Below, in pieces: positions 1 through 64,000 of a stretch of DNA of 64,000 nucleotides. Within the stretch, counting starts at the first letter, position 1; each line of letters opens with the position of its first letter. Made by a program: the position numbers and the translations under genes. The notes under the pieces were generated by a model, which was not told the origin of the DNA, ran no database searches, and saw only the letters and a list, made by a program, of their open reading frames with translations. Origin of the DNA: Owenia fusiformis (taxonomy: Eukaryota; Annelida; Polychaeta; Sabellida; Oweniidae); the NCBI GenBank assembly GCA_903813345.2, contig CAIIXF020000005.1, positions 3,356,356 through 3,420,355 of the forward strand. Direction: 5' to 3'.

Positions 1-846
1 CGATTTTTCAAATTATTGGTGTAAATAGATTTACTGAAATAGTGTGTAAAGGAACCATAAAACTGTGCAGAAGAGGTTGAAGCCTATCTTAACTTCTTGT
101 GGCTAATTCTAGAAAGGTCTTATCAATCTATATCTTGTATTTTATATATTTACATTTGTTTTAAATAAATAGCAAGTTTCAATAAATCATTAAAAGGGAA
201 GAATATCGGGAACATAAATGAAATAATAAAACTATTAAAAATGTGACTCAGATGTTATTTAGTGTATAAATGTATTAAATAAAACAGCTAATACATTTAT
301 ACAATAAATAACATTTTAAAGGGCAAAAAGACAAGGGGCAGTAGAAGATTATTATTATATCGTATTAAATATTATTATTTCTGGGTTTTATTACCTTGAC
401 TCCATGACTATATCCTACCCCAATATTTGTAATAGTTGTATTTTAAAAAGAGATTTACTTGTTTCTGATTTATATATCGGACGGACAAGTATTTCCAATA
501 GTATATCACAACTCAATTATGATTGTTTTATATTACTACACATTTACAACCTGATCTGAATACACTTATATACCATCTGGGAAAATTGAGGAATCATTAA
601 ATAGCATCCAATAGTTTTTAAAATTATATCAGCTTATTCGAGTGTGTAATTACTTTGCTTTTTACAATTATTACATAAGTTTTTAATTAAAATCATTAAG
701 TCCCAAGGACAGTCCATCAAATATCCCAAGGTGGGTGATATTGATTTTCCTCCTGTTTTCTTTGTTTCTTAATTACTTTCATTAATGAAGGTCAGTATTT
801 GACAGCTGACCTTGACAAAGAATATTGATCACTGGAAGAACAAGTA
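1..846. other. AT-rich intergenic DNA, nothing recognised
   Basis: I see no coding exon, RNA gene or clear mobile element here. The DNA is AT-rich with ATT microsatellite-like runs near 350-375. Confidence 0.5.
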
Positions 847-1714
847 CAGTGAAACATGTAAAGTGAAACACTATAGAAGTGGAACACCTCCCAAGTAGAG
901 CACTGTTAGTAGAGTCCCAAGATTAACTGACTTCATGTTAAACACCTCCCAAGTAGAGCACTGTTAGTAGAGTCCCAAGATTAACTGACTTCATGTTAAA
1001 CACCTCCCAAGTAGAGCACTGTTAGTAGAGTCCCAAGATTAACTGACTTCATGTTAAACACCTCCCAAGTAGAGCACTATTAGTAGAGTCCCAAGACTAA
1101 TTAACTGACTTCATGTTAAACACCTCCCAAGTAGAGCACTGTTAGTAGAGTCCCAAGACTAATTAACTGACTTCATGTTAAACACCTCCCAAGTAGAGCA
1201 CTGTTAGTAGAGTCCCAAGACTAATTAACTGACTTCATGTTAAACACCTCCCAAGTAGAGCACTGTTAGTAGAGTCCCAAGACTAATTAACTGACTTCAT
1301 GTTAAACACCTCCCAAGTAGAGCACTGTTAGTAGAGTCCCAAGACTAATTAACTGACTTCATGTTAAACACCTCCCAAGTAGAGCACTGTTAGTAGAGTC
1401 CCAAGGCTAACTGACTTCGTGTTAAATGGAACACCTCCCAAGTAGAACACTTTTCCCAAGCCCAACTGACTTCATGATAAATTAACCTCTTTAAGTGGAA
1501 CACCTCCCAAGTGGAACACTACTTTTCAGAGTCGTAAGCCTGACTTTCTTCACATTAAATGAACCTCTATAAGTAGAACACCTCCCAAGTAGAACACAGT
1601 CCCAAGACCAACTGACTTTGTGTTAAATGAACCTTTATAAGTGGAACACCCCCCCCCCCAAGTAGAACACTTTTTAAAGGTACCAAAGGCATTCCACCTA
1701 GACAGGTTTTACTG
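847..1714. mobile_element. Non-autonomous pogo/Tigger-like DNA element with minisatellite interior
   Basis: The two ends are imperfect inverted repeats: ACAGTGAAACATGTAAAGTG at the left, and ACAGTAAAACCTGTCTAGG when the right end is read on the minus strand. Each end is flanked by TA (845-846 and 1715-1716), the target duplication of the IS630/Tc1/mariner/pogo superfamily. Ends of the type CAGT(A/G)AAACCT...GTGGAACACC resemble pogo-type transposons of invertebrates; the family name is inference. There is no coding sequence. Almost the whole interior is a tandem array (separate entry) of sequence resembling the element's own subterminal GTGGAACACC motif. Confidence 0.6.
885..1690. repeat. Minisatellite, unit about 58-62 bp, roughly 13 copies
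   Basis: The unit begins CACCTCCCAAGTAGAGCAC and ends CTGACTTCATGTTAAA. Units differ by a 4-bp indel (AGATTAACTG against AGACTAATTAACTG). The central copies are nearly identical. Those from about 1420 to 1690 are progressively more diverged, with GTGGAAC in place of GTAGAGC. The array fills the interior of the surrounding transposon-like element. Confidence 0.95.
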
Positions 1715-2163
1715 TATATATCAAACTAAGAAAACTGAAAGATGGTCAATATTGCCCACCTGGTTGATGTTTGATCGATGGCCCTAATTAAATAATGCAC
1801 AGAATGAAAAGTAGACTGCTGCAATCTACAATTTAAACTTTTGGTATCACATTTCATGTCATATATTAGCAACAACTTTTTGTGATAATCATAAAAGTTG
1901 TAAGCATATTGATTCAAATAAAATCTGTTGGAACATCTTGATCTAATACTTTAGGCATTACTTATAAGTGAGGCATCTCAATATCTCTTGATTAATTTAT
2001 ATAACAGATTTGACATGTCAACCCAAACCCTGATTTGAATATACAATCTATACACACAAACAGGCAAATGATGTATCATATATCTACATATAGTTGTGCT
2101 GTTTCATATACTTTATCTCACTTGTGCCATTTAAATCACTTTTTACTTTTATATATATATATC
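1715..2163. other. Intergenic DNA
   Basis: Nothing coding is recognised. A TA microsatellite at about 2151-2163 abuts the 3' end of the neighbouring minus-strand LINE fragment and may be its tail. Confidence 0.5.
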
Positions 2164-2850
2164 TTTTATTGACTCTCTGATGTCATTACAATGACATATT
2201 AGTCACTAAAAACTACAATCTACAAAACTGACCTAAGACTAAACTAACTATTGAATACAAAAATAAAGTTGTTGTCAAATACAATTCTAATTACATCATC
2301 AAATGTAAAATACAGAATACAAGATAATTGTAGAATACAAATATAACTTGACAGAAATTTAAATATCAGTGTGATGCATCGTTGACACATTAATCCAATT
2401 TTTTGAGTGAATGATAGATGAACTTTGCTAAATGTAAAATTACATAAGAATTTTTGTGAGACATTAGTTTTTTAAAAATAATGTCAGGACTGCCTACAAA
2501 ATTAAATCGTGTAAGGGTGTCAAACAAAATTTTTCTTTCTGTAGTGTTTTTCTTACAAATCATGATGAAGTGTTGTTCATCTTCTAAAATACCACAAATA
2601 TTACATAAACGTTCATCTACAGGTTTTGGCTTTGGCTTTAAATGACGACCAAGTTCTATATGTAACTTGTGGGAACTAAGCCTAAATCTACAAATTGCTT
2701 GCCTGTAATTTTTATTTTGGATATTTAAATAACTCTCTCTTTCAAAGACATTTTTGAATTTAACATAAGTTCTCAAGACAGGGTAATTTAATATATCTTT
2801 GTTCCATTGAGTTTTATAATTCTGATACAGTGTTTTTGTTATTGTCTTGA
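2164..2850 (-). mobile_element. 5'-truncated non-LTR retrotransposon (LINE), C-terminal end of ORF2
   Basis: The minus strand reads open from about 2850 to a stop at 2390 and encodes the typical C-terminal tail of a LINE polyprotein: an LRTY motif, a segment ending in IELGRH, then a zinc-knuckle-like CNICG...EDEQHFIMIC pattern (CxxC, H, C). This tail follows the reverse transcriptase in CR1/L2-type LINEs. The reverse transcriptase and endonuclease are absent, so this is a 5'-truncated copy, as expected of target-primed insertion. About 225 bp of 3' UTR follow, ending at a TA-rich tract. The clade cannot be fixed from this piece. Confidence 0.75.
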
Positions 2851-2984
2851 TAAAAAATCAAAAACATGGTTCATAGATATAACATTTAATTTGTTAATAT
2901 ACATTAAAATTACATTTTTATTTAGTACATGTGACACTTACATTTAACCTTGGACTTCTTGTAAACCATTAGATGTCTTCATTG

Positions 2985-3075
2985 TCATATACATCTACAA
3001 TGTACACGTAATCTGGAGGTTGTGGGTTCAATTCCCACCAGGGTGGAGTGACTTTTTCACACCAGCCCTTAACAT
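2985..3075 (+). mobile_element. tRNA-derived SINE fragment
   Basis: Positions 3022-3038 form a perfect T-arm (5-bp stem GTGGG/CCCAC around loop TTCAATT), which is also a good RNA polymerase III B box. The preceding CGTAATCTGGAGG resembles the anticodon arm of a tRNA-Thr. No acceptor-stem pairing is present, so it is not a functional tRNA. The sequence just after the T-arm (AGGGTGGAGTGACTTTTTCA, then CAGCCC) recurs on the minus strand at 57511-57560, which marks it as a SINE body. Confidence 0.6.
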
Positions 3076-3119
3076 AGGATTTGATCTTATGTTTCAGATT
3101 AAATATACAATATACATGT

Positions 3120-4342
3120 AAATATTATTGTAGCTAAAGAAATCAGTAAAGTTAAGATAATTAATGGTTATATAATTTTATAAAGGATTTGTTTAATACC
3201 ACAAAAAATTGAATATTTATATAGAATAGATTTTCAAATTGCATCAACATCAATTTCTATGAGCTTCACTACACTTACTTCTCCATGGACTTCAGTAGAA
3301 TGCCATCACTCTAGGTTGATTGTACGGAGTTTAGAATAGCAACACAACTATGCATAACTAAAGAGAGACAACTCAATATGTCATCTGCTTTAAATACATT
3401 GATTACATAGGCCTGACTTACAAATCACTGTACTTATTTTTTATTGTTTCTAAAAAGGTACGCCACTGTCGTCATCTTGGTGAGCTATGGGCCCGGACCT
3501 AGGCTTAGTTATTATTATATACAGTATAATACAATGCACTCTCCCTGCAAATTATCAATATCTCTGAAACAAGATTTTGTTTTATTTAAATACAACAGCT
3601 CAATAGATTATACTCTATATACTAATATATGTATAATATATGTACATACTATTATAATTCAAGAAAAATATACAATGTCTACTGATTTGTAGTTTCTTAT
3701 GCTTCGATCTTCAGTGTTATTGAAAAGCTCTTTATTGCTCTGATCACATATTTACATCAGAATAGAGCTATAACCACATGATGAATATTTCAAAGATTTT
3801 GTTACCAATGTTTCATACATGGATCAGTTAAGGCAAAAAAGATAACATGTTTTGCAGCTCCAGTTTTATGATGGATTTTACGATTGATGATGTTGTGCTG
3901 ATATGTGGCATTACACATAAGGGTACATTTTTGAATAATTTAGCAAGTTAACTCAGATCTTATTACTAGTAAGTAAACTTGTCAAATAGGTTTTATATTC
4001 TATTCTCATCATCCAATAAATAAATCAATTCATAGACAATTGAAAAAGCTGTTCCTGCGGCCACCCCACCCCTAAACGTATTGATGTATTTTCTTGAAAA
4101 ATACAGACATTTTCACGCTGTTCTACATGTAACTTGTATGTATTTTTAATAAAATAAGGTAGTTTTGACCTAAATTGAATTGAAAACTTTGGCAAAATTG
4201 GTATTTAAACTGAAGAAACCCTTGCTTGTATAACCTCAGAATACTTGATGTTTTTATCTTTATCATAGTCATATTTTTTATAACTGTTTCGACTTGCCTG
4301 GGCTCGATGCCTGTTTGGGCAGAACCACATCCCTACTCCTAG
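3120..4342. other. Intergenic DNA downstream of the GPCR gene
   Basis: This stretch probably includes the 3' UTR of the minus-strand GPCR, whose coding end is at 4343. No other exon or repeat is recognised. A short plus-strand open frame at 3444-3692 has low-complexity AT-rich composition and no family resemblance. Confidence 0.45.
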
Positions 4343-5410
4343 TCAGCATTCTGACATTTCCGTCGTAAATCCAGATTCTTCAAGAATTTTCGGTCGGTCG
4401 CAATGGAATAATTTAAGTAACATTTTTCTGAATTTTTTCCCGAGGAAACAATAAAGTACGAAATCTATAGCTGCGTTGACTGCGACTAGAAAGTTTGCAA
4501 TCGATAGGAAAATTACCCACCAATCAGGAACAACTGAGTGCTCATCAAATGTAGAGTCGATGAAGTTAACAATCAGAGCTGGCATGCCGCAAGCAAAGAA
4601 CACACATACAACTGAGAGTGCTACCATAGTGAGGCGATTTTCTCGTTTTTGGATGACGTTCATTTCTTTCTGCTGTTTCTGCATGCGCTTGAAGGCGACG
4701 ATGACCTTTGTGTTGGTGATAATCAGTAGAATCAGGGGCAGGCAGAAGAAAACAACGAAGTATAGAGCTGCTGAATAGAAGTACCTGTATACTATATTTG
4801 ATCCAAACTTTGTTTTGGGTATGAAGTGATCTTCCCGAAATGTTTCATATTCGAAACAACGCGGGATGTTGTAAAGGATAGATCCAATGACAATGAGAGA
4901 TGACGCAAGCCTTGCCTTGGATAAACTCGATAAAGAATAGGCTTTCAGAGGATAACACACTGCAATTGTACGCTCCATTGATATAGCAACCGTTAGCCAT
5001 ATAGTGCTCAATTGTGACATCATACCCATTGGCCATATCACCAGTGAGTTTACGATTTCCAGGTTGTTATAGTTTGCGCGTGGTGGTGGCTCACACATAT
5101 AGAGTAGACGAGTGAGAACCTCTGTGCAGAAAACACAGCCCAGAAATACAGAATCTGATACAGTGAGACTGCGTAATAAGTGGAACATTGGCGACCGACT
5201 TCTGTCTTGCCAAAGCACTATAAATGCAACAGTGTTACCAAACAATCCAAACAGACATACAACAAATAGAAATCCAATATTCACTACAATGTCAAAGGTC
5301 TGATCTGGTTGTTCTTCAGTAGCTGTGTTATTTGTCGCATTGAATACAGACATGTTTCCATCTGACACATTGTAATTCACAGTCTCTGCCATTTTTATAT
5401 TGATATACAC
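4343..5410 (-). CDS. Class A GPCR, FMRFamide-receptor-like peptide receptor
   Basis: A complete single-exon frame of 355 codons. The first ATG is at 5410; a second at codon 7 (MAETVNYN, 5392) is an equally plausible start. The extracellular N-terminus carries four N-glycosylation sequons (N14, N19, N24, N27). Seven hydrophobic segments lie near residues 41-66, 78-101, 121-149, 167-185, 211-236, 258-284 and 297-322. Class A landmarks are N59 (helix 1 GN), D86 (helix 2), E146-R147 (the DRY site, here ERT) and D316-x3-Y320 (the NPxxY site). The helix 3 run WLTVAISMERTIAVCYPLKA and the helix 4 end YNIPRCFE resemble the Drosophila FMRFamide receptor group, a family greatly expanded in lophotrochozoans. 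It should be a plasma-membrane neuropeptide receptor; the ligand cannot be read from sequence. The usual helix 3 cysteine (3.25) is absent, and the helix 6 CWxP is CGMP. Confidence 0.9.
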   Translation of the reverse strand: MYINIKMAETVNYNVSDGNMSVFNATNNTATEEQPDQTFDIVVNIGFLFVVCLFGLFGNTVAFIVLWQDRSRSPMFHLLRSLTVSDSVFLGCVFCTEVLTRLLYMCEPPPRANYNNLEIVNSLVIWPMGMMSQLSTIWLTVAISMERTIAVCYPLKAYSLSSLSKARLASSLIVIGSILYNIPRCFEYETFREDHFIPKTKFGSNIVYRYFYSAALYFVVFFCLPLILLIITNTKVIVAFKRMQKQQKEMNVIQKRENRLTMVALSVVCVFFACGMPALIVNFIDSTFDEHSVVPDWWVIFLSIANFLVAVNAAIDFVLYCFLGKKFRKMLLKLFHCDRPKILEESGFTTEMSEC

Positions 5411-8206
5411 AACTTGTAAAGTTGTCAGTAATTGACTTTGATATTTTCTGGTAATTAATGTTTAGTATGTGCAAATATTCTTCAAGCTCTACTTCAGTGT
5501 TTCTGCCACAGGTAAGAGATTGATTCTTCAGTCCTGATTCTTGTTATTTCAGTATCAAAACACACCCAATCATTATAAACTATTAAGTAATGGCAATGGT
5601 GTAATGTCAGATCATATTTCTATGACAGAATGATAGATTCATTTCAAATGGCGCTTAACCGATTAATCTTCCTAATATGTTAGTGGTTATTTGAATTTCA
5701 AAGAATTGTACTTCCCTGCTATACTACAATTAATGCTAGTTCGTGATGAATTTGTTCAGTGCTTGCATTATGTTGTTCTATTTATTACAACTTACTTTCA
5801 GCAGAGATTGAAATATGTAATCCAAGTAAAATTCCTACTTATTTTTTGTAATAGAATCCTTATGACGTCTGTTTATACATACAATAGTCAGATGTTTTAA
5901 TTCCCTTTATTTCATTTGGCCATTCTCTGATTTAATCAGAAAGTTTATTTTATCAATAAAGAGATAATGAATATTATTTTATGAATTATTTGATATTTCA
6001 GTCCTTTATTTGCTTACAGCTGCAGTGTTTTCTTTAAGTATCTCTAATTTCCGTTCAGTATTATTTCCTTTCTATTTGGTCCAAATTGTAATTCCAATAC
6101 TTACATAATTTGTGTTGATAAATTGTCTGGCTTATTAATATGATTTTGAAAAAGCTGAATTATTTTATTAAAATGCTCTTGGTGATTCGATAATACTCTT
6201 TCACGTTTGATTTCCTCTGAGAGAATTGTTTCTTTCAAAATGACAGTAAAATCCTGCTTATTCTATTGGTCCTCGCTCTTTATATTCTGATGATTGATTA
6301 GAATGGTATCCACTATAGATAAAATGATAGATGGACAAGGTTTAAGATTCGTGATCTAATCTAGTAATATTATGTTTTCATATCCAATTTTCTGTCTCTC
6401 ATGCAGAATGGAGAGTCTCCCTTATATGATTTATTATTTTGGGTATTTTTTCTTACATCCGATTCACATCCAAAACACTGATTAAATGTGTATAGAGCAG
6501 AAATAATGCCATATGCCGTATGATCAGTGCTTCTTCAAACCGATGAGTTGCAGCTTCTCTATTTTATTCTGAAAATACAAAATGTTTATTTCATAAATTA
6601 TATATGCACAAGTTGTATATACAGATATATCTGAGCTGAGATCAAATTAAGTTTTATGTTAGCTACAGAAAAAATTGATTTTTTAAATTAATAAATACAG
6701 CATTAACAATCATTAATAAAATCAAAAAGTTGAAGGTCATTTAGATATAGGGAATGGCAAAAATATTATATTTAATTTGATCTACCATTATATAGACCCA
6801 GAAACCTTCACTATTATTATATTATCATGTATATATATATAACTGCTATTAATGCCAGAAACCTTCACTATTATAATATTATCATGTATATATACAACGG
6901 CTATTAATGCCAACATGGCACAGCCATTAAAGTACCCTTGTACAAGGTGTATCATCTAAATTACTGTTAAGGGAATATATAGCGTTTCAAATAAAGAAAG
7001 GTTTAAATAGATATTTATCATTTTATATATACATGAAGTGTACAACATCAGAAATAGCAGTATTTCATCCTAGTTCTAAAGTTAGTGTTTTATCTTAATA
7101 TTTCTGTTTTATTTTTAACTCTGACAGCCTCTCTTTTGTAATCAGAGAAACCTTATGTTCTGTTGGCATATTAGGAAATTTTGATTTATAGTCTGAATAC
7201 GTAATGAAATTTTAACAAACAAGTTAGCAATTATTGGGGTTTCTACTACAATATTGTACTCTCAACCATGTGATACATAACATTCCCTTATAAGGTATTC
7301 CACAGGATATATACCAATACTATGAGGAATTCATGGGATCTGGGTACAGAATGCATTTTTGATGACTTGTTTGTTAATTCGAAGTATTATTAACTCATTC
7401 TTTATATGATTTGAGATCTTAGACACAAAATATTTGAACTAGTAAACGTATGTGTAATATATGTGACATCATATGTTATGGTAAATAGTGATAGAATGAA
7501 AAATAAAAGATAAAATGAAGCAAAATAAAACAGAAATACATTTACATATCAGTGATTCTCCAGTGGGGCCCCCCTTGAACTCATAGTTGAAAATAGCTTT
7601 GAAAAGAATATCTTTGCTTTGGCAAAACAAGGCCCGCCATCTTGAAAATGAATAAACTTTTGCAAGAACCACTGCCCATGGATTAAAGATCTTACTGTTA
7701 CCATTATACTTGCACAACATGTGGAAATTCGACATATCCCTAATCCAATGATATTGATATGTACATTTGTACAGATTTGATATTGTTTACAGGGTACATT
7801 CAAGTAATATACATTCATTCTTATGATATATAACTTACATAACTAGAATACATCACTAAACATCGACTTAAGCCATCTTTTCTGAAAACACCAGTGTTTG
7901 TAAAAATGACTTACCTGTAGAGTGTGACAAGTTCCAGATTGAATAAAGTACTTAAAGAACTATATTAAATTCACTGTTTTCTTAACTGAAAAGTTACAGA
8001 AAAAGGGTTTAATACGGATGAGGATTATAGCTATTGGCCCTTTAATGTTTTTCTTTTGTAAATTATTATTACATACTGTAATATGATACAATGCTGGGAA
8101 GGCTTAGGTAGAAATTATATTACTGCATTCCTTTCATTAACATTAGTATATTTTGTATATAATTAATATTAATTCAGGTTTCTGGTTTTATGTTTTATTT
8201 ATTATT
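5411..8206. other. Upstream flank of the GPCR and intergenic DNA
   Basis: No exon is recognised. An imperfect direct duplication of about 62 bp lies at about 6795-6915 (CAGAAACCTTCACTATTA repeated). Short open frames at 5691-5900 and 7469-7818 show no family resemblance and look accidental. The GPCR promoter should lie just above 5411, but no TATA or GC box stands out. Confidence 0.45.
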
Positions 8207-10166
8207 AGACTCCAGATTGAAAATCTGGAGTCTATTGCTTTTGCCTGTATTCTTATCAGACTCCAGATGAAATCTGGAGTCTATTGTTTTTGCCTGTTTT
8301 CTTATTATTCTTTTTCTTTCTTTCTTTCTTTCTTCCTCCTAACAGATTTTCTCTCCAACTATAACATCTTACTTAATCCAACCTACATGGTTGACTAGGG
8401 AATGTATCTGGCTTTCTGGGAAATTGGGTCAAATTTTTATCTAGGTCAAAGGTCAAGAACTAGGTCAAATCCAGTACTTTGTCACTTTTTCCCATTATCT
8501 CGGTCGTCCTTCAATATTTTTGATCCGGGTTTTTTTCATTGTGTTCCTCATAAAAAAGTAGAAAAACGCCAAACGATTTAGATTTTTGATATCTCGAACC
8601 AATTTCGAGATATCAGTGTCCAAAATCGAGGTCCAAAAAAAAGTTCTCCGAATCAAATGTCTAGGATATTATTCTTATAGGAAATTTTCTCAGGATTCCA
8701 AATCTGAAAACCAAATTCAGATCGGACTTCCGGTGCGGAAGTTATGGCGTTTTGAAAGCTCAAAAATCGCTAAATTTTAGGCCCATGTTAAGTCAATGGG
8801 AAAAAAGATTTTTTTGAAGTGAAAAATACGAAATAAAGACCGAGTTCAGCTAAATGTAATGAAAGCTTTTAAAAGAATGGGACCTCAAAAGCCATCTAGC
8901 TTCAATGTTTGGACACCAAAATGCCTAGGTCAAAATCTAGGTCAAATTCAAGGTTTTTCCTTATTTTTGCGATTCTGACACTACAGATTAATTATATTCT
9001 TGGAAATTTTGTATACATGTAGCCAAGAGTGTGCTAATAGTGTTAGCCTTTTGCCGTCAGAAAGTATTTTGACCCACTTTTGAGGTGTCCGAAAAGTAGG
9101 TCAAACAAAAAAGTTCTCCAAATTTAACGTATGAGTTATGAATTAAGGGTAGAATTTTCTCAGGAATCCAAATCTGCAATTCAAATTTCAATCCGACTTC
9201 CGGTTCGGAAGTTATGTCGTTTTGAAAGCTCAAAAATCGCTAAATTTGGTGCCCCATGTTATGGCAATGGGAAAAAAGATTTTTTTGAAGTGTAAAATAC
9301 GAGATATAGACTGAGTACAGCTTTACATAATGAAAGCCTATAAAAGAAAGGGACCTCAAAAGCTAGCTAGCTTCACAATTTGGACACCAAAATGCCTAGG
9401 TCAAAATCTAGTTCAAATTTATAGTTTTAACTTATTTTTGCGATTCTGACACTACACTTTAATTATTTGCTTCAAAATTTTGTATACAGGTAGCAAAGAG
9501 TGTGCTAATAGTGTTAGCCTTTTGCCGTCAGAAAGTATTTTAACCCACTTTTGAGATATAGTGTCCGAAAAGTAGGTCAACATGAAAGTTTCTCCAAATT
9601 TAACGTATGAGTTATGAATTAAGGGTAGAATTTTCTCAGGAATCCGAATCTGCAAATCAAATTTCAATCCGACAACCGGTTTGGAAGAAATGGCGTTTTG
9701 AAAAATTAAAAAATTGGTATTTTGATATCCCATGTTATGTCAATTATCTTTGTCACTATTCGTCGTTATTCCTTTATAACAACTGTCTTTTTTGATTACT
9801 CTTACCGATTTTGAGGAATGGCGTCCGGAAAGTAGGTCAACACAAAAAGTTCTCAAAATTTAATGTATGAGTTATGACACAAACGTAGAATTTTCTCAGA
9901 AATTCGAATCTGCAAACCAAATTTCGACCCAAATTCTGGTGAGATAGTTATAGCTGTTTGAAGTCTCGAAAAGTCGATATTATGATATCCCCATGTTAAG
10001 CCAATGGAGACAAAGATAACCTACTTAAGAGTTGTCTAAATGTCTATATTCTAGATGACTCAGCTTATTCTGAATGGGTCAGCTTACAGTATTTTGGATG
10101 ACTCAGCTTAAAAAAAGTTTGAAATCTGGAGTCTTAAATTGAACTTGTTCAATTTACATGTCTAGT
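8207..10166 (+). mobile_element. Non-autonomous Helentron/Helitron-like element, copy 1
   Basis: The left end is AGACTCCAGAT followed at once by its complement ATCTGGAGTCT, and this module occurs twice (8207-8234 and about 8260-8282). The same ATCTGGAGTCT recurs near the right end (10124-10134), followed by a hairpin (AAATTGAA..TTGTTCAATTT) and then CTAGT at 10162-10166. A hairpin a few bases before CTAG(T), plus a subterminal match to the 5' end, is the signature of Helitron/Helentron elements. A CTTT microsatellite near 8320-8335 also fits, since Helentron-type elements often carry one near the 5' end. There is no Rep/helicase gene, so it is non-autonomous. The interior repeats a module with CGACTTCCGGTTCGGAAG. 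Confidence 0.65.
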
Positions 10167-10770
10167 TATTCTTATTCTTATTAGCACGTTTTCTCAGTAA
10201 CTAGAAGACTTGGAGTAAATCTAATTACATGGTCAGTTAGGCTATGTGACGTAGTTTCTGGGAAATTAGGTCAAATTTTTATTTAGGTCAAAGGTCTAAA
10301 TTTAGGTCAATTTTTCCAATTTCACAAATTTTCAATTTTCTTTTTTATCTTTCCATATTTCTTGCTATAAATATTTTTCTAGGTTTCTCTAAGTGTTTCA
10401 AACATTTTTCTATATATATGTCTTGATAAAAAAATTATCAATTTTGAGAAATTTGACTTTAAAAAAAAGTCGAATTTTAAAATGTTCCAAATCTATCAAT
10501 TGGTATTAATTAAATAGGAAATTTCCTCAAGATTTCAAATCTGAAAACGAAATTGTGATCCGACTTCAGGTTCAGGAGTTCTGACCTTTTGAAATTTTGA
10601 AAAAAAGATTTGATGATATCCCCATGTCATGTCAATCAGGCCGATATTTTTTTATTTCTCATTAATATCAAAGTTCAAATTAAGGTTTTAATAAAAAAAA
10701 TTCTCAGGATTCCGAATCTGAAAACAAAATTGAGATCCGACTTCCGGTTTAGAAGTTATGGGCTTTTGAA
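8680..10770 (+). repeat. Diverged internal modules of the Helentron-like elements
   Basis: A module with TTTTCTCAGGA(A/T)TCC, then AATCTG, then CCGACTTCCGGTTCGGAAG (itself a near-palindrome), then GTTTTGAAA, recurs near 8690, 9155, 9630, 9890, 10520 and 10705. The first three are about 470 bp apart and share long flanks, for example GTGTGCTAATAGTGTTAGCC. The modules look like old tandem duplications inside the elements. They are noncoding. Confidence 0.8.
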
Positions 10771-10910
10771 ATCTCAAAAAAATCCCAACGCTGCCACCAA
10801 ATTGTAACAATCTCATCCCTTTCATTAATATCAGATCTCAGAATGGTTTTGAGATAAACAATCTAAATATGGAGTCTTGAATTGAACTTGTTCAATTTCT
10901 CCAATCTAGT
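10167..10910 (+). mobile_element. Non-autonomous Helentron-like element, copy 2
   Basis: This copy begins directly after the CTAGT end of copy 1. It carries the same early sequence (CTGGGAAATT(A/G)GGTCAAATTT) and ends the same way: GGAGTCTTGAATTGAACTTG, a hairpin (TTGAACTTGTTCAA), then CTAGT at 10906-10910. Its left inverted motif is not preserved, so it may be 5'-truncated. Head-to-tail arrangement is common for this class. Confidence 0.6.
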
Positions 10911-13900
10911 TGTTCATGTCTTCAGTAAAAAGTAATGATAATGATGATGGTTTGTGATAACTTTGTCAACATAATGAACTTTATAAGAATAATTTTATCA
11001 AGAAATTATTCTGTTAGACTACGATTCCTTTGTTTCTACATTTGCCTGATCATTCTGAATCTCCAGAGAGAATGATTTGGAAATTGCTTACCATGTAAAC
11101 TAAGTGAATTGACAAAGTCTTGTAAATTAAATATTTTTACAACATTTTGGCTTTTCTACCTATAAGGATGTTCTAATGAAACATTCACTCCTTTGGACAA
11201 TAGGTGGGGCGTCAACCTTTTTAAAATAATGTGTCATGGCTCATGCTGCAATGTGGTCAGTGGCCACATTGGGTTCTTTTTCTTCAATAAACAACTTAAC
11301 CTGCTAGAATTACATACTGGCACAATAGTAATCAAGATTTAGTATCCCGAATAAATGTTTTATTGTTATTTAACATTGGCCGTATTTTCCTATGAAAGAA
11401 GGATTAACATGGATGCTTGGAGAACTGCAGGGTTTAAATCAAAAGATAATGAGGGAGATAATGTTGTAAGAACAAGACTAAATGTAATCATGCTTAAACA
11501 ATAAATTTGTCTTCAAATAAAGATAAATTGCATCACCCATAAATGCAAGATTTATTAAGTTTATTAGAAACTACAATCTATTTCAATTACTCTACCGTAG
11601 CTATACATTAATATTGTTATCAGAAGCCGCAAGAACTCAATTATGTAGAAGTAATGAAACAGAATGATTCCATCGAAATCCAAAAGATAAAGCAATACTA
11701 CACAGTTGATAGAATTTAGAGTTCACTAAAACTCCAACATCAGTTTGGATGGCTGTAGCTTGAGGAGCAGACTTACAATGCAGTTTATACCAAATTATAT
11801 GATTATATTATATAACGATTGTAGATTGTCCAAGAAAATTAGAAAAAATGCATAACTTCTTAAACAACCCTCGTAGAAAAGCTTTTAAATGATATCACAT
11901 ACTTACTGCTGATATAAAAGTTTGTATTACCAATCAATTTAACTGGATCAGATGTTTTCAGGACCATTAGATCTTACATAATTACAAGATTATATGCTCA
12001 TTGTATGATCCAACTCAAGTGCCACGATGTGTGCATCCATGCTCAAAAGCATTCAAGTAACATATGACAGTAGATTCCATTCCAGATAAAACTATACCCT
12101 TAATTTTGACTTAGCTTCTTAAAGAGAGCTTGGTACATTTTGTAGTTTGTATTTTATAAATTCTGTGCTCAGTCAGGAGACAGAATTATAAAGTATTTGT
12201 CATATCTGTCCCTTGAGCATTTGTTTCATCAGGTATATAATTGAAATGACCAGGCTCAATTTTGTCATGACTGATGGTCGTATTAAGAATTTCATTGAAT
12301 ATACAGTTCATATTACAATCTAACATTGACAAATTGTCCGTAATGGAATCTGCCAAGATGTGGCTGAAGTATTGCTGCATTATAGAGGTATGCTGTAATT
12401 AGAGTGACCAAGTCTCATCATTTAATGGTGTTTTAGCTGATGTGGTGACATCCAGAAAATGAGTTTAGTGAAAAATATACCTCCTGGGGTTTGATCAAAC
12501 ATACATAGGCAATCCATGTTTGCGATTGATCTTTGTGATTAATGCTAATATTTTCGAGACACCGATTCGATGCTCATAAATGTAACATTGACAAATTGCT
12601 GTGACTAAGTTGAGCATATCTGTATATTTTAGAAGCTCTAATGTGTTGTTTTTATAAGAAGAGGACACACTGACACATACATACAAATGAGACACATGAC
12701 AAACTGACACATACATTATAATGAGGCACCAAAAGACTTCTGGCTAGAATAAGAAAAAGTAGATTCCTTGAAACAAAATTTATGTCATTAATGTGTAAAA
12801 TAGATTTATAGCCTTGTAAGAGTCATCGTAAAACATCAATGAAATAAAAAACAATTAAAAACAAGTAAAGTGTTACAATATATGGCCATAATCAGCTTTT
12901 TATAGACACGATTAATGTCATCTATTGGAACGCATGTCTTAACTCAAATATAAACTTCTATTTGCATCGTACTAATAAGAAACTTACAGGTTTAAAACCA
13001 TTGGTAAAGTCAGAAGTAAAATAGTAAATCCAATTTATTTTCTCAATTACCTAATATAGCAGACATTTATATAATACAGTGAGACAAAAAATCTTCATGT
13101 CTACAGCAATTGGCACAGAAGTTATCTTAATCCAAAATTGCACTTTTCTCAATTTGCTTGAGTTTGAACCTTTATATCACACCACAAGATTTAGTCATCA
13201 TGTTATATTAAATGTTATGGTGGCCGTGATCATGAGGCATCCCAGTTTATTGTCATGATTCCAGGGGCCATGAATTTGCACAATCCATGATCCGATCTGG
13301 ATAAATTTCGACATGGTAATGATGATGCATTGTGGGATTAATCTTGGAATTAATCTAACATTTTATCTGAATTCCAATGTAATTAAGATAAGATAAATCT
13401 TGGGGATTCCCCCAAAATCCTAGGATCGTACGAATTTACCAAATAGTAATCTGGATCAATAATCCAAATGGATGGCCCGAGGAAAAGCACTCATTGGAAA
13501 TTATTTCAAATTCGTACAGACATGATACTGTGTCTGTGTGGTTGTGTAAATAGTAATTATTGCCAATTATTCAAAAATAGCAAACTCAGATTAGTCAGTA
13601 TGCATTTTTTCTTTTAACATTTTAAGAGTGAATTTATAGTTATTCCTTTGTATTTTCTTTGATTATGTCACTATTCTAAAGAGCCCACTTCTTATAAAAG
13701 ATAATATATTTCATTAACTAAATTGACACTTATAGAATCTATATTTAAGCTCAGATGATCTTTCTCAGCTTAATTGTGTTCTATTATCAATAAATCTTTA
13801 TATAGAATGTCAAGTCATTCAGATAATTCCGAATATGAGCTTGACTTAACATTGATTTTCTTCTCAAATCATCACAAGTAACATTAGTTTAGTCTTTGTA

Positions 13901-14557
13901 TAAGTAATAGTTACCTTTAGAGGCATTATTCTGAAGTATAATAACTTTTTTTTACTTTTTTTACTTTCGGTTAATGACCTGAGCCAGTTTAAAACATTAT
14001 AGTCTTTGTATACGTAATGATTACCTTCAGTTTGACAATAATGTTACTTGTAACCTAGTCAAATGTTATTATTGTATGTATAGTATATATATGAAATAAA
14101 TGATTATTGAAAAAAATTACCTTTAATTGAGTTTTATATTTCTGATTATATTTCTAATATTTTGCGCATGCTGGGTAAATTATGATGCAACCTTTTTTAG
14201 AATTTTTATTGCAATAATTTTAGAAATGTTCATGGTTCCCCAAAGAGGACCTTTTTTAGTTCACATGAATGTAGTAATTTTATTTACAGGTAAATGAGTT
14301 TACTATAGGTTTTCAGGGATACTTCATGGTATAAAACCATGTGTTGTAAATATATATATAAGCACAAATGCCAAGGGGAAAGGACCAAAAACTGTAAAGA
14401 AACCTAGCAACTAGCAACTCTAAGTGTAAACCTGTCATAAGATCAACAGACCCTATACATACCTATACATAAACATAGTATGTATATCCCAAAACCATGA
14501 TCTAACATGAAAAGAAATAAGGTCTAACATCCCCCTTCCCCCTCCAATCGAGAGCCA
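10911..14557. other. Intergenic DNA, no gene recognised
   Basis: No exon with convincing splice sites or family resemblance was seen on either strand. A short direct repeat (AGTCTTTGTATA(A/C)GTAAT) occurs near 13890 and 14000. Small minus-strand open frames near 12186-12380 and 12495-12716 look accidental. Confidence 0.4.
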
Positions 14558-17460
14558 ATCCCTTATAAAAAATTCAACCTTGAAAGTCCGAATTTAAACC
14601 GTTTCCATCAATCATTGAATACTGATTGTTTCAACTACTAAGATCAAAGGAAAAACCATTGTACGGTGATAAGCAATCATTGTGCAACCATTGCGTTCAA
14701 CCAAACAAAGTCAACTCTTTTTCAATGACTGCGCAACCATTTCTATACAATCATTGTAATCTGCAACCATTGTAAACTGCAACCATTTCACATTGAAATG
14801 TAAATGGTTGCAATACGTTTTGTTCAATGATTACATAGTTCAAGCCCTGCAACCATCCTGAATTGAACCATCCTGAATTGGTATCGTTCCAAAAAAGTAA
14901 TCATTTTACTTGAATTAAAATTATCTTTAAGTAAGGATTTGAATCTACCTCTATTCAACAACAGTATATTAGGATATTTTTCTGCAAGCATACATGCATG
15001 TTTATTATAGTAAATTACTAAATTCATGTTCATATGTTTCTTTCTCCAGTACGGATTTAGGAATGCGATACCAGACTAGTTTTCCACTCAATGGCATATG
15101 ATAATTTATGTTCTCTGTCATTTACATTATTTACACAATTAAAAGTACCATATCTAGTGTTTATTTCCCGTTATCTGATATTGCCAAAATAATGTATTTT
15201 TAATATTAATTATGAAAAGAATTGAGCAAAATTCCAATTTGGTTAAGAAATTGACCAAGGAAAATCTTAAGATTTCCTTTAAACTTAACAAAATCACAAG
15301 ATGAGACACCATTGTTTTTGTTCATGATTAGACTGATATACATGTATGATCAAAAGAAGCAGGGTATGGTGTACAAAATAATACAAACATGTAATCACAA
15401 GTTGATTGCTTTATTTAGTGAAAATGTTTTTATAGTAATAATGCATTCAGGCACCAAAGACTTAATTTTCACAGATTCAATGGAAAACATCTGAATTAAT
15501 AATTTCAGTAAAATTTTGTCAAGGTAGATGGATTATTGCTATACCCATGATATACAAATAGATTGGTTTGGGTACATATTGATATCGGAGGGTTTAGCTC
15601 AGGACCCCCGCAAAAGTTTATATACAATGAACAGGCCAGTAGTCAGCCCCCCCCCCAGCAAAATGGGTCTTCAAATGTATCCATGTGTAGTTAACACCAA
15701 ATATCAAGAGTATGACTCACTAAAATTTAAAAAATACAAACAAGAGGACTATTTTGATATTGACTGTATATTACATGTATGTAAAGTATGTAATGTATGT
15801 GAAGCACATTATTCATAACAGATTTAATTACCATGTTCTTTCTTGGCAAATATTTTTTATAACAATGCTCAACACAACAATACCTACTACATATTGATAT
15901 TCTCATGGGTTTAAGAAAATCAAAATGCTTGAACAGCCAATTAAAACGGTTGAACAGCTAATTAAAACGGTTGAACAGCTAATTAAAACGGTTGAACGGC
16001 TAATTAAAATGCTTGACCAGAAAAAGGGTTCATAGTCCTAGTTTCTGTTATATCTATTTTCATCTTGTGTTATACTATATATTTATTTTAATTATCTATT
16101 TCATGCAGTGGGGGGAGTTCAAATTTAAAAAGTGTTTTCAGATTTTTGAGGGTTTATTTCTTTATTCAATTACTTCAATAAGTGCTGAGAAATCTCAAAT
16201 AGCAAGTATATGAAACTGCAAATAATATTTTCAGAATTTTTTATTTCATTTTTATTTAGTTTGTTTTACCATAGGCATTCAATAGATTGAAAGTCCATGG
16301 TTTTAATTTATTCACTAGGGCAGAGCATTTGTACTGAAGTGTTTCCAGTTTAAATGATATGTGTTGATGATTAAAAAATAAAAACCAAAAACAGGGCTTA
16401 TTTTTCAAAACTCTAAACTTGGAAAAATCTGGAGGAAAATATGGGAGATTTTCTTTGGCAAATTATTTATCAAGTTCTGTGTATGGAATAATTTAAATTA
16501 CATAGGATGCTTCCTTTATAGCAGACTCTAATCAAACTGATATAATAAGGTTTGTTTTGCCTTGCCGAATTATTTTTGTTTTGTTTATGGATTAATGGAT
16601 TAATAAAGTTTCTTCAGACACATCCTTCAAAGCAGACTCTAATCAAACTAGATAGACTGAGTCTAACTGTAATCAGAGTTTTTTAAGTTATGCTTATCGA
16701 CTTAATTATTTAAAACACATCCTGTAATGTCTGATTGCATTTTCTCTATCAAATCAAAAATATCAAATCAAAACAGATTATTTTCCCATTGAAGGATTTC
16801 TTCCTTCCAGACACATCTTCCTTCCTTTATAATTGCGATGATTGCAAGGTGAAGTGTAAAATCCAAGACTTGACCCAATCAACATTTTTTTCAAATGATT
16901 TTGCAATAACTTAAAAAGTAGTGAAGTGATTTTGTAAAAATGATAGTCATGACAGCGAGGGGGATTTGCTATGCCTAAGCATTGCTGTTATCTAGATAAT
17001 ATACATGTGAGTTAGACAATCACCATCCTTCAAAGTTAGATAAAAATTGGTTCAATATATTTTCATTCACAAGACAAGTTTACTTAACTATTTCAATATT
17101 TTAAATATCTTTTTGATCAAACCATTTAAATTCTGACATGTACAGTATGCATGAAATACATACATTTGAAATATATTTTTTAAAGAGCAAGATAATTATT
17201 TTATGTTGTATTGAGATAAAATTGCCATAGTTTTAAAGGGTTGCATTCGATTGGAACGGTTGCAAGAAATGCAACCAAAATTGTCAAGCGTTTACAATGG
17301 TTACATATGATTGAAACATTTCAATGAGTTTACAACCAAAATTGTAATGGTTGCATCGTAACGGTTGGCATGGTTGCATAAATGATCGAATCAATGATTG
17401 TACAATGATTGTGCAACGGTTTAAATTCGGACTTTCAAGGTTGAATTTTTTATAAGGGAT
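14558..17460. mobile_element. Large fold-back: two inverted arms, family unknown
   Basis: The left arm begins ATCCCTTATAAAAAATTCAA at 14558. The right arm ends with its exact complement at 17460. Homology continues inward (CTTTCAAGGTT, AATTTAAACCG), followed on both sides by about 200 bp of diverged motifs (GCAACCATT / AATGGTTGC). No target duplication is clear. The central part of about 2.3 kb has no transposase and no recognised gene. It could be one long non-autonomous element with inverted ends, or two copies of a short element in opposite orientation. Confidence 0.5.
15926..16014. repeat. 21-bp tandem repeat, about 4 copies
   Basis: The unit is AATTAAAACGGTTGAACAGC plus T, with one AACGG variant. 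It is short, noncoding, and lies inside the fold-back region. Confidence 0.85.
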
Positions 17461-18281
17461 ATCACAATCCAGGGCCAAAACACCAAGGGCCATTTCATTC
17501 ATACTGAAGTCATTACAATACATGTTGAAGAAAAAAGTGATAGCAATGTTCATAACATCAAAAATAGTTGTAGATACTAGTACATGTACTCCTAACAGAG
17601 CATTCAGTCTCAAATGATGTGGGATAGGCGAAATCCAGTCTTGAAGTCCATAGGCAATTCGGAGGGTCAACATCCATTCGCAAAGCAGTCGCCACAATCC
17701 ATAAAACACAATTATTCACAGTGGTCATTAGGGAGAAAACTATGGTTGGTTTTGATCCTTATTTCTCAACCATTAATGCCATAGCAAAAAATGTCATTGT
17801 CAATTTCTTAAACAATTCCTACATCCTTCTGCATTTCAAGTGGTCAAACTTGAAACTTTGAAATTAATCATATTTCACCAAAGCCCAAATATGCTTGTGG
17901 GTTTGATCAACTGTTGTATTTTATTTCATATTTGATTTTCGATTAAATGTTGTCTAATCTTATGTTACAGTGTTTTGATTACCATCACATATGAAAAGAT
18001 AATAGAAGTACATTGTATGTGGGAAACTGACATTTTTAGACAATAGCCTCTTTGCAAATGGTGATTAGAAATCTCATCTCTTTTGCAGAAAACCTCATTG
18101 AAACCTTATACATGCTTATTGTGAATGGATAGAATACAATATAAAAGTTATGGTGTAGTAATATTATGCCTTGTGTGGATTAATGCAATCATCCTTTTGC
18201 TTTGAAGAAAAAGAAATAGAGCACATGTTTGCCCTGGATATTGTGGACTGTGAAAATGTTTCATGGACAAATATACATATA
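17461..18281. other. Intergenic DNA
   Basis: Positions 17461-17709 on the minus strand stay open for about 80 codons with hydrophobic stretches (VHVLVSTTIFDVMNIAITFF), but the frame then runs into the inverted repeat arm. No splice donor or family match persuades me it is an exon. The rest is unassigned. Confidence 0.35.
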
Positions 18282-19327
18282 CAGGGTGTCCAATAAATAA
18301 GGTGAAAGATATTGTAAATTTCTTAATATTGCACCAATCTTGATGAAATTTTCAGAGTTTGTAGCCCAAACCTTTTTACCTTTATTCTGTGAATTTAAAG
18401 CATCTTCTATTTGATTGGTCAGAGTTGTGGTTGCTATAGCAACCGAAACAACAGAAAGGCGGGGGAAGTTTGTTTACGTCACAACTTTCCAAAACATATT
18501 TATTTTTTCTGATAGCTTTATTCATACTCCCAGGTCTATTACTACAACAAATACAATATAAAAACAGCCCTAAAGTCCCATTGCTATGAAAATAAGCTAT
18601 TTAACATAATGTCCATCTATAGCTATACACTTCTTATGCCTATCCACAAACTCTCTAAACACACTTTCAAACCAATTCTTGCCCATTTCCTGAAGTCTTG
18701 CTAAGACATTTGATCTGAGTTCACACAAGACTATGCTCACTAGTGAAACTATTAGGAATGGGGCTACCCCTACTTGCACACCCTACATATTCCCCAGACC
18801 TTGCACCCAATGACTTTTACTTATATGCAGAACTCAAGCATGACTTATGAGGAAATAAATTTGGAAGCACTGATGAACTCAGATCACATGTCTTAGCAAG
18901 ACTTCAAGAAATGGGCGAGAATGGGTTCATAAGTGTGTTTAGAGAGAGAGGGTGAATAGGCATAAGAAGTGTATAGCTAGAGATGGACATTATGTTGAAT
19001 AGCTTATTTTCATAACAATGGGACTTTAGGACTGTTTTTTATATTGTATCTGTTGTATTTGTGGTAGTAATAGACCTGGGACTATGAATAAAGCTATCAG
19101 AAAGAATAAATATGTTTTGGAAAGTTGTGACGTAAACAAACTTGCCCCGCCTTTTTGTTGTTTCGGTTGCTATAGCAACCACAACTCTGGCCAATCAAAT
19201 AGAAGACGCTTTAAATTCACAGAACAAAGGTAAAAAGGTTAGGGCTACAAACCCTGAAAATTTCATCAGGATTGGTGCAATATTAAGAAAGTTACAATAT
19301 ATTTCACCTTATTTATTGGACACCCTG
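18282..19327. mobile_element. Fold-back derivative of an IS630/Tc1/mariner transposon
   Basis: The element is bounded by CAGGGTGTCCAATAAATAAG and its complement, with TA on both sides (18280-18281 and 19328-19329). The two arms are inverted copies of each other for about 450 bp. Each carries the same 3' portion of a transposase gene ending at a stop. On the minus strand near 18600-18720 it reads VLARLQEMGKNWFESVFREF and then KCIAIDGHYVK. On the plus strand near 18860-18995 the same segment appears, preceded by SPDLAPNDFYLYAELK, the family's third-acid region. The N-terminal DNA-binding half is missing. It is therefore a 3'-end inverted duplication, not a functional transposon. Confidence 0.85.
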
Positions 19328-19388
19328 TATATATATATAGAAATACATATTTTCACTGTTATGAACTATATCTGTAAAGTATATTTTT

Positions 19389-19545
19389 ATGTCACCAAAA
19401 GTGGTGCCATTTTGTGATAGATTCCAACTTTTTGTGAACTACATTTGATGGTTGGTGTTTGGGGATTGGTGTTTTACATTTAGCATCTTTAACAAATGTA
19501 ACAAATGACAGTAGGTAACATTTTGCATGCTCATGCCTTGTTGCT
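19389..19545 (+). repeat. Dispersed repeat family (GTCAC..GTGGTG), copy 1
   Basis: It starts TATGTCACCAAAAGTGGTG, then CCAACTTTTTGTG, a GGTTGGTGTTTGG region and ATCTTTAACAAATG. The same ordered motifs recur at 22674, 24578 and 53129, all in the same orientation. The family is not recognised and nothing is coding. Confidence 0.55.
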
Positions 19546-22500
19546 GTCTATTCTCAATACCCTTAAATATGAACATAATGTTATTAAAAACGTAATGTTG
19601 TCTATGCCTTTGAGCCACATGCCCATTGAAATCAATTTCATTTTTTATAATTTATTTATTTCTCATTCAATTTTAAAATTGATGAAAAATTGTTTGTAAT
19701 TGACCTACTAAGAGATTCTAACAAACATTTTTTGAGCAAATGGTAATTATGACAATGAAAGCAAATATTTTCCATTAAACCTGATGCACAAATTTGTCAT
19801 TTGTCTGTTGACAAAAATGAGGCCTTATTGATAGCACCGTTTCAAATTGATCAGATGTGAAGGAACCTTTCTTCGAGGTCATCTGAATTCCAAGTCAACT
19901 CAACCTAAATTCAAATAACAAATGTCCCAAGTCGATCAGTGAAATAACATTTGACCTTTCAGTCCCAAGACAAGAATGTGACTTTAAAAAAACATTTTTC
20001 AAAAATGTCTGTATATATGGGAATTTAATAAAAGATAGGCCTATCCAATCTGAGGTCCAATCTACATAAAGAATGGATTGAGAATGTCAGCATTAATGTT
20101 AGTCCTATGCCATGGGGATAGAGATGTATCTCCAAATATATGTGAAAATTACAGGATTTAGGAAAACAAGTAATAAATGTTTGGCCCAAATATTAAATTG
20201 ATAAAGTCAGTTTTCTAATGATTCTCTGGCTGAAAATCCTTGTATTAATCTAATAACAAGCTTATTTTTATAACATTACAATTAAGACTCTTTTCAAGAC
20301 ATTCTTGTGTATTGATTGGTCATTCAACTTGAGTATGAATTTTTCAAACTGTTGACCCATATCTTTCAATCTATTGGCTTGGACATCTACAATTTCCAAT
20401 ATTCTTGTCAGTTGTCATAATAACAATACTTTTGAATGATATAGATGGTAATATAAATGATGCTCCCATACATCTGTTCAGTTGTTGTAGTTAAGAGAAA
20501 ATTCCTTGAATTGCGAATTGCGTGTGTTACTTCAAGTATTAGATCGACTCTTCACTCTGGTACCATTTATCAATATTAATCTTGTATTTGGCTTGACACA
20601 GAAATCAAATCATTCTACCATATCTATAAACATAATCTGAAGATAAGACTCACTGTTCTTATTGGAGAAAAGTTTTTAAACGCCCAAATGATGTTACATA
20701 TACGTGTAATTAGAATCATTTTTTATATAAGACAGTCGCTAATTAATGTAAGATAGTTGAATTACTAGCAATACTGGATAATGTAGATTTAATAAGTTTC
20801 CACCCACAAGAAAATATCTAGGGATGGCAATGTATGTTTTGAAACAAATGAGCTTAAGTATCAGTTACGTACATGTTTAAAGTACCAGACATGTAGCCTT
20901 CACTCTAGAATACACTGAAATGTCAGGAAGACTGTTCCGTATTTAATTATATAGAGTATGTTTTACAAGGAAGGCTTAAAGTTAAAAAGGGAATATTGGC
21001 CAATTCTGTTCATATTAACATCATGTATTAATGATTGACAATTTAACTGAAATATGGTGACAATGAAGGATTTACTCCAGATGAGGCCATTTGGAAAAGG
21101 GTGAAAGTTAAAAACAAAGTTTCTTCCCATTGACATTCAGTATTATCATAATATGAGTTATCAATTTGAACATGTTTGATAATCATGTCAGGATTTGGCT
21201 GTAAGTTATATATATTCTCTTCATTAACATTTACCTTTTAGAGAGACTAACCTTACCATGTGAGCCAAGTATAGATTGTACATGCTTTTTCTAGATTTGT
21301 ACTCATTGTGAAATGATTGACCCTTTATGAAAGAAAATAATATGAAACCCTTCAATAGATATGCAGATACCATTTACTTAGTCTACGATTACTTACAAAA
21401 TCTTTGACGGATAATTTCTCTTCCTAATTGTAATCTCTATCATTAATGTTTCATTATAGTGAATGAATGGCAGATCTTTGCACTACGTCCTGTTAATATG
21501 TTGAAGCTAACAAAAAACTTTTCATGCATGGAATCACCGGATTAATGAGTCTACCCAACCAAATGACAAGCCGTGTCAGATTGTCATATTCGAAGATCGG
21601 CTGTTTCCAAAGTGACATATAATTCTACAATTTTATATTTACCTTGATTTAGTCCACTTATATTGTATTATAAAACATAACTCTAAAATAGATTTTCTTT
21701 AAGGTTAAGTTTTATTTATTTGCATAATTTTTATGTAAGGCTTTTTAACAAATTAGGAATTCTAACTCAGATGATGTTTTCTTAGTTTTGTAATAACATG
21801 CGCAGGAATCTGTTGAAAATAAGAATGGATAAAATGAAGATTATCATCCCTTTACTAAAAGATATGTGCTGAATGGGTTGCGAGATCTGTTGAATCCGTC
21901 GCTTTCTAGGTGTATCTAATAAGAATGGATTTGTTACAGATTCAATTTTGGCAGGCGATTTTCAAAAAATCTTAATTTGTAATTTGGAAGCCATCTCGAA
22001 TATTTTTATTTTTATCGACACCTTTTAATTACTGCTGCTTACTTGGTGGTGCCTTGTTAATAAAAAGAACCTCGGAAAATATGTATATATTTATGTTTCA
22101 TTTTTTAGTTGATTTTTTTCATATAAATTTAAAGGAGTCAGGTTTTCTCAACAACATATCTGTAGCATTAAACAACATTGGCAAAAACTAAATCACCACA
22201 ACACAGCTCAGCCAGAATGGGTTATTAGCAAAAGGACAAAATTAAATTGCTTTTAAGGCTGACATTTAGTTAGTATTAAGTCTTTGGAACCTGAATGTAT
22301 GTAATCTGTATAATTTAATGTTAAAGGATTTGCCTTAATATTAAGTTACAGAATTATAAAACCTAATCTTAATTTGTTTCAACTAATGATGGGATATATC
22401 TGATATTTTCATACTATTTCTGGAAGCTTCTTCTTCTACGCGATATGTATTCAGTGATGTTGATTGTTTTTTTCATACATTTGTTTTTCTTGAATACTAG

Positions 22501-22673
22501 TAGTTGTTACAGCATGGAATGTTCCAGTGGGTTCTGGTTATAATTCTTATTATTACCACCTTGCCGGGCCAGTTCTAGGGGTTTTAATGCTAGTTTAGAA
22601 GGCATTCATTTTACTATATCGACCTGAGAAATGTGTGACGTCATAGTGGTTAGAAATGACGTTATTGTACTAT
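19546..22673. other. Intergenic DNA, no gene recognised
   Basis: No exon, RNA gene or array was identified on either strand. A perfect CRE-type octamer TGACGTCA lies near 22635 with no gene nearby. Confidence 0.4.
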
Positions 22674-22820
22674 TATGTCACTACCAGAAGTGGTAACATA
22701 TTGTTGTAGTCTCCAACTTTTTATGTGGATGGTGTTTGGCATTCGGCAGTCAGTGTTTGGCAGTCAGCATCTGTAACAAATTCTTACCATTTGCTATAAC
22801 TTAAGGTGGAGACATTTTGT
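22674..22820 (+). repeat. Dispersed repeat family (GTCAC..GTGGTG), copy 2
   Basis: It starts TATGTCACTACCAGAAGTGG, then CCAACTTTTTATGTGGATGG, TGTTTGGCA and ATCTGTAACAAATTC. It is one of the best-preserved copies of the family. Confidence 0.6.
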
Positions 22821-24577
22821 AATATTAAATCCTTGTCAATTATAAATTCTTGTACGCACTGGTTTTACGTGTTATTTTCACCAACCAGCAGCTATTATAT
22901 TATTGAGATTATTTGGCAACATTCGTGGCTATATTCTTACCCCTTGACCATTCCATTTCACAATGCCAACCACTGTGCCTTAGAAATCTGATTCATTTGT
23001 TTACCATGAAACTGTTCTGAATTCTTTTGATGCATTTTATTGCATTCGACTATCAGTTCATTCAGCTTGGGTAGATGCATGTCCTCTAAATGAGCAACAA
23101 TTCTTCTGCCGTCCCAACTCCAAGTTAATGATTATAATTTCTATTGGCAGAAAGGTATAACAAACAGCTTGCTAAGATGGAACAATTGTGACCTATGTTC
23201 ATAGCTTATTTTAGAAATGAGCTTTTTGAAGTTTCATGGGGAAAATGTTATATTTTGGCTGAACAGCTGTCTTTGGCAATCAGGTCTATAGCTAAATCAG
23301 GATTCTTTTATGAAGGGGAGAATATAGCTTAGAACTGAGTTATTTAAAACATTACATAAAACAAATTCAAGAAGTTTTCTTTTGATCTAAACGCACATTT
23401 GAAAAAACAGAATTCTATGTTCTGTATATTGAAATAGCTGTATCCAGTTTGTAGGATCATTAAATAGAAGAGAATCTAGAATATCCAACTCATCAAGTCC
23501 ATATTTTTATTAACTAAAAGATAGCATCAGAATTTATGATCAATCACTTTACTGGAATTACTTTTTTATAGCTTTAGTATATTTTATAGCTATGGATGGA
23601 ACTTGGAAATCCTCTGGTAATGAAGTGAACCAGTTCTTGCTAGGAGAGTTGTCGTTGTATGATCTACTCTAGGTTCATTCAATTTGTTTATCTTTGATTT
23701 TAAGAAAGGGTGGTCATAAATTGTCAGCTCAGAGGCATAATATCTGTCAGTCTGTCTAATGCTGCTCATCTATTTTGCTGTTTGTATTGCAATCGGCAAA
23801 AGTAAGACGTTTTAAAAAACTGTGGATTTACAGTAGACTAGTTAAATTACCAACTTTGTGTAAACAAAAGTCAGAAATTAAATGAATACTTCTCTTGATA
23901 TTTTATGGACACGATATAGAGGATTAAGACTGACATTACATTTTGCACGATTGCTTGATGCTTGCAGTTGAAAAGACAATTACGGAATTAGAAATTTTTG
24001 TCTGTGATATGATTAGAAAAGCGTTCACTAGTCTGCCTTTAACCTTGGAAAATAGCTACCAGGTTATACCAAGAAATGTTTATAAATATAGTTGAACAGA
24101 AATGTTACAATTTTAGCCATGCATACTCAGACCCTCTCAGTAATGTAAATCAATATAATTTATGTTGGAGTTGTACTTAAAGGAGGAGAATATATTCACT
24201 ATTCTAAATCAACTCATTATATATACAATACTTGTTTGTTTTCTTCGTTCTTGTTATACAAATGAACATGGTTCAGTGGGGATATAGTGAAGCCCTTTTG
24301 TCCACCTGTTATCTGTCTGGGCAATAACTCAAATACGAGTAAAACAATTTTCTTATTTGGTAGAAAGATGTATAATTGTAAAAGATTCAAAAGAGTTGCC
24401 GCATTAGAATGGCAGAACATTTCTAATCTACTCTGAACAAAGTTTTTTAGAGAAGAACTTCAATATTGCTTCATTACTCTTCCAAAGTGGCTGCTTTTGA
24501 GTTTTTTCAAAATTTTATTTTTATTTTAGTCAAAGTATCTAAGAGACAGTTGCAAATGTTACATGATATATCATTAT
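22821..24577. other. Intergenic DNA, no gene recognised
   Basis: No convincing coding or structural feature was seen. Short open frames at 22806-22991 and 24217-24420 have no family resemblance. Confidence 0.4.
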
Positions 24578-25345
24578 TATGTCAGTGGTGACATATTATT
24601 GTTTTTTGTGATGGTGGTTTGTGGTTGATGGACAGCGGTTGACATCTGGCATCTTAAACAAATTCTAAAAACTTCCAATAATACTTTTTGACTGACTTCA
24701 AATTTCTCAAAAGTTCAAATCTGACTTTAAAGTTGACCTTCAATGACCTTCTCAAGGTCAGAAAAGATCTTTTTTCAACTTGCTTCAATGACTAATTTTT
24801 TTTTCAAAATCATCTACAAGTTCTCATCAGTTCAAATCTGACTTTAGATTTGAGATTTGACCCTCTCATTGGCTCTCAAGGTCAAAAAAGGTCCAAAAGG
24901 TATTTTTCAACTTCAAATTGATCAAATGTATTTCCAAAACCAACTACAAGTTCTCAGAAGTTCAAATCTGACTTTAGATTTGAGATTTGACCTTCAATGA
25001 CCTTCTTAAGGTCAAAAGGGTCTTTTTCAACTTGCTTCAAATTGACCAATTTTTTTTCAAAATCAAGTACGAGATCTCAGAAATTCAAATCTGGTTTTTA
25101 TCACACCATCAGTGGGTTATAGTCGTTATGATTTTCTCAAAATTCACACACATGATAGAGGATATCAAGTTCTAGAGCTGATCAACTTTTGGGTGGCCAT
25201 CTTGTTTTCTGGTGGCCATTTTGAAGGATTTCCGACGGTGTTATCTTTTTCATGTCATGTGTCTTGTTAGATTCAAGACTTGGGCTTCACTGACCTTCTC
25301 AAGGTAAAAAGGTCAAAAATGTATCTTTCAACTTTGAAAATAGCC
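24578..25345 (+). repeat. Dispersed repeat copy 3 with an internal tandem repeat
   Basis: It begins like the family head (TATGTCAGTGGTGACATATT). It is followed by a module of 117-130 bp, TCAAATCTGACTTTA...TTGACC...AAGGTCAAAA...CTTTTTCAACTTGCTTC. Module starts are at about 24715, 24832, 24962 and 25085, the last one partial. A decayed piece (GACCTTCTCAAGGTAAAAAG) lies near 25290. It is noncoding. Confidence 0.7.
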
Positions 25346-26401
25346 CATAATGATTAATATAAAACATATTTTGTTCATCAGGATTTGCTTCTCGATGGAT
25401 TTTCCATTTTTTCCATTGAGTTGGCTCTACCACTGATAAATGACAATAAAATATCCTTGAAATTCCCTTATATAATCAGCCACCAGATGTTCCCCATCAC
25501 ATTATCATTTAAAACATTAAGAATAAACATCCCAGACAAATTGAATTCCCAGCACTCTTAGGTTAAGGAATTCCTTAATTATTATTAATATCAAAGTACA
25601 ACAGCCAAAGAAATGCGCATGGAGGTAATATGAAGCTGTGCAGTTTAGCTGAGAAATTTGTGAGGAAAATTGTATGGCTGAGTAGTCTTCAACTTGTATA
25701 AAAGACTGTGTTGTGTACTTAGTAAATCTGTGTATAAATTTACATAAAGGGCTCCTTAAATGAGAATTTCATGGGCCTGAATTCTTTGGAAAGTTATGGA
25801 ATGTATACCCAAAGGTATTGCCTTCTTTCATTGTGACAAACAAAATCATTACAATTGGAAAGAGTTCAGGTAGAATAAGGAAGGCCTGTAGTCAGCTTTT
25901 GCCAAGGGATTCACTTTTCAAAATATTCCAGGAGGGTTAATTTCATCAATTTTGTCTCAAAATCACTTGAAGAGTGCTCAGAATGGTTAAAAACTAACTG
26001 ATTTTTAAAGAATCTTGCTTTTTGCTCGAACTCCATTAATCCCCTAGCTAAGTGTCTGAAAGATACCATGTAGAAAAGTACTGTCATGAAAAAACGCAAT
26101 TCAAGAAGGTTACAAGGTGTTCCAATGAATGAAGAATCAGTGTTGAGTGACTCCCCTCACCACTTTATGAAATAATCAGTAAAACACAAGCTTTCTCATG
26201 ATAATATTTGTGAAATGTTAACTACAAGGTCAAGATATGTTTAATTTACTACTTTTTAAGCTTTGCTGGGTATATATCATTTTCAAAATCTTTGAAATTT
26301 GAGTTACCCAAACTTAACAGGTCAGCAATTTACTTGAGTACTTTAAGTATAGTAAATCATATTAACAGACATGCACCTAAATCAGTTTATACATAGTACT
26401 A
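25346..26401. other. Intergenic DNA
   Basis: Nothing is recognised apart from AT-rich single-copy-looking sequence. Confidence 0.4.
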
Positions 26402-26503
26402 CAGGGTGTACCAGAATAATGAGTTGACATTTGCATTTAAGCTCTCATATATGGAAAATGTATTTTGAATATTAAGGGGTACCTGTAGTTTTGGTACACT
26501 CTG
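26402..26503. mobile_element. Possible 102-bp MITE (CAGGGTGTACC ends)
   Basis: The left end CAGGGTGTACCAGAATA follows TA. The right end, read on the minus strand, is CAGAGTGTACCAAAA. There is no TA on the right, so this may be two chance or decayed ends. Confidence 0.35.
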
Positions 26504-26649
26504 TTTCTCATGAAAGCATGAAATCAATGATTTTTTAACACAATTGACCTTATATGTATGTAATGATGGAAAACAGAGCTAGTCATATTGTTTCAAGGCT
26601 TGACATCAAGGAAACAAATAATGGTTCTGTACTTCTTTTTAATTTGGCA

Positions 26650-26845
26650 TTAGGCCTTACTTATTTTGGTGGATTTGCTGGTAAGAACATATGGCAGCTA
26701 CTTAATTTGGCGGACTTGCAATTTTACAATGTACTAATGATACTAATTTACATGGTACTAAAATTACTGGGAAACTTGGAGGACTTAAACAATATAGCAG
26801 ATCCACCAAATTAAAACAGCCGCCAAATTAAGTAGAAGTACAGTA
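26650..26845. mobile_element. Possible palindromic MITE (CTTAATTTGGCGG ends)
   Basis: CTACTTAATTTGGCGG near 26693 and CCGCCAAATTAAGTAG near 26819 are inverted, and a second weaker pair (TTTTGGTGGAT and ATCCACCAAA) lies near 26663 and 26803. The arrangement suggests a small inverted-repeat element next to the start of the 34-bp array. No target duplication was identified. Confidence 0.4.
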
Positions 26846-26856
26846 TATCTTAACTA

Positions 26857-29800
26857 AGGTTTAACATCAGATAATGCCATATCATTCCCAAAGTTTAACA
26901 TCAAATAATGCCATATCATTCCCAAGGTTTAACATCAAATGAGCCATATTATTCCCAAGGTTTATCATCAAATAATGCCATATCATTCCCAAGGTTTATC
27001 ATCAAATAATACCATATCATTCCCAAAGTTTATGATCAAATAATGCCATATCATTCCCAAGGTTTAACATCAAATAATGCCATATCATTCCCAAGGTTTA
27101 ACATCAAATAATGCCATATCATTCCAAATGGTTATCATCAAATAATGCCATATCATTCCCAAAGTTTAACATCAAATAATGCCATATCATTCCCATGGTT
27201 TAACATCAAATAATGTCATATCATTCCCAAGGTTTATCATCAAATAATGCCATATCATTCCCAAGGTTTATCATCAAATAATGCCATATCATTTCCAAGG
27301 TTTATCATCAAATAATGCCGTATCATTCCCAAGGTTTATCATCAAATAATTCCATATCATTTCCAAGGCTAATCATCAAATAATGTCATATCATTACCAA
27401 GGTTTATCATCAAATAATGCCATATCATTCCCAAAGTTTAACATCAAATAATGCCATATCATTCCCATGGTTTCACATCAAATAATACCATATCATTTCC
27501 AAGGTTTAACATCAAATAATGCCATATCATTCCCAAGGTTTATCATCAAATAATGCCATATCATTCCCAAGGTTTATCATCAAATAATGCCGTATCATTC
27601 CCAAGGTTTATCATCAAATAATTCCATATCAATTCCAAGGCTAATCATCAAATAATGTCATATCATTCCCAAGGTTTATCATCAAATAATGCCATATCAT
27701 TCCCAAAGTTTAACATCAAATAATGCCATATCATTCCCATGGTTTCACATCAAATAATACCATATCATTTCCAAGGTTTAACATCAAATAATGCCATATC
27801 ATTCCCAAGGTTTAGCATCAAATAATGCCATATCATTCCAAAAGTTTAACATCAAATAATGCCATGTCATTCCCAAGGTTTATCATCAAATAATGCCATA
27901 TCATTCCCAAAGTTTAACATCAAATAATGCCATATCATTCCCATGGTTTAACATCAAATAATGCCATATCATTCCCAAGGTTTATCATCAAATAATGCCA
28001 TATCATTCCCAAGGTTTAACATTAAATAATGCTATATCATTCCCAAAGTTTAACATCAAATAATGCCATATCATTCCCAAGGTTTATCATCAAATAATAC
28101 CATATCATTTCCAAGGTTTAACATCAAATAATGCCATATCATTCCGAAGGCTTATCATCAAATAATGCCATATCATTCCAAAGGTTTATCATCAAATAAT
28201 GCCATATCATTCCCAAGGTTTAACATCAAATAATGCCATATCATTTCCAAGGTTTAACATCAAATAATGCCATATCATTCCCATGGTTTAACATCAAATA
28301 ATACCATATCATTCCCAAGGTTTATCATCAAATAATGCCATATCATTCCCAATGTTTATCATCAAATAATGCCATATCATTCCCATGGTTTAACATCAAA
28401 TAATACCATATCATTTCCAAGGTTTAACATCAAATAATGCCATATCATTCTCATGGTTTAACATCAAATAATGCCATATCATTCCCATGGTTTATCATCA
28501 AATAATGCCATATCATTCCCAAGGTTTAACATCAAATAATGCCATATCATTCCCAAGGTTTATCATCAAATAATGCCATATCATTCCCAATGTTTATCAT
28601 CAAATAATGCCATATCATTCCCATGGTTTAACATCAAATAATACCATATCATTTCCAAGGTTTAACATCAAATAATGCCATATCATTCTCATGGTTTAAC
28701 ATCAAATAATGCCATATCATTCCCAAGGTTTAACATCAAATAATGCCATATCATTCCAAATGGTTATCATCAAATAATGCCATATCATTCCCAAAGTTTA
28801 ACATCAAATAATGCCATATCATTCCCATGGTTTAACATCAAATAATGTCATATCATTCCCAAGGTTTATCATCAAATAATGCCATATCATTCCCAAGGTT
28901 TATCATCAAATAATGCCATATCATTTCCAAGGTTTATCATCAAATAATGCCGTATCATTCCCAAGGTTTATCATCAAATAATTCCATATCATTTCCAAGG
29001 CTAATCATCAAATAATGTCATATCATTACCAAGGTTTATCATCAAATAATGCCATATCATTCCCAAAGTTTAACATCAAATAATGCCATATCATTCCCAT
29101 GGTTTCACATCAAATAATACCATATCATTTCCAAGGTTTAACATCAAATAATGCCATATCATTCCCAAGGTTTATCATCAAATAATGCCATATCATTCCC
29201 AAGGTTTATCATCATATAATGCCGTATCATTCCCAAGGTTTATCATCAAATAATTCCATATCAATTCCAAGGCTAATCATCAAATAATGTCATATCATTC
29301 CCAAGGTTTATCATCAAATAATGCCATATCATTCCCAAAGTTTAACATCAAATAATGCCATATCATTCCCATGGTTTCACATCAAATAATACCATATCAT
29401 TTCCAAGGTTTAACATCAAATAATGCCATATCATTCCCAAGGTTTAGCATCAAATAATGCCATATCATTCCAAAAGTTTAACATCAAATAATGCCATGTC
29501 ATTCCCAAGGTTTATCATCAAATAATGCCATATCATTCCCAAAGTTTAACATCAAATAATGCCATATCATTCCCATGGTTTCACATCAAATAATACCATA
29601 TCATTTCCAAGGTTTAACATCAAATAATGCCATATCATTCCCAAGGTTTATCATCAAATAATGCCATATCATTCCCAAGGTTTAACATTAAATAATGCTA
29701 TATCATTCCCAAAGTTTAACATCAAATAATGCCATATCATTCCCAAGGTTTATCATCAAATAATACCATATCATTTCCAAGGTTTAACATCAAATAATGC

Positions 29801-31027
29801 CATATCATTCCGAAGGCTTATCATCAAATAATGCCATATCATTCCAAAGGTTTATCATCAAATAATGCCATATCATTCCCAAGGTTTAACATCAAATAAT
29901 GCCATATCATTTCCAAGGTTTAACATCAAATAATGCCATATCATTCCCATGGTTTAACATCAAATAATACCATATCATTCCCAAGGTTTATCATCAAATA
30001 ATGCCATATCATTCCCAATGTTTATCATCAAATAATGCCATATCATTCCCATGGTTTAACATCAAATAATACCATATCATTTCCAAGGTTTAACATCAAA
30101 TAATGCCATATCATTCTCATGGTTTAACATCAAATAATGCCATATCATTCCCATGGTTTATCATCAAATAATGCCATATCATTCCAAAGGTTTAACATCA
30201 AATAATGCCATATCATTCCCAAGGTTTATCATCAAATAATGCCATATCATTCCCATGGTTTAACATCAAATAATACCATATCATTTCCAAGGTTTAACAT
30301 CAAATAATGCCATATCATTTCCAAGGTTTAACATTAAATAATGCCATATCATTCCCATGTTTAACATCAAATAATGCCATATCATTTCCAAGGTTTAACA
30401 TTAAATAATGCCATATCATTCCCATGTTTAACATCAAATAATGCCATATCATTCCCATGGTTTATCATCAAATAATGCCATATCATTCCCAAGGTCTATC
30501 ATCAAATAATGCCATATCATTCCCAAGGTTTATCATCAAATAATGCCATATCATTCCCAAGGTTTATCATCAAATAATGCCATATCATTCCCAAGGTTTA
30601 TCATCAAATAATGCCATATCATTCCCAAGGCTTATCATCAAATAATGCCATATCATTCCCAAGGTTTATCATCAAATAATGCCATATCATTCCCAAGGTT
30701 TATCATCAAATAATGCCATATCATTCCCAAGGTTTATCATCAAATAATGCCGTATCATTCCCAAGGTTTAACATCAAATAATGCCATATCATTCCCAAGG
30801 TTTATCATCAAATAATGCACTATCATTCCCAAGGTTTATCATCAAATAATGCCATATCATTCCCAAGGTTTATCATCAAATAATGCCATATCATTCCCAA
30901 GGCTTATCATCAAATAATGCCATATCATTCCAAAGGTTTATCATCAAATAATGCCATATCATTCCCAAGGTTTAACATCAAATAATGCCATATCATTCCC
31001 AAGGTTCATCATCAAATAATGCCATAT
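26857..31027. repeat. 34-bp minisatellite, about 123 copies, with higher-order duplication
   Basis: The unit is TTTAACATCAAATAATGCCA followed by TATCATTCCCAAGG. Recurrent variants are TTTATC, GGTTTCAC, ATACCA, CCGTATC and GGCTAATC. The order of variants repeats over long distances. TCATTCCAAATGG at 27119 and 28751, and AAGGCTAATC at 27365 and 28997, are both exactly 1632 bp (48 units) apart. Further right the offset becomes 1666 (CCGAAGG marker, about 28141 and 29807), one unit more. The array is noncoding. Confidence 0.97.
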
Positions 31028-31215
31028 CTTTGTTCATTTGGTTAAAGCTGACCTGGTTATATCCCAAGAACAATAGATAATTAGAGAGCAGTTGACTCTG
31101 CACCTATAAACCATTGATGAACTGATTTTGAATTGCTATTAGAAGAACTTAATGAAGGTAATTCTTTTACAATAATAACAGGAATTACAGGTATGTAAAG
31201 AGATCTTGAATTCAA

Positions 31216-31654
31216 TTACCGTATTTGCTGTAATTGTTAAGTCAGTCAAAAATTGTCCTTATAAGTGCCCATGTGAGTCCACAATGAAAAAAATTGGAAA
31301 AATAGGGGTTTGTGAAATTCACATTTTTTGCATGAAAAGTGGGCTTCTTATATATCCTACTCTTTATGCTACACTTCTGGTATATAAAACATGCACTTAC
31401 ATCAGTATTTTACATGAAGTTTTACGTGAAATGAATGACATGTTCAAGCTGGAATATCTTTTAGAAAACAGCAAAAAGTAACTAAATCCAGACCAGTAAG
31501 TACTCTATTATCCCTCACTGAATTTCTTACGTTTGACCCTAATGATCGTTGATTCTCCACACAGTACAGGGACTCACCTCCGGGCCTCCAAAAGTCTGGG
31601 GGGGGGGGGTGGCGCTAATAAGAACATGCACACAAATTATGGCAAATACTGTAA
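31216..31654. mobile_element. MITE-like element with TTAC(C/A)GTATTTGC ends
   Basis: The left end is TTACCGTATTTGCTGTAA. The right end, read on the minus strand, is TTACAGTATTTGCCATAA. Inside them CCTTATAAGTGCCC and TCTTATTAGCGCCACC also match in inverted orientation, giving about 55-60 bp of imperfect terminal inverted repeat. A poly-G run lies near 31600. The superfamily is not certain and no transposase is present. Confidence 0.55.
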
Positions 31655-32439
31655 TGCTTATCTGAAATTTTTTCAAGAATGTATCCAGGAACCAAACCAA
31701 AGTGAGGCAAACTTAGATAGGTGAGGCAAAGAGGCAAAGAGGACAATATACTTCTATGGGACATACTTTGAAAAGATTCCATTGAAAAATGTTGAGAAAA
31801 ATAATTTCTCTTATCATAATTTGAAAGTCATTGCATGAAATTAAAAATCATAAAATCGGTGAAATTTTGGCTTGCGTGTCTCATAACTTAGCTAGCACGT
31901 CTTATACTCTTTAAAGCTCAGACAGATATTGAGCTAATATTCCTCATGATTAGTTCAAAGTTGTATTAACTGACAACACACATGCTCCGAAGAATGCTGC
32001 CGTGTCTTTCTAGCATTGCAATCACCTCAAAGCCCAAGCAGAAATATAAACACACATTCTATGGTTCACATTTTCTATAAACTACATCGCAATTTGCAAA
32101 CCTATATATTTTGTGCTTTAGAGATTTTACGCCTGAATCTGTACATATTTGTTTTAAGTTGATTACCCGAACAGTTGTTTTTTTACCTGAAAGCATTTGA
32201 AAACATAACTGGGGGTGATAACTAACCTCTGTGCATATGCTACACCTGGAACAGGATTACATCTCAGCTCAAACATTTTGTTATCATTCAAAACATAACA
32301 TTTTGCCCAAAAAGTGAAATTTGCCATATTAACAAATAAATAGATGCCATGGAGCATATTTTTATATAATTTTCATGCCTTGAATTGATTCGATTCGATT
32401 CAATTTCAATTTATTTTGTAAAGGCAGATATACAGCAGA
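31655..32439. other. Intergenic DNA
   Basis: There are no recognised genes. A GATTCGATTCAATTT-type simple stretch occurs near 32387-32410. Confidence 0.4.
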
Positions 32440-32560
32440 TATGACACAGGACACATGCACTAGAAATGACACAGGACACATACACTAGAAATGACACAGG
32501 ACACATACACTAGAAATGACACATGACACATACACTAGAAATGACACAGATTTGCACCCA
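32440..32560. repeat. 25-bp tandem repeat, about 4-5 copies
   Basis: The unit is ACTAGAAATGACACAGGACA plus CATAC. It is short and noncoding. Confidence 0.9.
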
Positions 32561-35500
32561 TCATTGTTTTCACTTTCCTCTTTTCCCATTATCCAAATAT
32601 TAGATTTGATTAAAATCATCGAAGATTTGATTTGGATATGACGTATTTAAATTAACTCTAATCAATAGGATTTTTCTTCAAAGAATTCTTTTTACGAAAT
32701 GAAATTATTTGAAAATGCTTTAATATTGTCTGGTTTAATTGTATTTATTTTGTTTCTTTTGAAAAATTACCAAATATATGTACATAATAATTGTCAAGAT
32801 GTAAAGCTGTCTCAAGAAATTATCCAGAAATGATTGTGCCGCTAGAACTGTACAGAACTGTAAGTTTTTTGCGGAATAAACAGATTTTGAAAATATTCTT
32901 TTTGATGTTTGTTTTCAAGTTTTACTCCAATTAATATTATTTTTGTCATCGAGATATATTTAATTAAAAGAATTGTGGATGTATATATTTACATCAATGG
33001 AGATATTATAGCATAAGAGATTGTGAGAACAAGGTGCAGTTACTTTCTGTTTTTATTTTATTGTTTTGTTATTCAACAGAAAATTTCAGTATTTTCTGCA
33101 TAAGTACATTGTGCCTATTTTGTATTTGTAAAGGAATACTAGCTTCGCATTTACCTGCCTTTCTCTTTAATCATTATGGTATTTCGTGTAAGTTTCCAAA
33201 CTTCTGTTGTGTATATTACCTGTATGTCTTGTAGTTATTGCCTGTATGATTTACTAAGTCATCATTGCTTCTGCCTGTCATTGCATACATACAAGTAAGA
33301 GTATGTATAGGTATAGTGTATAGACCAGTTCTTGGTATTTCTATATTAGGCTTGATGTAGAGTATAGAAAATATGTAGAAAATAGGTCTAAATGTACATG
33401 TATCAAGTTTTGTTGATATTCATATTTTGAAGAGATCAAATGCAATTTTTGTAAGTCTATTATACCATAATGTTAATAAGATCTTGGTGTAACTATTTGT
33501 TACCTTGTGTGACTGGTGACCTTTTTGAAATAAAATTCTTTGGCTTAAACCATGATCATCAGAGACTTGTTGTAAAAGTATAAAGCATGCATGTAATTTG
33601 ATTGGAATAAATTGCTTTTGTTCTTAATTATTTAGCATAGCACAAAACACAAGGTAAAGTATTTCTTTAATCATTGAATGCAGCTTCAAAATTACCATTA
33701 TCCCATTCTCATTATTCTCATTATAATTGTTTGAGAAAAATTGAAGGTTCATGAAATGTTAGGGAGTTTCAGCATTAAGAATCTGTAAGCAAACCCACCA
33801 AAATTGGTGAACAAGTATTTGAGTGAATGGCTTTGATAGACTTGACAGTTTGAGGACTTCACTTTTTCTCTGAGTGGTATATCTTCCAAACTTCATTTGT
33901 TGGGATGAGTTTTTCACAATCTCAATGCCATCTCAATCAGAATAAGAATAGATATCTAGCAAATAGCCAGTGCCCGGCATCATAGTAAGCCACCCCTTCT
34001 CCATATGTCTTTCTGGACATCTGCGATACACAGTGAGAGAGATGGTATGATCATAAGAATGGGTGCCCGGTAGGAAGCAGGATTTACTATGTCAGTAAAG
34101 GGTGTTGATGTTGCATAGATCATTACCTTTAATGGTGTTGACTCATCAATGCGGCCTGTTGAGGACATTAAAATAGCACTTACTTCTACCTGACCCAATC
34201 AACGATGTTTGACCAGTTTATTTATAATAAGAAAAGTAGTATGAAATGGCCTAATCAAGCAGATAACGTCATACTTTATATAAAAATAGTGATAAAATCT
34301 GACACACTGGCAAATATATATTAATATATGATGACGAAGACGTCAAAGTCTGTGATACAGTGACGTCAGAGTCCCATGGCGATCACGTATATCACATGGA
34401 CATCACATGATAATCACCATCATCGAATAATAGCAGATTACCCATTTCAATCAAAGTTAAAGTAATCATTCTTTTATACTCATGTTACTTGCTCATGTTA
34501 TAAGTGAGTTTTATTATCAGATTTATGTGGACAATAATGTCCATGTTATTGACATAACTTACTCTGCAATAGTATGGAATAATTTTTAGGTACTGATGTG
34601 TTATATTATTAATCAATAGCTTGGATCATATTATTATAGAGACATAAGTTGATAACATTTAGAGTTGACACGTGTTTTTTTTGTTTATTGGAGTTTGTCA
34701 AATTTTATAATATGGCTACTCAATTCAAAATGGCCACCACGTAAAAGTAATATCATTTGTCATATTTGTGCTGGCGCCTGATCAGGGCTCTGAAGGAGAT
34801 TTCAAGATGGCTGCTAAATTCAAAATGGCTTTTACAGAAGGAATGCAGTTCATAAAAACTAAAATACTAGTTATTTTGGTCAAAATATTTTAGGCTCATG
34901 CCTAAAATCCATAGGACCTCTACTGGTGTATGAAAATTAAAAGAGGCATTCTATTATAAACATTCCATCGTTTTTAGTAGAATCTTTATATACACTGTAT
35001 AAGATATAGTCTCTCTTCAAAGATGTAGGTATTAACCATTTTGTTTCTCTGAATTAGGTTGAAAATTGCATGTTATATGGGAGAGTGATGATAGAATTCT
35101 GATACAATAGACAATAATTGAGATGTTTTTGTGATAGGCATTCTAAATCTTCGCAGAGCCAGAACAGGGTTCCCTGAGTACTATGTTGTATTTTTAATCA
35201 ATGATATTCTGTTTATTGGCTTGGCATGAAACATGGCCCCGCTTGAAACAAGGACCACCTGTCAATAAGGAATAATCTTGCCTAGTATGGAGGGCACGTC
35301 ATGTATGGATATTTGCCTAGCTAGAAGCTACAGTTTTTTATTTTTTATTTTGAAATGTACTTGGGTGGTTGGTGGCATCCAGCAGAGTAACAGACAACAC
35401 CATTTCAGTTTGTGGTAATTTTGAAATTTGCTATCTAGGAAATCATTTACATGTCATTTAGCTTCTTTCTACATTTACAGAATTTCTTGACAGTTTCAAA

Positions 35501-38500
35501 AATGAACAAAATAAACAATTGAACTTGTCTTTACATTCATCCATCTGTCCATCGGTCTGTCTAAATATGTAAATGCCAGTAGTTACCAGTTTTATACATA
35601 ACAGCTGACTATATAACTTGGTCAAGATAGCATGCAGAGTGTACCTGTTAACTTAAGATAATAACTTTCATGAGACTAATTGTGATCTCAGTTTTTTCTA
35701 ACATTTTTTTAACGTGGTTGTGTACCGACCCTGCACGCGCACACTGGAAAAACTTTGTTTTTTTTATTGCTCTTCAAAAAAAAAAGTTTTTTTGTCTCAT
35801 ATGTTACTACAAATAATTATATACCAAAGTGCAATACAAATATATTAAAAATTTAATTATTAGATATAACTCATTAAATCCCCAATTATGCATCAAAATC
35901 AAGTGAAAACTCATTTTTTAAAAGAGTGATATCACAAAATCCTACGTATATACGTAATACGTACTTATCAAATCATTAATACTTATCAAATTATTGGTCT
36001 TTTGCTACAGCAAAATGGCTACTACCTTCCTACCTACTAAACAACTACCTTAATTGAAATGTCTTCTAAAATATGTAGTAAATAATGTTATACTGTCAAT
36101 AAAGCACAAAATGTGTTTCACTTTTCATGATCTAATATCATTGAGTTAATAGGAACTCTACCTGACCTATAAGACACATTTAAAAAAACATATTTAAGAT
36201 GTTATTCTATATGTGGATTTCAAGTGCGATGTCACTTAGACTAAATTCTGAGCATTCAATCATAATAATCAAGATTATATCTATTAGCATCTGTCTTAGG
36301 CTATTATTGTACAAACATATTTCCGCAAATGCCTGGCCTTTCTGAATTTCTTGTATATTCGCAACAGTGTTTGAATTCCAAATATCAGATGAATGTTTTG
36401 ATAAAATGTTACTTGTTAGCTACAACCCCAAACACATCTGCGTTTACTTGTATTTATTATTTAAAGCTAAAGATCGGGTGATTCTTGTTACCTGGTTCAC
36501 CTTAAATCAGTTCATCTGCCTTTATGAGAAGTATGATGAGCAACAAGCAGAACTTTTTTGAAGTGTTTTATTTCTCTTGTGTTAATGGCAGGGAGTGATT
36601 GTCTCCATTATGCGTTCGTTCAACAAGATTGTAGTGAAATTAATTTGATGTATTTCATACTGGCATTCATATTAGACCCTGACACTAAAGCAAAGAATTA
36701 AGAATTTCCTGTAGTATCTCATTTAGTATTACAAGGATGATTTCACTTTAAGTACTACAAAATATATTGTAAATACCTTATAATTATTTACTCATTTGAT
36801 ATAATTATTATTTATTTATTTGATATTATTTTTATTATTATTTGGCAGCCCCATTGTTATTATCGTTCTTTCATCTTTTCTTAGTCACCTCAGTTTTTCC
36901 GAAAATTAAAACTTTCTATCTTTACCTTTTTGCAATAAATTTATTTTAGAATATAAGAGGTCAAAAATGGTAAAAAGGTCAATCGCAAAACGTTATTGCT
37001 AAATAACTTTAAATTTGAACGTCCCCGTGATCTGTCTGACTTATTAATAAATATTTCTAATGATCAAAACTAACTTATTAAACAAAATTATAATTTGACT
37101 TAATTACATAAATATTGAAATTGTCTCTTGTAGTACACAGATGTAATGATATACAAAAATAAACAAATTAGATAAAGTTTATTGTTCAATGCCAAAGTTT
37201 CATTCTTTATTTCATTTATCTAATTTTTTATTATAAAATATCTTGATAATAATTCAATTTGGATAAAATGTATGATTAATTATAGTTCTTACCTTTTAAA
37301 TGAAGAGTACAGGTTAATTTGTATGACAGTCTTGGTATGGAACTCCCGCTTTAAGCACTACTAGATTCCTTCTAGCTGCTAATCATGGTTGCAGGATAGA
37401 ACTGTTGCTTTTATAATTCAGGATAACACTTTTGCTAAATTTTTTGTTCGTCTGGAAGTTTGCATGCTTGGTCGTAATAAGTTGCAGTTTATGTATTGAA
37501 CCTTTCCCCAACAAAAAAGAATACTTTCCATGCCTGAGTTCGATGAACTCCTATTTTAAATATAAATTGTATGCATGTAATATCGGTGAAAACTTACTTA
37601 CTAATTTTCATTTTTATCATTTTTAATGGAACCATAAATAGTAGCAATCTGATTTGGTTGGCGTGGTAAGAAAACAACAATACTGAATTGCGAAGACATA
37701 GCAGACTCAGTAATTTGTTCGCACTTTGATTGATGATCCGGCAATCATTCTGTCTGGATTTATACAACATTTTGGGTTCATCATGTCCTGTGAGCAACCA
37801 AACTGAAAATATAGAAATAATTTCTAAAAAAGTCAAATATTCAGAAGATATCAGCATAATATGATAGATTTCAGGTATGTTGACAACATTTTGGTGTATC
37901 AATATTTGAGACTTCATATCGCTACACTCGTATTATCACCAAACGAGCCGAGTTTATCAATATATCTAGCAATCGCTGGACTTCTAGTGTTAGGGGTGTT
38001 TTGATGACCTATATTCTGAGTTTTATTAATTAGGTTGGCTATTGGTCATTGGCATTTGTGACAACTTGTTACTTTTTTGTAGCCGTTTGCAAGAACTTAC
38101 CAGATTGTTACATTTTGACATGTTAATGTCACTTACCAAACCTAATATGACTTACTTTCTTACTTTCACATCGGGTTTTCCACGACAAAACCTTAACATG
38201 TTTTTGAAATCACAAATTTTACATTCCTATATGCAACCCTCAAAACCTCTAACCTTTACTTAATTTATCTAGATCAGTTATGACATATTGTCATTTCGTT
38301 ATGCACATTTCCAATTTATATTCTACTAGATTTCTAGGAAGGTTCGTTGCCATGATAAATATTTCAGGGAATTATATGACACTTTTGAAATTGGGATTTC
38401 AGAATGTTTTTGACTGGTAACATAAAATTCCTTTTAATTTATAACACCATGATGTAGTGTCATTGATTGGACAAGTTAGTCTTACATAGATAAAATCACA

Positions 38501-38958
38501 TTCATACTGGCATTCTAAATTGACTAAAATAGTCCAGAGCTGATATTTTTTGTGTGTTATACTGATGTATTTTATCCAGAATTAAAAATGTACTTTATCA
38601 CTTTTCTGGCGTTTGTAACATTTGTTCTACCTTTTTAGCTATTTGCATTAACTTTTAATAAGTTAGGCATCTGGTGGGTAGATCTGGAATTGTGTATCTG
38701 GTTTCTTCAAAATAATTATCCACTTTTATAAAATCATAAACAAAACAAAAACACAAACACATAATTGTTAAAATCTATGATTTCTCTTACATAAGGTCTG
38801 GACTAAAACCCTTAGAAAAATAGGCGTAACATTTAATGCTAAAACCAAAAGACAGAGTTATTGAAATTACTAATTCCATCAGATCTTATCTGTTTCATTA
38901 ATTACCTCTCCAATTAAATGATTATGTTGATTAAACAGTTTAATAATATATTGTTCTA
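32561..38958. other. Long intergenic stretch, no gene recognised
   Basis: I found no exon with convincing splice sites. A minus-strand open frame at 33980-34198 is somewhat GC-richer than its surroundings but matches no family I know. Near 34325-34365 are two CRE-like sites (GACGTCA, TGACGTCA) about 30 bp apart. The missing N-terminal exons of TSR1 could lie here as short exons I cannot recognise by eye. Confidence 0.35.
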
Positions 38959-39187
38959 CAGGGTGGCACATAAAAGTGCTACCACATAATGGACGTCATT
39001 TAGAACATGTCATTTAGAACAAGTCATTTAGAACACATCTTGCAATGCTCATAAAAGGGCATCTAGTTGACCTAGCCTTCTGAAACTTTTTGTGGAGTTG
39101 CTCCATGGAGTTTTAATTGGAATTTGAATTCAGAATGACCAAAAAGTTCAGCAACATTATGTGGGTAGCATTTTTTGTATCACTCTG
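38959..39187. mobile_element. 229-bp MITE, Tc1/mariner type
   Basis: The left end CAGGGTGGCACATAAAAGTG continues CTACCACATAATG. The right end on the minus strand is CAGAGTGATACAAAAAATGC continuing TACCCACATAATG. The inverted repeats are about 33 bp and TA flanks both ends (38957-38958 and 39188-39189). The interior contains a short repeated motif, CATTTAGAACA. It has no coding capacity. Confidence 0.75.
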
Positions 39188-39319
39188 TAATTCAATTAAA
39201 ACATCTAAATTTTATGAAGATGTTATGAAAATATATTCTGTGCTAGTATTGATATTGATACCCTGCGTGCAGAGTCTAGTTAAACTACACTCTGCCTAGT
39301 AGAGACCATATTACAGTTT

Positions 39320-39560
39320 AGTAGCCCCGCCCCCATGACGGGTACCCGTGACAGTTTGGGTAATAAATCACTTTTGACCTACGCGCTGACCTTTCTTCCA
39401 CCAATCAGCGAGATTAAAGAAACATACGCTTCTTCAACGATGATGTCAGAAGGAATGACCATATATAGACCGTCGGTCAAATTTGGCCGACGAACACTGA
39501 TTGGCGCGGTGAGTTCACAGGTTTATTTTAGTTTGAAAGAGTGAAGACGAAGCTCTCTTT
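39320..39560. promoter_or_regulatory. GC-rich promoter-like patch
   Basis: This short GC-rich island stands in AT-rich DNA. It has a GC box (GCCCCGCCCCC, 39323-39333), a perfect inverted pair GACGGGTACCCGTGAC, CCAAT at 39411, ATATATAG at 39471 and an inverted CCAAT (ATTGG) near 39499. The order GC box, CCAAT, TATA suits plus-strand transcription starting near 39505, but no coding exon I recognise follows. It could also be part of an unrecognised mobile element. Confidence 0.35.
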
Positions 39561-40087
39561 TAAGAAGTGAAGTCAAACGAATGCAAAGGGTATGATATTG
39601 ATATAGCACAATTCATCTTATGGTGCTGTGCTATTAAATAGCACCACAAATAGGAAATAAAGTAGGTCATTTTATAGATTTATCACTATTTTAAGTGAAA
39701 GCAAATTGGGTCAAGCATCAATAAAATGTCTGTTTTTATTATTACATAATTACCCCTTTAGATCAGGGAATTGAATTAGACTATAGAAATATAAATAAAC
39801 TTCCATTTTATTGCAAATAAATGGTACTTTTGAGGATATATCACACCAAATGCTACGCTTAATCTATTTTCGAGAAACTACAAAGACTCAATTAATTAAC
39901 TTCAAAACACTAAATTCTGTGTCAATAGTTTAAGCTGGATATAAATGCCAATCTGGTCAGTCATGTTATATTATTTACTTAAATTCTGTATCGAATGAAT
40001 CTGGATCAATATATCTTTTTCTTCATAATGACTCCGTTCTGATCCATATTTATCAAAATGAACACATACAAAAATGGTGATACTTAG

Positions 40088-40526
40088 TATTTATTAGTGG
40101 CGTAGCTTGGATGTTAGTTCTCACCACTCACTTATTGATTTATTAGTGGCGTAGCTTGGATGTCAGTTCTCGCCACTCACTTATTGATTTATTAGTGGCG
40201 TAGCTTGGATGTCAGTTCTTGCCACTCACTTATTGATTTATTAGTGGCGTAGCTTAGATGTCAGTTCTCGCCACTCACTTATTGATTTATTAGTGGCGTA
40301 GCTTGGATGTCAGTTCTCGCCACTCACTTATTGATTTATTAGTGGCGTAGCTTGGATGTCAGTTCTCGCCACTCACTTATTGATTTATTAGTGGCGTAGC
40401 TTGGATGTCAGTTCTCGCCACTCACTTATTGATTTATTAGTGGCGTAGCTTGGATGTCAGTTCTCGCCACTCACTTATTGATTTATTAGTGGCGTAGCTT
40501 GGATGTCAGTTCTCGCCACTCACTTA
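40088..40526. repeat. 49-bp minisatellite, about 9 copies
   Basis: The unit is GATTTATTAGTGGCGTAGCT, then TGGATGTCAGTTCTCGCCAC, then TCACTTATT. Each unit holds an inverted pair, AGTGGCG and CGCCACT, about 20 bases apart, so every copy could form a hairpin. Copies are nearly identical (single-base variants such as TTAGTTCTCACC in the first). Confidence 0.95.
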
Positions 40527-40907
40527 TGAACTTGAGGAGGCATATTTTTTATTACCTAGAATGATCATTTTTTTATATGTACTGAATGAAATAAAGTATT
40601 AATTCCGGAAGGAAAATGAAAAAATTTAAAAACAAACCAAACACAATTATGGCATGCATAATTATATTTCGTGTCATATAACTGAAACAAACTATAAAGA
40701 ACATCAATAGTATATATGAGAGTTGCTAAAATAGTATTTATTTAGTCTTGAAACAGTCTTCTGGGTGATTTTTAATTTTTACAATGTTTCCCTCATTTTC
40801 ACTCACTCACAGTGGCATTTTTACACTTTCTGCTAGAGTGGCATTCTTCATGCGAGTTGCTCCACTAGTATAAATTCATGATACTCCTGAAATATGGATG
40901 TTCTTAA

Positions 40908-41161
40908 CCTCTTGAATCCCAGGCTCTAAAATCGGTTGAGATTTTTTCATTTTTGCCACCTTTTGACATTATACTACATACCTATACAACTTCAGATGCT
41001 CAATTTAGTAAAATTAGACGGCAGAGATCATTTCAGACATTTTAAAACAATTTTTGTCTAAATTGGATGAAAATTGTTCAATTAAGAGCATTTCTAGTGA
41101 AAAATTTTGTGACGGATTTTTGAGGTGACGAGAAATCTCGTCACTCCAGGTTGTCAAGAGG
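40908..41161. mobile_element. 254-bp piggyBac-like MITE (TTAA target)
   Basis: The element is flanked on both sides by TTAA (40904-40907 and 41162-41165). The left end is CCTCTTGAATCCCAGG and the right end on the minus strand is CCTCTTGACAACCTGG. The subterminal right sequence carries the palindrome GACGAGAAATCTCGTC. TTAA target duplications with CC(C/T)(T/C)TTGA ends fit piggyBac-derived elements. There is no coding sequence. Confidence 0.7.
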
Positions 41162-41165
41162 TTAA

Positions 41166-41765
41166 AGGAATTTTAGGCAAAGAGGCATCAGACCCAAGGC
41201 GTCTCATACAGCATGAGACAACGTTTTGATAAGCTGGTCATTATTTCTTAATCTTCCAACAAAAAGTCAACCCATTTGAATAATTGGACCAAAGTAACCT
41301 ATTATTACTTGATGTCAGGCAGATGTCTAAACAAGAAGTCGAGTCATCCCCTTCAGTCAGTAAGGATTTTTTCGTAAACCAGTCAAATCACAGTATTAAT
41401 CAATGTGGCAGAATTGTACTTTTGGCTTTTGTGTAAATGACAACTACTATTGAATAGCGAAAATGTTTTATTTATCTATTACCACCTGGCAAATTCTGGT
41501 TCTTATGTTTAATGTGTTGATTTGTTTATTTTTTGACCAAATTAATATTGGTTGTCAAAATGTAGTTTTGATTTGGCTATTTAAAACCTCCTTGTTGTTA
41601 ATTGGTTCAGCAACTGGTCATTAAAGGAACATTTTGACTCCTTTGGAATAATCATATTTAATCATATAGCAAAGGTGATACCACCAACTTTATGTTATTC
41701 TACTATCTTATATGACTTACATGAGTGAATCTAATTTAGATTTAAAGGGCACGATAAGAATAATA
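41166..41765. other. Intergenic DNA
   Basis: No recognised feature. Confidence 0.4.
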
Positions 41766-41817
41766 GTCCAATGTCTTTTTGACCTAGTTTTGGTTGTCTT
41801 AGCTCTGAAGTAGTTAA

Positions 41818-43070
41818 AGGCCCGGTCACACCGCCTAAACGTTGCTGGAGCGTTCCTTGAACGTTGAAAAAAATCATCAACGCTCGTAAACGTTCACCAC
41901 CGTTTAACAAAAGTTGGCATCCGTTAAAGCAACGCTGTAAACGCTCGGCCAACGCGGATGTTTCTCGAGTGGCCATCCTAACGCTCCAAAAGTTTTGAGC
42001 TGCTCAAAATATTGCGAGCGTTGAAAAAGGGACAATTTTACGCCCTGGCAAAGTTTATCACCGCTCCACCAACGCCCAGTCAAAGTTCAAATTCCTTTAA
42101 CCTCTTGACAACCTGGAGTGACGAGATTTCTCGTCACCTCAAAAATCCGTCACAAAATTTTTCACTAAAAATGCTCTTAATTGAACAATTTCAAAATTTT
42201 AGTTCTCATAGAAACCAATGGTACAATGATATCTACAACATAATTTATTCTTCCTTTTAACCTGGTTAGACAATCAACATTGGTTTTTATGAAAGTCTAG
42301 CATATTTAAAAAAGATTGACATCGAAAAAAAAAATTCAATTTTTTTCAAAAAGTTTTTGGTACCTTAGTGACATCACTAATGTTTCAAAATATTTTTGAT
42401 ATGCTTAAACATTGAAGTGGCCCATTAAATATGGCATTTTATTATTGAAATAGTGTGTCCTTTGTTCAATCTTTGCATTGGTGTTAAAAAGATAATCTTT
42501 TTTGAAATGCATTAAGAAATATTTGATGATTAAGAAATTTCAACTTTTTTCGAAAAATGGCGGGAAATTTGAATATTTGAGAAATGAAATGCTCACAACT
42601 TTTTTTCAAAAAACTTTTTTTGTTCAAAAATCTCTAAAATCACTTTTTAAGTCCTGACAAATAGTAAATTAATGATAAAAAAATATTTTCAAACTTTAGA
42701 CGGGGACTTTAAAGTTACAAATTCCAATAAAGGTCTTTACTCTTAAACACTTCCCACTTGAAATAATTTCCCAGTAGTCAAACGCGATATGCTGCTAAAC
42801 CAACGCTGCTGCTATTTATACCCCCGCCGAGGCAACGCTCTCATGCGCAGAACGCCGCTATACCAACGCTCGCATTACCGCTAAACAAATGCTAGCTACC
42901 GCTCGCAACCGCTTAACCAACGCTAAAGCAACGCCGGCTTCAGCGGTGCACCGCTAAGTCAACGCCCGTGTTTTTGTTTTTTCCCCATTTTGTGCGCGTT
43001 GACGAGCGTTGATGAATTTTTTCAACGTTCAAGAAACGCTCCAACAACGTCCGGGCGGTGTGACCGGGCC
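41818..43070. mobile_element. 1.25-kb non-autonomous TTAA-target element (piggyBac or Kolobok type)
   Basis: The ends are AGGCCCGGTCACACCGCC and, on the minus strand, GGCCCGGTCACACCGCCC. They continue as imperfect inverted repeats (TGGAGCGTT.CTTGAACGTTG, AAAAAA.TCATCAACGCTCG). The flanks are TTAA at 41814-41817 and 43071-43074. Subterminal regions are dense in AACGCT/AGCGTT, plausibly transposase-binding repeats. There is no transposase gene. A piece of the 254-bp piggyBac-like element lies inside (separate entry). TTAA targets fit piggyBac or Kolobok; I cannot choose between them. Confidence 0.75.
42101..42200. mobile_element. Nested fragment of the 254-bp piggyBac-like MITE
   Basis: After TTAA (42097-42100) comes CCTCTTGACAACCTGGAGTG and GACGAGATTTCTCGTCACC, then further sequence matching 41090-41161 in inverted orientation. 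The far end is not recognisable, so this is a partial copy inside the larger TTAA element. Confidence 0.65.
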
Positions 43071-43565
43071 TTAAGTTTCTTTGATAGTTTTGACCTAGTT
43101 TTGGCTGCCCTTGCTCTGAAGGAGTTAAGTTCTTTGATAGTTTTGACCTAGTTTTGGCTGTCCTCGCTCTGAATGAGTTAAGTTTCTTTGATAGTTTTGA
43201 CTTAGTTTTGGCTGTCATTGCTCTGAAGTAGTTAAGTTTCTTTGATAGTTTTGACCTAGTTTTGGCTGCCCTCGCTCTGAAGGAGTTAAGTTTCTTTGAT
43301 AGTTTTGACTTAGTTTTGGCTGTCCTCGCTCTGAATGAGTTAAGTTTCTTTGATAGTTTTGACTTAGTTTTGGCTGTCCTTGCTCTGAAGGAGTTAAGTT
43401 CTTTGATAGTTTTGACCTAGTTTTGGCTGGCCTCGCTCTGAAGGAGTTAAGTTTCTTTCATAGTTTTGACCTAGTTTTGGCTGTCCTTGCTCTGAAGGAG
43501 TTAAGTTTCTTTGATAGTTTTGACCTAGTTTTGGCTGTCCTTGCTCTGAATGGGTTATGTCTCTT

Positions 43566-44236
43566 TGATAGGATTAGTCCCTCTAGAAATCACCAATATA
43601 TCATAGTTTGTTTCAATATCTAATAGAAAGTGGACATGCCTCAGTAGATTCTGATTGTAATGGTAGACAGTTATTCTTACAAAATATCTCTGCATTTAAG
43701 GTTTGCAATTCACAACACCTGATAATAGCTCAGATTAAGATGATGTTTATTGAGATTACACTTCTTATAATTCAACTGATGCAACAATTCAGAAAATGTC
43801 GCAGATTAACATGGATATGCAGTGACTTTATTGTTGACTTTGATATATTTTGTTACGGTTTTAAATTAGATTGTAGAGATCATGAGGGCATCGAGCAAAT
43901 TACATATTGTTTGATGAGGGACTATTAATTCGAATCAAGGATTGAGAGTCCAGTTGTTTACCGATTAGGAATAAGATTGCCAGTAATGTAATCAAAGTGC
44001 ACGTCAACGTTTGTTAACCTTGTAAACGAGACTATTCACAGCTTTCTCAAATTTCAAATTTAAGATGCTCAAATTTCAGCTCCATCCTCCTGATATACAT
44101 GAAGTTACCAAGTGATGATATCGATATTGTTATGGTTTCTATTTTTGTAACTGCCAGGTGACATTCAGTCAGAGTTACGGAATTGATGTCTGTAACAAAT
44201 TGTCACACTTTTAATGTATGTTTATTTTATTCGTAG
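43566..44236. other. Upstream flank/intron 5' of the first recognised TSR1 exon
   Basis: This ends at the pyrimidine-rich acceptor TTATTTTATTCGTAG at 44236, so at least the last part is intronic. The plus-strand open frame at 43608-43928 shows no resemblance to TSR1. A weak copy of the dispersed repeat family (GTGACATTC...GTCTGTAACAAATTG) lies near 44137-44215. Confidence 0.5.
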
Positions 44237-44368
44237 AATTCAGACGATGATGATACAGATAGTGATGAGGATGATGCAATGGAAGATGATGCAGCTGAAT
44301 CACAAGATGACAGTGAAGAAGAGCAGGATGAGGAACAGGAAGATGATGAAGATGAGGAATTTGACACA
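44237..44368 (+). CDS. TSR1 exon a (acidic segment)
   Basis: The exon starts after TTCGTAG and ends before GTGAGT. It encodes 44 residues, mostly D and E ([13 protein letters not shown]...DEDEEFDT), matching the acidic linker ahead of the C-terminal domains. Both ends are phase 0 in the joined frame. Confidence 0.85.
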
Positions 44369-47300
44369 GTGAGTACAGCTGGTGTGTTTGGTACATGCCA
44401 TCGTTATTTGAAGATCAACAGAATTCTTGCAAATTAATGGATTGTTTTGTTTGTCAACAGAATTCTTATGCAAATTAATGGATTATGTTTGTCAACAGAA
44501 TTCTTATGCAAATTAATGGATTATGTTTGTCAACAGAATTCTCATGCAAATTAATGGATTATGTTTGTTTGTCAACAGAATTCTTATTGCAAATTTATTG
44601 GATTGTGTTTGTTTGTCAACAGAATTCTTCACACAGAATTGGACTATGTCTGTTTGTCAACAGAATTCTTAATACAAATACTATTATATTGGAATAGATT
44701 TGTTTGTGACCTTGGGATTTGATGGCCTAAGATGCCAAGCCATTTGGTATTATTTTGATTTTGTATTGATTCTGGGAGTGTTTAAACTCAAGTGGCAAGT
44801 GGGTTGTTTGTCTATATCCTATTTCCTCAAATGCTTACAAGCCATTAAATTATACTTATAAATCAGTTTTCTACGTCAGCTATCAAAGAAAATATCTCAA
44901 TTTTTCTCTGTGATAAATATACAGTGATGCTTCTCAGAGAGCCAGAGATAGATTTCAAAGTACAAGCTATTATAAAGATGACAAATTATCTATTCCACAT
45001 GAAGTGATTTACTTCTAGAATGTTCTTCCAAACAATTTAAAATCAAAGGACATATCACAATTGCAAATAGAAATGGGGATAATAAGATTGCGTAGTATCT
45101 CTAAAGGGGTTTAGGATTCTATAAGTCCCTGGAATTTATATAGCCTGTCCGTTCATTTATTTGTCTATCTGTATGTCCAGGACATAATTGATTTGGCTTA
45201 ATTAGTTCATACACTACAGGTCTGTAGCTAGGTTGATGAAGCTGGTCAGAATTCATGCAGTTTCATGCAGTTTTTCACCATTCTGAGCACTTTTGTGCAT
45301 TATTTTTTAGCCAAAACTGTCAAAAAGCTCCCCTTCTGGAAAAAAGTTCTCCCCTTGGTAAAAGCTGGCTATGGGCAAGCACTTTTCATCATTACTCTTA
45401 AAATTTCAACGTTAACATGAATTTTTCACATTTTGGACTATATTTGGCTATATTTTTGCATCATTCTATTTAAATCTGGTTATAACTTGAATTTTGTTAT
45501 GTTGGACCATTTTTGAAAAGGTTAAATGTAGGGATTTTCTTCAGCTGGATTCATGCTACTATGTTCCTGTTTTTTATTATATGGTTTGTCATAATTTATA
45601 GTTGATTTATGTTTCATGTAAATATGTTTTAATGACAGAATGTTTCCCAATTGTATATAAAAATGGACATTATTCTAAGATATTGGAGCAGTTATGTTCT
45701 AAACTGGTAAATACATGATTCTCTAGAGGATTCAGCTGTGTAAATAGAAAGATAGAACATGTCTTGAATTCATGTTTTCTCAAAAGGCACAAAATATACT
45801 AAGGAGTAATACTAAAATATCCAGACATGTATTTGTATCCCACTTTATTAAAACTTTTTATAGTTTTTTTTTTATATCACCTTGTACTGCTAAAGGATAT
45901 ACAGTGTACTCGTATATATGATATAAGATATTTTTAATTGATTAATTTTAATTATCATTAACGCTTGTTTTGAAAATCTAGTTTGGTTGTCTGAATTTAT
46001 TTCCTTGCAATTTGGTGTCTTTTGTTGCAACCATCTAATAATTTATCTATATGCCTTGTAGGTATCTGTGAGTGCTGATGGTGCAAAATATGATGCAACT
46101 ATAGACATGCAAGAAGAACAACAGATGTGAGTGTTTAACTTTGAATATTGATCTCGTAGTATGCATGTAGTCCCTGAATAAATCCCCATTAAGTGACATT
46201 CCCTTTCTTTTAAAGACACACGACAAATTGGATACTTAGCTTATTCAGAACTGTTTTAACGTTGTCCACTCTGCTTTCTAATAGAATAAAAGGTGCAAAA
46301 ATATCAAATGAATGAATATCTGGAAAAGATATTTCTCAAAATCAAGAAATTCACAAATGGCTTTCACTGGATTTTTATTGTGATTTAAATTCTCTTGGCT
46401 TCTCACAATTCAGTTGTATTAAAGCAACACAAGAGAGCTTTATTAATTTAATATAGCAACATTTAAACCATGATATTATCTATTAAATGATATATGCAAT
46501 ATTCAAAAGAAGAAATATTTGGGTATAGCCAATAATGATTTTGGTAACATATTTTGTTTTTGTTTGTTGCGATTCAATATTCGACTCTACAGTGTTAAGA
46601 AATCTGATCTGAATCAATTACAAGTGTGGAAATATGCAACGTTCTATCTTTTTGCCTTTTAAGAAATCTAGGCACTTTCTACTTCAATCAACTGTGGTAG
46701 AGGTGTCATGATTATATGACAGCCATTTAATATCTTACTTTGGCGGGACATATCATGCTTGATTGCTTTATCCAAACCATTAAACTGATTCCGTGTAGTC
46801 TTAGATGGTTCCTCTGTTTTATGATTGTGTTTTTCGTAAGGGGTTTGCATAAACATCCAGCAATCTTAGAGAGAACTGCTTATCCGATGGTAATCTACAT
46901 GATTTGCTTATTTTGACAAAATTGGTTTGCTACAAGAGAATCTACATGTTTATTAAGAAACTACTCAAATGATCAATTAGCTTAGATGGAAAATGAAATT
47001 CAAGAAAGAGCGGAATTAAACAGACGTGATTACTAGATATTAAGATGTTTCTTTAGAATATTGTTCAGAACTATCTGAGTAGTATTTGAAATGAGGCACT
47101 TCCTATCTCATAAAGTTGATTTATACTTGAATGTTTCCTTTATTAGCAAATATCTAATTTCAATTCTTAGTATGTGTCTCAACTTCATTGGCAATTAACA
47201 TGATTAAATTAGCTGTAGAAAAGAACAAAATTGCGAAGGATTAATTTCAAAATGTTCAGTTTCCCATCGTGACTTTATGTTTTACAAATATGTGTCTCTT

Positions 47301-50300
47301 GGTACGATATTGTACATTCTATGTTCTTCGGTGTCATGTGGTACAATATTGCACTCAAGGTTCCTGTGTGTCTCTAGTCTTGGTACTATATGACACAATG
47401 TGTTCTTATGTGTCTTAGTACTTTATTACATACTCTATGTTAATGTACAGGGTGACCCAAAAAAAATGCAACCCTCCATTTCTCGAATATTTTTTCTTAA
47501 ATGGAGGTTAATTGCTCTGAAATTTGGCACACAAAGACTTCATTCAATGTGGGATCCTCTGGCAAAGTTTCAATAATCATAGTCTTATATTGATAGAGTT
47601 ATGGTCATTCCAAAATATGCTCCAAATGTCGTCCATTTCTAATGTTAGGTTTTCGGATGAGTCACATTCCCTTCTTTCTGAACATGTAAACTCAAGAAAT
47701 AATGTGTTCTGGGATAACAAATTCCAGATAAAGTGCTTCACAGGCCCCTACATTCTGTTACATGCACAGTGGGCTGCCAATTTCCAAACATGAAATCATC
47801 AGCCCCTTTTGGTTTGAGGTTGATAATGTTACTGTTAACACACAGCGCATTATTGGCGTTCCCAGGAAGTTCTAGGCAGTTCTAGAGTGACATAGAGGCT
47901 TCAATAGACAAGAACAGAGGTTCTAGAAGGATGGAGCTACTCCTCATACTTCTAATGATAGCATAACCTGGCTCACTAGTCATTTCTATGAGAAGATTAT
48001 CTCTCCTAGGACGGAGGACCCATGGTCATCCCACAGTCTTGATCTCAATGCCCCTGACTTCTATATGCAGGGTTATTTAAAGGATAATGTGTATGAAAAT
48101 AACCCTAACGCAATTGTAGAACTCCAATAAGCAATGGCTGCAAAAATTTGAGCCATACCCATGGGGAAGAATGCATACGTGTTATGAACAGTTTTCCTTG
48201 AACATTGCAAGTTTGTTTTCAGCGAAATTAACAACATCTGGAGCATATTTTGAAACAACCATAACTCTATCAATATAAGACTATGATTATTAAAACTTTG
48301 CTAGAGGATCCCACATAGAATGAAGTCCTTGTGTGCCAAATCTCAGAGCAATTTATCACCATTTAAGAAAAATATTCGAGAAATGGAGGGTTGCATTTTT
48401 TTTGGGTCACCCTGTATGTCTCTTGGTGCTATATTGCATATATGATGTTCTAGTGAGTATCTTGGTGCTATATTGCACACTCTACGTTAATGTATGTCCC
48501 TTGGTGCTATATTGTACACTCTATGTTAATGTATATCTCTTGGTGCTATATTGCACACTCTATGTTAATGTATGACTCTTGGTGCTATATTACACACTCT
48601 ATGTTAATGTATGTCTCTTGGTGCTATATTGCACACTCTATGTTAATGTATGTCCCTTGGTGTTATATTGTACACTCTATATTAATGTATGTCTCTTGGT
48701 GCTATATTGCACACTCTATGTTAATGTATGTCTCTTGGTGCTATATTGCACACTCTATGTTAATGTATGTCTCTTGGTGCTATATTCCACACTCTATGTT
48801 AATGTATGTCTCTTGGTGCTATATTGCACACTCTATGTTAATGTGTGTCCCTTGGTGCTATATTGCACACTCTATGTTAATGTATGTCTCTTGGTGCTAT
48901 ATTGCACACTCTATGTTAATGTAAGTCTCTTGGTGCTATATTCCACACTCTATGTTAATGTACGTCTCTTGGTGCTATATTGCACACTCTATGTTAATGT
49001 ATGTCTCTTGGTGCTATATTGCACACTCTATGTTAATCTATGTCCCTTGGTGCTATATTGTACACTCTATGTTAATGTATGTCTCTTGGTGCTATATTGC
49101 ATATATGATGTTCTAGTGAGTTTCTTGGTGCTATATTGCACACTCTATGTTAATGTATGTCTGTTTGTTGCTATATTGTACACTCTATGTTAATGTAAGT
49201 CTCTTGGTGCTATATTCCACACTCTATGTTAATGTATGTCTCTTGGTGCTATATTGCACACTTCATGTTGCACAATCTATGTTTTGTGTGTCTTTTGATG
49301 CTATTCTATAAGACTACACACTCCATGGTCTTGTGTAGCTACAAATCAATCTTACATGGAGTACATCTCAAATATTCATAGCCCTATTTGCTGATAAGGG
49401 CTTAGACAAGATAACATTTAGAGATGACAGCAATTTGTTTAGGACTCTTATTTTTCAATCAAGCAGCAATACAAAGAACAGTTTGCCGATGAGGAACATT
49501 TAAAATATGATTCCCTTGATAGCTACAGCTAGAAAATACAAACCTTAAGTTATGAAACTAAACTTAAAGGTGAAACAATCTTTTGTCTTTAAACAAACTA
49601 TTTTAATTGCTGAAAAGAGATCTATGTTCTTAATTTGATCATCTAAATAGTTTAATACTATTCTACAAAATTGTTTTTAAACATATTAGTTTGTTGTGTT
49701 TTTGCATCCATGTGTAAAGAAAACGTTAAGACTGAAAATATTGAAACATAATTGATACAGTACAAAATGTTGATTTATCTCCCTGGACTGCGTTATTGAT
49801 CAAAAAGTGATTGTCCAATAAAAATAGTATTAATAAATTATTAGATAAATCCTCGCTAACCTCTCGTTTCATTTATTTGAAAAGATGACTATTAATGTAG
49901 GATGGTTAGAAACTTTATGACTCTTGGAATTACTCTTCACTCATCCAATATTACTTGATATGGCAAGAGGATTTTATGAAGATTGGTTTTGATGTTGAAG
50001 TCAGTACAACCTAAAAGTACAACCTAAAAGTACAACCTAAAAGTACTAACTAAAATGTTCACGTTGTTTTGTTATTTATTATCGTCATGGACACTCTGCA
50101 TTTTGTATTTTATTTCGTAGATGTATGTTGATTATATTCATCAAATAATTTATTTCATAAATAAAGGTTGCTGCTTGGTTATCACTTTCTTTCAAAATAA
50201 GAGTCTCAATTTAAATATAGTTTGATTACTTAATTAGGAATACTTCATAATCCTCATTATATTTTAAGCATCATTTTTTAGTTATGCTATACTAATTGAT

Positions 50301-53300
50301 ATTACATATGTGTCACATTGTGTTTGCATGCATGTTCTTGTGCTTGACTTGGTGCTCTGTTGCATACTCTGTGTTTATATATATTTTTATATTGCAGGCT
50401 TGCCAAGTACAAGGATGCAAGGCAGGACCAGATGTTTCCAGATGAAGTTGACACCCCAATAGACACGCCTGCTAGGGTCAGATTTCAAAGGTACAAATTC
50501 TCTAAATCTTGAATAGCTTGAGTTATTGCATAACCAAGGGTTGACATTATTGACACTGGAGTCGTCAAAGCATTTTTCAGATTTTGCAGAATGAATTTTA
50601 CTCAATTCAAGGTGAATGAAATATTTTTTGAAAGGAATTGCTTGCACATAAAAGGTCTATATTGCACTGGGTTAAATATCGAAATATTTTGCTCAAGTAA
50701 AATGTTTTCTATGGATCTTTATACATGTGGGTTGGGGATAAAATTCCAATAGAGGAGTTGCTTTATGGAGGAATAAATATATATGTTTTAGATTTAGAGG
50801 ATTAAAAAGCTTCAGGACGTCAGTGTGGGATCCAAAAGAGAACCTACCGACAGACTATGCTAGGATATTCCAGTTTGAAAATTTCACTGCAACCAAGAAG
50901 AGGATTCTAAAAGAAGACAGAGATTCTGGAGCTATGGTATAGAAATAATACAAAATCATCATTTTATTTGTGGAGTACAGAGGCTAGAGTTTATAGATAT
51001 TATACCCATAAACCTTAAGCAGGCCCGTAGCCAGGGGGGTTCGAGCGATCTTTCAAAATTATGCAGTTTTTCACCATTCTGAGCACTTTTTAAGTGCTTT
51101 TGGCCATTTTTGGACCAAAATTGTCAGATGTGAACCCCCCCTGGAATTTTTCAAAAAGCGACCCCCCTTGGCAAATCCTGGCTACGGGCCTGTTATGAAT
51201 AGTATAATCTCATAAGTGTTAATAATAATAATGGTCAATTTTCTGTTCAGTAATGATGTCATGGTCTCATTTGATAACATTTGTATCGCAGTCTTACCAT
51301 ATTTTGAATGCATTTTATTTTTTGGGAAATGTCCATTTTTTCTACAAGGTGCTTACCATTGGCTCCTAAGTTGTTTGCTAAGAATGTGTGATCAAAGAAA
51401 TGTTTTGAACTATGTACATTTACTAAAATTAAAATGTGATGTTATGTTGTCATTTTAGCCTGGCTGGTATGTGAGGTTACATATAGAGGGAGTACCTGCA
51501 GAATATATGGGTTTGTTATATATTTTCTTCACACATAATTCTTCTGAATGAAATTACTACTGATTTTTTAGAATTTTACACAATATTATTTCTGGTGTTA
51601 GTGGTGACATCTATCTACTTCCTTTTTAATAAAAACATATTTGTGGATTTTGAATTTTTTTCTTGATGTTGTTGCTAGCGTAGCGTCACATCTACATCTA
51701 ATTAACTTAATTTATTCAAGACTCATTGATCATAAGGAGTCTTGAGGACAGAAACTAATTACCCTGTGGTTGATAACCACATGTATTCCTAACCCCTCAT
51801 ATTTCCATTACAGCCAGTCGCTCCAGTGACAGCCCTGCAGTTGTGTATGGATTACTACCTCATGAGCAAAAGATGTCAGTCATGCATTTTATTGTTAAGC
51901 GTCACCATAGCTACAATGAACCAATCAAATCCAAGGAAAGGATGATCTTCCATGTAGGATTTAGACGCTTCTCAGCTTGTCCCATATATTCAGAGCATAC
52001 TAATGGTAGTAAGCATAAGGTAGGTGATCAAGTGTTTGTGATGTAACTTGAGTCAATTTATTTTGGAATTTTGAAATCATTGAAATATTTGGATATTTGA
52101 ATGTATACAATCAGTGACATTTTCTCATTAGGGTACTCGATTCCAATGTTACTTGATTTGGTCAAAATATCTCAATGCTTCAACCTGCAAATAAAAGTGA
52201 TTTTCAATTTTTTTTAAAAGGTGCACCACCTGGTTGGTCTAAATGCTTGGTAGGTCAATGCTAAATGATCAAACATGAAAAGTAATTGTTAATTGAAATG
52301 CTTTATTTCCAGTTTGATAGGTGGTTGCCCAATGAAGGGATGGCTGTTGCCACTGTGTTCGCTCCAATCACTTTCCCATCTGCCCCGGTGCTAATGTTCA
52401 AAGCCAATAGTGATGGTAAGTATAAACCTATAGCCTATTACGTATAAATCTATAGCCTATTACCTTGAATTATATCTTGGATGTTGCCACTGTGTTCGCT
52501 CCAATCACTTTCTTATCTGCCCCGGTGCTAATGTTCAAAGCCAATAGTGATGGTAAGTATAAATCTATAGCCTATTACCTTGAATTATATCTTGGATGTT
52601 GCCACTGTGTTTGCGCCAATCACTTTCCCATCTGCCCCGGTGCTAATGTTCAAAGCCAATAGTGATGGTAAGTATAAATCTATAGCCTATTACCTTGAAT
52701 TATATCTTGGATGTTGCCACTGTGTTTGCTCCAATTGCTTTCCCATCTGCCCCGGTGCTAATGTTCAAAGCCAATAGTGATGGTAAGTATAAATCTATAG
52801 CCTATTACCTTGAATTATATCCTGATTCTTGGCTTATAGAACAACTTCTAGCCTACTTCTTTCTTCAAACATTTATATATACCTTCATATAATTGCAGGT
52901 AGCCAAGATATGGTAGCCACAGGCAGTGTTCTTTCTGTGAATCCAGACCGCATCATCTCCAAGCGTCTCATCCTCAGTGGCCACCCATTCAAGATTAACA
53001 AGAGGACAGCCACTGTTAGATATATGTTCTTCAACAGAGGTGAAAATTCACTTTATATACATTTGCCTATTTAATCATTAAAACATTCTTAATGTAATCA
53101 AGATACTTATATCATATTAGAATTGAAACTTTTTTGTGGATGGTGTTTGGCAGTCGGTGTCTGTAACAAATGGCAGGTGATGACATTGTCCATTATAATG
53201 CCTTGTTTGTTTATCTTATGAGAAAAAACTTGACAAAATTTTTATTTATGTTTCAGAGGACATACTTTGGTTCAAACCAGTTGAGCTACGCACCAAGCAT

Positions 53301-55993
53301 GGTAGAAGGGGTCATATCAAGATGCCACTAGGTAAATATAAATGTAGTATAGAAGGGGTCATATCAAGATGCCACTAGGTAAATATAAATGTAGTATAGA
53401 AGGGGTCATATCAAGATGCCACTAGGTAAATATAAATGTAGTATAGAAGGGGTCATATCAAGATGCCACTAGGTAAATATAAATGTTGTATAGAAGGGGT
53501 CATATCAAGATGCCACTAGGTAACTATAAATGTAGTATAGAAGGGGTCATATCAAGATGCCACTAGGTAAATATAAATGTAGTATAGAAGGGGTCATATC
53601 AAGATGCCGCTAGGTAAATATAAATGTAGTAGAAGGGGTCATATCAAGATGCCACTAGGTAAATATAAATGTTGTATAGAAGGGGTCATATCAAGATGCC
53701 ACTAGGTAACTATAAATGTAGTATAGAAGGGGTCATATCAAGATGCCACTAGGTAAATATAAATGTTGTAGAAGGGGTCATATCAAGATGCCACTAGGTA
53801 AATATAAATATAGTATAGAAGGGGTCATATCAAGATGCCACTAGGTAAATATAAATGTAGTATAGAAGGGGTCATATCAAGATGCCACTAGGTAAATATA
53901 AATGTTGTATAGAAGGGGTCATATCAAGATGCCACTAGGTAACTATAAATGTAGTATAGAAGGGGTCATATCAAGATGCCACTAGGTAAATATAAATGTA
54001 GTATAGAAGGGGTCATATCAAGATGCCGCTAGGTAAATATAAATGTAGTAGAAGGGGTCATATCAAGATGCCACTAGGTAAATATAAATGTTGTATAGAA
54101 GGGGTCATATCAAGATGCCACTAGGTAACTATAAATGTAGTATAGAAGGGGTCATATCAAGATGCCACTAGGTAAATATAAATGTTGTAGAAGGGGTCAT
54201 ATCAAGATGCCACTAGGTAAATATAAATATAGTATAGAAGGGGTCATATCAAGATGCCACTAGGTAAATATAAATGTAGTATAGAAGGGGTCATATCAAG
54301 ATGCCACTAGGTAAATATAAATGTAGTATAGAAGGGGTCATATCAAGATGCCGCTAGGTAAATATAAATGTAGTAGAAGGGGTCATATCAAGATGCCACT
54401 AGGTAAATATAAATGTTGTATAGAAGGGGTCATATCAAGATGCCACTAGGTAACTATAAATGTAGTATAGAAGGGGTCATATCAAGATGCCACTAGGTAA
54501 ATATAAATGTTGTAGAAGGGGTCATATCAAGATGCCACTAGGTAAATATAAATATAGTATAGAAGGGGTCATATCAAGATGCCACTAGGTAAATATAAAT
54601 GTTGTATAGAAGGGGTCATATCAAGATGCCACTAGGTAACTATAAATGTAGTATAGAAGGGGTCATATCAAGATGCCACTAGGTAAATATAAATGTTGTA
54701 GAAGGGGTCATATCAAGATGCCACTAGGTAAATATAAATATAGTATAGAAGGGGTCATATCAAGATGCCACTAGGTAAATATAAATGTTGTATAGAAGGG
54801 GTCATATCAAGATGCCACTGGGTAAATATAAATGAAGTATAGAAGGGGTCATATCAAGATGCCACTAGGTAAATATAAATGTAGTATAGAATGGGTCATA
54901 TCAAGATGCCACTAGGTAAATATAAATGTAGTATAGAATGGGTCATATCAAGATGCCACTAGGTAAATATAAATGTTGTATAGAAGGGGTCATATCAAGA
55001 TGCCACTAGGTAAATATAAATGAAGTATAGAAGGGGTCATATCAAGATGCCACTAGGTAAATATAAATGAAGTATAGAAGGGGTCATATCAAGATGCCAC
55101 TAGGTAAATATAAATGTTGTATAGAAGGGGTCATATCAAGATGCCACTAGGTAAATATAAATGTTGTAAAGAAGGGGTCATATCAAGATGCCACTAGGTA
55201 AATATAAATGTTGTATAGAAGGGGTCATATCAAGATGCCACTAGGTAAATATAAATGTAGTATAGAATGGGTCATATCAAGATGCCACTAGGTAAATATA
55301 AATGAAGTATAGAAGGGGTCATATCAAGATGCCACTAGGTAAATATAAATGAAGTATAGAAGGGGTCATATCAAGATGCCACTAGGTAAATATAAATGTA
55401 GTATAGAAGGGGTCATATCAAGATGCCACTAGGTAAATATAAATGTTGTATAGAAGGGGTCATATCAAGATGCCACTAGGTAAATATAAATGTTGTATAG
55501 AAGGGGTCATATCAAGATGCCACTAGGTAAATATAAATGTTGTATAGAAGGGGTCATATCAAGATGCCACTAGGTAAATATAAATGTTGTATAGAAGGGG
55601 TCATATCAAGATGCCACTAGGTAAATATAAATGTTGTAGAAGGGCTAGAAGGGAAAAATTATCTTTCACCAAATTATTATTTTTATATTTAAACCGCATC
55701 TTTGTAAATGTAGCACTAGCTAGTGAAAAATGTCTTGATTTGATATTTGTTTAAATTAATATTTGAGATTTTGATAGTATTTTATTTCGTTTTTCTTCTT
55801 TTTTTCAGGTACACATGGACACATGAAGTGTGTGTTTGATGGTCAAATGAAGTCTCAGGATACTGTTTTAATGAATCTCTATAAACGTATGTATCCAAAA
55901 TGGACTTATGAAGCTAGAGTATCGCCACCTTCATCAGTTGGGCAAGGACAAGACGAAATGGACACTGAAGTTCTGAATGAATTATTTGATTGA
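44237..55993 (+). CDS. Pre-rRNA-processing protein TSR1, C-terminal half (10 exons)
   Basis: Joined exons give 398 codons plus stop, with every intron phase closing: 44237-44368, 46062-46126, 50398-50490, 50792-50936, 51459-51510, 51814-52019, 52313-52415, 52899-53039, 53257-53331 and 55809-55993. The protein matches the C-terminal half of TSR1 (about 800 residues in human): an acidic stretch, [89 protein letters not shown] and THGHMKC...[15 protein letters not shown]1 is a nucleolar/cytoplasmic 40S assembly factor of the BMS1/TSR1 family, shaped like a translational GTPase but not catalytic. This half covers the C-terminal RIBIOP-type domains. The N-terminal half (with the AARP2CN region) was not found. 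A possible poly(A) signal AATAAA lies near 56112. Confidence 0.93.
44415..44690. repeat. About 37-40-bp tandem repeat in a TSR1 intron, about 7 copies
   Basis: The unit is GTTTGTCAACAGAATTCTTA then TGCAAATTAATGGATTAT, with diverged final copies. It begins about 45 bp after the donor of TSR1 exon a. Each unit contains TTTGTCAACAG/AATTC, which looks like a 3' splice site and ends with the same AG/AATTC as the true acceptor of exon a; this may be coincidence. Confidence 0.85.
45217..45379. mobile_element. MITE with CAGG(C/T)C(C/T)GTAGC(C/T)AGG ends, diverged copy
   Basis: The left end is CAGGTCTGTAGCTAGG and the right end CTGGCTATGGGCAAG, an inverted match. The interior (GCAGTTTTTCACCATTCTGA, then GCACTTTT) is shared with the better copy at 51020-51192. 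It lies in a TSR1 intron. Superfamily unknown. Confidence 0.6.
46062..46126 (+). CDS. TSR1 exon b
   Basis: The acceptor is TATATGCCTTGTAG and the donor GTGAGT. It encodes [20 protein letters not shown] and the first two bases of a Met codon completed by the next exon. Confidence 0.88.
46127..47279. other. TSR1 intron, 5' part
   Basis: Intronic by position. No exon, RNA gene or recognised element was seen. The rest of this 4.3-kb intron holds the 39-bp array and its inserted transposon. Confidence 0.6.
47280..49330. repeat. 39-bp minisatellite in a TSR1 intron, split by a transposon
   Basis: The unit is TATGTCTCTTGGTGCTATAT then TGCACACTCTATGTTAATG. Well-conserved copies (about 21) lie at 48417-49260, with diverged copies at 47280-47447 and 49260-49330. 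A degenerate copy (CTTGGTGCTCTGTTGCATAC) lies near 50350, just before the acceptor of the next exon. A marker variant with TTCTAGTGAG occurs 663 bp (17 units) apart at about 48450 and 49113, showing internal duplication. Open frames across it exist because 39 is a multiple of 3. Confidence 0.95.
47448..48414 (+). mobile_element. IS630/Tc1-type transposon copy, DD41D-like, decayed
   Basis: The ends are CAGGGTGACCCAAAAAAAAT and its complement, with about 190 bp of inverted repeat arms. The TA target is duplicated (47446-47447 and 48415-48416). Transposase remnants on the plus strand show all three acid blocks: FSDES near 47655, KDGATPHTS near 47925, and [20 protein letters not shown] near 48045. 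By my count 41 residues separate the second and third Asp, suggesting the DD41D group. The frame is broken by several stops and the N-terminal DNA-binding region is missing, so the element is dead. It sits inside the 39-bp array. Confidence 0.88.
49331..50397. other. TSR1 intron, 3' part
   Basis: AT-rich intron ending at the acceptor TTTTATATTGCAG (50397). It contains a short triplication of AAAAGTACAACCT near 50010-50045. Nothing else is recognised. Confidence 0.6.
50398..50490 (+). CDS. TSR1 exon c
   Basis: It encodes [20 protein letters not shown] and [10 protein letters not shown], the strongly conserved start of the TSR1 C-terminal region. Acceptor TTGCAG, donor AAAG/GTACAA. Confidence 0.93.
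50792..50936 (+). CDS. TSR1 exon d
   Basis: It encodes [20 protein letters not shown], then [20 protein letters not shown], one of the most conserved blocks of the family. Acceptor ATGTTTTAG, donor GCTATG/GTATAG. Confidence 0.94.
51020..51192. mobile_element. 173-bp MITE with perfect CAGGCCCGTAGCCAGG inverted ends
   Basis: The left end CAGGCCCGTAGCCAGG and the right end CCTGGCTACGGGCCTG are exact complements over 16 bp. The interior is GGGGTTCGAGC, CAGTTTTTCACCATTCTGAG and a C-rich tract. No clear target duplication is visible. A second, diverged copy lies at 45217-45379 in another intron of the same gene. Confidence 0.75.
51459..51510 (+). CDS. TSR1 exon e
   Basis: A 52-bp exon encoding [17 protein letters not shown] plus one base. 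It corresponds to the GWYV-LH---VP segment of TSR1. Acceptor TGTCATTTTAG, donor ATGG/GTTTGT. Confidence 0.88.
51814..52019 (+). CDS. TSR1 exon f
   Basis: It encodes [20 protein letters not shown] and continues through [20 protein letters not shown] to KHK. These match the [10 protein letters not shown] and IFHCGFRRF blocks of TSR1. Acceptor TTCCATTACAG, donor AAG/GTAGGT. Confidence 0.94.
52313..52415 (+). CDS. TSR1 exon g
   Basis: It encodes [20 protein letters not shown] and [14 protein letters not shown]. Acceptor TTTATTTCCAG, donor GATG/GTAAGT. Its 3' three-quarters and donor are repeated three more times downstream (separate entry). Only this copy has the upstream acceptor. Confidence 0.93.
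52340..52825 (+). repeat. 115-bp tandem repeat made of TSR1 exon g end plus its 5' splice site, 4 copies
   Basis: The unit runs from about the GTTGCCACTGTGTT(C/T)GC of exon g through TCAAAGCCAATAGTGATG, the donor GTAAGTATAAA, and about 45 bp of intron (TATAGCCTATTACCTTGAAT). Copy 1 is the real exon. Donors of copies 2-4 lie near 52550, 52666 and 52781. The extra copies have no acceptor before them, so they should be intronic. The exon part stays almost unchanged among copies (for example TTCTTATCTG against TTCCCATCTG), so the duplications look recent. Confidence 0.93.
52899..53039 (+). CDS. TSR1 exon h
   Basis: It encodes [20 protein letters not shown], then [20 protein letters not shown] and YMFFNR. 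These match the GHPFKI and [10 protein letters not shown] blocks. Acceptor CATATAATTGCAG, donor AGAG/GTGAAA. Confidence 0.94.
53129..53215 (+). repeat. Dispersed repeat family, partial copy in a TSR1 intron
   Basis: TTTTTTGTGGATGGTGTTTG, then GCAGTCGGTGTCTGTAACAA, matches the middle of the copies at 22674 and 19389. The palindromic head is missing. Confidence 0.55.
53257..53331 (+). CDS. TSR1 exon i
   Basis: It encodes [20 protein letters not shown] and IKMPLG; the [10 protein letters not shown] and GRRGHIK blocks are family hallmarks. Acceptor TTTATGTTTCAG, donor CTAG/GTAAAT. The last 29 bases of this exon and its donor are the founder of the 47-bp array that follows. Confidence 0.94.
   Translation, partial: RTYFGSNQLSYAPSMVEGVISRCH
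53303..55640 (+). repeat. 47-bp minisatellite made of TSR1 exon i end plus its 5' splice site, about 50 copies
   Basis: The unit is TAGAAGGGGTCATATCAAGA then TGCCACTAG/GTAAATATAAATGTAGTA. The first 29 bases are the final codons of exon i (R-R-G-H-I-K-M-P-L), and the remainder starts with the functional donor GTAAAT. The first unit straddles the real exon-intron border (53331). About 50 further units fill the intron. Common variants are GTAACTATAAATG, TGCCGCTAGG, GTTGTA and a 45-bp form lacking one TA. Nearly every copy keeps AG/GTAAAT or AG/GTAACT, so the intron holds about 50 donor-like sites. Confidence 0.97.
55809..55993 (+). CDS. TSR1 terminal exon j
   Basis: It encodes [20 protein letters not shown] and [17 protein letters not shown], then a short variable tail ending ELFD before TGA at 55991-55993. 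Acceptor CTTCTTTTTTTCAG. The last conserved motif (LYKR-FPKWTY) sits near the C-terminus, as in other TSR1 proteins. Confidence 0.95.
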
Positions 55994-56303
55994 TTTGCAG
56001 CGGCTATATCTCCTGTCTATTAAAAAATTGATTTTAGTCTTATTTGTGCATTTGATATTATACATGCTACTCCACTAAATGCAGTACTGTAATTTTTGAA
56101 TAGAATGATAAAATAAATACAGAATCCCTTGATGGAAAACTAATAAATATATGATGTGTCTGTTCTATACAACTTGTAGAAAACTGAATACATAAAGATT
56201 ATAATATATGAGGTTCAATGTATTTGGATTATCCCGAGGCTAATAAAACATATCTGCACCCATCCCAAGCATATTCAGGGTGAGCCAAAAAAAGATAATA
56301 GTA
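55994..56303 (+). other. TSR1 3' UTR and flank
   Basis: Probable 3' UTR with AATAAA near 56112 and again near 56141. At 56276 the sequence CAGGGTGAGCCAAAAAAAG resembles the end of a further Tc1-type element, interrupted by the element beginning at 56304. Confidence 0.5.
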
Positions 56304-56876
56304 CAGGGTGGTCAAAAAAATGGAAACCCTGCATTTTCCTTATATCTTTGTCAATTTAAGGAATTACTCCCTGATATTTCACACATTTGTACATCATTCA
56401 ATTTCCTACCACCCTACCATATTTCATGACCATCAGACTGATAGTCACAATCTTACAGCACTTTGAATAACATGCTTCAGATTTGACCATTATCGCGCTG
56501 TAGGCAAAACAGCACAGTTGTCAATGAGCTGAATGCATTCCTCAGCAGGTATGGCCTGAATGAAACAGATGATCTCACTTTTGAGGTTCACAATTGTCCT
56601 GAGGTCATTCTCATATACTCTATCTCTGCCATATCCCCACAGGTAGGGACATTTTGGACGATGAGTACAGGTTTCCCCACAACGCAATAGTGGCCACTGG
56701 GCATGTTCTTTAAAGTACTGTAACATTGTGACTATCAATCTGATGGTTATGAAATAAGGTAGGCTGGTAGCAAATTGAATGATGTACAAAAGTGTAAAAT
56801 ATAAAGGAGTTATTTTTTAAAATAACAAAGATATGAGGAAAATGGTAATAGGGTTTCCATTTTTTTGACCACCCTG
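56304..56876 (-). mobile_element. 573-bp internally deleted IS630/Tc1-type transposon
   Basis: The ends are CAGGGTGGTCAAAAAAATGG and its complement, with extended inverted arms (AAACCCT.CATTTTCC..ATATCTTTG) and TA on both sides (56302-56303 and 56877-56878). The minus strand at about 56660-56500 still encodes the transposase C-terminus: YLWGYGRDRVYEND, then RTIVNLKSEI and FIQAIPAEEC. This matches the WGYLKDRVY...P.TI.ELK.EI block that follows the third acid in this superfamily. The catalytic core and N-terminus are deleted. It belongs to the same broad group as the element at 47448 but has different ends. Confidence 0.85.
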
Positions 56877-56951
56877 TACTATGATACTTGTTTATTTCTG
56901 GGTAATAACAAATGAGCCTACAATCAAAAGAAGTAAAAGAAACAGATAAAT

Positions 56952-57022
56952 ATCTTCAGGAATCGAACTGGCGACCTGCCGCACCCGAGGCGGCAATTCT
57001 GTCAACAGACCAACGGATCAAT
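56952..57022 (-). pseudogene. tRNA-Pro-like sequence (CGG anticodon), probable tRNA pseudogene or SINE head
   Basis: The minus strand reads CGTTGGTCTGTTGACAGAAT (D-arm/A-box-like). Next is an anticodon arm with a perfect 5-bp stem, GCCGC/GCGGC around CTCGGGT, giving anticodon CGG (Pro). Then comes AGTTCGATTCC (B box). The T stem is largely unpaired and the acceptor stem does not pair, so it should not be a working tRNA. Confidence 0.55.
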
Positions 57023-58389
57023 TAGGATAACGGAAGCAACGAGACAGTCAAGTTGCAAGCATTTAGGAAAACTGAGAATTATTTTGTAGTGCACGAAATG
57101 TTCAATTTATACACCCCTTCATAACGAATAAACCCTTCTAATCCGAAAATGTAAACACTGGTCAACGTAGCTAATTTTATTGAGTCCCTTTAAAGACAGG
57201 ACTAATTGTAATGTTATTCTTTATTTATTAAATAATAAAGAGTATGTATATACAAAATCTTGTTTCATTTTAATACATGTAAATATAAAAAATATCACAG
57301 ACTGTTAAACACACTGAAGTCATACTACTTCATACTATGTATAATATTTACCTTTCAAAATAAAAGTGCCAATGTGACATTATCACATAAAACTTCACCA
57401 TGCTCTTGTATTAAACTTGATGAACATTAACTGAGTGAATATTTGATTTATTGAATCTAATGAGACGATTATAAAATGTTGTCCTCAAGAAATGAAATGA
57501 AACTATATATGGGCTGACGTGAAAAAGTCAGTCCACCCTGTGGAAATTGAACCCCCCCATGTAATAGTTAATTACTGTCAAAATAAGATTTAAGAAATCA
57601 TTTTCATTCTTGAGTTATTTGTTGATGTATATTGGTGTAATTTAATTCCCATAATGAAAGTGAATCCAAACATGTCTGAACAAAAACTGAGACTTGAATC
57701 CAGTGGATTCAAGATGAAAATCCAAAAATGACAATTTCATATTGGCATATATTCAGCCATTTTGATATATCATGGATCCTGAGAGTAGATGCTCAATCAT
57801 ATACATATATGGCTTAAGAAACTCTCACAAGTACACTGTACAAAACACTTATACCAAGCTATCAATAATCTTCTGAGAGTATGAATTAATAAAATAGATT
57901 CTTGATCTGACTTCCTGCTTTCAGAGGAGGCTGTTTGGCATGTATCAACATATAATAAGTTGCTTTCTCGCTTTCTCTCCATTTGGCATTAACAATAACA
58001 ATGTACATGAGAATAAAATAAAATTGACTGGGTACACTACAATATCTCATCTATATGGAACAACAAGCCTATCCTCCATCTTTACTCACTAAAATCAACA
58101 TGAAAAGATTTGGAATGTGTCGAATGGGCTACATCATCACTTCCTATAGCTCTGGTTATCATGATGACAGTTTTATAAAATATGATGATGAATTTAGATA
58201 TCATGATGAGATCTAGATATCAGAATGATTAGTTCTTGATGGATGATTTTAAATACTACATCTAGTATATTATCTTTCCCTCCATATATGAGGCAATACT
58301 GCAAGACACTTAATATCAGTTTTTATCACATTATGATTATCACGTTATGTTTATCACTAATTCTTCCTTGAGCCAATAATCCAGTCCTA
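57023..58389. other. Intergenic DNA between the convergent genes
   Basis: Apart from the SINE fragment at 57500-57600, nothing is recognised. The part nearest 58390 should be the 3' UTR of the minus-strand coiled-coil gene. Confidence 0.45.
57500..57600 (-). mobile_element. SINE fragment, second copy of the family at 2985
   Basis: On the minus strand, GGGGTTCAATTTCCAC (B box) is followed by AGGGTGGACTGACTTTTTCA, then CGTCAGCCC. This matches the plus-strand order at 3024-3067 at nearly every position. The left tRNA-like portion is more decayed here. Confidence 0.6.
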
Positions 58390-58523
58390 TTATGTCATAA
58401 ATCCTTTCTTTTTCTTCCTAAAGCCACTCTTTGGTCGTTGGACCTGGTCCTCCTCTTCTTCATCAAATGCCTCATTGTCATATTGCTGCTTTGCACTGTT
58501 GGGTCGTCTGCTTCTATCACCTT
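58390..58523 (-). CDS. Coiled-coil gene, terminal exon
   Basis: Acceptor TATCTACTTCAG. It encodes GDRSRRPNSAKQQYDNEAFD, then EEEEDQVQRPKSG and a lysine-rich end before TAA. Confidence 0.72.
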
Positions 58524-60402
58524 CTGAAGTAGATATAAGGTTTACATTTAATCACAAGATTCTTTCAGTTGACCACACATACATTTAACTTGTTCTGATT
58601 ATATCAGTATATGAGAGAAAATTGAGTTTCTTATAGAGCTACTTCAAAATATTAAGATACTATTAAATCAAGCTTCAAAACATAATAGGTGGTCCTCCAT
58701 GCAATTCTGACATTACAATAGACGTCGCAATTTGAAGAAGGCATTTATCTATAAGAAAGAGAGAAAAATTGCTGACTCCATTGACACTTCTTAGATGATG
58801 AAATGGGGCCACCCACCCACTAGATTTAATTGATTATGAATACACTGTATGAGACTTCTAAAATAATAGATTCTGAAAAATGGCATAGTATTACACGAGA
58901 ACAAACAATGTGCAAATAACATACTATATTTCTCATCATTCTCAAATCCCAGTGATGTCTTTGCTTTCTTCATTTCAACCCTGAGTTCCTTTGCCAGCAG
59001 CTTGGCTGTGTCTTCATCAGCTCCAGTATCAGTGACAGCTGAGTTTACTACTTCATTGATGTCATCTTTACTGAGGTGACCAAGAGTAGCTAACTGAGCT
59101 AGGAAAGTCTTCTTCTGAGCCTGGAACATACACACAAATTCAATGTGACATACACATAAATTCAATGTGACAAACACACAAATTCAAAGTGACATACACA
59201 CAAATTCAATGTGACATTTTCTCAAATGTAATGTGACACATACTACAAACTGAATTTTCAGTCTTATTTGAATTTTCCTCAGAGACCCCTCATCGAATAA
59301 TATCAATAAAAAATGATCACAATATAGCACCCAAGGACGCGATAAAAATCATTCAGTAGCACCTAACTAATCATTAACTGGATGAGGACTTACATCTAGT
59401 TCAGCTTGGAGCTCATGTTCTAGCTCCCTGTTGAGCTCATCTTTATGTTTCTGCATTTCATATTTCATCTCAGTCTCCAAGTCTCCCATGGCTTTCTTGT
59501 GTCTTTGGTCCAATAAGTGCTGGCTCAATATAGATGTCGCCACTCTGCAAACACAAACAGCCAACTTGTATTTATTATGTCTATGACTACATCTCATGAT
59601 GATCATCAATGTGTTGTCATCATACTTTGGTGCATTATCCAAACATCCCTGTTGAAATAGCCAACTTGCATTTATTATGTCTATGACTACATCTCATGAT
59701 GATCATCAATGTGTTGTCATCATACTTTGGTGCATTATCCAAACATCCCTGTTGAACTCTACTGGAGTCATTTGTGGATCAAGTGTCCTTATATGAGAGA
59801 GTTGGCGTTATATAATACCTCATGAGCTATTACAGTGGCAGATATATGAGAGCGACTTAATTTATCCTCATCTTACGGGAGCTACAGTAGCACAATTGTG
59901 CGAAATGAACAAAAAACGTCCTTATCTTGTTTGCTATTAATTGTATCGATTGAAAACACTCACCCTGCTCCTCTGCGTTTCTGTGCCTCCCAATCTTCCC
60001 TGGCTTCTTCTTCCAACTGAACTTCAACTTCCCTAAAGATATTTTCAGATAATTCTTTATTGTGAAAACCTAAATGTCTGCATGTCTTGAAATATCTATG
60101 ACTAAAATGTAGAGAATGTGTATTCCCGAGAGAAGCAATCAGAGGTATATGGCAATCAGACTGCTTTATTTATTTCCTCTATTTTAATAATACTCTCTTA
60201 GGTAATAGGTTATTACAAATTTTCACCTTTCTCGTTTCAATTTTTTCTGCTCAATCCTCTCCCTGAGAATCTGTTCCTGCCGTTGTTTCTGAGTGTTCAA
60301 ATGTTCAGTGAGTTGCTCTGTTTGATTCTCATGTTGCTCTAGGAGCAAATCAACCTTGTTACCCTTCACCCCTCCCTCTGCAACCTTGCTAGCCATCTTG
60401 TC
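58390..60402 (-). CDS. Coiled-coil protein, last five exons, not identified
   Basis: Minus-strand exons 60402-60227, 60032-59964, 59544-59394, 59120-58925 and 58523-58390 have GT/AG borders and closing phases. They join to 241 codons and a TAA stop. The protein is highly charged and mostly helical: MASKVAEGG...LLLEQHENQTEQLTEHLNTQ, QEQILRERIEQKKLKRERE, VQLEEEAREDWEAQKRR, SILSQHLLDQRHKKAMGDLE, KHKDELNRELEHELQAELDA, then a globular-looking FLAQLATLGHLSKDDINEVV. The acidic tail EAFDEEEED is followed by a basic end, FRKKKKG. Long heptad-like E/K/Q/L runs suggest a coiled coil; an EVC2/limbin-like ciliary protein is only a guess. Upstream exons lie beyond 60402, perhaps outside the window. It converges on TSR1. 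Confidence 0.75.
58925..59120 (-). CDS. Coiled-coil gene, penultimate exon
   Basis: Acceptor TGTATGTTCCAG and donor ATATA/GTATGT. It encodes AQKKTFLAQLATLGHLSKDD, then INEVVNSAVTDTGADEDTAK and VEMKKAKTSLGF. A 22-bp tandem repeat (ACACAAATTCAATGTGACAT, 59130-59237) lies immediately upstream of the acceptor. Confidence 0.75.
59130..59237. repeat. 22-bp tandem repeat, about 5 copies, intronic
   Basis: The unit is AAATTCAATGTGACATACAC plus two bases. It sits against the acceptor side of the penultimate coiled-coil exon. Confidence 0.85.
59394..59544 (-). CDS. Coiled-coil gene exon (SILSQHLLDQ...)
   Basis: Acceptor GTGTTTGCAG, donor CTAGAT/GTAAGT. It encodes VATSILSQHLLDQRHKKAMG, then DLETEMKYEMQKHKDELNRE and LEHELQAELD, a strongly charged helix. 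Confidence 0.78.
59550..59757. repeat. About 100-bp tandem duplication in an intron
   Basis: The segment CCAACTTG(T/C)ATTTATTATG to AAACATCCCTGTTGAA occurs twice in tandem (about 59560-59655 and 59661-59756) with a single base difference over most of it, so it is a recent duplication. Confidence 0.9.
59964..60032 (-). CDS. Coiled-coil gene exon (EVEVQLEEEAREDW...)
   Basis: Acceptor ATATCTTTAG, donor GCAGG/GTGAGT. The 69-bp exon encodes EVEVQLEEEAREDWEAQKRR plus GA. Confidence 0.75.
60227..60402 (-). CDS. Coiled-coil gene exon (first in this window)
   Basis: Acceptor ATGAAATTGCAG, donor GAAAG/GTGAAA. It encodes DKMASKVAEGGVKGNKVDLL, then LEQHENQTEQLTEHLNTQKQ and RQEQILRERIEQKKLKRE. The short minisatellite at 60407-60797 adjoins the acceptor. 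Confidence 0.75.
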
Positions 60403-60406
60403 CTGC

Positions 60407-60797
60407 AATTTCATCATTGAGACAGTCATCATTGACAATAATCATCAAATAGTCATCACTCACAATAGTCATCACTGACAATATTCATCATTAACAATAG
60501 TCATCATTTGACAATAGTCATCACTGACAATATTCATCATTAACAATAGTCATCATAGACAATAGTCATCATTGACAATATTCATCATTAACAATAGTCA
60601 TCATTTGACAATAGTCATCACTGACAATAGTCATCATTAACAATATTCATCATTAACAATAGTCATCATTTGACAATAGTCATCACTGACAATATTCATC
60701 ATTAACAATATTCATCATTAACAATAGTCATCATTTGACAATAGTCATCACTGACAATATTCATCATTAACAATAGTCATCATTGACAATAGTCATC
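60407..60797. repeat. 16-17-bp tandem repeat, about 24 copies
   Basis: The unit is GACAATAGTCATCACT with variants ATTCATCATTAACA and ATCATTTG. It lies directly upstream of the first coiled-coil exon seen here, so it is probably at the 3' end of an intron of that gene. Confidence 0.92.
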
Positions 60798-61015
60798 ACT
60801 AACACAGACATGTACAACAGTGTTGACAACAATCCGAAATACATTCTATTCAACTTTAGATAAACACAACAATCAACAAAATGATCACTTATAATGCAGG
60901 TATTACTTTTATATCATACCGTTCAAAATAAAATAAAAAGATCATAATAATACACATGAATGCCTAAAAACTGTTTATATACTTTTTCAAGCTTAGTGAT
61001 GCAAAAGTTACAATA

Positions 61016-64000
61016 GATCCACTAAACATCCATACATGTGGATGGCATGCATATATCGATCTACTATACATTCATATATGTGGATGGCATGCATATATCG
61101 ATCTACTATACATTCATATATGTGGATAGTATGCATATATGGATCTACTATACATTCATATATGTGGATAGTGTGCATATATGGATCTACTATACATTCA
61201 TATATGTGGATAGTGTGCATATATGGATCTACTATACATTCATATATGTGGATAGTGTGCATATATGGATCTACTATACATTCATATATGTGGATAGTGT
61301 GCATGTAAGGATCTACTATACATTCATATATGTGGATAGTATGCATATATGGATCTACTATACATTCATATATGTGGATAGTGTGCATATATGGATCTAC
61401 TATACATTCATATATGTGGATAGTGTGCATATATGGATCTACTATACATTCATATATGTGGATAGTGTGCATATATGGATCTACTATACATACTTATATG
61501 TGGATAGTATGCATATATGGATCTACTATACATTCATATATGTGGATAGTATGCATATATGGATCTACTATACATTCATATATGTGGATAGTGTGCATAT
61601 ATGGATCTACTATACATTCATATATGTGGATAGTATGCATATATGGATCTACTATACATTCATATATGTGGATAGTATGCATATATGGATCTACTATACA
61701 TTCATATATGTGGATAGTGTGCATATATGGATCTACTATACATTCATATATGTGGATAGTATGCATATATGGATCTACTATACATTCATATATGTGGATA
61801 GTGTGCATATATGGATCTACTATACATTCATATATGTGGATAGTATGCATATATGGATCTACTATACATTCATATATGTGGATAGTATGCATATATGGAT
61901 CTACTATACATTCATATATGTGGATAGTGTGCATATATGGATCTACTATACATTCATATATGTGGATAGTGTGCATATATGGATCTACTATACATTCATA
62001 TATGTGGATAGTGTGCATGTATGGATCTACTATACATTCATATATGTGGATAGTATGCATATATGGATCTACTATACATTCATATATGTGGATAGTGTGC
62101 ATATATGGATCTACTATACATTCATATATGTGGATAGTATGCATATATGGATCTACTATACATTCATATATGTGGATAGTGTGCATATGTGGATCTACTA
62201 TACATTCATATATGTGGATAGTGTGCATATATGGATCTACTATACATTCATATATGTGGATAGTATGCATATATGGATCTACTATACATTCATATATGTG
62301 GATAGTATGCATATATGGATCTACTATACATTCATATATGTGGATAGTGTGCATATGTGGATCTACTATACATTCATATATGTGGATAGTATGCATATAT
62401 GGATCTACTATACATTCATATATGTGGATAGTGTGCATATGTGGATCTACTATACATTCATATATGTGGATAGTATGCATATATGGATCTACTATACATT
62501 CATATATGTGGATGGCATGCATATATGGATCTACTATACATTCATATATGTGGATAGTATGCATATATGGATCTAATATACATTCATTATTTCATATATG
62601 TGAATAGTGTGCATATATGGATCTACTATACATTCATATATGTGGATAGTGTGCATATATGGATCTACTATACATTCATATATGTGGATAGTGTGCATAT
62701 GTGGATCTACTATACATTCATATATGTGGATAGTATGCATATATGGATCTACTATACATTCATATATGTGGATAGTGTGCATATGTGGATCTACTATACA
62801 TTCATATATGTGGATAGTATGCATATATGGATCTACTATACATTCATATATGTGGATGGCATGCATATATGGATCTACTATACATTCATATATGTGGATA
62901 GTGTGCATATGTGGATCTACTATACTTTCATATATGTGGATAGTATGCATATATGGATCTACTATACATTCATATATGTGGATGGCATGCATATATGGAT
63001 CTACTATACATTCATATATGTAGATAATATGCATATATCGATCTACTATACATTCATATATGTTGATAGTATGCATATATGGATCTACAAAACATTCATA
63101 TATGTGGATAGTATGCATATATGGATCTACTATACATTCATATATGTGGATAGTGTGCATATATGGATCTACTATACATTCATATATGTGGATAGTATGC
63201 ATATATGGATCTACTATACATTCATATATGTGGATAGTGTGCATATGTGGATCTACTATACATTCATATATGTGGATAGTGTGCATATATGGATCTACTA
63301 TACATTCATATATGTTGATAGTATGCATATATGGATCTACTATACATTCATATATGTGGATAGTATGCATATATGGATCTACTATACATTCATATATGTG
63401 GATAGTGTGCATATATGGATCTACTATACATTCATATATGTGGATAGTGTGCATATATGGATCTACTATACATTCATATATGTGGATAGTGTGCATGTAA
63501 GGATCTACTATACATTCATATATGTGGATAGTATGCATATATGGATCTACTATACATTCATATATGTGGATAGTGTGCATATATGGATCTACTATACATT
63601 CATATATGTGGATAGTGTGCATATATGGATCTACTATACATTCATATATGTGGATAGTGTGCATATATGGATCTACTATACATACTTATATGTGGATAGT
63701 ATGCATATATGGATCTACTATACATTCATATATGTGGATAGTATGCATATATGGATCTACTATACATTCATATATGTGGATAGTGTGCATATATGGATCT
63801 ACTATACATTCATATATGTGGATAGTATGCATATATGGATCTACTATACATTCATATATGTGGATAGTATGCATATATGGATCTACTATACATTCATATA
63901 TGTGGATAGTGTGCATATATGGATCTACTATACATTCATATATGTGGATAGTATGCATATATGGATCTACTATACATTCATATATGTGGATAGTGTGCAT
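61016..64000. repeat. 42-bp satellite, about 71 copies, runs off the window
   Basis: The unit is ATATATGGATCTACTATACA then TTCATATATGTGGATAGTGT plus GC. Variants are GTATGC, GGCATGC and CATATGTGG. A rare pair of markers (GCATGTAAGG at 61301 and 63493; TACTTATATG at 61491 and 63683) recurs 2192 bp apart. That is 52 units plus the 8 extra bases found near 62585, so a long segment has been duplicated. Because 42 is a multiple of 3, both strands read open for hundreds of codons (13-15 residue repeats such as YTFIYVDSVHIW). I do not call these genes. Confidence 0.97.

Follow-up and report, generated by a model that had tools for sequence, protein, structure and literature searches.

Exon-border minisatellites in an annelid: an intron array of 50 donor copies in the TSR1 gene of Owenia fusiformis

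Introduction

Mirage minisatellites, as the published passages on them describe the class, are minisatellite-like tandem duplications of an intron/exon boundary, either 5' or 3' (PMC3087553). In amphioxus they are found in Adh3, in the globin genes BflGb6 and BflGb9 and in the troponin C gene, with imperfect ones in PGBD5 (PMC3087553, PMC3902484). Their units measure 10-160 bp and many of them hold splice signals, the outermost site being sufficient for the correct protein (PMC3087553), and RT-PCR was taken as showing regular splicing (PMC3087553, PMC3902484). Such arrays are described as unstable in length and different between haplotypes, with a homogenised inside from which the edges of the cluster are excluded (PMC3087553); BflGb6, for instance, has 6 copies in one haplotype and 3 in another (PMC3087553, PMC3902484). 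Among annelids, intronic minisatellites are described for earthworm metallothionein genes, and the exon 4 duplications of one clone were missing from the transcript (PMC12783039). Arrays that span splice borders are thus already known, from amphioxus, and are rarely described. Here we analyse two of them in the TSR1 gene of the annelid Owenia fusiformis, together with related cases elsewhere in its genome. This genome comprises 12 large contigs and gives matches for an annelid haemoglobin-linker family, which fits an annelid and not a lancelet, whereas a search for the mitochondrial COX1 gene found none. The window is a stretch of 64,000 nucleotides without any N from a contig of 42 Mb; positions refer to it unless stated otherwise, and all TSR1 features lie on the + strand.

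Results

The gene was named as TSR1 in an earlier note on this DNA, and its product bears this out: it carries the C-terminal TSR1/BMS1 domain (PF04950, E 2e-95), and the closest chain is human TSR1 (E 4.3e-93; best BMS1 chain 2e-24). From the end of the penultimate exon (53257..53331, 75 nt) into the intron ahead of the last one (55809..55993, THGHMKC… to the stop TGA) runs array 1 (53303-55638), for which TRF gave a period of 47, 50.0 copies, 95% matches and a score of 4273. The same note had described some 50 units of 47 bp, seeded at the exon border and with nearly all donors intact, and the array matches this description closely. Cut at its donors, it yields 50 of them, from 53332 to 55621, at 42 spacings of 47 bp and 7 of 45 bp. 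Each unit joins the last 29 exon bases of TSR1 to 18 intron bases, as had been claimed, and the border within the first unit, at 53331/53332, is the genuine end of the exon. The GT is kept in 50/50 donors: 40 read ATGCCACTAG|GTAAAT, 6 ATGCCACTAG|GTAACT, 3 ATGCCGCTAG|GTAAAT and 1 ATGCCACTGG|GTAAAT, so that 40/50 are identical across 17 bases. AG precedes 49 of the 50 donors (AG|GT), and nearly every unit between two donors starts with GT and ends with AG.

Few positions vary among the units. Eleven unit types are found, in the block order BBBACGHACEFBACGHACEFBGHACEFACEF…, with recurring internal blocks; a single type makes up the first three intervals (BBB), and another the last four (AAAA). 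A 9-bp direct repeat, GTAGAAGGG, stands at 53302-53310 in the exon and again at 55636-55644, past the last donor, and is the probable seed of the array. Array 1 accounts for 2307 of the 2477 bases of its intron; the rest (55639..55808, 170 bases) ends in the acceptor TTTTTTTCAG, and without the array the intron would measure about 170 nt plus the intron part of one unit. Searching the organism's own genome at the DNA level with the first 298 bases gave 9 matches, all within array 1, in a search of one assembly that skips very common words and found only one such locus. Since the matches are confined in this way, a mobile element was rejected as the means by which the unit spread, within the same limit on common words.

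Across the junction made by donor 1 the match to human TSR1 runs without a gap. Units of 47 nt change the reading frame, and every later donor yields a stop, as had been predicted; the predicted place of the stop, in GTAAATATAAATGTAG, needs correcting, since the first stop in the TSR1 frame for donors 2-50 is the TAG in the next unit's own CACTAG. This stop is common to 49/49 later donors and lies at least 50 nt ahead of the last junction for 47/49.

Two introns upstream of array 1, the end of another TSR1 exon (52313..52415, …FKANSDG) has been copied together with its donor. The earlier note does not list this second array. Array 2 (52416..52821; TRF range 52442-52821) holds 4 donors, at 52416, 52553, 52668 and 52783, and its units measure about 115 bp; a 22-bp duplication (TRF 52420-52463) lies in the first interval, which spans 137 bp. 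Its borders read ATG|GT, not AG|GT, and its intron without the array would be about 116 nt. The next exon (52899..53039, GSQDMVATG…YMFFNR) is followed by an intron without an array (53040-53256), which separates the two array-bearing introns, so that two donor arrays stand within the last three introns of TSR1.

In all, six splice-border cases were found in this genome, two at donors (both in TSR1) and four at acceptors. Of the acceptor cases, one lies in a kinesin gene (18 x 159 bp) and another in an SNF2-family gene (about 5 x 137 bp), while the other two share a dynein heavy chain gene (about 10.5 x 37 bp and 2 x 154 bp); the two-copy 154-bp case resembles an array of this kind at its outset. 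Array 1 had been called unusual, a view to be qualified in light of these five further cases and of the amphioxus genes for which arrays of the same kind are described (PMC3087553, PMC3902484). Tandem arrays occupy 5-24% of bases across five sets of stretches, and some exon borders should therefore be hit. The survey of exon flanks gives a lower bound, because TRF alone misses two-copy cases.

Several candidates were set aside. A kinase pair (C10:2256896-2257205) consists of whole, diverged exons, and repeated myosin matches (C9:37986009-37994334), unevenly spaced and with unequal scores, were read from the match rows alone as alternative exons. L075 likewise holds the dynein segment three times and L076 holds it twice, in each case as diverged whole exons. 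Exon-adjacent arrays in L045, L027, L066 and L075 (6209-6423) begin past the donor and are intronic, as is the one at L081 2556-2584, left out of the count; arrays at 59126-59238 of the window and at L080 3382-3468 stop short of the acceptor, with the AG excluded, and were left out too. L058, a possible further case, has a weak 17-bp repeat of 2.2 copies that spans a donor, and the matches in L012, L015 and L016 sit in long open frames.

Discussion

Judging from the sequence, it is a fair inference that the spliceosome would meet 50 competing donors in array 1. From the anatomy, the reading frames and the mirror cases at acceptors, we infer that array 1 is quite probably a neutral mirage minisatellite that started by chance across a splice border, has no function of its own and is tolerated through exon definition, with donor 1 in use. 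A small duplication over the real exon-intron border would have been the start, probably via the 9-bp direct repeat, whose exon and intron copies would then have stood 45 nt apart; the 47-bp units may reflect a later insertion of TA, and growth could have followed through slippage and the unequal exchange of blocks. TSR1 would still work thanks to exon definition, in which the closest sites are paired across the exon: the acceptor ahead of 53257 would pair with the closest donor over the exon, donor 1, to give the 75-nt exon, and the 49 decoys would stay in the intron, where none has a good acceptor to itself. This rule also fits the kinesin gene, the SNF2-family gene and, twice, the dynein gene, in which the last acceptor, the one nearest to the exon's own donor, would give the full exon.

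Some points weigh against parts of this reading. Whenever a border is duplicated in a gene that still works, geometry alone dictates that the shortest exon comes from the true site, and the pattern is therefore no test of exon definition. Intron definition could once have applied to both TSR1 introns, because they are short without their arrays. Two donor arrays within three introns could hint at something specific to this gene. Moreover, the published edge pattern, in which edge units escape homogenisation, is not clear in array 1, because its first three intervals are identical.

Alternatively, array 1 could be a regulatory decoy: some transcripts would use donors 2-50, meet a premature stop and be degraded, and the length of the array would tune TSR1 output. 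The single stop met by 49/49 later donors, its distance from the last junction in 47/49 and the GT kept in all 50 donors are consistent with this. However, an intact GT is expected anyway and is no sign of selection, because few sites vary among the units, and similar arrays in unrelated genes and at acceptors fit a general mutational process. The passages on amphioxus mirages report no aberrant mRNA (PMC3087553, PMC3902484), and we regard regulation of this kind as unlikely. A more specific form, quite improbable to our mind, is a functional ladder of decoy donors that bind U1, the number of which would set the share of TSR1 pre-mRNA entering a form subject to nonsense-mediated decay. If it were true, an essential ribosome-assembly gene would be tuned by an unstable minisatellite, and other mirages in the genome would be a reservoir of heritable variation in splice strength.

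Equally improbable is that the AG|GT borders allow the array to be removed stepwise, with an identical donor re-formed at each step and the same mRNA as the outcome. The AG ahead of 49/50 donors, and units that nearly all run from GT to AG, would permit this, and in the tandem array of human UBC AGGT sites are described as both donor and acceptor (PMC10809524). However, the 20 bases ahead of each AG (…GTCATATCAAGATGCCACTAG) are, by eye, not pyrimidine-rich as true acceptors are, and array 2 has ATG|GT borders. A length of 45-47 nt is also very short for an intron. An assembly artefact, with array 1 false or its copy number inflated, is the least credible account, for although copy numbers of tandem arrays are prone to error, the ordered block pattern of eleven unit types, the N-free window in a 42 Mb contig and the same kind of array in other genes all speak against it.

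Six mirages in an annelid, of a class described in lancelets, suggest that minisatellite-rich, exon-defined genomes can make and tolerate them. With 2307 of 2477 intron bases in array 1, our results also suggest that introns can grow through amplification of their own exon's edge. Array 1 is a natural test of splice-site choice, with 50 near-identical donors, distinguished mainly by their position, in a gene of probably ubiquitous expression, and decoys of this kind can mislead automated gene models.

Several known systems resemble these arrays in part. Earthworm metallothionein genes are likewise annelid genes with intronic minisatellites, a likeness drawn from passages that make no statement on units spanning splice borders (PMC12783039). 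In the accounts of intron gain in potato RdRp (PMC4974935) and of human exon-intron border repeats (PMC2812944), exonic sequence with splice signals is tandemly duplicated as it is here; in contrast to intron gain by tandem duplication, an existing TSR1 intron has been lengthened. The units of array 1 share with the dual-specific sites of human UBC their AGGT bounds (49/50), whereas UBC units are coding, 228 nt long and keep the frame, the 47-nt units shift it, and array 2 lacks AG|GT. Closest are the amphioxus mirages, from which the present cases differ in the animal group, in the 50 copies of array 1 and in the two donor arrays within one gene. As in amphioxus, boundary units with splice signals are found in TSR1, kinesin, SNF2-family and dynein genes, known here from DNA alone; both 5' and 3' exon borders are affected (2 donor, 4 acceptor), and the unit lengths of 47/45, 115, 159, 137, 37 and 154 bp all fall within the published range of 10-160 bp.

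Donor arrays in the TSR1 gene

The array of repeated donors that the earlier note described in a TSR1 intron is real. The window corresponds to C5:3356356-3420355 of the genome. Array 1 (53303-55638), whose first unit includes the end of the penultimate TSR1 exon (53257-53331), contains 50 copies with a 95% match. Cut at its donors, it yields 50 donors with GT in 50/50, spaced by 47 bp (42 intervals) or 45 bp (seven), and each unit joins 29 bases of exon to 18 bases of intron. The array occupies 2307 of the 2477 bases of its intron. Its 49 inter-donor intervals fall into 11 types, ordered in block repeats (e.g. ACGHACEF) over approximately the first three fifths and irregularly nearer the 3' end. 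Where every unit can be aligned, variation affects 3 of 26 positions in the exon part and 1 of the first 12 in the intron part; it is highest in the short stretch preceding the next exon part. Because so few sites are variable, the intact GTs say little about selection.

Reading-frame analysis showed that the first donor leads to the full TSR1 protein, and human TSR1 aligns without gaps over the junction of this donor with the last exon. Each of donors 2-50 (49/49) leads to 15 codons, the first being the junction glycine, and then to the TAG closing the exon part of the next unit. This stop lies at least 50 nt upstream of the last junction in 47 of the 49 cases, the distance being 0 nt for donor 2 and 47 nt for donor 3. 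The main reading of the earlier note mostly stands, except for the location of the stop, which it had placed in GTAAATATAAATGTAG, where it is out of frame. As to origin, GTAGAAGGG is present twice, in the exon at 53302 and in the intron at 55636, just 3' of the last donor; a founder with two copies of it 45 nt apart would give rise to the 45-bp unit.

Array 2 follows the TSR1 exon at 52313-52415 and repeats the end of that exon together with its donor, the donors lying at 52416, 52553, 52668 and 52783. Here too the first donor gives a protein matching human TSR1, and the remaining three lead to stops. Donors 1-4 cover 367 of the 483 bases of their intron. Both array-bearing introns were short originally. 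Donor arrays are thus found in two of the last three TSR1 introns; in the one between them (53040-53256) TRF detected no array.

As to the identity of the gene, five joined exons match PF04950 (RIBIOP_C) with an E value of 2e-95, and against PDB they match human TSR1 at 4.3e-93 and the top BMS1 chain at 2e-24. The AARP2CN domain is common to TSR1 and BMS1. In a whole-genome family search its profile matches at two places, one of which (C5:3301891-3302016, on the contig of the window) lies on the same strand, ~54 kb upstream of the window, with exons resembling TSR1 readable by eye around it. If these exons and those of the window belong together, the TSR1 gene would span ~110 kb. By eye, no TSR1 exon was found from C5 ~3304200 to window position 44237 (up to ~96 kb, of which the 30 kb at C5:3326356-3356355 are unread), a gap running from the N-terminal exons to an acidic exon. 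A TSR1 intron also holds a nearly 1-kb element with inverted ends (CAGGGTGACCC…) at ~47449-48416, by eye a DNA transposon remnant. Elsewhere in the window are two very long minisatellites, at 26856-31028 (34 bp x 123) and at 61016-64000 (42 bp x 71, up to the window end), and a 372-aa open frame on the minus strand (4346-5461) with, by eye, the look of a rhodopsin-type receptor.

Border arrays elsewhere in the genome

A minisatellite grown across a real exon-intron border, with units carrying the exon edge and its splice signal, is known as a mirage. We searched the genome (498 Mb) for others in two ways. In a Pfam screen, eight families returned at least 52, 92, 60, 88, 144, 144, 106 and 73 rows (at least 759 in sum), which are lower bounds with the best candidates alone scored; three additional family searches (2, 0 and 3 rows), made for other purposes, stand outside the 759. 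Rows were read by eye for repeated matches at short, regular spacing, a procedure that detects solely units with some 35 codons of a family. Three exon arrays emerged, in kinesin, SNF2 and dynein genes, a rate of 3/737 rows with 22 extra copies left aside. In all three the sequence showed a unit of acceptor plus exon start, and the last copy alone extends into a whole exon with a donor. The kinesin array (L069, C2:23266359-23269174) has 18 copies at 159-bp spacing. The array in the SNF2-family gene, ISWI-like by eye (L070, C2:4915297-4916006), gave five rows spaced by ~140 bp and has ~4.8 copies of 137 bp. The dynein heavy chain array lies in locus L077 (C12:24488800-24493800, reverse strand) at ~3800-4130, with two copies of 154 bp and ~120 exon bases.

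The second survey applied TRF to sequence flanking 104 exon matches, namely 60 DEAD/myosin loci (five of them inspected), 33 dynein matches and 11 more. It gave one clear case, an acceptor array in the same dynein gene (L077, 1105-1482, reverse strand; ~10.5 x 37 bp, some 10 exon bases), and one weak candidate, a two-copy repeat over a donor at another locus, L058. This survey undercounts, since TRF missed the two-copy dynein case. Neither the Pfam screen nor the TRF survey contained a clear donor array, and TSR1, picked for having one, was left out of every rate. Short tandem arrays at window 59126-59238 (minus strand) and in locus L080 (3382-3468, reverse strand) stop a few bases from an acceptor, without the AG, and are borderline relatives. 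Tandem arrays account for 24% of the bases in the window and for 5-11% in four other sets of stretches. In a rough comparison, border arrays are rarer than this coverage, which would be expected were most events of this kind harmful or short-lived.

Other observations were made along the way. Whole exons for one protein segment, with the look of alternative exons, occur as ~11 myosin head rows at C9:37986009-37994334 and as sets for a dynein segment (three in locus L075, two in L076). A diverged pair of kinase exons, each with splice signals and GSK3-like by eye, looks mutually exclusive (L071, C10:2256500-2257800). Eryth_link_C, the linker family of annelid giant haemoglobins, was above the curated cut-off in 3/3 rows of a genome family search, all on C6. 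Sequences C1-C12 measure 32-62 Mb each, together 477 of 498 Mb, and C13 0.66 Mb; lancelets have ~19 chromosomes. The genome is likely that of an annelid.

Choice of the splice site

If the nearest sites were paired across the exon, splicing would use donor 1 of a donor array and, in an acceptor array, the last acceptor; this is the right choice in 6/6 cases. If they were paired across the intron, it would use the last donor or the first acceptor, which is wrong in 6/6. We therefore infer that mirages are tolerable mainly where exon definition governs splicing. The outer-copy pattern is in itself no test of the pairing rule, because in a working gene solely the outer copy can be right.

Comparison with published mirages

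Amphioxus mirages are described as duplications, similar to minisatellites, that involve the 5' or 3' border between intron and exon and have units of 10-160 bp; one globin gene has six units in one haplotype and three in another, the Adh3 mirage is unstable, and RT-PCR suggests that regular splicing is unaffected (PMC3087553). Further mirages are reported from lancelet troponin C, with imperfect ones in PGBD5 (PMC3902484). Other work shows that AGGT sites work both ways in UBC (PMC10809524), and in humans novel introns are said to arise possibly from variable repeats located where exons and introns meet (PMC2812944). A relative in annelids may already be published: earthworm metallothionein genes contain intronic minisatellites, and in one clone exon-4 duplications are missing from the transcript, the available passages being silent on units that span a splice border (PMC12783039). 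Mirages named as such outside lancelets were not found in the literature searched, which excluded subscription papers; this is weak evidence of novelty. Probably they had not been named in the phylum of this genome before. The TSR1 arrays belong to a known, if little-known, kind; one of them is long, and a single gene carries two donor arrays.
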